Shown here: positions 1 through 40,127 of the stretch, in pieces
Position numbering within the stretch: the first letter of the stretch is position 1
Layout of the letters: every line of letters begins with the position of its first letter
Virus record (IMG/VR): IMGVR_UViG_3300025141_000251
Coordinates: 1 to 40,127 of that record
DNA: 40,127 bases
From: a virus
Strand: one strand, 5' to 3'
Position numbers and translations under genes: made by a program
Notes under the pieces: generated by a model
Databases searched by the model: none
Seen by the model: only the letters and a program-made list of their open reading frames with translations
What the model was told of the DNA's origin: nothing

Positions 1-269
1 GGGTCAATCCTCCATTTGGGTCATTTCTCATGGATGGAAAGAAGAAAGGACCCACTGCTTGGGCCAGGAAATGCATTGAGGAATACAAGCAAGGTAAAAA
101 AGTAGTGATGGTTTATCCAATTGATAAATGGGTCCTAATGCTTCTTGAGCATGCTTCTGAGGTAAGAAATCTTAAAGATGTCAAATGGCATGCAATTGAA
201 GATGGATCTCGAGGCAAAGGACTAGGGAGACATATAGCCTGTTTTGTTTTAGATCCATCCAAAAAATAA
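1..269 (+). CDS. Phage DNA N6-adenine methyltransferase, 3' part only
   Basis: This is the C-terminal 88 or so residues of a small Dam-type adenine methyltransferase; the start lies before the window. The first complete codons read VNPPFGSF, which includes the catalytic NPPF motif of amino-methyltransferases. The full-length version is at 34993-35427 (144 aa). From the first ATG at 30 onward the two proteins are identical, with only silent changes seen, at about positions 126 and 184. terL follows after 12 bases. The partial state is due to the window edge, not to gene decay. Confidence 0.85.
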   Translation, partial: VNPPFGSFLMDGKKKGPTAWARKCIEEYKQGKKVVMVYPIDKWVLMLLEHASEVRNLKDVKWHAIEDGSRGKGLGRHIACFVLDPSKK

Positions 270-281
270 GGTAGGTATGCC

Positions 282-1964
282 TTGCAGGAGATATTTGATT
301 ACGAATTCTATGCAAGGCACTTCCTAAAAATCCAGACCAAGGTGAGTGGTATCAAGCCCCTACATCTTAGAAAGTATCAGCTCAAATTCATTAAATTCCT
401 GGATAGTATCAAAGGACCTGTAAGGGTTATTGTCGTCAAGCCTAGACAGGCCGGATTCAGTACCATTGTGGCATCAAAGTTTTTCCATATGATGGCCACA
501 GACTCAAATTTTAAAGGCCTAGGGATGGCAGATAAGAGTGATAGGACTCTTTCTATCAGGAAGATATACTCCTTCTTTCTTCAGCAGCTCCCTCCATCTT
601 TGATACCGATGATATCCAAGAATAATACCAAAGAGATTGAATTTGATAATCCTGACTTTAATGCCAGACTAACTAATCCTGGTTTAGCATCTGGGGTTAA
701 GTTTGAGACTGCCCTGGATCCGAATGCAGGTAGATCTGAATCTAGGAAATTTGCTCATCTATCAGAGAATGCTTTTTATCTTTATTATACTGAGATTGAT
801 GACGGGGTCCAAAACTCGATACCTCTAGTAGATGGGACATTCATCGCCAAAGAGTCCACAGCTAATGGAAGAGCAGGTACAGGAAGACCTTTTTATCTTC
901 TCTACAATGCTGCAAAAAGGAATGAGAGTATTTATAAGCCATTCTTTGTAGCTTGGTATGAGGTAGATGATTATGCCATCACTCCATCCAAAAGACCTGT
1001 ACTGACCAAATATGAGAAAGAGATAGCAAAGCAGTATCCTCTGACTATTCAGAATTTGATGTGGCGGAGATTAAAAATTATGGAATACTTGAATGATGAG
1101 GAGGAATGCTATTTGACTCCAGAAGAGAGATTTAAGCAAGATTTTCCTTTATCAGATGAGGAGGCCTTTCTCCATACAGGACAGCCAGTATTTCCTCATG
1201 AGGTAGTAAATTCACTGATTAGTAGCCTGACTAATTTCCGACCAAATGACATAAAAGAGAGATTAAAATTAAATGACCAAATTCTTAAACAATTCTGGGA
1301 CCAATTGACAATCTATACACCACAGAGAAAAGGGAAGACATATTTTATTGGGGCAGATGTGGCAGAAGGACTTGCTCAAGGGGATAGCTCCTCCCTTTAT
1401 GTGATGGATGAGAATTATGTCCAGGTAGCTAAATGGCATGGGAAGATAGATGCCGATCTATTCGGTCACCTGCTTATTGCTCTTGGAGAGATATACAATG
1501 ATGCTCTGTTAATAGTGGAAAACAATAATATGGGCCATACCACGATAACCACGCTCAAGAATAACTATTACCCTCGGATATATGCTCAAACTATTGAGGA
1601 CAGGCAAACAAAGAAGAAAGCTATTAGATATGGCTGGATGACTACAGGCCCATCAAAAAACGATATGATTAATGAAGGGATAGCTAGACTTAGAGATGGC
1701 AATTCCAAGATACTCGATGTAGCTCTTCCCACTCAGATGAGTACAGTGACCAGAGGAGAGAATGGGATTGTAGAGCTTAATGGGAAGGATAGAGTCGTTG
1801 CATATTGTCTAGCTTGCATTGGCCGTAAACACTATAGTCAAGCATTGCAGGCCAGTAGGAGTAATTCCAGAAGACCACAATTTGGCCGTATCCAGACAGG
1901 TCAGACTGAGCATGACAAATGGGAAAGGCAAAATAAAAAAAGAAATCAGGACATCTTTGATTAA
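282..1964 (+). CDS. terL: Terminase large subunit (left copy)
   Basis: This is the packaging motor ATPase and nuclease that drives DNA into the prohead. At 560 aa it has normal length. The Walker A-like motif KPRQAGFST is at residues 53-61. HLSENAFY at about 159-166 sits in the Walker B region. The nuclease domain begins with GADVAEG at about 357-363, followed by GDSS and the acidic stretch VENNN at about 410. The start is TTG at 282, preceded by AAGGTAGG; an ATG at 277 is in another frame. The stop overlaps the next ATG as TAATG. The right copy at 35440 is 558 aa and roughly nine residues in ten are the same, with the C-terminal tail most different. Confidence 0.95.
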   Translation: MQEIFDYEFYARHFLKIQTKVSGIKPLHLRKYQLKFIKFLDSIKGPVRVIVVKPRQAGFSTIVASKFFHMMATDSNFKGLGMADKSDRTLSIRKIYSFFLQQLPPSLIPMISKNNTKEIEFDNPDFNARLTNPGLASGVKFETALDPNAGRSESRKFAHLSENAFYLYYTEIDDGVQNSIPLVDGTFIAKESTANGRAGTGRPFYLLYNAAKRNESIYKPFFVAWYEVDDYAITPSKRPVLTKYEKEIAKQYPLTIQNLMWRRLKIMEYLNDEEECYLTPEERFKQDFPLSDEEAFLHTGQPVFPHEVVNSLISSLTNFRPNDIKERLKLNDQILKQFWDQLTIYTPQRKGKTYFIGADVAEGLAQGDSSSLYVMDENYVQVAKWHGKIDADLFGHLLIALGEIYNDALLIVENNNMGHTTITTLKNNYYPRIYAQTIEDRQTKKKAIRYGWMTTGPSKNDMINEGIARLRDGNSKILDVALPTQMSTVTRGENGIVELNGKDRVVAYCLACIGRKHYSQALQASRSNSRRPQFGRIQTGQTEHDKWERQNKKRNQDIFD

Positions 1965-2152
1965 TGGAAAAACTGGTAGATAAATTTACCACTATTATGC
2001 AGAATGCTCAGCATGATAAGCACTTCCAAGAGGCATGGAGGACATATGTATTCATGATTGAGGATATTGGATTCTTCTTTTTCTGTGGCGGCTTAATGTT
2101 TATTGGTATTGCATTATTTTTCTGTATGAGGATTAAAGGTCTTTTCAAATGA
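1964..2152 (+). CDS. Tiny single-pass membrane protein A (left copy)
   Basis: This 62-aa protein has an amphipathic, charged N-terminal half and one hydrophobic segment (residues about 34-54) with the motif IGFFFFCGG, ending in a basic tail. It overlaps terL by one base (TAATG) and the next gene as ATGA. The next gene encodes a paralogue with IGFFFNCGG, so the two probably arose by tandem duplication and may form a hetero-oligomer in the inner membrane. The position after terL and the small size allow a holin-like or lysis-control role, but nothing proves it. The right copy is 37116-37304. Confidence 0.7.
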   Translation: MEKLVDKFTTIMQNAQHDKHFQEAWRTYVFMIEDIGFFFFCGGLMFIGIALFFCMRIKGLFK

Positions 2153-2328
2153 ATAAAGAGGTGCTTCAGCAGATTTTCCATCAACATCATGTCAATAAGA
2201 TATGGAAGGAATTCCTTGCAATAGGAGAAAATATAGGATTCTTCTTCAATTGTGGAGGATTTTGCTTCATAGTTATAGGTGTATATTTTATTATAAAGGG
2301 CTCGATAGAAAAGCATAATAACCCTTAG
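2149..2328 (+). CDS. Tiny single-pass membrane protein B (left copy)
   Basis: This 59-aa protein starts at an ATG that overlaps the preceding stop (ATGA). Residues 1-25 are polar and His-rich, then GENIGFFFNCGGFCF opens a single membrane segment, followed by a short charged tail. It is a paralogue of the preceding gene: both share a W-containing amphipathic helix, then IGFFF-x-CGG. Its counterpart at 37301-37477 keeps almost the whole N-terminal and membrane region but differs in the tail after the last hydrophobic residues. The function is unknown. Confidence 0.65.
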   Translation: MNKEVLQQIFHQHHVNKIWKEFLAIGENIGFFFNCGGFCFIVIGVYFIIKGSIEKHNNP

Positions 2329-2342
2329 CGAATGGAGGTCGT

Positions 2343-3161
2343 ATGAAACGTATTATCATACTACTATTTATAATTTCTCTGATACAAAATACCTACGCCA
2401 AAAATGGCACAATTGACTGGCATATACTTACAGCACTAGGTGAACTTACAGGAGTCAGGACAGAGAGGAAGTTTGGCTATATTGAAAACGTGGACTCAGC
2501 TTCAGCAGCAGGAGATTTGATTTATGTGGGAGGAGACTACCCTTTTCCCACAGAGGACTTGGTTACCACTATCGTAAGCTCAGATGCTAATGATACAAAT
2601 GGAGGTACGGGGGCCAGGATAGTCGAAGTGATGGGACTGGACTTTGGTTATAATGAGATATCTGAGACAAAAAATTTGACAGGAACTACAGTCGCGACAA
2701 TGACAGGGAGATTCTTTCGAGTTAACAGGGCCAACGTAATGAAGTCTGGCTCTGGAGGAGTCAATGCAGGAAATATTAGCGTGAAAAGTGGTGCTAATAC
2801 TATAGCCTATCTCCCAGCAGGAGATTCTCAGACTCAGCAATTAGTCTACACTGTACCCAAAGGTAGATATTGGCTTGTAGATACTCTAACGGGTTCACTT
2901 CAGAGGAAGACAAGTGGGAGCGTTTTTCTAAAGCTTCAGCAAAGACTAATTGATTCTGATACTTGGAGGACAATGTTTACTTTCGGCCTCAGTGGGGCAG
3001 GTACATCTACAGAGAATGGATATATAGGTCACAGTAGATATTTTTCTTTCCCTCCAAAAACAGATGTAAAGATAAGAATTGTAGAAGCAGACTCGAATGA
3101 TAATACTATAGCTTTTACTATGTCTGGATACTTATTTGATTTAGATAATTTTAAATATTAA
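2343..3161 (+). CDS. Exported structural-type protein, variable locus (left copy)
   Basis: This 272-aa protein has a clear Sec signal peptide: MKR, then a hydrophobic core and cleavage after residue 19 (NTYA). The mature part is rich in Gly, Thr and Ser. Its pattern (RIVEVMGLDFGYNEISET, LTGTT, RFFRVNRA, GGVNAGNISV, YTVPKGRYWLVD) I recognise from structural proteins of marine phages. That family is usually not exported. The gene at the same place in the right copy (37474) has the same architecture but little sequence identity, so this locus is a variable cassette between well-conserved neighbours. A receptor-contacting or head-decoration role is inferred. The Shine-Dalgarno is GGAGG before ATG 2343. 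Confidence 0.7.
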   Translation: MKRIIILLFIISLIQNTYAKNGTIDWHILTALGELTGVRTERKFGYIENVDSASAAGDLIYVGGDYPFPTEDLVTTIVSSDANDTNGGTGARIVEVMGLDFGYNEISETKNLTGTTVATMTGRFFRVNRANVMKSGSGGVNAGNISVKSGANTIAYLPAGDSQTQQLVYTVPKGRYWLVDTLTGSLQRKTSGSVFLKLQQRLIDSDTWRTMFTFGLSGAGTSTENGYIGHSRYFSFPPKTDVKIRIVEADSNDNTIAFTMSGYLFDLDNFKY

Positions 3162-3171
3162 GGAGAAAAAT

Positions 3172-3513
3172 ATGAAATTTTTATTATTATTCTTGATTCC
3201 ATTTTCATTAATGGCCAATGGCCGTCCAGTGGTCTTTAAGAAGGGGATGATAGTCAATTGCCCTATTACAATGAAGCCTATCTACAAATTTGTAAAAACT
3301 CTCCGAGAAGGAGACTCGGTTAGCTCAGACAGATTGATAGACCTGGAGACAGGGAAGAATCCTATCCCAGAAGAGCCTTTTAAATGTGATTCTGTCATAA
3401 TTGGCTGGTCAGGAGTCTGTATCTTCTCTAATCAAGGATGGAGGCCTAAGAAATGCCAAAAACTAATTAAGGCAATCTATTCCTACCAGCCGATTATAGA
3501 CTCTCCCCAATAA
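3172..3513 (+). CDS. Small exported cysteine-containing protein (left copy)
   Basis: This 113-aa protein has a short signal peptide (MKFLLLFLIPFSLMA) and a mature domain with four cysteines (in NCPIT, FKCDS, GVCIF, KKCQK), which would suit disulfides in the periplasm. The start follows AAGGAGAAAAAT. The right copy (38351-38692) has the same length and conserves all four cysteines and the block FVKTLREGDSVSSDRLIDLE, so it is under purifying selection. The family is not recognised. It sits between the variable exported protein and a membrane protein. Confidence 0.65.
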   Translation: MKFLLLFLIPFSLMANGRPVVFKKGMIVNCPITMKPIYKFVKTLREGDSVSSDRLIDLETGKNPIPEEPFKCDSVIIGWSGVCIFSNQGWRPKKCQKLIKAIYSYQPIIDSPQ

Positions 3514-3528
3514 CCTTTAGGATTCACA

Positions 3529-3876
3529 ATGACAGCAATTGAAGAAATAAAACTGTTCTTTGCATTAGGTGCAATAATACAAGTCTTCTGGATTTCAGTT
3601 TTTTATTACTTACTTAGTAAGAGAATAATAAGAGTAAATTATGGGAATGCTAAAGCCATTAGAAGTGATTTTAATGAAATGGTCAAGGTGATGAATAATC
3701 TCCACAATAAAACCCTTGAGTACGTACATAAGTCCTTTACAGAGTTTGGGGAGAAGGGAGAAGTCCAGCCTCCATCTACGGTCAGAGTAGATAAGAGTAA
3801 AAAGGGATATGTCTATGCTCCTTCAAAAGATATTGACGTTGTCGGGAAAGGCGACTTAGTAGATGAGTGGGAATGA
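3529..3876 (+). CDS. Small membrane-anchored protein (left copy)
   Basis: This 115-aa protein has one N-terminal membrane segment (residues about 8-30, LFFALGAIIQVFWISVFYYLL) and a soluble C-terminal part. The last 45 or so residues hold the stretch that best matches the right copy (38696-39040): SFTEFGEKGEV, PPST, and GKGDLVDEWE at the end. The membrane part is much less conserved in sequence. Residues 45-70 could form a short helix. It overlaps the next gene at its stop. The function is unknown. Confidence 0.6.
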   Translation: MTAIEEIKLFFALGAIIQVFWISVFYYLLSKRIIRVNYGNAKAIRSDFNEMVKVMNNLHNKTLEYVHKSFTEFGEKGEVQPPSTVRVDKSKKGYVYAPSKDIDVVGKGDLVDEWE

Positions 3877-4112
3877 TGCAAGAGAAATTCAGTAGAGAGG
3901 ATAAAGATTTATATTTTGAGAGAAGCCACGCTAAAGCACTTAGAAAAGCATGGAAAAAGAATAGCAAGAAAGTCTTTTTTCGAGACCAGGAGTTTGAGAG
4001 CATAAGGGCATTCGCTAAACATCTTAATGTAAGCTACGCAGTAGCAATTCAGGCCACAAAGACAGGTAAAACTAAAGATGGAGAAGATGTCCGAGTTTCC
4101 AATAAAGCATAA
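3876..4112 (+). CDS. Small basic protein with helix-turn-helix-like segment (left copy)
   Basis: This 78-aa basic protein has an N-terminal KALRKAWKKNSKKV stretch, then FESIRAFAKHLNVSYAVAIQATKTGK, which resembles the NUMOD1-type or HTH-type DNA-binding repeat (SI-x-A-A-x-x-L). The right copy (39040-39255) can start only at the ATG matching 3876 to give the same N-terminus, so I prefer 3876 over 3867 or 3873. The C-termini of the two copies differ. A DNA-binding role is inferred only. Confidence 0.55.
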   Translation: MQEKFSREDKDLYFERSHAKALRKAWKKNSKKVFFRDQEFESIRAFAKHLNVSYAVAIQATKTGKTKDGEDVRVSNKA

Positions 4113-4245
4113 GAATGGAGAATATCAATTGTCTGAGGAGGTATTTCTGGTCAGATATTTACTAGTGTCAATGTTTTTCTTCTTTTTAATACTGGTGGTG
4201 GTTGGAGTCGGTTTTATCTGGATTATCAAAAGAATTGTTTACTGA
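4087..4245 (+). CDS. Tiny membrane protein present only in the left copy
   Basis: This 52-aa frame starts at ATG 4087, nine bases after GGAG, inside the end of the preceding gene. Residues 1-24 are polar; residues about 26-47 are a strong hydrophobic segment (MFFFFLILVVVVGVGFIW), then IKRIVY. An upstream ATG at 4078 is in the same frame. The right copy lacks this DNA, so the gene is an insertion or loss difference. It overlaps a weaker minus-strand frame at 4186-4368; I favour the + frame because of its ribosome site. Confidence 0.4.
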   Translation: MSEFPIKHKNGEYQLSEEVFLVRYLLVSMFFFFLILVVVGVGFIWIIKRIVY

Positions 4246-4368
4246 GTCACAATAGCAATTGCAGTAATCTTCCTGCCCATTGTTTAGGTAGACTTCCAGG
4301 GCATCAAGAGAGCTTATCATTAGGAGCATCCAAAAGATTAATATAAATTGGAAGAATATCCACTTCAT
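4186..4368 (-). CDS. Possible small exported protein, doubtful
   Basis: This minus-strand frame of 60 aa begins with a hydrophobic N-terminus (WIFFQFILIFWMLLMISS) and then has an acidic, cysteine-containing tail (DYCNCYCDS). It lies 19 bases downstream of the minus-strand zinc-ribbon gene and could be co-transcribed with it. No Shine-Dalgarno is visible before its ATG, it overlaps a + frame, and it is missing from the right copy. It may be a shadow. Confidence 0.2.
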   Translation of the reverse strand: MKWIFFQFILIFWMLLMISSLDALEVYLNNGQEDYCNCYCDSVNNSFDNPDKTDSNHHQY

Positions 4369-4387
4369 TTAATGATTATATCATTGA

Positions 4388-4936
4388 TTAGGAAATGTTT
4401 TGGAGTAAATCTTGGCCTGCTTCCTTGACTTCAGACCTTTCCTTATCATCCATAGCACTGAATGTCCGACTTCCCTCATGTACCATTGATTCAGCAGTCT
4501 CTTTAATATGCTTGTCATCTTTATGGATATTTTTGAGGTACTCAGCTTCTCTATCAGAGAATTTATCCTCTTTATCTAAAAGGTCATAAATCTTCTTCAG
4601 TCTCTCATCATTAAAGTATTGAGTCCTGGAGAATCCCTCTTCCTCGGGTAAGTCTTCATACCCTACCTCTTGCAGGCCCATTAATTTTAAATGAGCTTTG
4701 TACTCAGAATAAGTAGCGCAGTGCTTTCTAATATTCCTTTGGAAGCCAGGGATAAACCCGTCCTTTACAGTCATGCTTGACTTAACCACTATCATTTTAG
4801 GGAATCCGCAATTAAAGCAAGCTATTCCAGGGACGGGGCCATATTGAAGTTTATCAAACTCTTCTTTGGGCCAGTATCTTAAAAATTCTTGTTTGCATCT
4901 CGGGTTACGGCACTTCAAACGGTATGATTTTGACAT
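4388..4936 (-). CDS. Zinc-ribbon phage protein on the opposite strand (left copy)
   Basis: This 182-aa protein has an N-terminal zinc ribbon with cysteines 9, 14, 40 and 43 (KCRNPRC and ACFNCG). A central block follows, PGFQRNIRKHC then YKAHLKLMGLQEVGYEDL, which I recall from phage proteins coded beside portal genes. The C-terminal 70 residues are charged and helical. It is one of only two confident minus-strand genes, is divergent from the portal gene, and is kept at 39252-39800 with nearly the same sequence. It may regulate, or act as a small structural or zinc protein; the role is not known. Confidence 0.7.
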   Translation of the reverse strand: MSKSYRLKCRNPRCKQEFLRYWPKEEFDKLQYGPVPGIACFNCGFPKMIVVKSSMTVKDGFIPGFQRNIRKHCATYSEYKAHLKLMGLQEVGYEDLPEEEGFSRTQYFNDERLKKIYDLLDKEDKFSDREAEYLKNIHKDDKHIKETAESMVHEGSRTFSAMDDKERSEVKEAGQDLLQNIS

Positions 4937-4939
4937 GAA

Positions 4940-4992
4940 TGAAGTCTAATATTGTACTTCATTTTATTAAGAGATTTTCCGCTACCGGAAAA
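4940..4992. promoter_or_regulatory. Two conserved dyads in the divergent portal/zinc-ribbon gap (left copy)
   Basis: The gap between the minus-strand gene and the portal holds two inverted repeats: TGAAGT 4940-4945 with ACTTCA 4956-4961, and TTTTCCG 4975-4981 with CGGAAAA 4986-4992. In the right copy both stems are intact, while the four-base loop of the second changes from CTAC to GTAA. Stem kept and loop changed suggests a functional hairpin or operator. Which gene it serves is not clear. Confidence 0.5.
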
Positions 4993-5031
4993 AGCAAGAG
5001 TGTTTACCTCCATTGCCTTTAGACTATTGCC

Positions 5032-7110
5032 ATGGCAGAAAACAACTCCGCATCAAAAGCTATCGTCAAAAAGGATGAGAAAGATCCTAAAAAACTCACA
5101 GATGAGGTATTTAAACCCCTCAAGAGGTATAGGAAGCAATTCGAACCTGGCTGGACTAGGGAAGAATCAGCTTACTATGGAGACATCTGGAGAAATAGGA
5201 ATCAATTCCGTCCATACGAAAATACTATATTTGAAATTATAGAGGGAGCAGTACCCATCCTGACCGATTCAATGGCAGGAGTCATAGCTCAGACTGAAGA
5301 CCCAGAGCATGAAGAGACAGCATCCACTCTTACCAAGTCATTTGAGTGGACTCTTAAAGACCAAAATTTTCACATTCTAAAGCCAATACTTATCAGGAAT
5401 AGCCTCATAGGAGGACCTGGATACCTTTATGTATATTGGGACAGGAATGGAGACAATGGTAATGGCCGTCAAATGTTTGAGGTTATTCATTGGAGAAATG
5501 TATGGCTTGAGGGTAGGTCTTGCTTAATAGATGATTGCTACAAGGCAGTATTTGAAGTTAAAAGAGATAAGCAATGGCTCAAAAGGGAATTTCCTAAAAG
5601 TGCCAAAGAGATTGATAAAGTAAAGGCCAAGGATACTGGCACGGCCATTGAGAAAGACCGTGAAGGCCTAGAAAGCTTTGATGTAACTGGAAAGTCCAAA
5701 AGAAGAGCACCTATCCCATATATGGATGACGACTTATTGGTGATGAGAATTACTTATAAGAAAGACTATACCCTAATCCCTATCCCTGAAGAGAAAACCA
5801 TAGAGGAAGTCCAGGAGGAGCATGAAGGGATTAATGGAGATGAGGGGTTAGATGTATCCAAGTACCAGGACCATGAGTCTCATATGGAGGCCCATTTATT
5901 TTTACTCACTCAGTTATATGATGCTTTAGGACTCACAATAGAGGATGGACAGGATGCTGCGCAAGAAGTGGCTGTCCAGGCCATGCAAGAGTCTCCTGAG
6001 TCTGGAGCTGATCAGATACTCTTGCAAATTAAAATTCTAGAAGACCATATGGAGGCCCATCAAGCACTCCATAGAGAAAATCCTGAAGGAGGGATGCCTA
6101 AGTATAAGGACAATTGGAGAGTGATAAAAACTCTTGGTAAATTGACCGTGTATGATGACTCTCCAGAAGAAGACCATGGAGAAGTACCTTTAGTCATTTG
6201 GTATGCATATAAGGACATGAATATCTATGGAATCAATGAGACTCGTAATATGTATGATTCTCAGTCTATGCAAGCTGTCATGGGATATAAAGTCTACAAA
6301 GGACTCCAAAAGGTAGCTAATCCAGTCAAGCTTGTAGATATCGAAACAGGCCTTAAGAAAGAAGACATCGTAAATGAGGATGGAGCTACTTACTTTATTC
6401 CTCAAGGCTCTACCATGAAGAATATGGAGCCAGGGATAATCTCTGAGCAAGTCGTAAACTTCTCTCAAGGTAGAGTAGATAAAATGAAGGACATTGCAGG
6501 CACTCGAGCGGCCTCCGATGGAAAAATTCCTCATCCTAATTCTTCAGCACTCTTAGTCGATAAATTAGAGCAGCAAGCATTAGGTAGAGTGCGTCTTAAA
6601 GATAGAAATGACCAATACTACTCAATGGATAGGCTTGCCAAGATAGTCATATCCAATAATATCTCTTTCTGGACTACTGAGAAGACTCTCAGGCTCGCAT
6701 CTGGAGATGACGGTAAGTTAGAGGCCATTATCTTTAATCCTGCTGAAATAGAGGATCTTAAATGGGAGATTACAATTGCTCCTGGATCCATGGCAGGAGT
6801 AGATAAGCAAGCATTTAATGCGTACATGCTCAAATTAGTTGAGCTTGGAGCGATTACAGTCAGACAAATGCTCACAGTCATTGACCTACCTAAAAAGCAA
6901 AAACTTATGGCATCAATGGATGAGAATGATGAGACAAAAGCTGTCCTGGAAGAGTTAAAGGGTCAGTTAGAGCAATGCCAAATCGAGAATCTAAAAATTA
7001 AAGCCAATGTTAATCCAGAGCTACTCTCTAATGAAGAGAGGAAGATTTTGGAAGATATCATAAGACAAGAGCAGGTAGAGCAATTAAGCCAGACTGCTAA
7101 CCAAATATAG
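5032..7110 (+). CDS. Portal protein, P22-like size
   Basis: This 692-aa protein forms the dodecameric ring at the head vertex through which DNA enters and leaves. Its length is close to the P22 portal (about 725 aa). The N-terminal part has the typical WTREESAYYGDIWRNRNQFRPYENTIFEIIEGAVP block, followed by GGPGYLYVYWDR and WRNVWLEGR. An insertion at about 260-350 is acidic and Met/His-rich, with two similar EDHMEAH or HESHMEAH segments. The C-terminal third has SQGRVDKMKDIAGTRAASDG and a Gln/Glu-rich tail. ATG 5032 lacks a strong Shine-Dalgarno, and the gene is divergent from the zinc-ribbon gene. The scaffold gene follows in nine bases. Confidence 0.85.
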   Translation: MAENNSASKAIVKKDEKDPKKLTDEVFKPLKRYRKQFEPGWTREESAYYGDIWRNRNQFRPYENTIFEIIEGAVPILTDSMAGVIAQTEDPEHEETASTLTKSFEWTLKDQNFHILKPILIRNSLIGGPGYLYVYWDRNGDNGNGRQMFEVIHWRNVWLEGRSCLIDDCYKAVFEVKRDKQWLKREFPKSAKEIDKVKAKDTGTAIEKDREGLESFDVTGKSKRRAPIPYMDDDLLVMRITYKKDYTLIPIPEEKTIEEVQEEHEGINGDEGLDVSKYQDHESHMEAHLFLLTQLYDALGLTIEDGQDAAQEVAVQAMQESPESGADQILLQIKILEDHMEAHQALHRENPEGGMPKYKDNWRVIKTLGKLTVYDDSPEEDHGEVPLVIWYAYKDMNIYGINETRNMYDSQSMQAVMGYKVYKGLQKVANPVKLVDIETGLKKEDIVNEDGATYFIPQGSTMKNMEPGIISEQVVNFSQGRVDKMKDIAGTRAASDGKIPHPNSSALLVDKLEQQALGRVRLKDRNDQYYSMDRLAKIVISNNISFWTTEKTLRLASGDDGKLEAIIFNPAEIEDLKWEITIAPGSMAGVDKQAFNAYMLKLVELGAITVRQMLTVIDLPKKQKLMASMDENDETKAVLEELKGQLEQCQIENLKIKANVNPELLSNEERKILEDIIRQEQVEQLSQTANQI

Positions 7111-7119
7111 GAGAAATAA

Positions 7120-8196
7120 ATGTTTATAAGATCGTATCCCCAGTTTTTATTAGATGAGGCTTCAGACGGTACAGATGGAGGTGCTGGAGGACTAGGAGGG
7201 GATGGAGGAGATGCTGGAGCAGGAGAAAGAGGGGCCACAGATTTCGAGGCCATCATGGATAAATATCCAGCAGATGATTCCCCTGCAGATAATGATAGTA
7301 AGGATGATAATGTCTCCAATATTGCTGACAAGCAAAACAAAGACGATAAGGATGGAGATACTCCTCCTACTCTAGAAGAAGAATTGGAAAATTTTGAGGT
7401 AAAAGATACTGGAAATCTTTTGGAGGCAGTAAAAGAATTAGGCCTCCAGGATAAGGAAGGGAATGCTTTAGAATTTAAAAATGCAGATGAGATTAAGGAA
7501 TTAATTAATAAAGGACTTGAAGGAAATCAAGGTACTCAGGATCTAGATTCTCAACGTCAAGCTATGGAAAAGGAATTCTCTGATAAAGAGACAAAATTCC
7601 AAGCTGATATGGAGACATTTGAGAAGCAAAAAGGAGAGATTGGTGAGACCTTACAAGAATATCAGGTATTTTCCAGAGTCCTAAATCAACTCCAAAAGTC
7701 AGACCCCGAGGTCTACAATGACTTGGCAGAGGCATTTTCAAGAGAGACAGATGCTCTTGTAGAGAGCCAAAACAATCCTCTAGTGACCAATCTAACCACT
7801 CAAGTCAATAATCTAACAGAGATTATAAAGGACCTAAAGAGTGGTAATGAGCAGACTGAGAATACTGAGATTGTAAAGGAGTGGGATAATGGACTTGCTG
7901 AAATCCAGAAGGCCTATGGAGGTAAACTCTCAAGCCTTAAGGTCGTCCCTAATTATGAGGACGTAAAAAAGATGTGGGCATCAAATGCTGACAAATCTAT
8001 GACTCCTAAGCAGGCATTCTTTGCTGTCCATGGAGAGCAGATTAAGAAGGCACTTGAGTCCAAAAACAAAACGGACAAAACGAAAAAGGAAAGTGATGCC
8101 AGATTAGGGAAGCATCATAAAATTAACCGTGATTTAAAACCTGAGGCCAATCAAAGCCGAGAGACTTATCTCATGGACAAGTATGGCGGTATGTAA
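7120..8196 (+). CDS. Acidic coiled-coil protein, likely head scaffold
   Basis: This 358-aa protein lies between portal and capsid genes, the usual place of a scaffolding protein. Residues 15-40 are Gly/Ala/Asp-rich, residues 45-100 strongly acidic, and about 150-260 are predicted coiled coil (heptad-like runs KEFSDKETKFQADMETFEKQ). The C-terminus is basic (KNKTDKTKKES, RLGKHHKINRDL), matching scaffolds that bind coat through a basic helix-turn-helix tail. No protease motif is visible. GGAGAAATA precedes the ATG. The function is inferred from position and composition. Confidence 0.75.
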   Translation: MFIRSYPQFLLDEASDGTDGGAGGLGGDGGDAGAGERGATDFEAIMDKYPADDSPADNDSKDDNVSNIADKQNKDDKDGDTPPTLEEELENFEVKDTGNLLEAVKELGLQDKEGNALEFKNADEIKELINKGLEGNQGTQDLDSQRQAMEKEFSDKETKFQADMETFEKQKGEIGETLQEYQVFSRVLNQLQKSDPEVYNDLAEAFSRETDALVESQNNPLVTNLTTQVNNLTEIIKDLKSGNEQTENTEIVKEWDNGLAEIQKAYGGKLSSLKVVPNYEDVKKMWASNADKSMTPKQAFFAVHGEQIKKALESKNKTDKTKKESDARLGKHHKINRDLKPEANQSRETYLMDKYGGM

Positions 8197-8219
8197 TCGC
8201 TATTTAAAGGGAGGTTAAC

Positions 8220-9239
8220 TTGAAAACTTTAAAATATTTATTTATGAGTCTAATGAATTTCATTCTTGTCTTTTTGAAAGATGAGACAGGAGCATTCTCC
8301 TTTAGCCAGGTAACGGCCATTACCCATGACCTCATCAAAGATGAGATGACAGAAGGGGTATTCCTCTCCAGTGAATTTCTCAGGAAGCTGAGGGATATGC
8401 AGGAGTTAGAAGAAGGTGGGAATCAGGTACTCTTACCTCTAATGACCAAAGATGATACTGGGACAACTGGAGGCCATTATAAGAGGTCCGATGCTCTGTC
8501 ATTGCAAGAGTACGATGGAATCAGTGCGTCCCTCCATCAATGGGTTTACCTATACGAGTCAGTGGTTATCTACAAGCCAGATATTGCCAAAAACTCTGGA
8601 AGGCTTGGAGTGCTTAAGCTAATTGATAAAAAGATTAGACAAGCAGAGTTGGCCATGGCCCAAAGATTAACCAAGGCTTTATTCACAGGTACAGCCGCAA
8701 ATGACCAAACTGTAGGTCTAGATTCAGTAATCGCTTCTAGTGGTTCATATGGGTCTATCGCTTCTACTGACTTATCCACTTGGGTCTCTAATGTGGATGA
8801 TAACGGTGGGACAAATAGGGCCCTAACTCAGGCCATAGTGGATGCTTCCTATGACAATGCTTTCGAGCCTGGAGTAGGTGGTCCTGATATAGGAGTAATG
8901 ACCAAAGGTGTATTCTCTAAGTTTAGAGGTCTTCTAACAGGAGTCCAAAGGACTACCAGAGATTCCACTCTGAATGGCCTAGGTCATAAAGGGCAAAATT
9001 TAATCTATAACGGGATTGATTACTTAGTAGATAATGCAGGAATGCCTGCTAATACTCTTTTCCATTTAGATTCAAAGCACTTTAAGCTTCATGTCCATAG
9101 AGACCACAATATGAGAAGACAGAGTATCTCTGACCTTGAGACAGCAGATGCTCTATTGGAAAGAATTTTCCTTTATTATGTCTCAGCAGCAAGTGAGAGA
9201 AAATTTCATTCTAGAGTGAATGATATCACTTCAGCTTAA
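8220..9239 (+). CDS. Major capsid protein, HK97-type
   Basis: This 339-aa protein is coded after the scaffold and before a strong terminator, as expected for the coat. Features typical of HK97-fold coats include the N-arm LIKDEMTEGVFLSSEFLRKL, the spine region IRQAELAMAQRLTKALFTG, and a C-terminal RRQSISDLETADALLERIFLYYVSAASERKFHSRV. The only start with a good ribosome site (AAAGGGAGG) is TTG at 8220, which gives a hydrophobic 20-residue N-terminus that looks like a membrane or signal segment. Later ATGs at 8244 and 8253 lack a site. That N-terminus is unusual for a coat and may be cleaved. Confidence 0.8.
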   Translation: MKTLKYLFMSLMNFILVFLKDETGAFSFSQVTAITHDLIKDEMTEGVFLSSEFLRKLRDMQELEEGGNQVLLPLMTKDDTGTTGGHYKRSDALSLQEYDGISASLHQWVYLYESVVIYKPDIAKNSGRLGVLKLIDKKIRQAELAMAQRLTKALFTGTAANDQTVGLDSVIASSGSYGSIASTDLSTWVSNVDDNGGTNRALTQAIVDASYDNAFEPGVGGPDIGVMTKGVFSKFRGLLTGVQRTTRDSTLNGLGHKGQNLIYNGIDYLVDNAGMPANTLFHLDSKHFKLHVHRDHNMRRQSISDLETADALLERIFLYYVSAASERKFHSRVNDITSA

Positions 9240-9246
9240 TAAGTAA

Positions 9247-9276
9247 CGGGATGGCTTCGGTCATCCCGAATTTTTT
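9247..9276 (+). terminator. Strong intrinsic terminator after the capsid gene
   Basis: CGGGATGGC (9247-9255), a TTCG tetraloop (9256-9259) and GTCATCCCG (9260-9268) form a nine-pair stem with one G-U, followed by AA and six T. It ends the portal-scaffold-capsid unit and lets capsid level be set apart from the genes downstream. Confidence 0.9.
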
Positions 9277-9296
9277 GGATTTTAATTGGATTTTAA
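9275..9296. repeat. Tandem 11-bp direct repeat before the exported head gene
   Basis: TTGGATTTTAA occurs twice without a gap, at 9275-9285 and 9286-9296, just after the terminator and before the AT-rich leader of the 9333 gene. The 11-base period is about one helical turn, which would suit side-by-side binding of an activator. No good -35/-10 pair is visible beside it, so the promoter role is only a guess. Confidence 0.45.
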
Positions 9297-9332
9297 AAGT
9301 TTAATATTTCGAACCTAATAAGGAGAAGGAAA

Positions 9333-9923
9333 ATGAAAAAATTAATTTTACTCTTATTTACTATATTCGGGCTCGGGTCTGCCCTGGCATACGACTCTCC
9401 AAACGTTGAAGAAAAATCTAGCTTTCTAGAGAAGGCCATAGAATTTGTCTTGCCAAGTGCTAAAGCAGATGTGGGCCTAGTAGGCAGGTCTACATCTCTA
9501 GATAATCTTGGTGCTCTCCAGCCTGGATCTAGAGAAGTCTTCTACATTCATGTCAAGAATAACTCAGGGACTACTTATGCAGCAGGCTCAGGGATGATTC
9601 TGGACTATACTGCAGACGATGGGTACTCAGTCACGGGAACCACTTCAGTCACAGCTAGACCTCATTGTATGCTTCAGGAAAGTTGTGCGAATGGAAAGCT
9701 TTGTAAATGTCAGACATACGGCTATACAAGTCTCTTGCTCTTTGATGGAGATGGAAATGATGTAGCTGCAGCAGGAGACCCTATTTTTGCTTCAACAAAG
9801 ACAGCAGGCTATTTTATGGCCCTAGGAGTAGGTGATGGAAGTGCATCTGCTGAAAGTTGGGGAGTCTTTTATGATGCTTCCACGGCCTCAGGAGCAGTTG
9901 AGGCCTTTCTAGATTTAAGATAA
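9333..9923 (+). CDS. Exported protein coded after the capsid, possible decoration protein
   Basis: This 196-aa protein has a clear signal peptide (MKKLILLLFTIFGLGSALA, cleavage about residue 19). The mature domain has four or more closely spaced cysteines (HCMLQESCANGKLCKCQ), likely disulfide-bonded, and a Gly/Ala/Ser-rich C-terminal half. AAGGAGAAGG lies before the ATG. Its place directly after the coat gene is where decoration or cement proteins are often coded, but the export signal is unexpected for that. The next gene starts at its stop. The family is not recognised. Confidence 0.6.
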   Translation: MKKLILLLFTIFGLGSALAYDSPNVEEKSSFLEKAIEFVLPSAKADVGLVGRSTSLDNLGALQPGSREVFYIHVKNNSGTTYAAGSGMILDYTADDGYSVTGTTSVTARPHCMLQESCANGKLCKCQTYGYTSLLLFDGDGNDVAAAGDPIFASTKTAGYFMALGVGDGSASAESWGVFYDASTASGAVEAFLDLR

Positions 9924-11140
9924 TGAATATGAAGCTGCTTTTTCATATCTATTGGGGAGTGGGAGTTTTTCTCACTCCTCTATTTATTAAGGTCACTGAC
10001 CAGCCAGTCTCTCCAAGGTTTTCAAGAGACCAGCTCTTTTGCGCTCTTATAGCTCTGTCTGTAATCCTTTTTGGATTCTTCAAACCTTTGACTCAGACAA
10101 ATAAACATTTCTTAATATACACTTTGATAATACTGCCTCTGGCCTTTCTAAATAGGGCATACTTCAATTCAATTGAATACTGCCATCAATTAATCTGCTT
10201 CTTAGCAGGGCTAGTCTTAATCGCACAATTACTCTGCAATTTGGATTTTAAATACAAAAATATAATCAAGAATGCTCTGATTGCCACATGCCTGACTCAG
10301 TCTATCGTGGTTATTGTGGGGCATTTTTTCCATATAGACATATATAGAGAGCTGATTCTGGGCTCAAGTAAGACATTCTATTTTAAAGGATCTTATGCGA
10401 CTGCTTTTGGGACTGAAGGAAATCCGAATTCTACTGGAGGCCTTTTGGCCATGACTGTCCCATTCCTTTTAAAAACTCCATATCTATTACCTATCGGATT
10501 GATTGCTACAGGTTTGACTTCTACTATGCCTGTACTCTCCCTTTTAGCAGGGACTATTGCAGCTATCTGGATAACAGTATTCAAATGCAAGTTTAAGATT
10601 CCTGCTTTTATTCTAGGCTCAGGTGCATTCTTAGCAATTTGTTATTATTCCTATAAAGGAGTCCCTTACCTTAATGACTCTGGAAGGTTTAATTCCTGGA
10701 AGAATACCCTAACATTTTTCAAAAATAATGATTATGCATTCAAGTCTGAAGGCTATTGGATACTCTCAGATATTTATAATTATCTTTACCCTTACTACTA
10801 CAAGATAAAATACTACGTTTTTGGAAGAGGACTTGGATTCTTCTCAGACTTTTATTACAGAGTTTTTGGAGGAGAGGCCAAAATGAGGCAAGTTCATAAT
10901 GAATTTCTTGAGTATAGTCTTGCTTTTGGATTAATCGGAGTCATCGCAGCTCTGTGGTTTTTTTGGTCACAGAGAAAGAAGATAATAGAAGGAGACAGGT
11001 TATTCCTTTATTCATTCCTAGTGTCTTTGGCCAATTCTTTTGGAAATTTTCCTTACCATATTGCAAGTACGTCCTTGGTCGGAATCATGTCATTAAGCAT
11101 GATCCTAAAAGGGAAGGAAGGAGAGACCTGTGGCGCATAA
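9923..11140 (+). CDS. Polytopic membrane protein, O-antigen ligase/polymerase (Wzy_C)-like
   Basis: This 405-aa protein has about ten membrane segments. After a long periplasmic-type loop it carries VHNEFLEYSLAFGLIGVI at about residues 323-340, matching the H-N-x-x-L-E-x-x-x-x-x-G-x-x-G signature of the Wzy_C superfamily (O-antigen ligases and polymerases). A Gly/Asn-rich segment (FGTEGNPNSTGGLLAM) and GRFNSWKNT also fit. Such enzymes act at the periplasmic face on lipid-linked glycans. A phage copy could alter host O-antigen and block superinfection. It is odd to find it between capsid and tail genes. It overlaps the next gene by 11 bases. Confidence 0.65.
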   Translation: MNMKLLFHIYWGVGVFLTPLFIKVTDQPVSPRFSRDQLFCALIALSVILFGFFKPLTQTNKHFLIYTLIILPLAFLNRAYFNSIEYCHQLICFLAGLVLIAQLLCNLDFKYKNIIKNALIATCLTQSIVVIVGHFFHIDIYRELILGSSKTFYFKGSYATAFGTEGNPNSTGGLLAMTVPFLLKTPYLLPIGLIATGLTSTMPVLSLLAGTIAAIWITVFKCKFKIPAFILGSGAFLAICYYSYKGVPYLNDSGRFNSWKNTLTFFKNNDYAFKSEGYWILSDIYNYLYPYYYKIKYYVFGRGLGFFSDFYYRVFGGEAKMRQVHNEFLEYSLAFGLIGVIAALWFFWSQRKKIIEGDRLFLYSFLVSLANSFGNFPYHIASTSLVGIMSLSMILKGKEGETCGA

Positions 11141-12191
11141 ATGGACTCAAAAGGCCCTAATTGACGATTGCTTGGCAGAGTTGTGGTCTACATCCTCAGA
11201 CGCTACTTTCTTGGCCAAAACAATAGGATTTATAGATAGGATCCAAGATGATTTAATCCAGGAGATTCCTATCCCTCATTATCAATTAACTTTAAAAAAA
11301 CTACTTCCTACTGAGCAGCAAATTATAAATCTTTCTCCAGATAAACCTGCAGCTCCTACTGTGGCACTTGCTTCAGGAGGGACTCTCACTGATACGACTA
11401 CGTATAAAGTCCTAGTGACTTTTGTAATTTTTGATGAGGATGGAAAAAGATATATTGAATCTGAGGCAGGGACAGAAAGCTCCGAGCTGCTGGCCACATC
11501 TGCAAATAGGACTATCAGTGTGTCAGGTATTCCTTTGTATCCAGGAAATACTGGAGTAGCTCCAAAAACAATCTACAGGAGAGTTTATATAGCTAAAAAA
11601 GAAAGTGGTGAGTCTTCCTTTGGAGAGTTTTTATTCGATCAAGAAATAGCAGATAATCTTACGAGTACTGCTATAATATCCTCTGAGGCTACATCCACAA
11701 TAACTCCTCCAAGCGATACTGAAGTAGATGAGGTATCTAATGAACAGATGCTATGGTCTACTGGATCTGGATATTTGAGGAGGGTAGACAAGGACAGACT
11801 CAGGAGATTTTCTCCTGATACATCTCAATCAAGCGAGACTCCATTTGATTTCGATTTTGAAGGCATTGATTCTATCTATCTTTATCCTACTCTTGCTGCA
11901 AGCGCCACAAATGCTCAAAGGACTCTGATATACACAGTCCAGAGAAGACCTCATGAAGTTTTTTATGAGTCGAGCAGACTTATGGATATGCCTATCTCAT
12001 GGAAGACAGCACTAATAGCTGGAGTAAAATGGCTTGGATATGACCATAGAGATAGAGAGGGTTATAAATCCAGAGAGCTTATTTATCAAGATTATAAGGA
12101 AAGACTTAAGAGAAAACATAGAAGGACAAGAGGTCGACCTTCCTCAGTCGTAGATATGGAAGGTGACGTTGACGGTTTTGAGGTACACTAA
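11130..12191 (+). CDS. Head-tail connector / tail adaptor protein
   Basis: This 353-aa protein starts at GTG 11130 after GGAAGGAG. The N-terminal 70 residues (LIDDCLAELWSTSSDATFLAKTIGFIDRIQDDLIQEI) and the C-terminal helical part (WKTALIAGVKWLGYDHRDREGYKSRELIYQDYKERLKRKHRR) resemble helical head-completion adaptors. A Thr/Ser-rich beta-type domain (about 75-210) is inserted between them. Position after the portal and coat genes and before a large tail protein supports the role. It ends one base into the next ATG. Confidence 0.6.
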   Translation: MAHKWTQKALIDDCLAELWSTSSDATFLAKTIGFIDRIQDDLIQEIPIPHYQLTLKKLLPTEQQIINLSPDKPAAPTVALASGGTLTDTTTYKVLVTFVIFDEDGKRYIESEAGTESSELLATSANRTISVSGIPLYPGNTGVAPKTIYRRVYIAKKESGESSFGEFLFDQEIADNLTSTAIISSEATSTITPPSDTEVDEVSNEQMLWSTGSGYLRRVDKDRLRRFSPDTSQSSETPFDFDFEGIDSIYLYPTLAASATNAQRTLIYTVQRRPHEVFYESSRLMDMPISWKTALIAGVKWLGYDHRDREGYKSRELIYQDYKERLKRKHRRTRGRPSSVVDMEGDVDGFEVH

Positions 12192-14092
12192 TGCCTTTAC
12201 TAAAGAGAGGATTAAATTCCTGGAGATTTTCGGACTTGCCTGTCTCGTACAAGGTAAATCCCAAAAACCGCTCTACAGACGCTAGGAATGTCCTTTCTAA
12301 TCAAGGAGTCCTAGAGACTCGACCTGGATATACAAGATTTAATGATACGACTATAGAAGAGGGAAGGGATGTTACATCACTCTCTGCATTTAAGGACTTG
12401 TCAGACAATCTTTTGACAATTGCCAAAGTAAACACTTCTCTCTACAAAGTCCCGACATCGGGGGCATCTACTGCCATAAAGACAGGGTTAACTGTCAGCA
12501 AAAAACATAGGGCCGTCACGTTTAGGGACAGGCATCTCATCGTAGTTGAGGGAGATGGCGTCTTTCAATGGGATGGGACTACGTTTGGAGCATTAGGACA
12601 AGCTGGAGGCTCAGCTCCCACAGTAGGATCTTCAGGCGCAGGGAATACTCTCACAGCAGCAGACTATAAAGTAGCCTACACCTTCCACTCTACTACTACA
12701 GGATTCGAATCTAATTTGTCGACTGCGAGCGCTTTGGTCACTGTGGCATCTGGAGAGCAGATAGATATATCTGGAATGGATACCTCAGTAGGAAATTTTA
12801 CAATAGATAAAAAAAGGATATACCTCAAAGATATTACCAATAATTCTGCTTGGATATTTTGGGATGAGATAGACTTGGGGGATGCCGCAGATACTATAGA
12901 CGATGACCCTCTAAGCACTGATACCGCTCCGACCACTAACGGGACTCCTCCAGCAGATGCCAAATTTATAGTTACATTTGGGAAGTCTATTGCTTTGGCA
13001 GGAGTGAGCGCAAATCCTTCAGATGTTTTTATTAGCGAGCCATATATCCCAGATGCCTTTGACAACTCCAGGACATCAAAAACCATTAAGGCCAGTGGGA
13101 AAGGGCCTGTGACTGGGTTAGGAGTAGGCTTTTACGATAATGACAATCTGAGGCCATTCCTCTGTATTTTTAAAAGGAATTCTGTAGAAGTTTATTCTGA
13201 GATTGGAGGAATAAAGGACTTGGGACCTGCATCTACCAGCATAGGTTGTATTGGCCATGACACGATTGTAGAGGAAGCAGGTATTGTAAAATTTATGAGC
13301 ACTACTGGCTGGTATGAGATAGCTAATGGGCAGCTAAGAAAAAGGAAAGTTAAAGGGAGAGTCGTCCCTGCTGAGATAGCCGATGGAGATTTAATTGATA
13401 TATTTACTAGGCCGGGATATGTCTACGAACTTAATAAGACAAATTATTCGAATTTCTTCAGTGTCTTCTTTCCAGGATTTAAAGGCAATTACATGACATT
13501 TATCTCTGAGGGAGTAAGTACTACCCTGAGTAAGTGCTATAATTATGAGTTTGATGTAGGGGGGTTTAGGCCTCTGGAATTTGCTCTTAACTTTTTTGAT
13601 GCCGTCCATGCCGAGTTATCTACTGGAGAGGATGCTGTCCTTTTAGCAGGTGCTAACGGATTTATCTATAAGTACTCTATGGCAGAGGATAAGCATGATG
13701 TAGATATAGACAATGACTCAGTAGATATAGATGCCTTTTTTGATATGTTTTGGTTTACGGGGCAAGACTTTGAGTCATCTTATAATTTTGGCTCCCATAT
13801 AGTTAGGGCCGTAGAGGGAGATGACGACATCACAGTCAACGCCCACTTAGACTATGCCCAGAATACTTCTACTTCCTCCTCATTTAGCAGGACAGCCGAT
13901 GGTTTTCAGCTTGGCGTGTCAAAGCTTGACGAGGGAGTCCTTACAGATGGTCGAAGGGTAACTAGGAATATTTCAGAAATATTGAGGACAGGACAATCTT
14001 TACTTTTAAAGTACAGTCAAAGCGCCACAGATGCTAATATGAGTTTAATAGAGGGGCAAGTCCATGTCTCAAAAAATGGATGTCCTAATTAG
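12191..14092 (+). CDS. Large beta-rich tail protein, P22 gp10-like nozzle candidate
   Basis: This 633-aa protein starts at ATG 12191 in the preceding stop (TAATG). The N-terminus (WRFSDLPVSYKVNPKNRSTDARNVLS, then LETRPGYTRFN) is the typical opening of short-tail hub or nozzle proteins. The body has repeated beta-propeller-like segments (VTFRDRHLIVVEGDGVFQWDG, FITFGKSIALAGV-type, STTGWYEIANGQLRK). Residues about 140-260 resemble a Thr-rich Ig-like insertion. It would cap the connector and hold spikes or fibres. Confidence 0.6.
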   Translation: MPLLKRGLNSWRFSDLPVSYKVNPKNRSTDARNVLSNQGVLETRPGYTRFNDTTIEEGRDVTSLSAFKDLSDNLLTIAKVNTSLYKVPTSGASTAIKTGLTVSKKHRAVTFRDRHLIVVEGDGVFQWDGTTFGALGQAGGSAPTVGSSGAGNTLTAADYKVAYTFHSTTTGFESNLSTASALVTVASGEQIDISGMDTSVGNFTIDKKRIYLKDITNNSAWIFWDEIDLGDAADTIDDDPLSTDTAPTTNGTPPADAKFIVTFGKSIALAGVSANPSDVFISEPYIPDAFDNSRTSKTIKASGKGPVTGLGVGFYDNDNLRPFLCIFKRNSVEVYSEIGGIKDLGPASTSIGCIGHDTIVEEAGIVKFMSTTGWYEIANGQLRKRKVKGRVVPAEIADGDLIDIFTRPGYVYELNKTNYSNFFSVFFPGFKGNYMTFISEGVSTTLSKCYNYEFDVGGFRPLEFALNFFDAVHAELSTGEDAVLLAGANGFIYKYSMAEDKHDVDIDNDSVDIDAFFDMFWFTGQDFESSYNFGSHIVRAVEGDDDITVNAHLDYAQNTSTSSSFSRTADGFQLGVSKLDEGVLTDGRRVTRNISEILRTGQSLLLKYSQSATDANMSLIEGQVHVSKNGCPN

Positions 14093-14101
14093 GAGAAATG
14101 T

Positions 14102-15271
14102 ATGAGTCAACTAAAAACAAATATAATGCAGGGAATGGGCATACTCATCATGGGATTGCTTGCTCTTATATATAATAAGCCTGCCTACCCTGCTGCTTGC
14201 AGCACAATATCGAGAAATAACAATTCTGCTAACAGTATCCTTACCTCATCAAAATATAATACAGACGTGAATACAGTCTATACTGAAGTCAATAAGATTT
14301 ATAATGGTAGCTGCACTCTCCCAACTGACTCCCTTCCTGTTATTACCAAGTCAGAATTGTCTGCGACAGATTTTCAAGCATTATTCTACTCAGTCAAAGA
14401 TGGATGTGAGGTCACATATGATTCTCCTTCTCAGGTGAATGTAGCTCCGTGTAGGTTAGCAGTTAATGGAGATTGGGTTAATAAGACTGCAAGTAGCACA
14501 ATTGGCTTTGGGGATGGAGGCAATAACCAAGTATCAGGAGAGATAGTCTCTCAGGTCTACTATGTCTATGCAAAGGATGGATCCTCAGGGACAGGGCTTC
14601 ACTTTGTAGTAGATGTCACAGCTCCATCGGTATCATTTGGAGAGTTAGCAACGAACGCTACTGGGTCGTTCCATAAAGCACTAGGAAGCTTCTACAATGA
14701 TAACAATTCAAATATCGCATCTAACTCTGTCCAGTCATGGGTTAATCATAAGTTTAACCCTGAAAGGAGTGCTGGTTTTTTTGGGAGTGTGAAATGGGAA
14801 TCTACGACTAACTGTAGATGGGTAGGGACATCAACATCATACACTGATTATCCAGCAGACAGTGATTGTGATGATACAAAAAGGACAGTTAAAGGGATAT
14901 ACAATACAAGCGGCTATCAAGTAGGCCATGTTGACGGTAGACAGCCTCAAATTCTTTTCTCATTTATGCCAAAGGGACATTATAGGATAGTTGGGAGGGG
15001 TCGGTTTTTGACAAATGCTCAGGCCACATGCAAATGGAGATTTTCAGATGGAACAAACAGCACTGTCACTCTAACTGCAGGAAAAGGTGGTGCAGCAGAA
15101 GATATAAACTTTGTCTATTTGGATGGATCTATAGATTATTTAGCAGATCAAACCAATGTTACATTAATAGTTCAGCACGATAAAGTAGCAGGGACAGCAT
15201 GTGACATATATTTGGCAGGGGACGCATCCGAACTTGAGATAGCAGTTTATTACTCTCCGTTTGCTTATTAG
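14102..15271 (+). CDS. Exported tail-fibre-like protein
   Basis: This 389-aa protein has a hydrophobic N-terminal segment (residues about 8-30) ending in NKPAYPAACS, which reads as a Sec signal peptide; a lipobox is less likely. The next part (ILTSSKYNTDVNTVYTEVNKIYNGSCTLPTDSL) is the repeat-like stalk seen in many short phage tail fibres. The rest is Thr/Gly/Ser-rich with paired cysteines (TNCRW, SDCDD, ATCKW, TACDI) that could form disulfides. GGAGAAATGT precedes the ATG. It is a receptor-contacting candidate; signal plus disulfides is unusual for a virion protein. Confidence 0.55.
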   Translation: MSQLKTNIMQGMGILIMGLLALIYNKPAYPAACSTISRNNNSANSILTSSKYNTDVNTVYTEVNKIYNGSCTLPTDSLPVITKSELSATDFQALFYSVKDGCEVTYDSPSQVNVAPCRLAVNGDWVNKTASSTIGFGDGGNNQVSGEIVSQVYYVYAKDGSSGTGLHFVVDVTAPSVSFGELATNATGSFHKALGSFYNDNNSNIASNSVQSWVNHKFNPERSAGFFGSVKWESTTNCRWVGTSTSYTDYPADSDCDDTKRTVKGIYNTSGYQVGHVDGRQPQILFSFMPKGHYRIVGRGRFLTNAQATCKWRFSDGTNSTVTLTAGKGGAAEDINFVYLDGSIDYLADQTNVTLIVQHDKVAGTACDIYLAGDASELEIAVYYSPFAY

Positions 15272-15279
15272 GAGTATTT

Positions 15280-15645
15280 ATGAAAGTTTTACTAATTTTA
15301 ATCTTCCCTACCCTTTTGCTGGCCATGCCTAAAGAGGAGTATCGTAGGAGAGTAGATAATATTTTCGAGATTCATAAAATCATTATAGATAAAGACTTGA
15401 ATGTCCCCGATGTCCAAAAATACAAAGACCGCATTGTAAATACCAAAGACTTGGCAACTCTCCAAATGCTTGAGGCAGAGGAACTAAAACTTCGTAATGA
15501 AGATAAAAATAAAAATCATATGGCAATCTGGAAGAAGAAGAGGAAAGCAAAAACTTTTTTAAAAAATCTTGATGTAGATGAGCTTTCAGACCCAGTAAAA
15601 AAGAAATTATTTTTTAAAGCTTTAATAAATCTTCTCAAGGAGTAG
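15280..15645 (+). CDS. Small exported charged helical protein
   Basis: This 121-aa protein has a short signal peptide (MKVLLILIFPTLLLAM). The mature part is strongly charged and helical (Lys and Glu rich, EEYRRRVDNIFEIHKIIIDKD; later KKKRKAKTFLKNL) with no cysteine. AGGAG lies before ATG 15280. It sits between the fibre-like gene and the ejection-type genes. It could be a periplasmic partner of the tail or ejectosome. The family is not recognised. Confidence 0.55.
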   Translation: MKVLLILIFPTLLLAMPKEEYRRRVDNIFEIHKIIIDKDLNVPDVQKYKDRIVNTKDLATLQMLEAEELKLRNEDKNKNHMAIWKKKRKAKTFLKNLDVDELSDPVKKKLFFKALINLLKE

Positions 15646-15648
15646 GAC

Positions 15649-16290
15649 ATGGGACTATTTAGAGGTTCTCCAGCAGATGTGCTTTTTGGTAAAAAACAGG
15701 CCCCGACAGGTACTCGGACCATCCCTTTCTCCAAACAAGAGCTATTTGAAATATCGGCTCGGCAAGGAGCTTTGGCAGGTTTAGATAAATCCCTAAGACC
15801 AGACATAGAAGGTAAAAGTCTTGAGCCAGATGTTGAGGCATTTAGAGGCGCTCTCTTTGGCCAAGTAAAAGGAAGAGAGAGAGAAGAGACTAGAGCAGCT
15901 AGAGGCTTATTTGGAGATCAAAGTAGACGACTCCGAGATATAATCGCTCAAAGAGGGCTAGGGACATCTGCAGTCGGGATAAGTCAGCAATTGGGCATAG
16001 ACAAAGACTTAAGCGAAAATTTGGCCAATATTAGGGCCAGATCAAGAAGCCAGCTATTCCAGCTCCCACTTGCTCTAATAAGAGAAAGAGAAAGGTTAAC
16101 TGCTGGGAGAAGAAAGAGACTGGCCGATTTTGCTCAATTAACTAAAGTTAGAAGACCACAGCAAGTAGCAACTCAAAGACCTAGTAGAGAAGGAGGACTA
16201 TTTGATATAGCGATACCTTCAGCTAGGACAGTAGCTTTATTTGCTGGAAGTGGTGGCGCAAAAGCCGCTACAGGTGGGGCAGGAGGTTAG
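15649..16290 (+). CDS. Internal virion / ejection-type protein 1
   Basis: This 213-aa basic protein starts four bases after the preceding stop. The N-terminus (MGLFRGSPADVLFGKK) and a central helix of Arg/Glu repeats (GREREETRAARGLFGDQSRRL, then RSRSQLFQLPLALIRERERL) match the style of small internal proteins coded downstream of tail genes in podoviruses. The C-terminus is Gly/Ala-rich. It is the first of three adjacent genes of this kind, matching the three ejection proteins of P22-like phages; sequence alone does not prove it. Confidence 0.5.
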   Translation: MGLFRGSPADVLFGKKQAPTGTRTIPFSKQELFEISARQGALAGLDKSLRPDIEGKSLEPDVEAFRGALFGQVKGREREETRAARGLFGDQSRRLRDIIAQRGLGTSAVGISQQLGIDKDLSENLANIRARSRSQLFQLPLALIRERERLTAGRRKRLADFAQLTKVRRPQQVATQRPSREGGLFDIAIPSARTVALFAGSGGAKAATGGAGG

Positions 16291-16291
16291 T

Positions 16292-17377
16292 ATGCCAAGT
16301 ACAGTCGATAGAATAGTAGCAGGACTCAATGCTTTCAATAGAGATATTGAGAGGCTCCAAAGAGAGAGGAAAGAGGAGCGTAGGCTTGGTTTAGCTGAGA
16401 CTGAAGCAAAAGAAAAGAAAACTGCAAGACAAAGAGCACTCGAGGTCTCTTTGGCCAAAGAGGGAGCTACTCCTGAGGAGATATCTCAATTTACTGGAGC
16501 TGAAATACCAGGGACAGTTAGTCCTTTGCTTGGAGGTATATCAAAAAGAAAACAGGAAGAGACTGCTGGGAAAAAATTATTACAAGCCGCTCAATTAGCA
16601 AAGGCCAAGAGAAAAGACTCTCCTGCTAAAGCAGGTAAGTTAGGCCTTACTCCAGGTCAAGAAGCATTAGATAAAGCATTTGCTAAAGATTTGGCAGAAT
16701 TTGAGGCAGGAGGAGGGAGTGCAGATGTGGCCAAAGGTCTTTCTCAGCTCCAAGAAGCAAAAACTGCCTTAGAGACTACTCCTGGATTGACTGGAGTAGA
16801 TCAAGGATTTGTCCAGTCGATTCCATTTGTAGGACCTGGAATTAGGAAAGCCTTTAGCCCTGAGTCAGTTAATGTCCAGCAATCAATTGAAGAAGTCGTA
16901 CAGAGAAATTTAAGACTCGTACTAGGCGCTCAGTTTACTGAGAAGGAAGGAGAGAGATTAATTGCAAGAGCATTTGATGAGACTCTCCCTCAAGATATTA
17001 ATGCTAGAAGGGTAGAGAGATTGATGACCCAGATACAAAATGCTGCTGAAGCCAAGCAAGCAGCAGCAGATTACTTTAGAGACAATGGGACATTAAGAGG
17101 ATTCCAAGGAAAGATTTTTGGGATTAAAGACTTCCAAGATGCAGTAGCAGATGAGGGGCCGGGATTTGATACTACCCAATTCCAGGCAAAAATTCCTGGA
17201 GTAGATATTCAAAACATCCAAGCAGCTCCTCCATTACAAGACCAAATTATTCCATCTGCTCAAGCAGGAGGACAGCAAATACCATTAGCTCCAGGAGTAA
17301 ACATTACTGACCCTGTACGTACACAGCAACGTAGACAAAGGATACTGGAGCTTCAAAGGAAAGCAGGAGGGATATAG
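16292..17377 (+). CDS. Internal virion / ejection-type protein 2
   Basis: This 361-aa protein starts at ATG 16292, five bases after GGAGG; an upstream in-frame start at 16241 would overlap the previous gene and lacks a site. The N-terminal 90 residues are a charged coiled coil (IERLQRERKEERRLGLAETEAKEK type). The middle has a helical region (about 150-300), and the C-terminus is Gln/Ala/Pro-rich. One base separates it from the next gene. A P22 gp20-like ejection role is inferred from position and composition. Confidence 0.5.
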   Translation: MPSTVDRIVAGLNAFNRDIERLQRERKEERRLGLAETEAKEKKTARQRALEVSLAKEGATPEEISQFTGAEIPGTVSPLLGGISKRKQEETAGKKLLQAAQLAKAKRKDSPAKAGKLGLTPGQEALDKAFAKDLAEFEAGGGSADVAKGLSQLQEAKTALETTPGLTGVDQGFVQSIPFVGPGIRKAFSPESVNVQQSIEEVVQRNLRLVLGAQFTEKEGERLIARAFDETLPQDINARRVERLMTQIQNAAEAKQAAADYFRDNGTLRGFQGKIFGIKDFQDAVADEGPGFDTTQFQAKIPGVDIQNIQAAPPLQDQIIPSAQAGGQQIPLAPGVNITDPVRTQQRRQRILELQRKAGGI

Positions 17378-17378
17378 G

Positions 17379-19403
17379 ATGCCGCTAAATGAAGCAGAGC
17401 AAATCGAACTCCAGCAATTGCAAGAAGAAGAGGCCCAGGCCATACAGGCTCAAGGGCAAGAGGCGCAATCAGGACTTACTCCCGAGGAAGACTTTGAACT
17501 TCAGTCTTTACTTCAAGAGGAGCAGCAAGCTCAAACACAATTATCTCAAGCACAACCCGAACCTGCGCAAGAGGACCCATTAGCTCAATTTTCTGGGAAT
17601 CCAGAGGCAGAGTTAGGTCCTCTTAATAGGCTTCAATTCTCTATCGAGCCTTTGGAGTCAAATAGGAGAGCATTTCTCATTAAAAAATTTGGAGTAGAGA
17701 ATGTCCTTAGAGATGAGTCAGGGAATCTTTTTCTTCAGCAGTCAGGACAAATTAGACCACTAAATCAAGCAGGCTTCTCTCAGGCAGATATGGCCGAATT
17801 TTTGGGAGCAATTCCAGAGATAGTCGGAGCAGGGATAGGGATGGCAGCAGGCACTCCTGGAGGGATTCCCACTATGTTGGCTGGAGGAGCGGCTGGAGGA
17901 GTAGCTGGAGCAGCAGCAAGACAAGTCGTGAGCGGTCTTTTGACTGAAGTCCCTCAAGTGGATTTGCTGGATCCGTCTTCTGGAGAAAGAGCAGGAAATC
18001 TCTTATTGAGTGCTGGGCTCGGAGCATTTGGAGGGGCCATAGGAGCTGCTTCTAAGCAATTAGTCCAGGGAGTAGGTAAATTTATTGGCCCAAAGATAAC
18101 CAAGAGAGCTGCTGAGCTGACCACTCAAGCCGATGAGTTTGGTATCAAGCCTACTATTGGCCAGAAGTTTGGAGGCATAATAGAGAGACAAGAGAAGATA
18201 TTAGAGAAGATACCTTTCTTTGGACGCAAAGTGAGAAAAGAAATCTCTGAGCAGAGCAAGAAAATATATGAGACTCTCAAGCAAGAGATTGGAGATTTTA
18301 CAGGCATTGATAGAGTAGGGCCTGAAGTAGGGGCCGGGCTTAAGAAAGTAGTCACGTCAAAGATAGAGTCTATTAAAATGGGAGCCAGAGAGTTATTTGA
18401 GGACTTTGCTGAAAGAGGGAAGGATACCATCCTCAAAACTAACCAAGTCAAAAACAGCTTCCTCAATCGAATCGAGAAGTTTGGAGTTTATGATACTAAG
18501 GGACAGCCAGTCCCATTTAGTCCTAAGACAGCAGGACTTGAGCAATCTGAGTATAACGCAATCAGAAAAGTCTTAGACCCTATAATGGAGGATTTGAAAG
18601 AGACTCAGGTTAATGCCGTGGGACTCAATAATATTAGGAAAAGTTTAGATAAGGCCATCACTGTATTTCAGACAGAGGGAAGGGTAGCAGGAGTCAGTGA
18701 CGTTGCGATGCTTAAGATAAGATCCTCCTTTATGGATTCAGTCGAGAATGCCCTGGAGAAAAGAGGAGATGAGCTACTCCTCCAATTTAAGACGGCCAGG
18801 CAGATGTGGGCAGAGGCCATGAAGAATACCAAGTTAGCAGATGACTTAGGAGTCAATCTTGTCAATACGAAGAAAGTTTTGGCAGATGAGAAGGTATTGA
18901 GGAGAGTTATATTAGACTCAAAAAATTACGAGAAAGTCGTAGAATTGGTAGGAAAAGAGGATGCTGCTCAATTGGCAATAAAGGCCTTAGAGGACACGGC
19001 CAGAGTGACTGCTGGAGCAGGAGACCAATTCTCAGCAGCTAAGATTCTCACATTCCTAAATAAAAATAATGAAGTTTATAAAAGGGCCTTTGGAAAAGAA
19101 AAGGTCAATAAGCTGGCAGGTCTCCTGGATTTCGCTAAGCAGAATCATGTCCCAGTAAATCCATCCATGACAGAGGTAACTCGACTCCAGGAAATGAATC
19201 TCAGGACATTAGGGACAGGAATCACTTTAGGGACTTTCAGGGCATTACTTGAAGGGGCCTTAAAAATGCCTGCCAAAATAGGGACAGGCGCTCGAGCATT
19301 AATTCAGACAAGAGGACAGGAGCCAAAAAGAAGACTGTCATTCCCATCTGAAGAAGAGGAAGAAAAACCCAAAAAGGGTCTAAATATAAATAAGAGAAAA
19401 TAA
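17379..19403 (+). CDS. Large internal virion / DNA-ejection-type protein 3
   Basis: This 674-aa protein starts with a Gln/Glu-rich N-terminus (residues 1-75). A Gly/Ala-rich hydrophobic stretch (about 140-230, GAGIGMAAGTPGGIPTMLAG type) could insert in membranes, as in proteins that build the trans-envelope DNA channel. The C-terminal two thirds are helical, and the tail is charged (EEEEEKPKKG). No lytic transglycosylase motif is visible. Position after two other ejection-type genes supports a gp16-like role. Confidence 0.55.
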   Translation: MPLNEAEQIELQQLQEEEAQAIQAQGQEAQSGLTPEEDFELQSLLQEEQQAQTQLSQAQPEPAQEDPLAQFSGNPEAELGPLNRLQFSIEPLESNRRAFLIKKFGVENVLRDESGNLFLQQSGQIRPLNQAGFSQADMAEFLGAIPEIVGAGIGMAAGTPGGIPTMLAGGAAGGVAGAAARQVVSGLLTEVPQVDLLDPSSGERAGNLLLSAGLGAFGGAIGAASKQLVQGVGKFIGPKITKRAAELTTQADEFGIKPTIGQKFGGIIERQEKILEKIPFFGRKVRKEISEQSKKIYETLKQEIGDFTGIDRVGPEVGAGLKKVVTSKIESIKMGARELFEDFAERGKDTILKTNQVKNSFLNRIEKFGVYDTKGQPVPFSPKTAGLEQSEYNAIRKVLDPIMEDLKETQVNAVGLNNIRKSLDKAITVFQTEGRVAGVSDVAMLKIRSSFMDSVENALEKRGDELLLQFKTARQMWAEAMKNTKLADDLGVNLVNTKKVLADEKVLRRVILDSKNYEKVVELVGKEDAAQLAIKALEDTARVTAGAGDQFSAAKILTFLNKNNEVYKRAFGKEKVNKLAGLLDFAKQNHVPVNPSMTEVTRLQEMNLRTLGTGITLGTFRALLEGALKMPAKIGTGARALIQTRGQEPKRRLSFPSEEEEEKPKKGLNINKRK

Positions 19404-19555
19404 TGGATATCTCAGTTAAGATGGCCATAGAAATAGTAGAGAGGATAGGCTTTCCCATCTTAATCTGTATGTGGTTTATGTTCCGCAATGAGAAGAAGCA
19501 AAATAAGATATTAGAGATATTGGATGATATCTCTTCTCATTTGGAGGGAGAATAA
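19403..19555 (+). CDS. YvrJ/holin-like tiny membrane protein
   Basis: This 50-aa protein starts in the preceding stop (TAATG). It has an N-terminal amphipathic helix, a membrane segment with ERIGFPILICMWFMF, and a charged C-terminal helix (KKQNKILEILDDISSHLEGE). The GFPI core followed by a charged helix resembles the YvrJ family and small phage holins. It precedes another tiny membrane protein and the candidate endolysin by three genes, so it may belong to the lysis cassette. Confidence 0.55.
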   Translation: MDISVKMAIEIVERIGFPILICMWFMFRNEKKQNKILEILDDISSHLEGE

Positions 19556-19680
19556 TGGACTGGGTAATAATAACTGTAATACTTGTCGTCATGCTTGCCT
19601 TCAATATAAAATGCGATTATCATTTTTACAAAAAAGCTAATCAATGCAAGAGTAGGATTACTAAACTTAAAAAAGGATAG
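19555..19680 (+). CDS. Tiny membrane protein
   Basis: This 41-aa frame starts in the preceding stop (TAATG). Residues 3-17 (WVIITVILVVMLAFNI) form one membrane segment; the rest is basic with two cysteines. Its overlap with the YvrJ-like gene suggests translational coupling and a joint role, perhaps as a holin pair. The family is not recognised. Confidence 0.5.
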   Translation: MDWVIITVILVVMLAFNIKCDYHFYKKANQCKSRITKLKKG

Positions 19681-19683
19681 GTA

Positions 19684-20250
19684 ATGGTAAATTTAATTCA
19701 AAAGCAGACAATGGTCTGTAAAGAGACTTACGAAGTAGCGGTACTTTTCAAGGATGTAATGGATTCCATTACAGATGCCTTGAAAGACGGGAAGTTTGAG
19801 GCTCATGAAATCCCTAAGCCAATCGTGGCGGCCATGGGTAGACTTGATGCTGCTGTAAAAGACATCAAGGGAGTAGGGGCAGAATTCCAGGAGCATTCAG
19901 CTCTTGCTGTAAATTCCCTGACAGCTCCCCTTCTAGAAGCTGCTGACAATCTTATTCGAGTGCTAACTGGAAAAGAGGCCGTAGACGAGACTCTTTCTCT
20001 GGCCGCTGCAGATGCAGGCCTTGGGGCAGCAAAAAACGCCCCGACAGAAGGGCCAGCAGAGGTGCACTCTCTAGCTGCTTCTGCAGGACTTGGCACTGTG
20101 AAGGAAGTTGAGAAGCCTCAAAAGAAGAAAAAGAAAGCTGGTAAGAAAGTGGCAAAATCGAAAAAGAAGGGCAAGAAAAAAGCAGCTAAAAAGAAGGTAG
20201 CAAAAGCTGGAAAAAAGAAGAAAAAAGCCAAGAAAAGAAAAGTAGCTTAA
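19684..20250 (+). CDS. Histone H1-like protein with lysine-rich tail
   Basis: In this 188-aa protein, residues 1-135 form a helical, Ala-rich, mildly acidic domain. Residues about 138-188 are almost only Lys, Ala, Gly and Ser (KKKKKKAGKKVAKSKKKGKK and on), like bacterial Hc1/H1-type tails. It would bind DNA without sequence preference, so it may condense phage DNA or coat host DNA. The neighbours are lysis-type genes, so expression is probably late. AAGGATAGG precedes ATG 19684. Confidence 0.6.
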   Translation: MVNLIQKQTMVCKETYEVAVLFKDVMDSITDALKDGKFEAHEIPKPIVAAMGRLDAAVKDIKGVGAEFQEHSALAVNSLTAPLLEAADNLIRVLTGKEAVDETLSLAAADAGLGAAKNAPTEGPAEVHSLAASAGLGTVKEVEKPQKKKKKAGKKVAKSKKKGKKKAAKKKVAKAGKKKKKAKKRKVA

Positions 20251-20255
20251 TTAAA

Positions 20256-20669
20256 GTGGCAGGTATTGAGAGCTTCCAGATTATCGCTAAACCAGAGGTA
20301 AATCTGGAAGATTTCTTCCAGCTCAATGCCTGCCTCTATGCTGTCTACATTGCTGTAGTCAACTATGCTGAAGAAAATAGTCTCCCAATATGTATTACTT
20401 CCATTGCAACTGACTTAGTCAAAAATAGGACATCTTGGACTCATGTAGAGTTTAGGGGGATGGACTTATCTATAGAGGGATGGAGTGAGCTGCATATTAA
20501 CAGAGTATGCTTCCATATAAACGATAGATTTAAGGAATGGAAGACAGGAAAACTCGGGAAAAAGAAGGAGTGGACAGTGATAAAGTGCCATAAGGCAAAG
20601 AATGGTAAGCGTCATTTACATTTGCAGGTAAATAGACTTTCCAGTCTTAGCCCTGGTATAATATATTAA
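20256..20669 (+). CDS. Candidate endolysin, peptidase M15-like
   Basis: This 137-aa protein starts at GTG 20256. It shows the M15 metallopeptidase pattern: H63 in WTHVEFRGMDLS with D70 seven residues on (compare S-x-H-x-x-G-x-A-x-D), and HLHLQV at 120-125 with the second metal histidine (H122). ITSIATDL before it also fits. Such enzymes cut peptidoglycan stem peptides. There is no signal peptide, so it would need a holin, and tiny membrane genes lie just upstream. A structured RNA leader begins at its stop codon. Confidence 0.65.
   Translation: MAGIESFQIIAKPEVNLEDFFQLNACLYAVYIAVVNYAEENSLPICITSIATDLVKNRTSWTHVEFRGMDLSIEGWSELHINRVCFHINDRFKEWKTGKLGKKKEWTVIKCHKAKNGKRHLHLQVNRLSSLSPGIIY
20633..20662 (+). 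promoter_or_regulatory. Extended -10 promoter
   Basis: TATAAT at 20657-20662 is preceded by TG at 20654-20655 (extended -10). A weak -35, TAGACT, lies 18 bases upstream at 20633-20638. Transcription would start near 20668, exactly where the structured leader begins. It lies inside the end of the endolysin-like gene. Confidence 0.6.
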
Positions 20670-20760
20670 ACTCATAATGAGGGCCCGAAAGGGAGTCTTA
20701 AGGAAGAGGCCGAGCAAAGTCCTCCTAGGGATAGCTCGTTAAGGAGAGTAAGTTGAGTTT
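20668..20760 (+). promoter_or_regulatory. Structured RNA leader, riboswitch-like
   Basis: The outer helix pairs 20667-20674 (TAAACTCA) with 20754-20761 (TGAGTTTA), which touches the TTG start at 20753. Inside are CCC-GAAA-GGG (20684-20693) and a long hairpin: CTTAA 20697-20701 with TTAAG 20739-20743, CGAGC 20711-20715 with GCTCG 20734-20738, and TCC 20720-20722 with GGA 20729-20731. The TTAAG arm covers the AAG of the ribosome site AAGGAG (20741-20746). CTCA 20671-20674 can instead pair locally with TGAG 20678-20681. Mutually exclusive pairings over start and ribosome site suggest translation control. I do not recognise a known class. Confidence 0.6.
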
Positions 20761-21115
20761 AGAGGAAAAATATCTGAAAACCTACCCAGAAGAAAATGCC
20801 CTCATAAGTAAAGCAGCAGCAGATCCAGTCTCCTCAGTGAGTAATGCAATCGACTCCGTGGCCAGACTTGCTATGAAGATAATTGACAGAAGTCATACAA
20901 TTCCTCAAAAAAAGAAAGATGAGTTTAAAGAGCTTTACTTTGAATATCTCAATGCCAAAAACCAAATGAAAAAAGAGGCAAGGGCAGGAGAGAATCCTTA
21001 TGGAGATGTAATCCTGGAGCTTGCTGAACATGCTATAAAAAAGAAAAATGAATTTGCTAAATATTCTGACATATGGGCAAAAGAATTAGATGCCGAACCT
21101 CCTAATGAAAATTAA
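20753..21115 (+). CDS. Small helical protein under the structured leader
   Basis: This 120-aa soluble protein starts at TTG 20753, six bases after AAGGAG. It is mostly helical and charged (IIDRSHTIPQKKKDEFKELYFEYLNAKNQMKK), with no cysteine and no membrane segment. Its start codon lies in the closing helix of the RNA leader. The HNH gene begins within its last codons. The family is not recognised. Confidence 0.6.
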   Translation: MSLEEKYLKTYPEENALISKAAADPVSSVSNAIDSVARLAMKIIDRSHTIPQKKKDEFKELYFEYLNAKNQMKKEARAGENPYGDVILELAEHAIKKKNEFAKYSDIWAKELDAEPPNEN

Positions 21116-21569
21116 CAATCACGACCATCCCTTGTACTCAACCTGGATGTCTATGAGAAATAGATGCAGTAATCCTAATAACTCAAGGTATGAAGATTGG
21201 GGAGGTAGAGGGATTAAGGTATGTAAAAGATGGGATGACTTCTCACTATTTGCAAAAGATATGGGAGAAAGACCTGAAGGCTGTACTCTTGATAGGATAG
21301 ATAATTCAGGGGACTATACTCCTGAGAATTGTAAGTGGTCTACTTTTTCGGAGCAGTCAAATAATAAGCGAATTTTAGTTACAAATAAGTCTGGATACAA
21401 TGGGGTCTGTTTTGTAAAAAAAAGTAGGAATTGGAATGCAAGAATCACAATTGAAGGTATTAGATATGAGATTGGCAGATTCGAGTCAGCCTTGTATGCT
21501 TATCTTCAATATTGCAAAGTATATCTTGAATGGTATGGATACTATCCAAAGGAATACAAATGGGCATGA
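21090..21569 (+). CDS. HNH homing-type endonuclease with AP2-like C-terminus
   Basis: This 159-aa protein opens with YSTWMSMRNRCSNPNNSRYEDW, then GGRGIKVCKRWDDFSLFAKDMG, EGCTLDRIDNSGDY and PENCKWST, a well-known phage HNH pattern. SGYNGVCFVKKSRNWNARI to SALYAYLQY is an AP2-like DNA-binding domain. It is probably a selfish free-standing homing endonuclease. Neither ATG 21090 nor in-frame ATG 21105 has a good ribosome site; the gene overlaps its upstream neighbour, as an invader would. Confidence 0.8.
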   Translation: MPNLLMKINNHDHPLYSTWMSMRNRCSNPNNSRYEDWGGRGIKVCKRWDDFSLFAKDMGERPEGCTLDRIDNSGDYTPENCKWSTFSEQSNNKRILVTNKSGYNGVCFVKKSRNWNARITIEGIRYEIGRFESALYAYLQYCKVYLEWYGYYPKEYKWA

Positions 21570-21859
21570 TTACTAGAATTTTTTTTATGTTATATCTTGT
21601 TTTTGCTGTATCTTGCGCTCACTCTTCAGGGGCCAAGCCTCCTTACAAAGATTTCCCAAATAGATCTATAGAGCAATCTCTTTGGAAATTTAAGGATGAG
21701 ACTACCCTTCTTAAGAAGAAATGCCGTCACTGGAAAAGGGATAATACATGCCGAAAAAAAGACCAATATTTTGTAGAAATCCCTGTCAGTAAAGCTGCAG
21801 GACTTGATATGTACGTAATCGACCTCCAAACCCTAATCTATTTTCTAGATCAAATTTAA
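21566..21859 (+). CDS. Small lipoprotein, possible outer-membrane spanin
   Basis: This 97-aa protein starts at ATG 21566, overlapping the HNH stop (ATGA); an in-frame ATG at 21560 is also possible. The signal MITRIFFMLYLVFAVSC ends in a lipobox-type cysteine at residue 17. The mature part is basic with KKCRHWKRDNTC. Its place after the endolysin-like gene would suit an Rz1-like spanin, but it lacks the usual proline-rich stretch. Confidence is high for a lipoprotein and low for the role. Confidence 0.55.
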   Translation: MITRIFFMLYLVFAVSCAHSSGAKPPYKDFPNRSIEQSLWKFKDETTLLKKKCRHWKRDNTCRKKDQYFVEIPVSKAAGLDMYVIDLQTLIYFLDQI

Positions 21860-21869
21860 GGAATAAAAA

Positions 21870-22481
21870 ATGGCCAAGAAGAAAGCAGCTAAAAAGAAGA
21901 CTGTCCGTAAGCCTAAAGGTGAGAAGGTAATTCAAATCAAATGCGAAGGATCCGCTAAGCTTCCAATAGAGGCCATGACGATAATCCAGGGGAATCTAAA
22001 AGACCTTACGGAGAGTGCGTATGAAAAGCTTAGGTCTAGAATATTAGAAAAAGGATTCTCATTTCCTATCTTTATTTGGAGATGCAAAAAGAAGAATAAT
22101 ATTATTGATGGGACTCACAGAAAACTAGTCCTAGAGAAGCTAAAAGAAGAAGGATGGAAGATTCCTCCTATTCCTGTAGCTTATATCTCAGCAAAAAGCC
22201 TTAAAGAGGCAAAAGAAAAACTCTTAGAGGTCTCTTCCAGTTATGCAAAAGTCACTATGGAGGGATTTGATGAGTTTACTGCAGACCTAGAGCTAGAGGA
22301 CTTTAAAGATAATATTGATCTACCTAACTTTAGGATTCCAGACTTGCCTCCTTTAAAAGAGTCAATCGAGGAAGATGAGGAGAGTGAAGAAGGAGATGAG
22401 GAATCTCCAAGCACAAGCAAGGCAAAAGTTATTCAGACCTGCCCTAATTGTGGGCATGAATTTCAATCTCCAAATAGCTAA
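21870..22481 (+). CDS. ParB-like (sulfiredoxin-fold) protein with C-terminal zinc ribbon
   Basis: In this 203-aa protein the N-terminus is Lys-rich (MAKKKAAKKKTVRKPKG). The middle shows NIIDGTHRKLVLEKL at about residues 76-90, matching the D-G-x-H-R core of ParB-like nuclease domains that phages often pair with DNA methyltransferases. An acidic stretch (ESIEEDEESEEGDEES) and a zinc half-site (CPNCGHEF) close it. It overlaps the methyltransferase by one base (TAATG), so the two are likely to act together on DNA. Confidence 0.7.
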   Translation: MAKKKAAKKKTVRKPKGEKVIQIKCEGSAKLPIEAMTIIQGNLKDLTESAYEKLRSRILEKGFSFPIFIWRCKKKNNIIDGTHRKLVLEKLKEEGWKIPPIPVAYISAKSLKEAKEKLLEVSSSYAKVTMEGFDEFTADLELEDFKDNIDLPNFRIPDLPPLKESIEEDEESEEGDEESPSTSKAKVIQTCPNCGHEFQSPNS

Positions 22482-23650
22482 TGATAAAACTTCATAATGA
22501 TTATTCTTGGAATGTCTTAAAGGAAATGAAAAAAAATTCCATTGACTCTATAGTAACTGACCCTCCTTATGGTTTAGGCTTTATGGGTAAGTCGTGGGAT
22601 AAAGTCCTCCCTCCTCTTGAGGTATGGGAGGAATGTTATCGAGTGCTCAAGCCTGGAGGATTTCTTGTGGCCATGAGTGCATCCAGGACATTCCATAGAT
22701 TATCAGTACAAGTAGAGGACTTAGGATTTATTGTGCATCCTATGGTCGGCTGGATTTATGGCTCAGGATTTCCAAAGGCCACAGACTTGTCTAAACAATT
22801 TGATAAGCAGGCAGGAGCCAAAAGAAAAGTAATAGGTAAAAAGGAATCTGGATGTTTTAGCTTAAAGGAGGAGTCTCGTCATACGATCGGAGCAAGCATT
22901 GCCAAGGAGGTTGATATCACTGTTCCATCAACCTCCTTGGCAAAAAAATGGGACGGCTGGAAATATGGATTACAGGCACTCAAGCCAGCTCTCGAGCCTA
23001 TAGGAGTATTTCAAAAACCTCCATTGTCCCCAATGACTAAAAATGTAAAAAAGTATGGAGTGGGAGCAATGAATATTGATGAGTGCAGAGTCAGTACCGA
23101 TGGGAAAGATAAAGAGAGACATTTAAGAGAGTGGGATAGAGTCCAGTCTAAGCAAAAAAAAGAAGGAATGTTCGAAAAATTGGGTGAGATTGATTTAAAT
23201 GATTATGTAAAAGATTATGTAAAAGATGGAAGGCATCCTGCTAACTTAATTCATGACGGCTGTATGGCAGGAGAGAATTTTAGATATTTTAATGCTACTC
23301 CTTTCTTGTATTGCCCTAAGCCCAGCAAGAATGAGAGGAATAAGGGATTAGATTTTTTTGACCTTAAGGAATCTAATTACGGTAAAAACTTTTCTGGATC
23401 CGATAAAGGTACAATAAGTAATTCCAAGCATCCTAATCAAAATAGTCATCCCACAGTCAAGCCGATTAAATTGATGGAATGGTTAATTAAATTAGTGACT
23501 CCTCCAGAAGGGATTGTATTGGACCCATTTTTAGGGTCAGGGACTACTGGAATAGCAGCTAAGCAGAATAGATACTCTTTTATCGGTATAGAGAAAGATA
23601 AAGATTACTTTAAAATTGCTGAGGGAAGGATAAGCTCAATCCTTATTTAG
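22481..23650 (+). CDS. Site-specific DNA methyltransferase (N6-adenine or N4-cytosine)
   Basis: This 389-aa protein carries the catalytic motif TDPPYGLG at residues 26-33 near the N-terminus and the SAM-binding motif DPFLGSGTTG at about 348-357, giving beta-class motif order. AKKWDGWKYGLQALKPALEPI also fits this family. It transfers methyl groups from SAM to DNA, likely protecting phage DNA from host restriction; no cognate nuclease is nearby. A perfect 16-bp inverted repeat lies inside the gene (22899-22943). Its stop overlaps a convergent gene by eight bases. Confidence 0.9.
   Translation: MIKLHNDYSWNVLKEMKKNSIDSIVTDPPYGLGFMGKSWDKVLPPLEVWEECYRVLKPGGFLVAMSASRTFHRLSVQVEDLGFIVHPMVGWIYGSGFPKATDLSKQFDKQAGAKRKVIGKKESGCFSLKEESRHTIGASIAKEVDITVPSTSLAKKWDGWKYGLQALKPALEPIGVFQKPPLSPMTKNVKKYGVGAMNIDECRVSTDGKDKERHLREWDRVQSKQKKEGMFEKLGEIDLNDYVKDYVKDGRHPANLIHDGCMAGENFRYFNATPFLYCPKPSKNERNKGLDFFDLKESNYGKNFSGSDKGTISNSKHPNQNSHPTVKPIKLMEWLIKLVTPPEGIVLDPFLGSGTTGIAAKQNRYSFIGIEKDKDYFKIAEGRISSILI
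22899..22943. repeat. Perfect 16-bp inverted repeat inside the methyltransferase gene
   Basis: TTGCCAAGGAGGTTGA (22899-22914) is the exact reverse complement of TCAACCTCCTTGGCAA (22928-22943), with a 13-base spacer. It codes for IAKEVD and STSLAKK on the two arms. The A-run after it rules out a + strand intrinsic terminator. It may be a hairpin that affects translation or decay, or a recent foldback mutation. Confidence 0.85.
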
Positions 23651-24029
23651 TCACATCCCCAAAAGTAATATTATTGTTATTGGTAAAGTTAGCAGGCTTT
23701 CTGTTATCCTCTGCCTTTCTTAGGGATACATCCTCAGTAGGTCCAAAAGCAGTCACTCTCCCATCTTTGAATTTGACAGCATACCAAACCTCTTTACGGT
23801 CAAAGAGAGTCAATCCAAAGGTGATAACATGGACCATAATATGATTCTCTTTAGGGACAGACATTCCGTAATTGTAGAGAATGTATGGAGAGTCAGCAGA
23901 TGTACTGTCTGGGTCTCCCAGCCTCTCAGTTACCTGGTCTTTGGTCATGCCTAAACTAATTTTATTTAGGTCTTTAGGGGTAGAGGCGCATGATACTGCC
24001 AGAAATAAAGATAAAATCAATACTTTCAT
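23643..24029 (-). CDS. BamE/OmlA (SmpA)-like lipoprotein, moron gene
   Basis: This 128-aa minus-strand protein has a lipoprotein signal (MKVLILSLFLAVSC, lipid on C14). LNKISLGMTKDQVTERLGDPDST follows, the hallmark of the SmpA/OmlA fold of the outer-membrane assembly factor BamE. The middle (HVITFGLTLFDRKEVWYAVKFKDGRV) continues that fold; the C-terminus is Asn-rich. The isolated gene points against its neighbours and has its own TATAAT and ribosome site, a moron layout. It may alter the host outer membrane or exclude other phages. Confidence 0.7.
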   Translation of the reverse strand: MKVLILSLFLAVSCASTPKDLNKISLGMTKDQVTERLGDPDSTSADSPYILYNYGMSVPKENHIMVHVITFGLTLFDRKEVWYAVKFKDGRVTAFGPTEDVSLRKAEDNRKPANFTNNNNITFGDVTK

Positions 24030-24055
24030 AATATCCTCCTAGGTAGGATATTATA
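24030..24055 (-). promoter_or_regulatory. Promoter -10 with overlapping operator-like dyad
   Basis: Minus-strand TATAAT lies at 24055-24050, 20 bases from the lipoprotein start. An inverted repeat, AATATCCT (24030-24037) and AGGATATT (24045-24052), overlaps both the -10 box and the ribosome site AGGAGG. A repressor bound here would block transcription. No good -35 is seen. Confidence 0.5.
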
Positions 24056-24170
24056 CCATATAGCGTTATCTTTATATACTATAATTCCCGGGTATAAATA
24101 GGGTTTATTTAGTATTTACTTGCATTGCCTTATGTAGTACAGGATGTATATAAATCCGAGGAGTGCATAA
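24056..24170 (+). promoter_or_regulatory. AT-rich divergent intergenic region
   Basis: This gap lies between the minus-strand lipoprotein and the rightward early genes. + strand candidates are TATAAT at 24080-24085 with no clear -35, and TTGCCT 24125-24130 with TATAAA 24149-24154 (18-base spacing), though the latter would leave almost no leader before GAGGAG (24158-24163). A rightward early promoter is likely here, but the exact site is open. Confidence 0.35.
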
Positions 24171-24350
24171 ATGTTTCAAAAATCTGAGATCTGGGATGTA
24201 TGTGAGCATTGTGGGATAGAATTCGAAGGAATCATCCCATCATGTAAATGTTATGGTTTATCCCAGAAAGAGCTATTTGTTCTAAAAGAGCAAGAAAGGA
24301 AGAGAAGAGTTGAAAGGTCTAGAGTGGCGAAGGATAAGGGAATATCCTAA
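24171..24350 (+). CDS. Tiny zinc-finger-like protein
   Basis: This 59-aa frame starts at ATG 24171, seven bases after GAGGAG. It has CEHC at residues 11-14 and CKC at 25-27, a possible zinc site, followed by a basic helix (KEQERKRRVERSRVAKDK). It is the first gene of the rightward early block. The HNH gene starts inside its end in another frame, suggesting that insertion shortened or overprinted it. Confidence 0.6.
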   Translation: MFQKSEIWDVCEHCGIEFEGIIPSCKCYGLSQKELFVLKEQERKRRVERSRVAKDKGIS

Positions 24351-24891
24351 TTATTTTGTGAGCAATAAAGGGGATGTCTATAGCCTTGGGTTTACAGCAG
24401 CTAAATCTAGGATTCTTAGGCCTGCTAAACTTAAAATAGGGTATTTGGCCGTAGTTCTATGGAGGGATGGGAAAAAGAGGACATCCTATATTCATAAGCT
24501 TGTAGCTGAGGCATTCTTACCAAAGAGAGAGTGCAGACAAGTAGCCAATCATATTGATGGAGATAAGCTTAATAACTGCTTTGAAAATTTAGAATGGGTT
24601 AGCTATTCAGGGAATATATCCCACGCCTACTATCATGGATTAAGAAATAAAAGGGCCAAAATAACTGGGAAAGAATATACAACTATAGATAGACTATTTT
24701 TTGAAGAAAATATGACCCCAAAAGAGATAGCAATAATTTACAATGTATCTGATACTACAGTAAGAGATGTCTTAAAAAGAAAGTTAAAAGGAAACCCTTT
24801 CCAAAGCCCACGATATATAGAATTAATACGCAATCGAATATTAGTCAGGAGGCAAAATGAACGACTTAGTAAACTCAGAAGTAAAAATTAA
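24310..24891 (+). CDS. HNH endonuclease with NUMOD4 domain
   Basis: This 193-aa protein starts at TTG 24310. Residues 4-27 (LEWRRIREYPNYFVSNKGDV) are the NUMOD4 motif. HKLVAEAF, then VANHIDGDKLNNCFENLEWVS at about 76-97, is an HNH_3 nuclease core. A C-terminal helix-turn-helix (MTPKEIAIIYNVSDTTVRDVL) would bind DNA. It is a free-standing homing endonuclease that overlaps genes at both ends (by 41 and 35 bases), so it was inserted in a compact operon without breaking it. Confidence 0.85.
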   Translation: MKGLEWRRIREYPNYFVSNKGDVYSLGFTAAKSRILRPAKLKIGYLAVVLWRDGKKRTSYIHKLVAEAFLPKRECRQVANHIDGDKLNNCFENLEWVSYSGNISHAYYHGLRNKRAKITGKEYTTIDRLFFEENMTPKEIAIIYNVSDTTVRDVLKRKLKGNPFQSPRYIELIRNRILVRRQNERLSKLRSKN

Positions 24892-25669
24892 CTCAGCAAT
24901 AGAAAAAGCCCTCATGGTCGGGGATTTATCTAAGTTAAATGAAGTGGATCGGCTAAGCTATTTTAAAAACATTTGTACCTCTTTGGGCCTTAATCCCCTT
25001 ACAAAACCTTTCCAGTATATCACTCTCCAGGGCAAGCTCACATTATATGCGACTAAGGCCTGCACAGACCAGTTAAGGAAGCTTCATGGAATATCCATAG
25101 AGATAAAAAATCAAAAGGTTGAGAATGGCCTATTTACAGTCACAGTGGAGGCTACAGATAAGCATGGCAGGAAAGATAGTGATTTGGGAGTCCTGCCTCT
25201 AGGCAATAAACAAGGAGATTATTTGGCCAATATAATTATGAAGACCGTCACTAAGGCCAAGAGAAGAGTGACCCTTTCTATCTGTGGGCTCGGCATGCTA
25301 GATGAGTCTGAGATAGAGTCTATCCCCAGGAATCAAGTTGAGATAATAGACAACCCTAAAGAGATAGAGCCTCCCTCTCCAGAAGTTGAGGCATGTACAG
25401 GCAAGATATTGGAGCATCTAGGATTTCTAACTCAAGGTAAGAATATCCAGGAGAAAGGAGAGTTTTTGCAGTTATGGACGGGAGTCAAAAAAGCCAACGA
25501 CCTAAAGACTAAATCTCTCAATGAGCTTAAAGGGATAGAAGAAGCAGTCTACAAGGAAGTCAAAAAGAAATGGGATGAGTCAGAAATAGAAGAAGAAAAC
25601 CCAGATACAAATTCAATGAAAGGAAAGACAGCTAAAGACTGCACTTTTAAGCTGCCTGAGGAGGATTGA
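24857..25669 (+). CDS. Putative single-strand annealing recombination protein
   Basis: This 270-aa protein starts at ATG 24857 after AGGAGG. The conserved core, YFKNICTSLGLNPLTKPFQYI, then KLTLYATKACTDQLRKLHGISI, and LANIIMKTVTKAKRRVTLSICGLGMLDESE, matches a phage family I associate with RecT/Rad52-type annealing proteins. The C-terminal 100 residues are charged and variable. It would anneal single strands during phage recombination or replication, along with the RusA-like nuclease at 32742. The exact family is not certain. Confidence 0.55.
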   Translation: MNDLVNSEVKINSAIEKALMVGDLSKLNEVDRLSYFKNICTSLGLNPLTKPFQYITLQGKLTLYATKACTDQLRKLHGISIEIKNQKVENGLFTVTVEATDKHGRKDSDLGVLPLGNKQGDYLANIIMKTVTKAKRRVTLSICGLGMLDESEIESIPRNQVEIIDNPKEIEPPSPEVEACTGKILEHLGFLTQGKNIQEKGEFLQLWTGVKKANDLKTKSLNELKGIEEAVYKEVKKKWDESEIEEENPDTNSMKGKTAKDCTFKLPEED

Positions 25670-26022
25670 TGACAGTCACTACTTGGTATACATGCAATGG
25701 GTGTGGGAAAAGCTCATCTCACCAAGGGATAAAAAACGGATATGATGAGTTTTTTAATGTCATTAAAATCGACCTAACTAACTATATCGCCTTTAGTAGT
25801 GGATGGGTTCCAAGTCAAAACGAGATAGAGATACATTTCTGCAATGAATGCTACTCCAAGATACAGAAATCCTCTTTGAAGGTATCTACTGGAGAGAGTT
25901 TTCAGAAAATAGTTAGAGAAAATCTAAAAATAAAAGAAGAAAAAAATGATCTGCAAAGGAAGTTTGACTCATATAAGGCTAAGATAAGTGGAATCATTCA
26001 GGCCGGAATAAAAAAAGGATGA
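25669..26022 (+). CDS. Zinc-binding protein with coiled-coil tail
   Basis: This 117-aa protein starts at ATG 25669 in the preceding stop (ATGA). CNGCGK near residue 9 and CNECY at about 60-64 make a CxxC...CxxC zinc site. Residues 75-117 are a charged coiled coil (NLKIKEEKNDLQRKFDSYKAKIS). It resembles small phage zinc proteins of unknown role. It is translationally coupled to the annealing protein. Confidence 0.6.
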   Translation: MTVTTWYTCNGCGKSSSHQGIKNGYDEFFNVIKIDLTNYIAFSSGWVPSQNEIEIHFCNECYSKIQKSSLKVSTGESFQKIVRENLKIKEEKNDLQRKFDSYKAKISGIIQAGIKKG

Positions 26023-26025
26023 TTA

Positions 26026-26319
26026 ATGTACCCAGATAAGAAAGTAGAAGTAGGGGATTTGAATAAGAGACTTGCTGACTTATTTAAAGAGTATATGGCA
26101 ATCCATCTAGACGTAAGTCGGAAAGAGTATGAAGAGATGGGAAGCTATGAATCTCTTGGACCCGATGCTATGTGTGGATTTATGATAAATACTCTAAATA
26201 CAGTCATGCATGTCATATATAAGGAAAAAGCAAAAAAGAAGATTTTTAGAAGACAGATTTACAATAGCTTTATGAGATTGATGAGTCATAAAGGAAAAAT
26301 AGTAATTGAAGGAATATAG
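26026..26319 (+). CDS. Hypothetical early protein
   Basis: This 97-aa protein is helical and charged, with a central GPDAMCGFMINTLNTVMHVIY segment and a basic C-terminal third. There is no membrane segment or clear domain. It follows its neighbour by three bases and overlaps the next GTG start at its stop. It belongs to the early operon. I do not recognise the family. Confidence 0.55.
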   Translation: MYPDKKVEVGDLNKRLADLFKEYMAIHLDVSRKEYEEMGSYESLGPDAMCGFMINTLNTVMHVIYKEKAKKKIFRRQIYNSFMRLMSHKGKIVIEGI

Positions 26320-26615
26320 TGGAAAAACTCCTTAGGATAGCAGTAGATATCCATACTCTTAAAGTTTATGGAAAAGCATTAACTCAAAAGATAAAAAAAT
26401 CAGAATTTGAAAAAAGACTCAAAGTGGTCTATTTGAATGCCATTGTAGATATTGCCGATACGATAACTAATGACCATAAAACACAGCCTTTTAACTGCAT
26501 TGGAGAGATATTAGGAGAGTTAGCAAAATTGGGAGTGATGGCAGAAAAAAAGATAAATAAGGACAGGAATGACTGTTATATGATTCCGAAAGGACTAGAG
26601 GAGTATATTAAATGA
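26319..26615 (+). CDS. Hypothetical early protein
   Basis: This 98-aa protein starts at GTG 26319 inside the preceding stop. It is basic and helical (KALTQKIKKSEFEKRLKVVY), with a C-terminal half containing NCIGEILGELAKLGVMAEKK. No motif is recognised. The stop overlaps the next ATG as ATGA, so it is coupled. Confidence 0.5.
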   Translation: MEKLLRIAVDIHTLKVYGKALTQKIKKSEFEKRLKVVYLNAIVDIADTITNDHKTQPFNCIGEILGELAKLGVMAEKKINKDRNDCYMIPKGLEEYIK

Positions 26616-27019
26616 TGGACGGAGTAAGTGAAGAATTAAAAAAGGCAATGACCCAGATTGATAAGATTATCAAAAGATTTGATATCAATGCCTGCATATT
26701 TTTAGCAGACGGAAAGGGTAACGGAGAGTTTAAGAATTATGCTGAAGAGCCTACATGGTCAATGATTCGATTCCTTTCTGATAAAGGAGATGGGAAGAGA
26801 AGAATGCATTTAAAATCCCACACGAAAACAAAGCCAGAAGAATCAAATAGGACAGTCAATTCTCTTTATGTACTTAGAGACATGGTAGGGCAAATGTTTT
26901 TAAGGGAAGATCAAATGATAAAAGAAATAGAAAAGAGGATAGAAATCCAAAAAGAAGAGGGAAAGATAATAAGCCATGAGGATTATCTTAGTGCCAAAGA
27001 AAAGAAGGATAAAAAATGA
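26612..27019 (+). CDS. Hypothetical early protein
   Basis: In this 135-aa protein, residues 25-60 (NACIFLADGKGNGEFKNYAEEPTWSMIRFLSDKG) could be a short beta sheet domain, followed by a Lys/Arg-rich stretch and a long charged C-terminal helix (KEIEKRIEIQKEEGK). Similar small proteins occur in other phages, by memory only. It is coupled on both sides by ATGA overlaps. Confidence 0.5.
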   Translation: MMDGVSEELKKAMTQIDKIIKRFDINACIFLADGKGNGEFKNYAEEPTWSMIRFLSDKGDGKRRMHLKSHTKTKPEESNRTVNSLYVLRDMVGQMFLREDQMIKEIEKRIEIQKEEGKIISHEDYLSAKEKKDKK

Positions 27020-27309
27020 GTGATTTCTATATATGGATTTTTCTTTTTGTTCTGAGACTTGTAATGATGCCTTCTGTGAAGAGTTTTTGGAGGCATCAAA
27101 TGAGCAGGATTGATGAGTGGTCTTACCATGTAGGAATTCTTCTGGGAATGTCCAGCCTAGGTGAGATTAGAGGCTATCACTCAGATAGGAGTGGGCCAGA
27201 AGAGGCAAAAAAGAAGCTTGAGGCATTAGACTTTGCCTTGAAAGATATCGCAGAAGATTTTTATAAACCCTCTCCAGAATATGTGCTACATTGCAAATCA
27301 AGGGAGTAG
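27016..27309 (+). CDS. Small membrane-anchored early protein
   Basis: This 97-aa protein has an N-terminal membrane segment (FYIWIFLFVLRLVMM), then a soluble helical part (EEAKKKLEALDFALKDIAEDF). Its last 10 bases, including the stop codon, lie inside the tRNA-Gln gene, so processing of the tRNA would cut this messenger at its stop. The function is unknown. Confidence 0.5.
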   Translation: MSDFYIWIFLFVLRLVMMPSVKSFWRHQMSRIDEWSYHVGILLGMSSLGEIRGYHSDRSGPEEAKKKLEALDFALKDIAEDFYKPSPEYVLHCKSRE

Positions 27310-27374
27310 CTCAGTGGTAGAGCATCGGGTTTTGATCCCGAGGGTCGCTGGTTCGAATCCTGCCTTCCTTGCCA
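27300..27374 (+). tRNA. tRNA-Gln (anticodon TTG)
   Basis: The 75-nt cloverleaf has acceptor AAGGGAG/CTTCCTT (one G-T), D stem GCTC/GAGC, anticodon stem TCGGG/CCCGA with loop TTTTGAT, and TTCGAAT T loop. The T stem has one T-T mismatch (GCTGG/CCTGC). Discriminator G is followed by encoded CCA, which fits glutamine. It reads CAA codons, which are common in these genes. Confidence 0.9.
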
Positions 27375-27386
27375 TAGAGGTATAGA

Positions 27387-28139
27387 GTGACTCCTTTCAA
27401 AAATAAGCATCAAAAAATCAAAATCCCAGAATTCATAGCTGTAGGAGATATAGCAGGAAGATTTGATGAGCTTATGAATCTTATCGAGAAAGCTCCAGAT
27501 GTCCCATTAATCTCACTTGGAGATACAAATGATAGAGGTCCTAAATCTAAAGAGGTACATGAGTACCTAATGAGCAGAGAGGATTCATATACTATTTTTG
27601 GTAATCATGAGCATATGTTTTATGATTTTTACCGTCCTTTAGGCAGCCGAGGCTTTTATGATAGAGAGCTTTGGAAGGCCTTCAATGGAGGGATAAATAC
27701 TCGCTGGTCTTATGGAGAAATGCCTTTCTATTTGAATGACTCTGGAGCTTTTGAAAAAGGCCCTATCGGAGTCGATATGGAAGCAGTAAATAAGACGCTG
27801 GATTGGTTTGAGACTCTCCCATGGATAATTGAGACAGAGGATTGCTATCTTTCCCATGCTGCTCTTTTCAAAGACCTATCAATTGATAGATGCCTAAACG
27901 AGGGAAAGTGGGCAGGAGATAGTTACAGGATGGGTACATCAATTCTATGGAATTATCCTTCTTTTCCAAAAGAGAGAGAAAAATTTCAGATCCATGGACA
28001 TCATGCAAATGATACTCCTGTCTGGTATGGAGAGAAAGATTCTAGATGGGGCGTGGATCTGGATACATCAAGAGCTGGAGTACTTACTGGAATGCACTGG
28101 CCATCAAAAGAAATTTTCATATCTGAATATATCTCATAA
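27387..28139 (+). CDS. Metallophosphoesterase, PPP-type, with a missing metal-ligand histidine
   Basis: This 250-aa protein starts at GTG 27387 after AGAGG. PPP-family motifs in order: VGDIAGRFDEL at 19-29, GDTNDRG at 45-51, GNHEHM at 72-77, LSHAALF near 155-161 and IHGHH near 202-206. The first motif is normally GDxHG; here the histidine that binds a metal is alanine. It resembles phage lambda-type protein phosphatases or ApaH-like enzymes. It might be altered in activity, or the motif may have drifted. A terminator lies 70 bases downstream. Confidence 0.75.
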   Translation: MTPFKNKHQKIKIPEFIAVGDIAGRFDELMNLIEKAPDVPLISLGDTNDRGPKSKEVHEYLMSREDSYTIFGNHEHMFYDFYRPLGSRGFYDRELWKAFNGGINTRWSYGEMPFYLNDSGAFEKGPIGVDMEAVNKTLDWFETLPWIIETEDCYLSHAALFKDLSIDRCLNEGKWAGDSYRMGTSILWNYPSFPKEREKFQIHGHHANDTPVWYGEKDSRWGVDLDTSRAGVLTGMHWPSKEIFISEYIS

Positions 28140-28210
28140 GGCCTATGCTTCGTGGCCTAAGATTTCTCTGGCCATCCAAAAATAAATCCTTTTAAATCTT
28201 AGAAATTAAA

Positions 28211-28243
28211 AAAAAAGCCCCGACTCATAATCAGGGCTTTTTT
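28211..28243. terminator. Intrinsic terminator, usable from either strand
   Basis: AAAAAAGCCC (28211-28220) pairs with GGGCTTTTTT (28234-28243) over a 13-base loop. It ends the early operon on the + strand. Because the stem is flanked by A and T runs, it could equally end a minus-strand transcript from the structured region to its right. Confidence 0.85.
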
Positions 28244-28668
28244 GATATCTTTTATGTGAGTGAAGCACAATAAAGATGGACATGAATACCCATCTATTTA
28301 CCACTCACATTCAAGAAATCAAGCAAAATTTACTAGAAGAAAAGATTTAATAAAGGGCCTAGGGGGCAAGGGATACTGCCTATAGGGAAGCAATGAGGCC
28401 CATGCGAACCTTACAATGTATCTGGCCGATGTGCGATGAGCGACAGGTATTGTCGTATTATAAACTGCGTATCGTTCGACCACTCCAGAAGTCCACGGAA
28501 AGACTGCTGCGAAGCAGACAAGGAATGAGGGCATACACCCGTATAGGAGTGCGAGGAGACCAGCTCGTAGATAACAGGAATAGCTTAAGGTTTGAAAAAT
28601 TCAAACTGCTTTCCTAGGCTGGATGGCCTTCTATGCTCAAAGCTCAAGGTATTGCGAGTAGTTAAGTA

Positions 28669-28698
28669 TTTACAAACGTAATACAACCCATATATAAT
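28669..28698 (+). promoter_or_regulatory. Sigma70-type promoter before the tRNA-like element
   Basis: TTTACA (28669-28674) and a perfect TATAAT (28693-28698) are 18 bases apart. The start would fall at about 28705, at the 5' end of the tRNA-like element. On the minus strand the same area can be read as TTGAGC with 17-base spacing to TATATA, so leftward transcription into the structured region is also possible. Confidence 0.6.
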
Positions 28699-28703
28699 GA
28701 TTT

Positions 28704-28779
28704 TGAGAGGACAGCTCAATCGGTGAGAGCACTGGCCCCACCAGCTAGAGGTTTGTTGGTTCGAATCCAACCCTCTCAA
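28704..28779 (+). tRNA. tRNA-like element with abnormal anticodon loop
   Basis: The acceptor TGAGAGG/CCTCTCA is perfect, the T arm GTTGG-TTCGAAT-CCAAC is canonical, and the D arm is GCTC/GAGC. Three bases instead of two separate acceptor and D stem, and position 8 is A. The anticodon stem CTGGC/GCTAG (one G-T) has loop CCCACCA, which lacks T33 and a purine at 37; CAC would be the formal anticodon. There is no encoded CCA. It is probably not a normal decoding tRNA: degenerate, a decoy, or a processing signal. Confidence 0.5.
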
Positions 28780-28800
28780 TATTTCAAATGGAGAATTAAG

Positions 28801-28989
28801 ATGGGAATGGCACTTGCCAATAAAATTAAAACAAATCTCTGCAAAGTTAAGAAGAAGAAAAAGAAGAGGACTATTTCCACCAGAATAGATCCAGATGTCC
28901 TAGAGTCTCTTGATAAGAGATGTAAAAGGGATGGATTGATAAGATCTGCAGTAATTGAAGAGCTGGCCAGGGAATATGTAGCATCATAG
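28801..28989 (+). CDS. Ribbon-helix-helix DNA-binding protein
   Basis: This 62-aa protein starts at ATG 28801, seven bases after GGAG. A basic N-terminus (KVKKKKKKR) leads into TISTRIDPDVLESLDKRCKRDGLIRSAVIEELAREYV, a CopG/Arc-type ribbon-helix-helix. It would bind DNA as a dimer to inverted repeats, so it is a candidate regulator of sites such as the dyad at 24030. It follows the tRNA-like element from the same promoter. Confidence 0.75.
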   Translation: MGMALANKIKTNLCKVKKKKKKRTISTRIDPDVLESLDKRCKRDGLIRSAVIEELAREYVAS

Positions 28990-29226
28990 ATGATTAAAGT
29001 AGTCGATTTATTTTTTCCTAAGAGCAGGAAGACATGGGAAAACTTCACAGAGCTGAAAAACCATGGCGCACATTACAATAGAGCAAGAGAAGGATTGATA
29101 ATAAGAGGGTTAAGAGAAGACAGTGACCTTTTTTCATTATTTAAAAATCTGAAGCTTAAATTCAGAAAGGAGAATGCCCGTGAAGTAGTGCCTAGAAAGG
29201 AATATCATCCTTATAAAGATGACTGA
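28990..29226 (+). CDS. Hypothetical basic protein
   Basis: This 78-aa protein starts directly after the preceding stop. It is basic (FFPKSRKTWENFTELKNHG; KNLKLKFRKENAREVVPRKEYH), with no cysteine and no membrane segment. It could bind nucleic acid and may work with the ribbon-helix-helix protein. The family is not recognised. Confidence 0.5.
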   Translation: MIKVVDLFFPKSRKTWENFTELKNHGAHYNRAREGLIIRGLREDSDLFSLFKNLKLKFRKENAREVVPRKEYHPYKDD

Positions 29227-29350
29227 TGAAAATGTAATGCAGGCCTGGATTCTTCTGGGCCTCTTAATTTTAATATATACATTCCATAATCTTAAACGTA
29301 ATATTTTCCAGAATGACAAATCAAACCCTTTTGGAGGCCGCAATGATTAA
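29219..29350 (+). CDS. Tiny membrane protein upstream of the Pal-like gene
   Basis: This 43-aa frame starts at ATG 29219 inside the end of the preceding gene. Residues 8-22 (QAWILLGLLILIYTF) are a membrane segment, followed by a basic tail. It overlaps the start of the OmpA-like lipoprotein gene by eight bases and may be coupled to it. No clear ribosome site is seen. Confidence 0.45.
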   Translation: MTDENVMQAWILLGLLILIYTFHNLKRNIFQNDKSNPFGGRND

Positions 29351-29804
29351 CAGCTTAGTCAGTATTATTTCTATCCTATTCCTAGTCTTAGCTCTAGGAG
29401 GATGCGCTTCTAAAGCTAAACAAGTTGACATGGAGAATATTGGTATGGAAAAGAAGCTCAAAGAAGATCCCGAGACAATTGGAATGATATTCTTCTCTAC
29501 AGGAGATTCTGAAGTCCATGAAAGATTCATATACACGCTAAGGAATGCCATTGATGCTGCGAAAGCTAACCCACATGTAATTATCAGTTTGGTCGGACAT
29601 AGTGATGCTAGAGGAGATACTCCTCTCAATTATAAGCTATCAGAAGACAGAGCAGTAAGCGTAAGGGGAAAACTCATGAACATGGGCCTAGAATCCCACA
29701 GGATTGAAATTAACAGCATAGGCAACGCTATTCCACTAGATCCAGGTCAAGGACATTCTCCATGGGCAAGGAATAGGAGAGTAGATATCAGGATCAAGTA
29801 CTAA
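29343..29804 (+). CDS. Pal/OmpA-like peptidoglycan-binding lipoprotein
   Basis: This 153-aa protein starts at ATG 29343 after GGAGG. The lipobox LGGC puts the lipid on C21. The OmpA_C domain follows: FFSTGDSEVH, then LVGHSDARGDTPLNYKLSEDRAVSV with D88 and R103 in the peptidoglycan (diaminopimelate) binding positions, and ARNRRVDIRI at the end. It would sit in the outer membrane and hold the cell wall, like Pal. A phage copy could compete with host Pal, help outer-membrane disruption at lysis, or change phage entry. Confidence 0.85.
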   Translation: MINSLVSIISILFLVLALGGCASKAKQVDMENIGMEKKLKEDPETIGMIFFSTGDSEVHERFIYTLRNAIDAAKANPHVIISLVGHSDARGDTPLNYKLSEDRAVSVRGKLMNMGLESHRIEINSIGNAIPLDPGQGHSPWARNRRVDIRIKY

Positions 29805-30029
29805 ATGACTCCCTCAATCGCAATCTGCTTAGCTGTAGCGTATTTTGCTGCTATCTATCTAGGTGTCTGGATGGAAAGATTTTCCTGGCTTGCCAGAGGC
29901 GATGGACAATCCCCTCATAAGTGCGGAGATAAATTCTACTACATTATTGAAGAAAAAGAATTCGTAAAAATTTATACAAAAAGGAGATTATATGAAGATA
30001 GTAAATCTAAAAGGACAATGGGCAATTAG
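29805..30029 (+). CDS. Small membrane protein
   Basis: This 74-aa protein starts directly after the Pal-like stop. Residues 3-22 (PSIAICLAVAYFAAIYLGVW) are a membrane segment; the rest is soluble and basic. The next gene starts within its end in another frame. A link with the Pal-like protein is suggested only by adjacency. Confidence 0.5.
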   Translation: MTPSIAICLAVAYFAAIYLGVWMERFSWLARGDGQSPHKCGDKFYYIIEEKEFVKIYTKRRLYEDSKSKRTMGN

Positions 30030-30384
30030 ATCTAAGTATGCTGCAGTCGAGACTCTCAATGATGATACAAATGAGATGGAGACTAAATTATTCAAGAAAT
30101 TCCTAGACTCTCCCATATTTATCGCAAAGATTAAAAATGATATAGTCTACTTCTTTGAAGGTGACGATAAAGTCCTTACCGAAGAAGAAGCTACTAAAGC
30201 AAAGCACTTTCCTAAAGCATTTTACGATGACTCAAACTGGCAGAGATACGAGGGATTTATTGGAGAGGCACCTATCCCAGAAGGATATCAGATAATGCTC
30301 AATTGCCCTAAGACTACCAAAAAGGTCCCTCAGGAGAGTGAAGAAGGAGTAAGAGACCCTCAAGTAGGTATCCAGACTCGATAG
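29992..30384 (+). CDS. Hypothetical soluble protein
   Basis: This 130-aa protein starts at ATG 29992 after AAGGAG. The N-terminal 60 residues (KIVNLKGQWAIRSKYAAVETLND) read as beta strands, followed by an acidic helix and a basic tail (PKTTKKVPQ). It has a single cysteine near residue 103. No motif is recognised. It overlaps the preceding gene by 38 bases. Confidence 0.5.
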   Translation: MKIVNLKGQWAIRSKYAAVETLNDDTNEMETKLFKKFLDSPIFIAKIKNDIVYFFEGDDKVLTEEEATKAKHFPKAFYDDSNWQRYEGFIGEAPIPEGYQIMLNCPKTTKKVPQESEEGVRDPQVGIQTR

Positions 30385-30386
30385 GT

Positions 30387-30770
30387 ATGAATAGAGCACA
30401 GAGGAGGCTCTCTGGCCGAGAAGGTAGGAGGGTACAAAAATTGCCATTCAACGAATTTTCAGATGTGACTCAAGAATCTAGAAGAAAGAGCTTGGCGCTG
30501 GGAGGCAATCCCAACTTTAGGGCAGATAGAGTCTGGCAAAATAATAAATATATCGTTCAAGTCTTTTACAATTGTGTCAGGAAAGAAAATATCTATACTA
30601 AAGTAATGGTACGTAGATCCGATTCCAAGCCTATTTGCTCATGGTCGGACTTATTTAGAATTAAAAATGAGCTATTTGGGGAAGAGGTAGATGCCATACA
30701 ATTTCTTCCTAGAAAATCAGAGCTTACCGATGTAGCTAATCTATATTGGTTTTGGATTGAGAATGGGTAA
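30387..30770 (+). CDS. Small phage protein of a widespread unknown family
   Basis: This 127-aa protein has a basic N-terminus (MNRAQRRLSGREGRR) followed by YIVQVFYNCV, VMVRRSDSKPICSWSDLFRIKNELFG and FLPRKSELTDVANLYWFW. The pattern W-x-D-L-x-x-I-K-N-E-x-x-G with a later P-x-x-x-x-L is one I remember from many phage genomes (DUF7694-like). The function is unknown. Confidence 0.55.
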   Translation: MNRAQRRLSGREGRRVQKLPFNEFSDVTQESRRKSLALGGNPNFRADRVWQNNKYIVQVFYNCVRKENIYTKVMVRRSDSKPICSWSDLFRIKNELFGEEVDAIQFLPRKSELTDVANLYWFWIENG

Positions 30771-30846
30771 TTGCAGATGTGTATATGATAACAATGGGAA
30801 GTTATTATTTAGGTGCGACTCATGCAAAAGAAATGGAGTTCGATAA
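30763..30846 (+). CDS. Very small zinc-finger-like peptide
   Basis: This 27-aa frame, starting at ATG 30763 inside the end of the preceding gene, holds CRC at 4-6 and CDSC at 19-22, a possible CxC/CxxC zinc site. Its stop overlaps the next ATG as TAATG. Coupled overlaps on both sides argue that it is real despite its size. Confidence 0.4.
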   Translation: MGNCRCVYDNNGKLLFRCDSCKRNGVR

Positions 30847-31181
30847 TGTCTTTTTATAATTACTGTATTGAAAATAACCTGAGGGCCTTACATGCTATTG
30901 GATCTCCTACTCTTAAGCACATGGAGAGACTTTATATTGCAAAAGAGTCTGAGCTAGGACAAAAGGCCCAGGAGATATATCAACTAAAAGAAGAGATTGA
31001 AGATTTGAAAAGGGAGAGAGATGGATTATTACGAGATGCTAGGAATAGCGAAAGATGCGACCCAGAAGGAGATAAAAGCAGCTTACCGGAAATTGTCGAA
31101 GATCCATCATCCAGACAAGGATGGGAGCCCGAAAGTGATGGGACAGGTAAACGAAGCTTACCGGATACTCTCAGATTCTAA
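30846..31181 (+). CDS. Coiled-coil protein overlapping the J-domain gene
   Basis: The frame is 111 aa from ATG 30846. The first 58 residues look like real protein: a helix, then a coiled coil (AQEIYQLKEEIEDLKRERDGLL). The last 50 residues overlap the J-domain gene in another frame and have the low-complexity look of an out-of-frame tail (SERCDPEGDKSSLPEIVEDP). It is either a true long overlap, or a gene once shorter or once fused to the J-domain. Confidence 0.5.
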   Translation: MSFYNYCIENNLRALHAIGSPTLKHMERLYIAKESELGQKAQEIYQLKEEIEDLKRERDGLLRDARNSERCDPEGDKSSLPEIVEDPSSRQGWEPESDGTGKRSLPDTLRF

Positions 31182-31632
31182 AAAGAGAAAAGATTACGAT
31201 GACGGCAAGCCTGAAGAGGTAGAGGAAAATAAGGCAAGAGGTCTTGTCATGAAAGTCTTCTCAGATGTCTACCCTAAATTTATTGAGGATCCTAAAAAGA
31301 ATAATATCTTAAAGATGGTTAGAGAATTGCTTATGGACCAGGTGACTAGAGCGATAGAAGGGATAGAAGCGTCAAATAAAATGATAGAAAATACTGAGGA
31401 GAGTTTAAAAAGGCTCGAAGATTCTCCTTTACTGGAGGGCGCTCTCCAAACCACAATAAACCAATTGAATAATGAGAAAATCCGCTGGGATGAGGACAAG
31501 GAAGAGGCCGAGGAGGCATTGGGATTGATTGAGGATGGAAAATATAAGATAGACAGAGAGGCTTCTCTATCTGACTTCGGTGCGCAAGACAGTCAGGTAA
31601 GGGGAGGAGTGTTTGGAAAGAGGTATTTCTAA
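31021..31632 (+). CDS. J-domain (DnaJ-like) co-chaperone
   Basis: In this 203-aa protein, residues 1-65 form a full J-domain: DYYEMLGIAKDATQKEIKAA, the HPD motif at 30-32 (IHHPDKDG), then VNEAYRILSDSKKRKDYDD. There is no Gly/Phe region or zinc domain; the rest is an acidic helical extension (KEEAEEALGLIEDGKYK). It would bring host DnaK to a phage target, for example capsid or replication complexes. The start lies in the preceding gene after GGGAGAG. Confidence 0.9.
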   Translation: MDYYEMLGIAKDATQKEIKAAYRKLSKIHHPDKDGSPKVMGQVNEAYRILSDSKKRKDYDDGKPEEVEENKARGLVMKVFSDVYPKFIEDPKKNNILKMVRELLMDQVTRAIEGIEASNKMIENTEESLKRLEDSPLLEGALQTTINQLNNEKIRWDEDKEEAEEALGLIEDGKYKIDREASLSDFGAQDSQVRGGVFGKRYF

Positions 31633-31775
31633 TGAGGCTTTTGTTAACGATTGTTGCTGCTTTTTTTGGAGGAGTTTTCCTTTATGATACTCCAAAAGAG
31701 ACAATTCTCGGAATGTCGCTATTGTGTGTGGCTACATCCCTTCTTATGAGAGGATTGGAGGAGATATGGAAATGA
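31632..31775 (+). CDS. Tiny two-segment membrane protein
   Basis: This 47-aa frame starts in the J-domain stop (TAATG). Residues 2-18 (RLLLTIVAAFFGGVFLY) and 25-40 (TILGMSLLCVATSLLM) are hydrophobic, so it is probably a hairpin in the inner membrane. Its stop overlaps the next gene (ATGA). The family is not recognised. Confidence 0.5.
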   Translation: MRLLLTIVAAFFGGVFLYDTPKETILGMSLLCVATSLLMRGLEEIWK

Positions 31776-32038
31776 AATATGAGAAGCTTAAAAAAACAGA
31801 ATTGATTAAGCTTGTTAAGTATGAACAGGGGATGACTGCTAAGCTAGAAAAAACTGTCCAGAAAGTACAAGATAAAGCTGAGCAGAATTTTGACAAGCTT
31901 CATAAAGCAGAAAGAAGGCAAAACACAATCTATAAAGAGATTGAGAAATATAGTAAGAATCTAGGGCTTGAAAATTCCGCAGATGACCTTATCAAGGCAT
32001 GCTTAAACTGGAAAAATGAAATTGATGGAGTAAATTAA
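31772..32038 (+). CDS. Coiled-coil protein
   Basis: This 88-aa protein starts at ATG 31772, overlapping the preceding stop; ATG 31766 is in the same frame and also possible. It is almost all charged helix (AKLEKTVQKVQDKAEQNFDK, then HKAERRQNTIYKEIEKYSKN). The end, SADDLIKACLNWKNEI, is less charged. No motif is recognised. Confidence 0.5.
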   Translation: MKYEKLKKTELIKLVKYEQGMTAKLEKTVQKVQDKAEQNFDKLHKAERRQNTIYKEIEKYSKNLGLENSADDLIKACLNWKNEIDGVN

Positions 32039-32059
32039 TATTAACCAAGGGAGTCAGTT

Positions 32060-32377
32060 ATGAAAAAATTAATCTTTATTTTATTAGCATTTGCTTTTGC
32101 CTTACCTCAGGCCCATTCCACTCTTACCAAGGATACTGTCTCAATTGCTGTCACAGCAGAGGCAGATGTAGATTCTACTGCTGCTGAAGAGTCTATAAAT
32201 ATCCTAGACCAGGATACTTTGATTACCTCAGTAGCATTCACTTCTGGAGGGACGACAGTGACTCTTACAAATGCTGCAAATGTCGTCACTATTTCAGACG
32301 GGTCTAATTCGACTACGATAGCCGATACCAATTTTACAGGTATAGCTGCCACGGTAATAGCCTATCTCGCACTATAG
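32060..32377 (+). CDS. Small exported Thr/Ala/Val-rich protein
   Basis: This 105-aa protein has a clear signal peptide (MKKLIFILLAFAFALPQAHS). The mature 85 residues are Thr, Ser, Ala and Val rich without cysteines (TSVAFTSGGTTVTLTNAAN), probably a beta structure, ending in a hydrophobic IAATVIAYLAL. It resembles in style the other exported proteins of the window. It lies far from the head genes. The role is unknown. Confidence 0.55.
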   Translation: MKKLIFILLAFAFALPQAHSTLTKDTVSIAVTAEADVDSTAAEESINILDQDTLITSVAFTSGGTTVTLTNAANVVTISDGSNSTTIADTNFTGIAATVIAYLAL

Positions 32378-32755
32378 ATGGTTAATGGCTTAGATTATTG
32401 GTGGAAAAGAAATAAAAAGACCACTCGTTATTTTAAGAGAATTACCTCTATGAAGAGAAAGATTATTCTATCTTTAATTAAGAGGATAAGAGTCCTTATT
32501 CAGGAAAGAGACAATTATAAAGCGGCATATGAGAAGGCTTTTCAGAATATGATAGCTGCTAAAAATGGCAGAAGGTCGAAAGTCAGAGCCGCATTTGATT
32601 CCAGGAAATCTCGCAATAATAGGTACTCTATGAGAGCGTTTGCAAGAGATTTGGACATAGATGTGGCGGCTTTATCCAGAGTCTTAAGTGGGCAGAGTAG
32701 CTTTAGCCAAAGAACGTGGGACAAAATCAAAGGACATCTAATTGACTGTAATTAA
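32378..32755 (+). CDS. HTH protein like the N-terminus of TIGR02147/DUF4423 regulators
   Basis: This 125-aa basic protein carries RAAFDSRKSRNNRYSMRAFARDLDIDVAALSRVLSGQSSFSQRTW from about residue 69 to 113. This matches from memory the N-terminal DNA-binding part of TIGR02147/DUF4423 proteins, which are abundant in Bdellovibrio and relatives. The long C-terminal domain of those host proteins is absent, so it could compete for host sites or regulate phage genes. It starts right after the preceding stop. It is the best host clue in the window. Confidence 0.6.
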   Translation: MVNGLDYWWKRNKKTTRYFKRITSMKRKIILSLIKRIRVLIQERDNYKAAYEKAFQNMIAAKNGRRSKVRAAFDSRKSRNNRYSMRAFARDLDIDVAALSRVLSGQSSFSQRTWDKIKGHLIDCN

Positions 32756-33104
32756 GTTTGAATTACCAAGCCTCCCAAAACTGCTTAATAAGTCTCTCAG
32801 GACTTATTATAAGAAAAGAAATAATGAGAATGCCAAATGGTACTCGGACATAAAGATAGTTGTAGGAAGAAAGAGGCCCAAAAAACCCTTTAAAAAATTT
32901 ACTTTAAAGCTGATAAGGTATTCAAGCCAAGTCCCGGATTATGATGGGCTAGTAGGTTCGTTTAAGCCAATTGTAGACGGGTTAATTCAAGCAGGTGTTA
33001 TTGAGGATGACAGCTACAGCATGTCAGGCCCATGGATAGTAAAGTGGGAGAAGATATCTCCTAAAAAAGGAAAGATTAAGGTTGAAGTCATTGGAGAAGA
33101 TTGA
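32742..33104 (+). CDS. rusA: RusA-like Holliday junction resolvase
   Basis: This 120-aa protein starts at TTG 32742 after AAGGA. RusA hallmarks include the N-terminal FELPSLPKLLNKSLR, D66 and D68 (VPDYDGLVGSFKPIVDGL), D79, and D89-D90 (GVIEDDS), which form the acidic active site. It cuts branched DNA and would resolve recombination intermediates or trim DNA before packaging. The length is normal. It overlaps both neighbours. Confidence 0.85.
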   Translation: MTVIKFELPSLPKLLNKSLRTYYKKRNNENAKWYSDIKIVVGRKRPKKPFKKFTLKLIRYSSQVPDYDGLVGSFKPIVDGLIQAGVIEDDSYSMSGPWIVKWEKISPKKGKIKVEVIGED

Positions 33105-33246
33105 TTCTTTTATAGACAGGAGCATAGGACTCTTTTGCGTGGCCTTTGGGTATGCCGTATGCCTATTGTTAATCATTCCGATATTTAGGCATTTGGCCCT
33201 ACTGGTAATTGACTTCTATCATCCTTACTTGGAGGGATTCAGATGA
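33091..33246 (+). CDS. Tiny membrane protein
   Basis: This 51-aa frame starts at TTG 33091 inside the RusA-like gene. Residues 12-40 are hydrophobic (GLFCVAFGYAVCLLLIIPIF and on). The end, YHPYLEGFR, is soluble. Its stop overlaps the next ATG (ATGA). The start is weak, with only AAGG upstream. Confidence 0.4.
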   Translation: MEKIDSFIDRSIGLFCVAFGYAVCLLLIIPIFRHLALLVIDFYHPYLEGFR

Positions 33247-33347
33247 GTGATTTATACAAGTTTTTTATTGAATTCTGGCAAGTACATGTAGGACTAAGTC
33301 TTATTGCAGCAGGGTCATTCTTAATCTCAATATGGATATCTAAATAG
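33243..33347 (+). CDS. Tiny membrane peptide
   Basis: This 34-aa frame begins in the preceding stop (ATGA), behind GGAGG a few bases upstream. Residues 15-32 (VGLSLIAAGSFLISIWI) are a membrane segment. Its stop overlaps the GTG start of the next gene. Being coupled on both sides supports translation. Confidence 0.45.
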   Translation: MSDLYKFFIEFWQVHVGLSLIAAGSFLISIWISK

Positions 33348-33763
33348 TGGAAGTAGAGCTAGGGAAGAGATTAATTTGGGTCAGGGAGCGCCTCTCTTTG
33401 AATTTAAAGGAAGTTAGTGACGGAGTCGACATCCCTTTGACTACTTATTGGAATAGGGAGAATGGAAGGCCATCAAGGAAAGGAGCATCTCTAGAGATTT
33501 TTAAGATACTCAGATTTTATTCTCGGTTATGGGCCCATAAATTTAAAGTCCATTTTCCAGTTTATGACGGAGAAGAAGTTAAGGAGATTAATGCAGAGTT
33601 TATTTTATTCGGTAAGAGTGCTACACTGAGCAATGCAAGCAAATACATAGAATTGATCGAAGAAGATTTTAGGGCCAGGGAGATTGAGTATGTTAACTAT
33701 ATTCAAGAATTAGAGGCAAAACTGTATGGGAAGGAAGAAAGAGAAAGGGCCAGCAGTAGTTAA
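33347..33763 (+). CDS. XRE-type helix-turn-helix protein
   Basis: This 138-aa protein starts at GTG 33347. Residues 4-40 (LGKRLIWVRERLSLNLKEVSDGVDIPLTTYWNRENG) read as a Cro/C1-type HTH. The rest is helical with a C-terminal coiled coil (EEDFRAREIEYVNYIQELEAKL). It is a likely regulator of late or packaging genes, coded just before terS and overlapping it by 38 bases. Confidence 0.65.
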   Translation: MEVELGKRLIWVRERLSLNLKEVSDGVDIPLTTYWNRENGRPSRKGASLEIFKILRFYSRLWAHKFKVHFPVYDGEEVKEINAEFILFGKSATLSNASKYIELIEEDFRAREIEYVNYIQELEAKLYGKEERERASSS

Positions 33764-34115
33764 TTGGGACAAGCTCGAAGCATACTGCCAATATGACATA
33801 AGTTTGAGGACAGCAGCATCTATGCTGGATATGAGCTATGATACTCTCCGCAGAAGAATCCTGGAAAAATATAATATCTCTTGGGGCGATTATAAAAAGC
33901 AATTTCTTGACCAAATGGCATTCAGGCTCAAGAATAAAGCATTAACTATGGCACTCTCTGGAGATAGGACTATGCTAATATTCAGCCTTAAGAATATGGC
34001 AGGCTGGTCTGACAAAACAGAGACTACGCATAAGGCAGAAAGCATCGAAGATTTAGTACAAAAATCAAAGCAAGAAGATAAAAAACCTAAACTTATCCAG
34101 GGAGGAAAAAAATGA
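33726..34115 (+). CDS. terS: Terminase small subunit
   Basis: This 129-aa protein has an N-terminal HTH (LEAYCQYDISLRTAASMLDMSYDTLRRRI), then LKNKALTMALSGDRTMLIFSLKNMAGWSDKTE, a signature of phage small terminases, and a charged tail. It binds the packaging start site and loads terL. Length and position ahead of Dam and terL fit. There is only one copy, because the left end of the window begins after it. Confidence 0.85.
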   Translation: MGRKKEKGPAVVNWDKLEAYCQYDISLRTAASMLDMSYDTLRRRILEKYNISWGDYKKQFLDQMAFRLKNKALTMALSGDRTMLIFSLKNMAGWSDKTETTHKAESIEDLVQKSKQEDKKPKLIQGGKK

Positions 34116-34990
34116 ATCTTAGTCAAATGAAGGAAATTGCCAGGTCTAACGGAATTGAATTCCATAATAATGCCACGGCAAAAAAAATGAGGGAGGTACT
34201 TGAGGAGCATAATATCCCTATACCTGAGACAGATTTGATTAATGAGAAAGTAAATAATTACAGTGATAATATCCCTCCTGCAGGAGAGGCAGGAATGGAT
34301 ATGGACAGTGGTCATATATCTGGAGGAATTATCCCTGAGCACCATCCAGAAAATTATAACCCGAATGCAGACACAGTAGAGATGGACTTCGATGAGGAAG
34401 AGGATGACGATGATTATGTAGATCCATCTTACCAAGTAAGGCCTGCTAGACAGAAAAATGGGCTCATGGAAAAATTCAAGTGGTTTATGAAGCAATATAG
34501 GGAAGTGACTAGAAGAAAAAAAGACCCTATGAGAGAGGCAAATCTCAATATCCTCCATAAGGAAAAGGAAGTTATTAAAGCAAAGGCCATCAAGCAAGGT
34601 AACTCTCAAGTTTACAGGAAAATGCTTGAATGGGAGAGGTCTAGAAGGCTAATTAAAGTCGTGGATGAGTATGCTCTAAATGAGATGGAGTCTGCAGAAA
34701 TTAATGATATCTGTGTATGCTTCAATCAAATGGTATCTGGTCGAAAAGTAAAATTGGGCCAAGAATGTAGATATCGATATTATTTTGATGATAGCAGGCA
34801 GGATGACGTCTATATGGTCTACGTTGAGAGGACTATAGAGCCAGAGGAGCAGATAGCTCCGACTTTAGAGAGAAAGCTTAGAATGGGATTTGTCCCTGAG
34901 CCAAAAGACTATGCTGAGCCTAAGACTCTCATTCATAGCTTTACTTTGGTAGCCACAGAGTTTGATAGACATTTTAAAATCCAGGATTAG
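34112..34990 (+). CDS. SAP/HeH-domain protein, packaging region
   Basis: In this 292-aa protein, residues 1-36 (LSQMKEIARSNGIEFHNNATAKKMREVLEEH) look like a SAP/HeH DNA-binding motif. Residues 85-110 are very acidic (EMDFDEEEDDDDY). The C-terminal two thirds contain a basic helix (RRKKDPMREANLNILHKEKEVIKAK) and a beta-type domain. It overlaps terS by four bases. It may be an accessory packaging or DNA-binding protein; the exact role is not known. Confidence 0.5.
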   Translation: MNLSQMKEIARSNGIEFHNNATAKKMREVLEEHNIPIPETDLINEKVNNYSDNIPPAGEAGMDMDSGHISGGIIPEHHPENYNPNADTVEMDFDEEEDDDDYVDPSYQVRPARQKNGLMEKFKWFMKQYREVTRRKKDPMREANLNILHKEKEVIKAKAIKQGNSQVYRKMLEWERSRRLIKVVDEYALNEMESAEINDICVCFNQMVSGRKVKLGQECRYRYYFDDSRQDDVYMVYVERTIEPEEQIAPTLERKLRMGFVPEPKDYAEPKTLIHSFTLVATEFDRHFKIQD

Positions 34991-34992
34991 TC

Positions 34993-35427
34993 ATGAGTTT
35001 TTTAGATGGGAATAAGGAGGATGGTAAGCACTATTGGCTTACTCCTCCCGAGTTAATGAAAGATTTGAATCAAGAATTCCATTTCGACTATGACCCCTGC
35101 CCATATCCCTTGCCTGAAGGGTATAATGGACTCATATCAGATTGGGGGCTATCTAATTGGGTCAATCCTCCATTTGGGTCATTTCTCATGGATGGAAAGA
35201 AGAAAGGACCCACTGCTTGGGCCAGGAAATGCATTGAGGAATACAAGCAAGGTAAAAAAGTAGTGATGGTTTATCCAATTGATAAGTGGGTCCTAATGCT
35301 TCTTGAGCATGCTTCTGAGGTAAGAAATCTTAAAGATGTCAAGTGGCATGCAATTGAAGATGGATCTCGAGGCAAAGGACTAGGGAGACATATAGCCTGT
35401 TTTGTTTTAGATCCATCCAAAAAATAA
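34993..35427 (+). CDS. Phage DNA N6-adenine methyltransferase (Dam family)
   Basis: This 144-aa protein starts with WLTPPELMKDLNQEFHFDYDPCPYPLP, then LSNWVNPPFGSF with the NPPF catalytic motif at about 58-61. This is the compact Dam-type family of phages. The C-terminal part (KKVVMVYPIDKW) completes the fold. It methylates adenine, perhaps to mark DNA against restriction or to time packaging, since it lies between terS and terL. Its 3' 270 bases recur nearly unchanged at position 1 of the window. Confidence 0.8.
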   Translation: MSFLDGNKEDGKHYWLTPPELMKDLNQEFHFDYDPCPYPLPEGYNGLISDWGLSNWVNPPFGSFLMDGKKKGPTAWARKCIEEYKQGKKVVMVYPIDKWVLMLLEHASEVRNLKDVKWHAIEDGSRGKGLGRHIACFVLDPSKK

Positions 35428-35439
35428 GGTAGGTATGCC

Positions 35440-37116
35440 TTGCAGGAGATATTTAATTATTATTTCTATGCAAGGCACTTCCTAAAAATCCAGACTAAGA
35501 TAAGTGGTATCCAGCCTCTCCATCTTAGGAAATATCAAATTAAATTTATTCAATTCTGCCAGAGCATAAAAGGGCCTGTAAGAGTAATTATAGTAAAGCC
35601 TAGGCAGGCAGGATTCTCTACCATTGTCTCCTCCTGGTTTTTTCACATGATGGCCACAGACTCAAACTTTAAAGGATTGGGGATGGCAGATAAGAGTGAT
35701 AGGACTCTATCTATCAGGAAGATATATTCTTTCTTTCTCCAGCAGCTCCCTCCTGCTTTAATTCCGATGATAGCTAAGAATAATACAAAAGAGATTGAAT
35801 TTGATAATCCAGACTTTAATGCCAGATTGACTAATCCAGGTCTAGCTTCTGGGATTAAGTTTGAGACTGCTCTGGATCCGAATGCTGGACGGTCAGAGTC
35901 CAGGAAATTTGCCCATCTATCTGAGAATGCCTTTTATCTTTATTATACTGAGATTGATGACGGGGTCCAAAACTCAATACCTTTAGTAGATGGGACATTC
36001 ATTGCCAAAGAGTCCACGGCCAATGGAAGAGCAGGTACAGGCAGGCCTTTTTATCTTCTTTATAATGCAGCTAAGAGGAATGAGACTATCTATAAGCCTT
36101 TTTTTGTGGCCTGGTATGAGGTAGATGACTATGCCATTAATCCATTAAAAAAGCCTGCATTGACTAAATACGAGAAGGAGATAATGAAGCAATATCCTCT
36201 CACTCTGCAGAATTTGATGTGGCGTAGGCTTAAAATTATGGAATACTTGAATGATGAGGAGGAGTGCTACTTGACACCTGAAGAGAGATTTAAGCAAGAT
36301 TTTCCTTTGTCAGATGAGGAAGCATTCCTCCATACAGGACAGCCTGTCTTCCCTCATGAGGTAGTAAATAAACTAATTAGCAGTCTGACCAACTTTAGGC
36401 CTAACGACATAAAAGACCGACTGAAAATAGACGACCAAGTGCTCAGACAATTCTGGGACCAATTATCTATCTATACGCCACAGAGAAAAGGAAAGACATA
36501 TTTTATCGGGGCAGATGTGGCAGAAGGGCTTGCTCAAGGAGATAGCTCCTCTGCTTATGTAATGGACCAGGACTACGTCCAGGTAGCTAAATGGCATGGG
36601 AAGATAGATCCAGATATGTTTGGTCACTTATTGATTGCTTTAGGGATGCTTTATAATGACGCACTCCTAGTAATTGAGAATAATAATATGGGCCATACTA
36701 CGATAACCACGGTCAAGAATAACTATTATCCAAGAATTTTCTCCCAAACTGTAGAGGATAAGAGGACTAAGAAAAAGAGCACCAGGCTTGGCTGGATGAC
36801 TACAGGCCCATCAAAGAATGACATGATAAACGAGGGAATAGCTCGGCTTAGAGATGGGAATTCCAAAATCCTAGATATTGCTCTCCCTACTCAAATGTCT
36901 ACAGTGACCAGAGGAGAGAATGGAATAGTAGAGGTTAATGGGAAAGATAGAGTCGTTGCATATTGTCTGGCCTGTATAGGTCGAGCGCAGTACAGTACGT
37001 CCATACGAAGAGGTAATAACAGGAGGCCATTAGCTGGCCGTATAACTACGGGACAGAGCGCACATGACCGGTGGGCAAGGCAAAACAAAAAGGGAAGCCA
37101 GGATATTTTTGATTGA
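35440..37116 (+). CDS. terL: Terminase large subunit (right copy)
   Basis: This 558-aa protein starts at TTG 35440 with the same leader as the left copy. Walker A-like KPRQAGFST, HLSENAFY, GADVAEGLAQGDSS and ENNNMGH are all kept, so both copies should be active. Differences cluster in the first 45 residues, at scattered surface positions and in the C-terminal 50 residues (SIRRGNNRRPLAGRITTG here). Most base changes are silent. It overlaps the next gene by one base. Confidence 0.95.
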   Translation: MQEIFNYYFYARHFLKIQTKISGIQPLHLRKYQIKFIQFCQSIKGPVRVIIVKPRQAGFSTIVSSWFFHMMATDSNFKGLGMADKSDRTLSIRKIYSFFLQQLPPALIPMIAKNNTKEIEFDNPDFNARLTNPGLASGIKFETALDPNAGRSESRKFAHLSENAFYLYYTEIDDGVQNSIPLVDGTFIAKESTANGRAGTGRPFYLLYNAAKRNETIYKPFFVAWYEVDDYAINPLKKPALTKYEKEIMKQYPLTLQNLMWRRLKIMEYLNDEEECYLTPEERFKQDFPLSDEEAFLHTGQPVFPHEVVNKLISSLTNFRPNDIKDRLKIDDQVLRQFWDQLSIYTPQRKGKTYFIGADVAEGLAQGDSSSAYVMDQDYVQVAKWHGKIDPDMFGHLLIALGMLYNDALLVIENNNMGHTTITTVKNNYYPRIFSQTVEDKRTKKKSTRLGWMTTGPSKNDMINEGIARLRDGNSKILDIALPTQMSTVTRGENGIVEVNGKDRVVAYCLACIGRAQYSTSIRRGNNRRPLAGRITTGQSAHDRWARQNKKGSQDIFD

Positions 37117-37304
37117 TGGAAAAAATAGCAGATAAATTCACTACAATCATGCAGCAAGCTCAACATGACCGCCATTTCCAAGATGCATGGAGGACTTATA
37201 CAGTCATGATAGAGGATATTGGATTCTTCTTCTTCTGTGGGGGTCTAATGTTTATTGCGCTGGGAATATTTTTTATCATGAAGATTCTAAAGGTTTTTAA
37301 ATGA
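37116..37304 (+). CDS. Tiny single-pass membrane protein A (right copy)
   Basis: This 62-aa protein starts at ATG 37116 in the terL stop, the same length as the left copy. It keeps DKFTTIMQ-x-AQHD-x-HFQ and the IGFFFFCGG membrane motif. The change of several membrane residues to other hydrophobic ones shows selection on the segment, not on exact sequence. The paralogue follows with an ATGA overlap. Confidence 0.7.
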   Translation: MEKIADKFTTIMQQAQHDRHFQDAWRTYTVMIEDIGFFFFCGGLMFIALGIFFIMKILKVFK

Positions 37305-37477
37305 ATAAGGAGATACTCCAAAGGATTTTCCATGAGCATCACTTCCAGAAGATGTGGAGAGAATTCCTAGCAATAGGAGAGAATATCGGTTTTTTCTTTA
37401 ATTGCGGGGGCTTTTGTTTCATAGTTATAGGAGTATATTTTATTACGATTACGCTTAAAAAAGGGAATGACTTATGA
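37301..37477 (+). CDS. Tiny single-pass membrane protein B (right copy)
   Basis: This 58-aa protein starts at ATG 37301 in the preceding stop and ends inside the next start (ATGA). EFLAIGENIGFFFNCGGFCF is identical to the left copy, and the tail (TITLKKGNDL) differs. The conserved half includes the membrane entry and the cysteine pair, so these residues are likely to matter for assembly. Confidence 0.65.
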   Translation: MNKEILQRIFHEHHFQKMWREFLAIGENIGFFFNCGGFCFIVIGVYFITITLKKGNDL

Positions 37478-38337
37478 GAAATCTGCTCTATTTATTACTT
37501 GCTCTTTCTATGTACGCCACATCTGCTTACTCCAAGCCTCAGGTGGATGCTATAAATGACATGAGGGATATTATCGTCAAATCTCCCATGGAGATAGCAG
37601 CAGGGAATGTGCCAAGTCACTCATTTATCCATAAGTTTGGAGAAGCTGGAGACATTGATACTGCTGACGGGGTTGTCGATATATGGGACGGAGCTACAGA
37701 TACAATAGCAGGATTCACTAAGACTCCGACCTATACTTATTCGACAACCGCAGATATTGATAGCATATCTAGCTCCGACAATAGCGATACCGTAGATATC
37801 GAAATACAAGGTTTAGATAGTGATTGGAATTTAGTAAATCAAACGATTACACTCACAGGACAAACAAGAGCGGCATTAACAACTAATTTAATAAGAGTCT
37901 TTAGGGTCAAAAATGTAGGAGCAACGGCTTTGGCAGGAAATGTCTTTGTTTATAAAAACGGTGGTTTGACAGCAGGAGTGCCAGATACAGAAGCTGACGT
38001 AAGAGCAATTATGCAGATAGGGAATGAACAAACACTTATGAATCTATATACTATCCCTAATGGTAAGTCTGGGTATCTTTGTAGGTTTTCTGCTTCTATG
38101 AGCAGGAGGGCAACGCAAAACTCTAACATTGAAATGAGGTTCAGGCAAAACGGAGGAGTTTTTCAGCTTAAAAATAGACAGTCAGTAATGGCAGCAGGTA
38201 CCAGTCATGAGAATCATGCATATGCAATACCTGAGTCTGGCTTGCCAGAGAAAACAGATATTGCGCTAAGAGCCGATTCAAGTGCAAATAATGGAGCTAT
38301 CTCAGGTAGCTTCGATATCGTATTAGTTGATGATTAA
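37474..38337 (+). CDS. Exported structural-type protein, variable locus (right copy)
   Basis: This 287-aa protein has a signal peptide MRNLLYLLLALSMYATSAYS (cleavage about residue 20). HKFGEAGDIDTADGVVDIWDG, then DIEIQGLDSDWNLVNQTITL, RVFRVKNVGATALAGNVFVY and NEQTLMNLYTIPNGKSGYL are typical of a structural family in marine phages. The left-copy gene at the same locus shares the order of elements (GLD, LTG-T, RVF/RFFRVNRA, AGN, YT-x-P-x-G) but little identity. The signal peptide is unusual for that family. Confidence 0.75.
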   Translation: MRNLLYLLLALSMYATSAYSKPQVDAINDMRDIIVKSPMEIAAGNVPSHSFIHKFGEAGDIDTADGVVDIWDGATDTIAGFTKTPTYTYSTTADIDSISSSDNSDTVDIEIQGLDSDWNLVNQTITLTGQTRAALTTNLIRVFRVKNVGATALAGNVFVYKNGGLTAGVPDTEADVRAIMQIGNEQTLMNLYTIPNGKSGYLCRFSASMSRRATQNSNIEMRFRQNGGVFQLKNRQSVMAAGTSHENHAYAIPESGLPEKTDIALRADSSANNGAISGSFDIVLVDD

Positions 38338-38350
38338 ACAGGAGAGTTAT

Positions 38351-38692
38351 ATGAAATTTTTATTATTGTTTTTAGTCCCATTTTCGTTAATGGCAGAAAT
38401 GCCAGTAGTTTTTAAAAAAGGGATGATAATCAATTGTCCTATTACCATGAAGCCTATCTATAAGTTTGTAAAAACTCTCCGAGAAGGAGACTCGGTAAGC
38501 TCAGACAGATTGATAGATTTGGAGACAGGGAAAAAACCTCTTCCAGATGAGCCTTTTAAATGTGACTCTGTCATTATTGGCTGGTCAGGAGTCTGTATAT
38601 TCTCTAATCAGGGATGGAGGCCAAAGAAATGCCAAAAGCTGATTAGAGCTACCTATTCGTTTGTACCCATCATAGACCGTCCTCAAAGGTAA
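38351..38692 (+). CDS. Small exported cysteine-containing protein (right copy)
   Basis: This 113-aa protein starts at ATG 38351 after GGAGAG; the longer frame from 38327 has no site. Signal peptide MKFLLLFLVPFSLMA. Four cysteines and FVKTLREGDSVSSDRLIDLETG are conserved with the left copy, with changes mostly at the mature N-terminus and the last 12 residues. The role is unknown. Confidence 0.65.
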   Translation: MKFLLLFLVPFSLMAEMPVVFKKGMIINCPITMKPIYKFVKTLREGDSVSSDRLIDLETGKKPLPDEPFKCDSVIIGWSGVCIFSNQGWRPKKCQKLIRATYSFVPIIDRPQR

Positions 38693-38695
38693 GTA

Positions 38696-39040
38696 ATGGA
38701 TTGGACGGAATTTGATATCCTCAGGTTTTTAATCTGCCTCATAGGTGTGATTATCTTAATAGCTCAGTTTTTCTTTTACCACATGCTGAGAGATAGTATT
38801 ACTCATGAAGTACTAGACTGCCTTTGCAAGCAAAAGACAGGGCTAGAGAAGAGAATGAATCTGAATCATAATAATTGCCTAGCTTATATCCATAGGTCTT
38901 TTACAGAATTCGGAGAAAAAGGAGAGGTAGGGCCTCCATCCACTGTCAAAGTAAATAAAAAATTAAAAGGCCATTCCTATTTTCCGTCCAAGGATCCAGA
39001 TGTCATCGGGAAAGGTGATTTAGTGGATGAGTGGGAATAA
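38696..39040 (+). CDS. Small membrane-anchored protein (right copy)
   Basis: This 114-aa protein has a membrane segment at residues about 7-27 (ILRFLICLIGVIILIAQFFF). The C-terminal block SFTEFGEKGEVGPPST and GKGDLVDEWE is almost the same as in the left copy, while residues 1-50 differ strongly. So the soluble end carries the function and the anchor is loosely constrained. It overlaps the next gene as TAATG. Confidence 0.6.
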   Translation: MDWTEFDILRFLICLIGVIILIAQFFFYHMLRDSITHEVLDCLCKQKTGLEKRMNLNHNNCLAYIHRSFTEFGEKGEVGPPSTVKVNKKLKGHSYFPSKDPDVIGKGDLVDEWE

Positions 39041-39255
39041 TGCAAGAGAATTTTAAATGGAAAGAAAGAGATTATAGGATAGAGAGGGGGCATGCTTCTG
39101 CTCTCAGGAAGGCTTGGAAGAAAAACAGTAAAAGAGTCTTATATAAAGGTCAGGAGTTTGAGAGTATCAGAGCATTTTCTAAGCATTTGGGTATTTCTTA
39201 TACTAAAGCAGTAGGAATGGTAAAAGATGGGAAGGCCAAGAAGATTCCCAGTTAG
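39040..39255 (+). CDS. Small basic HTH-like protein (right copy)
   Basis: This 71-aa protein starts at ATG 39040 in the preceding stop. ALRKAWKKNSKRV and FESIRAFSKHLGISYTKAVGMVKDGK align with the left copy. Its stop TAG (39253-39255) overlaps the stop of the convergent zinc-ribbon gene, so here there is no spacer at all, unlike the left copy with its extra 275 or so bases. Confidence 0.55.
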   Translation: MQENFKWKERDYRIERGHASALRKAWKKNSKRVLYKGQEFESIRAFSKHLGISYTKAVGMVKDGKAKKIPS

Positions 39256-39800
39256 GAGATGTTTTGGAGTAAATCTTGGCCAGCTTCTTTGACTTCAGAC
39301 CTTTCCTTGTCATCCATGGCACTGAATGTCCGGCTTCCCTCATGTACCATTGATTCTGCTGTGGCCTTCAAATGTTTATCGTCTTTATGGAGGTTTTTGA
39401 GGTATTCAGCTTCTCTATCAGAGAATTTATCCTCTTTGTCTAAGATGTCGTAAATCTTTTTCAATCTCTTGTCATTAAAGTATTGAGTCCTGGAGAATCC
39501 CTCTTCCTCGGGTAAATCTTCATATCCTACCTCTTGGAGTCCCATTATCTTTAAATGGGCCTTGTATTCTGAATAAGTAGCGCAATGCTTTCTAATATTT
39601 CTTTGGAATCCCGGGCTAAACCCGTCCTTTGCTGTCATGCTTGACTTAACTACTATCATTTTCGGGAAGCCACACTGGAAGCAGGATATTCCAGGAACAG
39701 CTCCATACTGGAGCCTTTCGAATTCCAGCTTGGGCCAATATCTTAAAAATTCTTGATTGCATTTCGGATTACGACATTTGAGCCGATATGATTTTGACAT
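39252..39800 (-). CDS. Zinc-ribbon phage protein on the opposite strand (right copy)
   Basis: This 182-aa protein has the same length as the left copy. Cysteines 9, 14, 40 and 43 are kept, as are PGFQRNIRKHCATYSEYKA and the acidic C-terminus (DKERSEVKEAGQDLLQNIS). Differences are few and conservative. Strong conservation next to a highly variable gene suggests a core role in this phage group. Confidence 0.7.
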   Translation of the reverse strand: MSKSYRLKCRNPKCNQEFLRYWPKLEFERLQYGAVPGISCFQCGFPKMIVVKSSMTAKDGFSPGFQRNIRKHCATYSEYKAHLKIMGLQEVGYEDLPEEEGFSRTQYFNDKRLKKIYDILDKEDKFSDREAEYLKNLHKDDKHLKATAESMVHEGSRTFSAMDDKERSEVKEAGQDLLQNIS

Positions 39801-39803
39801 GAA

Positions 39804-39856
39804 TGAAGTCTAATATTGTACTTCATTTTATTAAGAGATTTTCCGGTAACGGAAAA
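39804..39856. promoter_or_regulatory. Two conserved dyads in the divergent gap (right copy)
   Basis: TGAAGT 39804-39809 with ACTTCA 39820-39825, and TTTTCCG 39839-39845 with CGGAAAA 39850-39856 (loop GTAA). The stems match the left copy exactly and the loop of the second differs. Confidence 0.5.
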
Positions 39857-39895
39857 AGAAAGAGTATTCCTGTCTATTGCATTTAGACTATTGCC

Positions 39896-40127
39896 ATGGC
39901 AGAAAATAACTCCGCATCAAAAGCTATCGTCAAGAAGGATGAGCAAGACCCTAAAAAGCTCACAGATGATGTCCATAAGCCTCTAAAGAGGTATAGGAAG
40001 CAATTTGAGCCTGGCTGGACTAGGGAAGAATCAGCTTACTATGGAGATATCTGGAGGAATAGAAATCAATTCCGACCATACGAAAATACTATTTTTGAGA
40101 TTATAGAGGGAGCGGTCCCTATCCTGA
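39896..40127 (+). CDS. Portal protein, 5' part only (right copy)
   Basis: The first 77 residues are in the window: MAENNSASKAIVKKDEQDPK and onward to EGAVPIL. It matches the complete portal at 5032 with a few changes (EQD for EKD, DDVHKP for DEVFKP). It is cut by the window end, not broken. Confidence 0.85.
   Translation, partial: MAENNSASKAIVKKDEQDPKKLTDDVHKPLKRYRKQFEPGWTREESAYYGDIWRNRNQFRPYENTIFEIIEGAVPIL

Follow-up and report, generated by a model that had tools for sequence, protein, structure and literature searches.

GOLLD and ROOL RNAs are encoded in phages or prophages and are often found near phage tRNA islands (PMC12286853). Many GOLLD members are longer than 800 nt, and their 3' region is universally conserved (PMC12286853). 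Candidates for structured RNAs have also been picked among long GC-rich intergenic regions, the GC-IGR approach (PMC6429828).

Here we describe a locus that resembles these systems in part. It lies in a phage record of 40,127 bases (IMGVR_UViG_3300025141_000251), hereafter the window, in which almost all genes are on the plus strand. Like GOLLD and ROOL loci, the gap at 28140-28702 is a phage noncoding region near tRNA-type elements, and like GC-IGR regions it is long, GC-rich for its genome and devoid of coding signal. An earlier note had interpreted it as a large noncoding region. Our analysis supports this and shows it to be exceptionally long and GC-rich for its genome, the signature used for choosing candidate structured RNAs. 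However, no relatives of the gap were found, so the comparative-structure step that comes second in the GC-IGR approach fails here (PMC6429828). The agreement with GOLLD and ROOL is confined to the phage setting, the tRNA neighborhood being thin. Neither family gave a covariance-model match. Compared with GOLLD, the locus is far shorter (a gap of 563 nt with a body of ~290 nt), its body has no helix excess and no tRNA island is present. From ROOL it differs in a fold no better than that of shuffled sequence.

Results

The window encodes a P22-type portal, an SU10-type major capsid protein and a large terminase, and its source is a marine podovirus of roughly 35 kb. The ends of the window are repeated at 84-87% identity (1-2293 with 35159-37445, 3161-3482 with 38340-38658, and 4388-5263 with 39252-40127), and therefore the genome is most likely circularly permuted, about 35 kb in length, with the overlap joining two strains. 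Both end versions are present on separate contigs (L004 and L005). Terminase profiles led to the nearest relatives, a set of at least 15 uncultivated viral contigs whose portal, capsid and terminase proteins share ~34-68% amino-acid identity with those of the window; terminase profiles run on bacterial genomes yielded no near relative. tRNAs are missing in the near relatives, the exception being the tRNA-Gln of L011. The variable-region genes of the window (9923-11140, 21090-21569, 24310-24891, and 31021-31632) include an apparent multi-pass membrane protein, a DnaJ-domain protein (PF00226) and two HNH-like endonuclease candidates, judged by sequence.

The gap lies between a NinI-like phosphatase gene, with its stop codon at 28139, and a tRNA-Val call (28703). 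Its 563 nt make it the largest noncoding stretch of the window, in which noncoding DNA totals 1.8 kb of 40 kb and the second largest stretch measures 142 nt. It is flanked by the following features.

27387-28139, plus strand: upstream gene for a calcineurin-like, NinI-like phosphatase (Pfam PF00149, E 6.2e-9; PHROG 246, E 1.9e-27)
28703-28780, plus strand: tRNA-Val(CAC)-like element (ARAGORN; Rfam 39.6 bits and alignment)
28801-28989, plus strand: ribbon-helix-helix (RHH; CopG/Arc-like) regulator, first gene of the downstream unit (Pfam PF01402, E 2.3e-6; PHROG 18157)

ORFs within the gap run from 24 to 74 codons, and their codon scores were measured against those of spurious ORFs taken inside known genes. 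Four were considered as genes and rejected, since each scored within the spurious-ORF range: 41 aa at 28260-28385 (plus), 71 aa at 28319-28534 (minus), 74 aa at 28393-28617 (plus), and 32 aa at 28206-28304 (minus). Sliding codon scores were negative or close to zero in all six frames, and no gap ORF had a credible family match in Pfam or PHROGs. Together, these results uphold the earlier claim of a long gap without a convincing gene. The gap had also been placed between two tRNA-type elements, which is true only loosely. The tRNA-Gln at 27300-27374 is a good call, but it lies 766 nt before the gap, beyond the phosphatase gene, and the tRNA-Val call is doubtful at 39.6 bits. In the Rfam alignment this element carries C33 and C37 and lacks U8, and it may be tRNA-like or a degenerate tRNA instead of a decoding tRNA. 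Thus, one distant tRNA-Gln and one doubtful tRNA-Val are present near the gap, and no tRNA island.

The gap is composed of two unlike parts, a 5' part at 28140-28349 and a 3' part, the body, at 28350-28640. The 5' part holds three structures.

28157-28202, no strand assigned: imperfect hairpin with a 9-bp perfect stem (CTAAGATTT / AAATCTTAG), from the inverted-repeat search and stem count
28211-28243, minus strand: intrinsic terminator, bidirectional (z -5.75 on minus, -4.2 on plus)
28242-28322, no strand assigned: long hairpin with 21-nt arms that are 86% complementary and an inner 6-7 bp hairpin, AGATGG...CCATCT (inverted-repeat search)

Folding energies were compared with those of dinucleotide shuffles. 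The 5' part has MFE z scores of -5.0 (plus) and -5.6 (minus) and contains four perfect stems of at least 8 bp, compared with 0.6 in shuffles. This strong fold is due to the terminator and the adjoining long hairpin. On the minus strand, the terminator reads from 28243 to 28211 as a GC-rich stem of 15 pairs followed by TTTTTTTTT (T9; -18.7 kcal/mol), and on the plus strand it has 12 pairs and T6 (-13.2 kcal/mol). Two G-U pairs in the minus-strand stem are mismatches on the plus strand, which leans toward use of the terminator by a leftward transcript. A terminator at 28211 had been proposed before and is indeed present; the suggestion that it could end a leftward transcript gains some support from the better pairing and longer U tract on the minus strand. 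The long hairpin (z -5.0 on plus, -5.43 on minus) was matched in stability by none of 300 shuffles and is likewise more stable on the minus strand, at -29.1 versus -24.5 kcal/mol. As in phage intrinsic terminators between convergent units, a GC-rich stem lies between an A tract and a T tract and could in principle serve both strands. Unlike in such terminators, an unusually long second hairpin follows here, and then an unexplained GC-rich stretch of 290 nt.

The body and one motif within it were recorded as follows.

28350-28640, no strand assigned: GC-rich noncoding body of atypical composition (GC, codon, Markov and fold tests)
28504-28517, plus strand: CTGCT-GCGA-AGCAG, a possible GNRA hairpin (sequence)

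The GC content of the body is 49%, compared with 40% for the genome, a level that 1.35% of equal-size windows reach. Under a third-order Markov model, these are the least typical 291 nt of the window (0 of 275 windows scored lower). The plus strand is purine-rich (A87, C61, G81, T62), and no frame carries a codon signal. There are no perfect stems of at least 8 bp in the body and three of at least 7 bp, against 1.8 expected from shuffles. Its MFE z scores are -1.75 (plus) and -0.73 (minus), and the adjoining phosphatase gene scores -2.06. As E. coli rnpB reaches -2.92 and the genuine tRNA-Gln of the window only -0.12, the folding energy of the body does not decide for or against a functional RNA. 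The longer interval 28240-28702 scores -2.9, mostly because of the separate hairpin at 28242-28322. The "at least nine helices" counted by eye therefore hold up as a stem excess in the 5' part and not in the body, and the description as ornate lacks support, as neither the folding nor the stacking of the 290-nt body exceeds that of shuffled sequence. The reported GNRA hairpin is there as sequence, whereas the predicted fold takes another register, a 4-bp stem with a GAA loop. A 9-bp long-range pair that would close the gap (28170-28178 with 28620-28628) was rejected as compatible with chance, because the 563 nt contain five stems of at least 8 bp compared with 2.2 in shuffles, a number reached by 3 of 25 shuffles.

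Two promoters were assigned at the 3' edge of the gap.

28669-28698, plus strand: strong sigma70-type promoter, TTTACA-18-TATAAT (11/12), directed into the tRNA-Val-like element and the RHH gene (promoter scan)
28691-28719, minus strand: weak candidate leftward promoter, TTGAGC-17-TATATA (8/12; consensus score)

The plus-strand promoter is the best of the region, and with usual spacing transcription from it would start at ~28705, in the first bases of the tRNA-Val-like element. Promoters for both directions near 28690 had been claimed; the rightward one is strong and the leftward one weak. In addition, a weak plus-strand promoter (TTGATA-18-CACAAT) is found at 28242-28271, and a minus-strand TATAAT at 28462-28457 has no matching -35 element.

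At Rfam gathering scores, only tRNAs were detected in the whole window. With permissive filters, the GOLLD, ROOL, OLE, group I and II intron, tmRNA, and RNase P models gave no match at E<=10 on either strand of 27900-28900, and ARAGORN found no tmRNA. The search with these models that the earlier note had proposed was thus negative, and the suggested kinship with GOLLD and ROOL fails both here and, for GOLLD, on size. Non-tRNA Rfam matches at E<0.1, to leader and sRNA families, were rejected as terminator-hairpin catches far below gathering scores (Phe_leader, 32 of 55 bits). Some short motifs had looked RNase P-like on inspection, but this idea was given up for want of a matching RNase P model.

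Searches for similar DNA in 50,697 phage, 72,556 plasmid and 20,395 E. coli records returned only short chance matches. The region was not found in the at least 15 related phages by blastn, tblastx or a single-sequence covariance model, R1. Run over 406 kb of relatives plus 48 viral records, R1 scored 244.9 bits on the window and had no other match, the window itself serving as the positive control in one of the two runs and the other having none among its targets. Two scans with 15-mers, scored on the flanks, covered all viral contigs and gave an identical contig as the only true match. All further copies of the region that were found, including by way of the neighboring protein in viral contigs, are identical.

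Noncoding stretches were also seen in related phages. At ~12336-12545 of L102 (G003, IMGVR_UViG_3300048090_000138), a noncoding stretch has a long closing helix and the tRNA T-arm motif GGCGGTTCAAATCCGCC; the interval 12325-12736 folds with z scores of -4.8 and -3.6, and the stretch has no Rfam or ARAGORN match. It is a better structured-RNA candidate than 28140-28702 of the window. The L135 contig (G017) has a noncoding stretch at 29441-29696 with 49% GC in a 41% GC genome and the T-arm motif GTGGGTTCGATTCCCAG, with no tRNA call. A 600-nt gap at 19378-19977 of the L132 contig (G014) contains tandem direct repeats (TAATTATTAGATAC and AAGTCGGGACA) together with a terminator, an arrangement like that of an origin or operator.

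Discussion

The features of the gap provide good support for a boundary between transcription units, marked by a bidirectional terminator, a hairpin and a new promoter. The rightward phosphatase operon would end at the terminator at 28211-28243, and the next rightward unit, with the tRNA-Val-like element and the RHH regulator, would start from its own promoter at 28669-28698. Our tentative preference is that this boundary encloses an orphan noncoding stretch, the 290 nt in between most likely belonging to a lineage-specific noncoding transcript that runs leftward for ~480 nt. Such an RNA would start near 28684 from the weak promoter overlapping the rightward one, pass through a moderately folded body and then the hairpin at 28322-28242, and end at the strong minus-strand terminator. 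This transcript, whose 3' end would be protected and which would converge on the phosphatase operon, may work as an sRNA or antisense-type RNA and would not be a self-assembling ornate RNA. The gap, its lack of coding signal, the terminator, the hairpin, the rightward promoter and the unusual composition are observed, whereas we infer transcription of the body, its direction and any function. In favor of a noncoding transcript are the size of the gap, about four times that of the next, the raised GC content and atypical composition of the body, and the lack of a codon signal. A leftward RNA fits the anatomy best, because both the terminator and the hairpin are more stable on the minus strand, a candidate leftward promoter is present, and convergent units would be well served by a terminator that is strong in both directions. 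However, the neighboring genes are without exception rightward, and the terminator may therefore do no more than end the phosphatase operon. The leftward promoter is weak (8/12), the slightly better fold of the body on the plus strand (-1.75 vs -0.73) points the other way, and the searches gave no homologue in which conservation would show. The evidence on direction thus conflicts, as the anatomy of the 3' end favors leftward transcription, whereas the fold and purine bias of the body favor rightward transcription.

The body may instead be a relic, foreign or decayed DNA such as a lost moron gene or mobile element that was inserted between two units, has been retained by chance and is non-functional as RNA, with ordinary flanking signals. 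Its atypical composition, its lack of a helix excess, the failure to match any phage, plasmid or E. coli record, and its absence from all related phages, whose middle region varies, speak for a relic. However, phage genomes as compact as this one, with 1.8 kb of noncoding DNA in 40 kb, rarely keep 300 nt of junk; moreover, Pfam, PHROGs and tblastx show no protein trace, and the GC content is raised instead of drifting to AT. We regard a relic as somewhat unlikely. Rightward transcription offers another explanation, in which a structured RNA or long 5' leader begins at ~28279 or by read-through of the terminator, covers 28280-28700 and runs on through the tRNA-Val-like element to the RHH gene. 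The purine-rich plus strand, its slightly better fold (z -1.75 for the body and -2.9 for 28240-28702 with the hairpin included) and the weak promoter at 28242-28271 agree with this, but most of the -2.9 is owed to the separate hairpin, no plus-strand terminator lies between 28640 and 28703, and with the strong promoter at 28669 no start further upstream is needed. A rightward RNA is distinctly unlikely.

An element that acts as DNA and not as an RNA gene, for example an origin of replication, an operator or a packaging site, would account for the long near-palindromic hairpin and for the adjoining RHH regulator, which would need an operator. We see this as very unlikely, since there are three short two-copy direct repeats and no iterons, the packaging genes are 7 kb away, and no GC-skew switch occurs here; the origin reading was rejected on the iteron and skew evidence. 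The chances are smaller still for an undescribed class of ornate, self-assembling RNA of the GOLLD/ROOL kind. A noncoding, GC-rich phage region near tRNA-type elements would agree with the frequent location of GOLLD and ROOL near phage tRNA islands (PMC12286853), but one doubtful and one distant tRNA form no island. In addition, Rfam gave no match even at E<=10, the body folds like shuffled sequence, ~290-480 nt compares with >800 nt for many GOLLD members, and at least 15 related phages contain no homologue.

Returning to the leftward transcript at a unit boundary, it is unlikely, though less so than a rightward RNA, that 28684-28206 (or 28280-28660 if read rightward) represents the first known example of a phage RNA class not yet described, one that combines a GC-rich body with a structured 3' end and is restricted to a thinly sampled marine podovirus lineage. 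The lesson so far is that "many helices" seen by eye can stem from a terminator and one adjoining hairpin, with the larger body indistinguishable from shuffled sequence. Should the stretch be transcribed, a further phage noncoding RNA specific to one lineage would be known, and the finding of such RNAs from gap length and composition alone could be tested on it.
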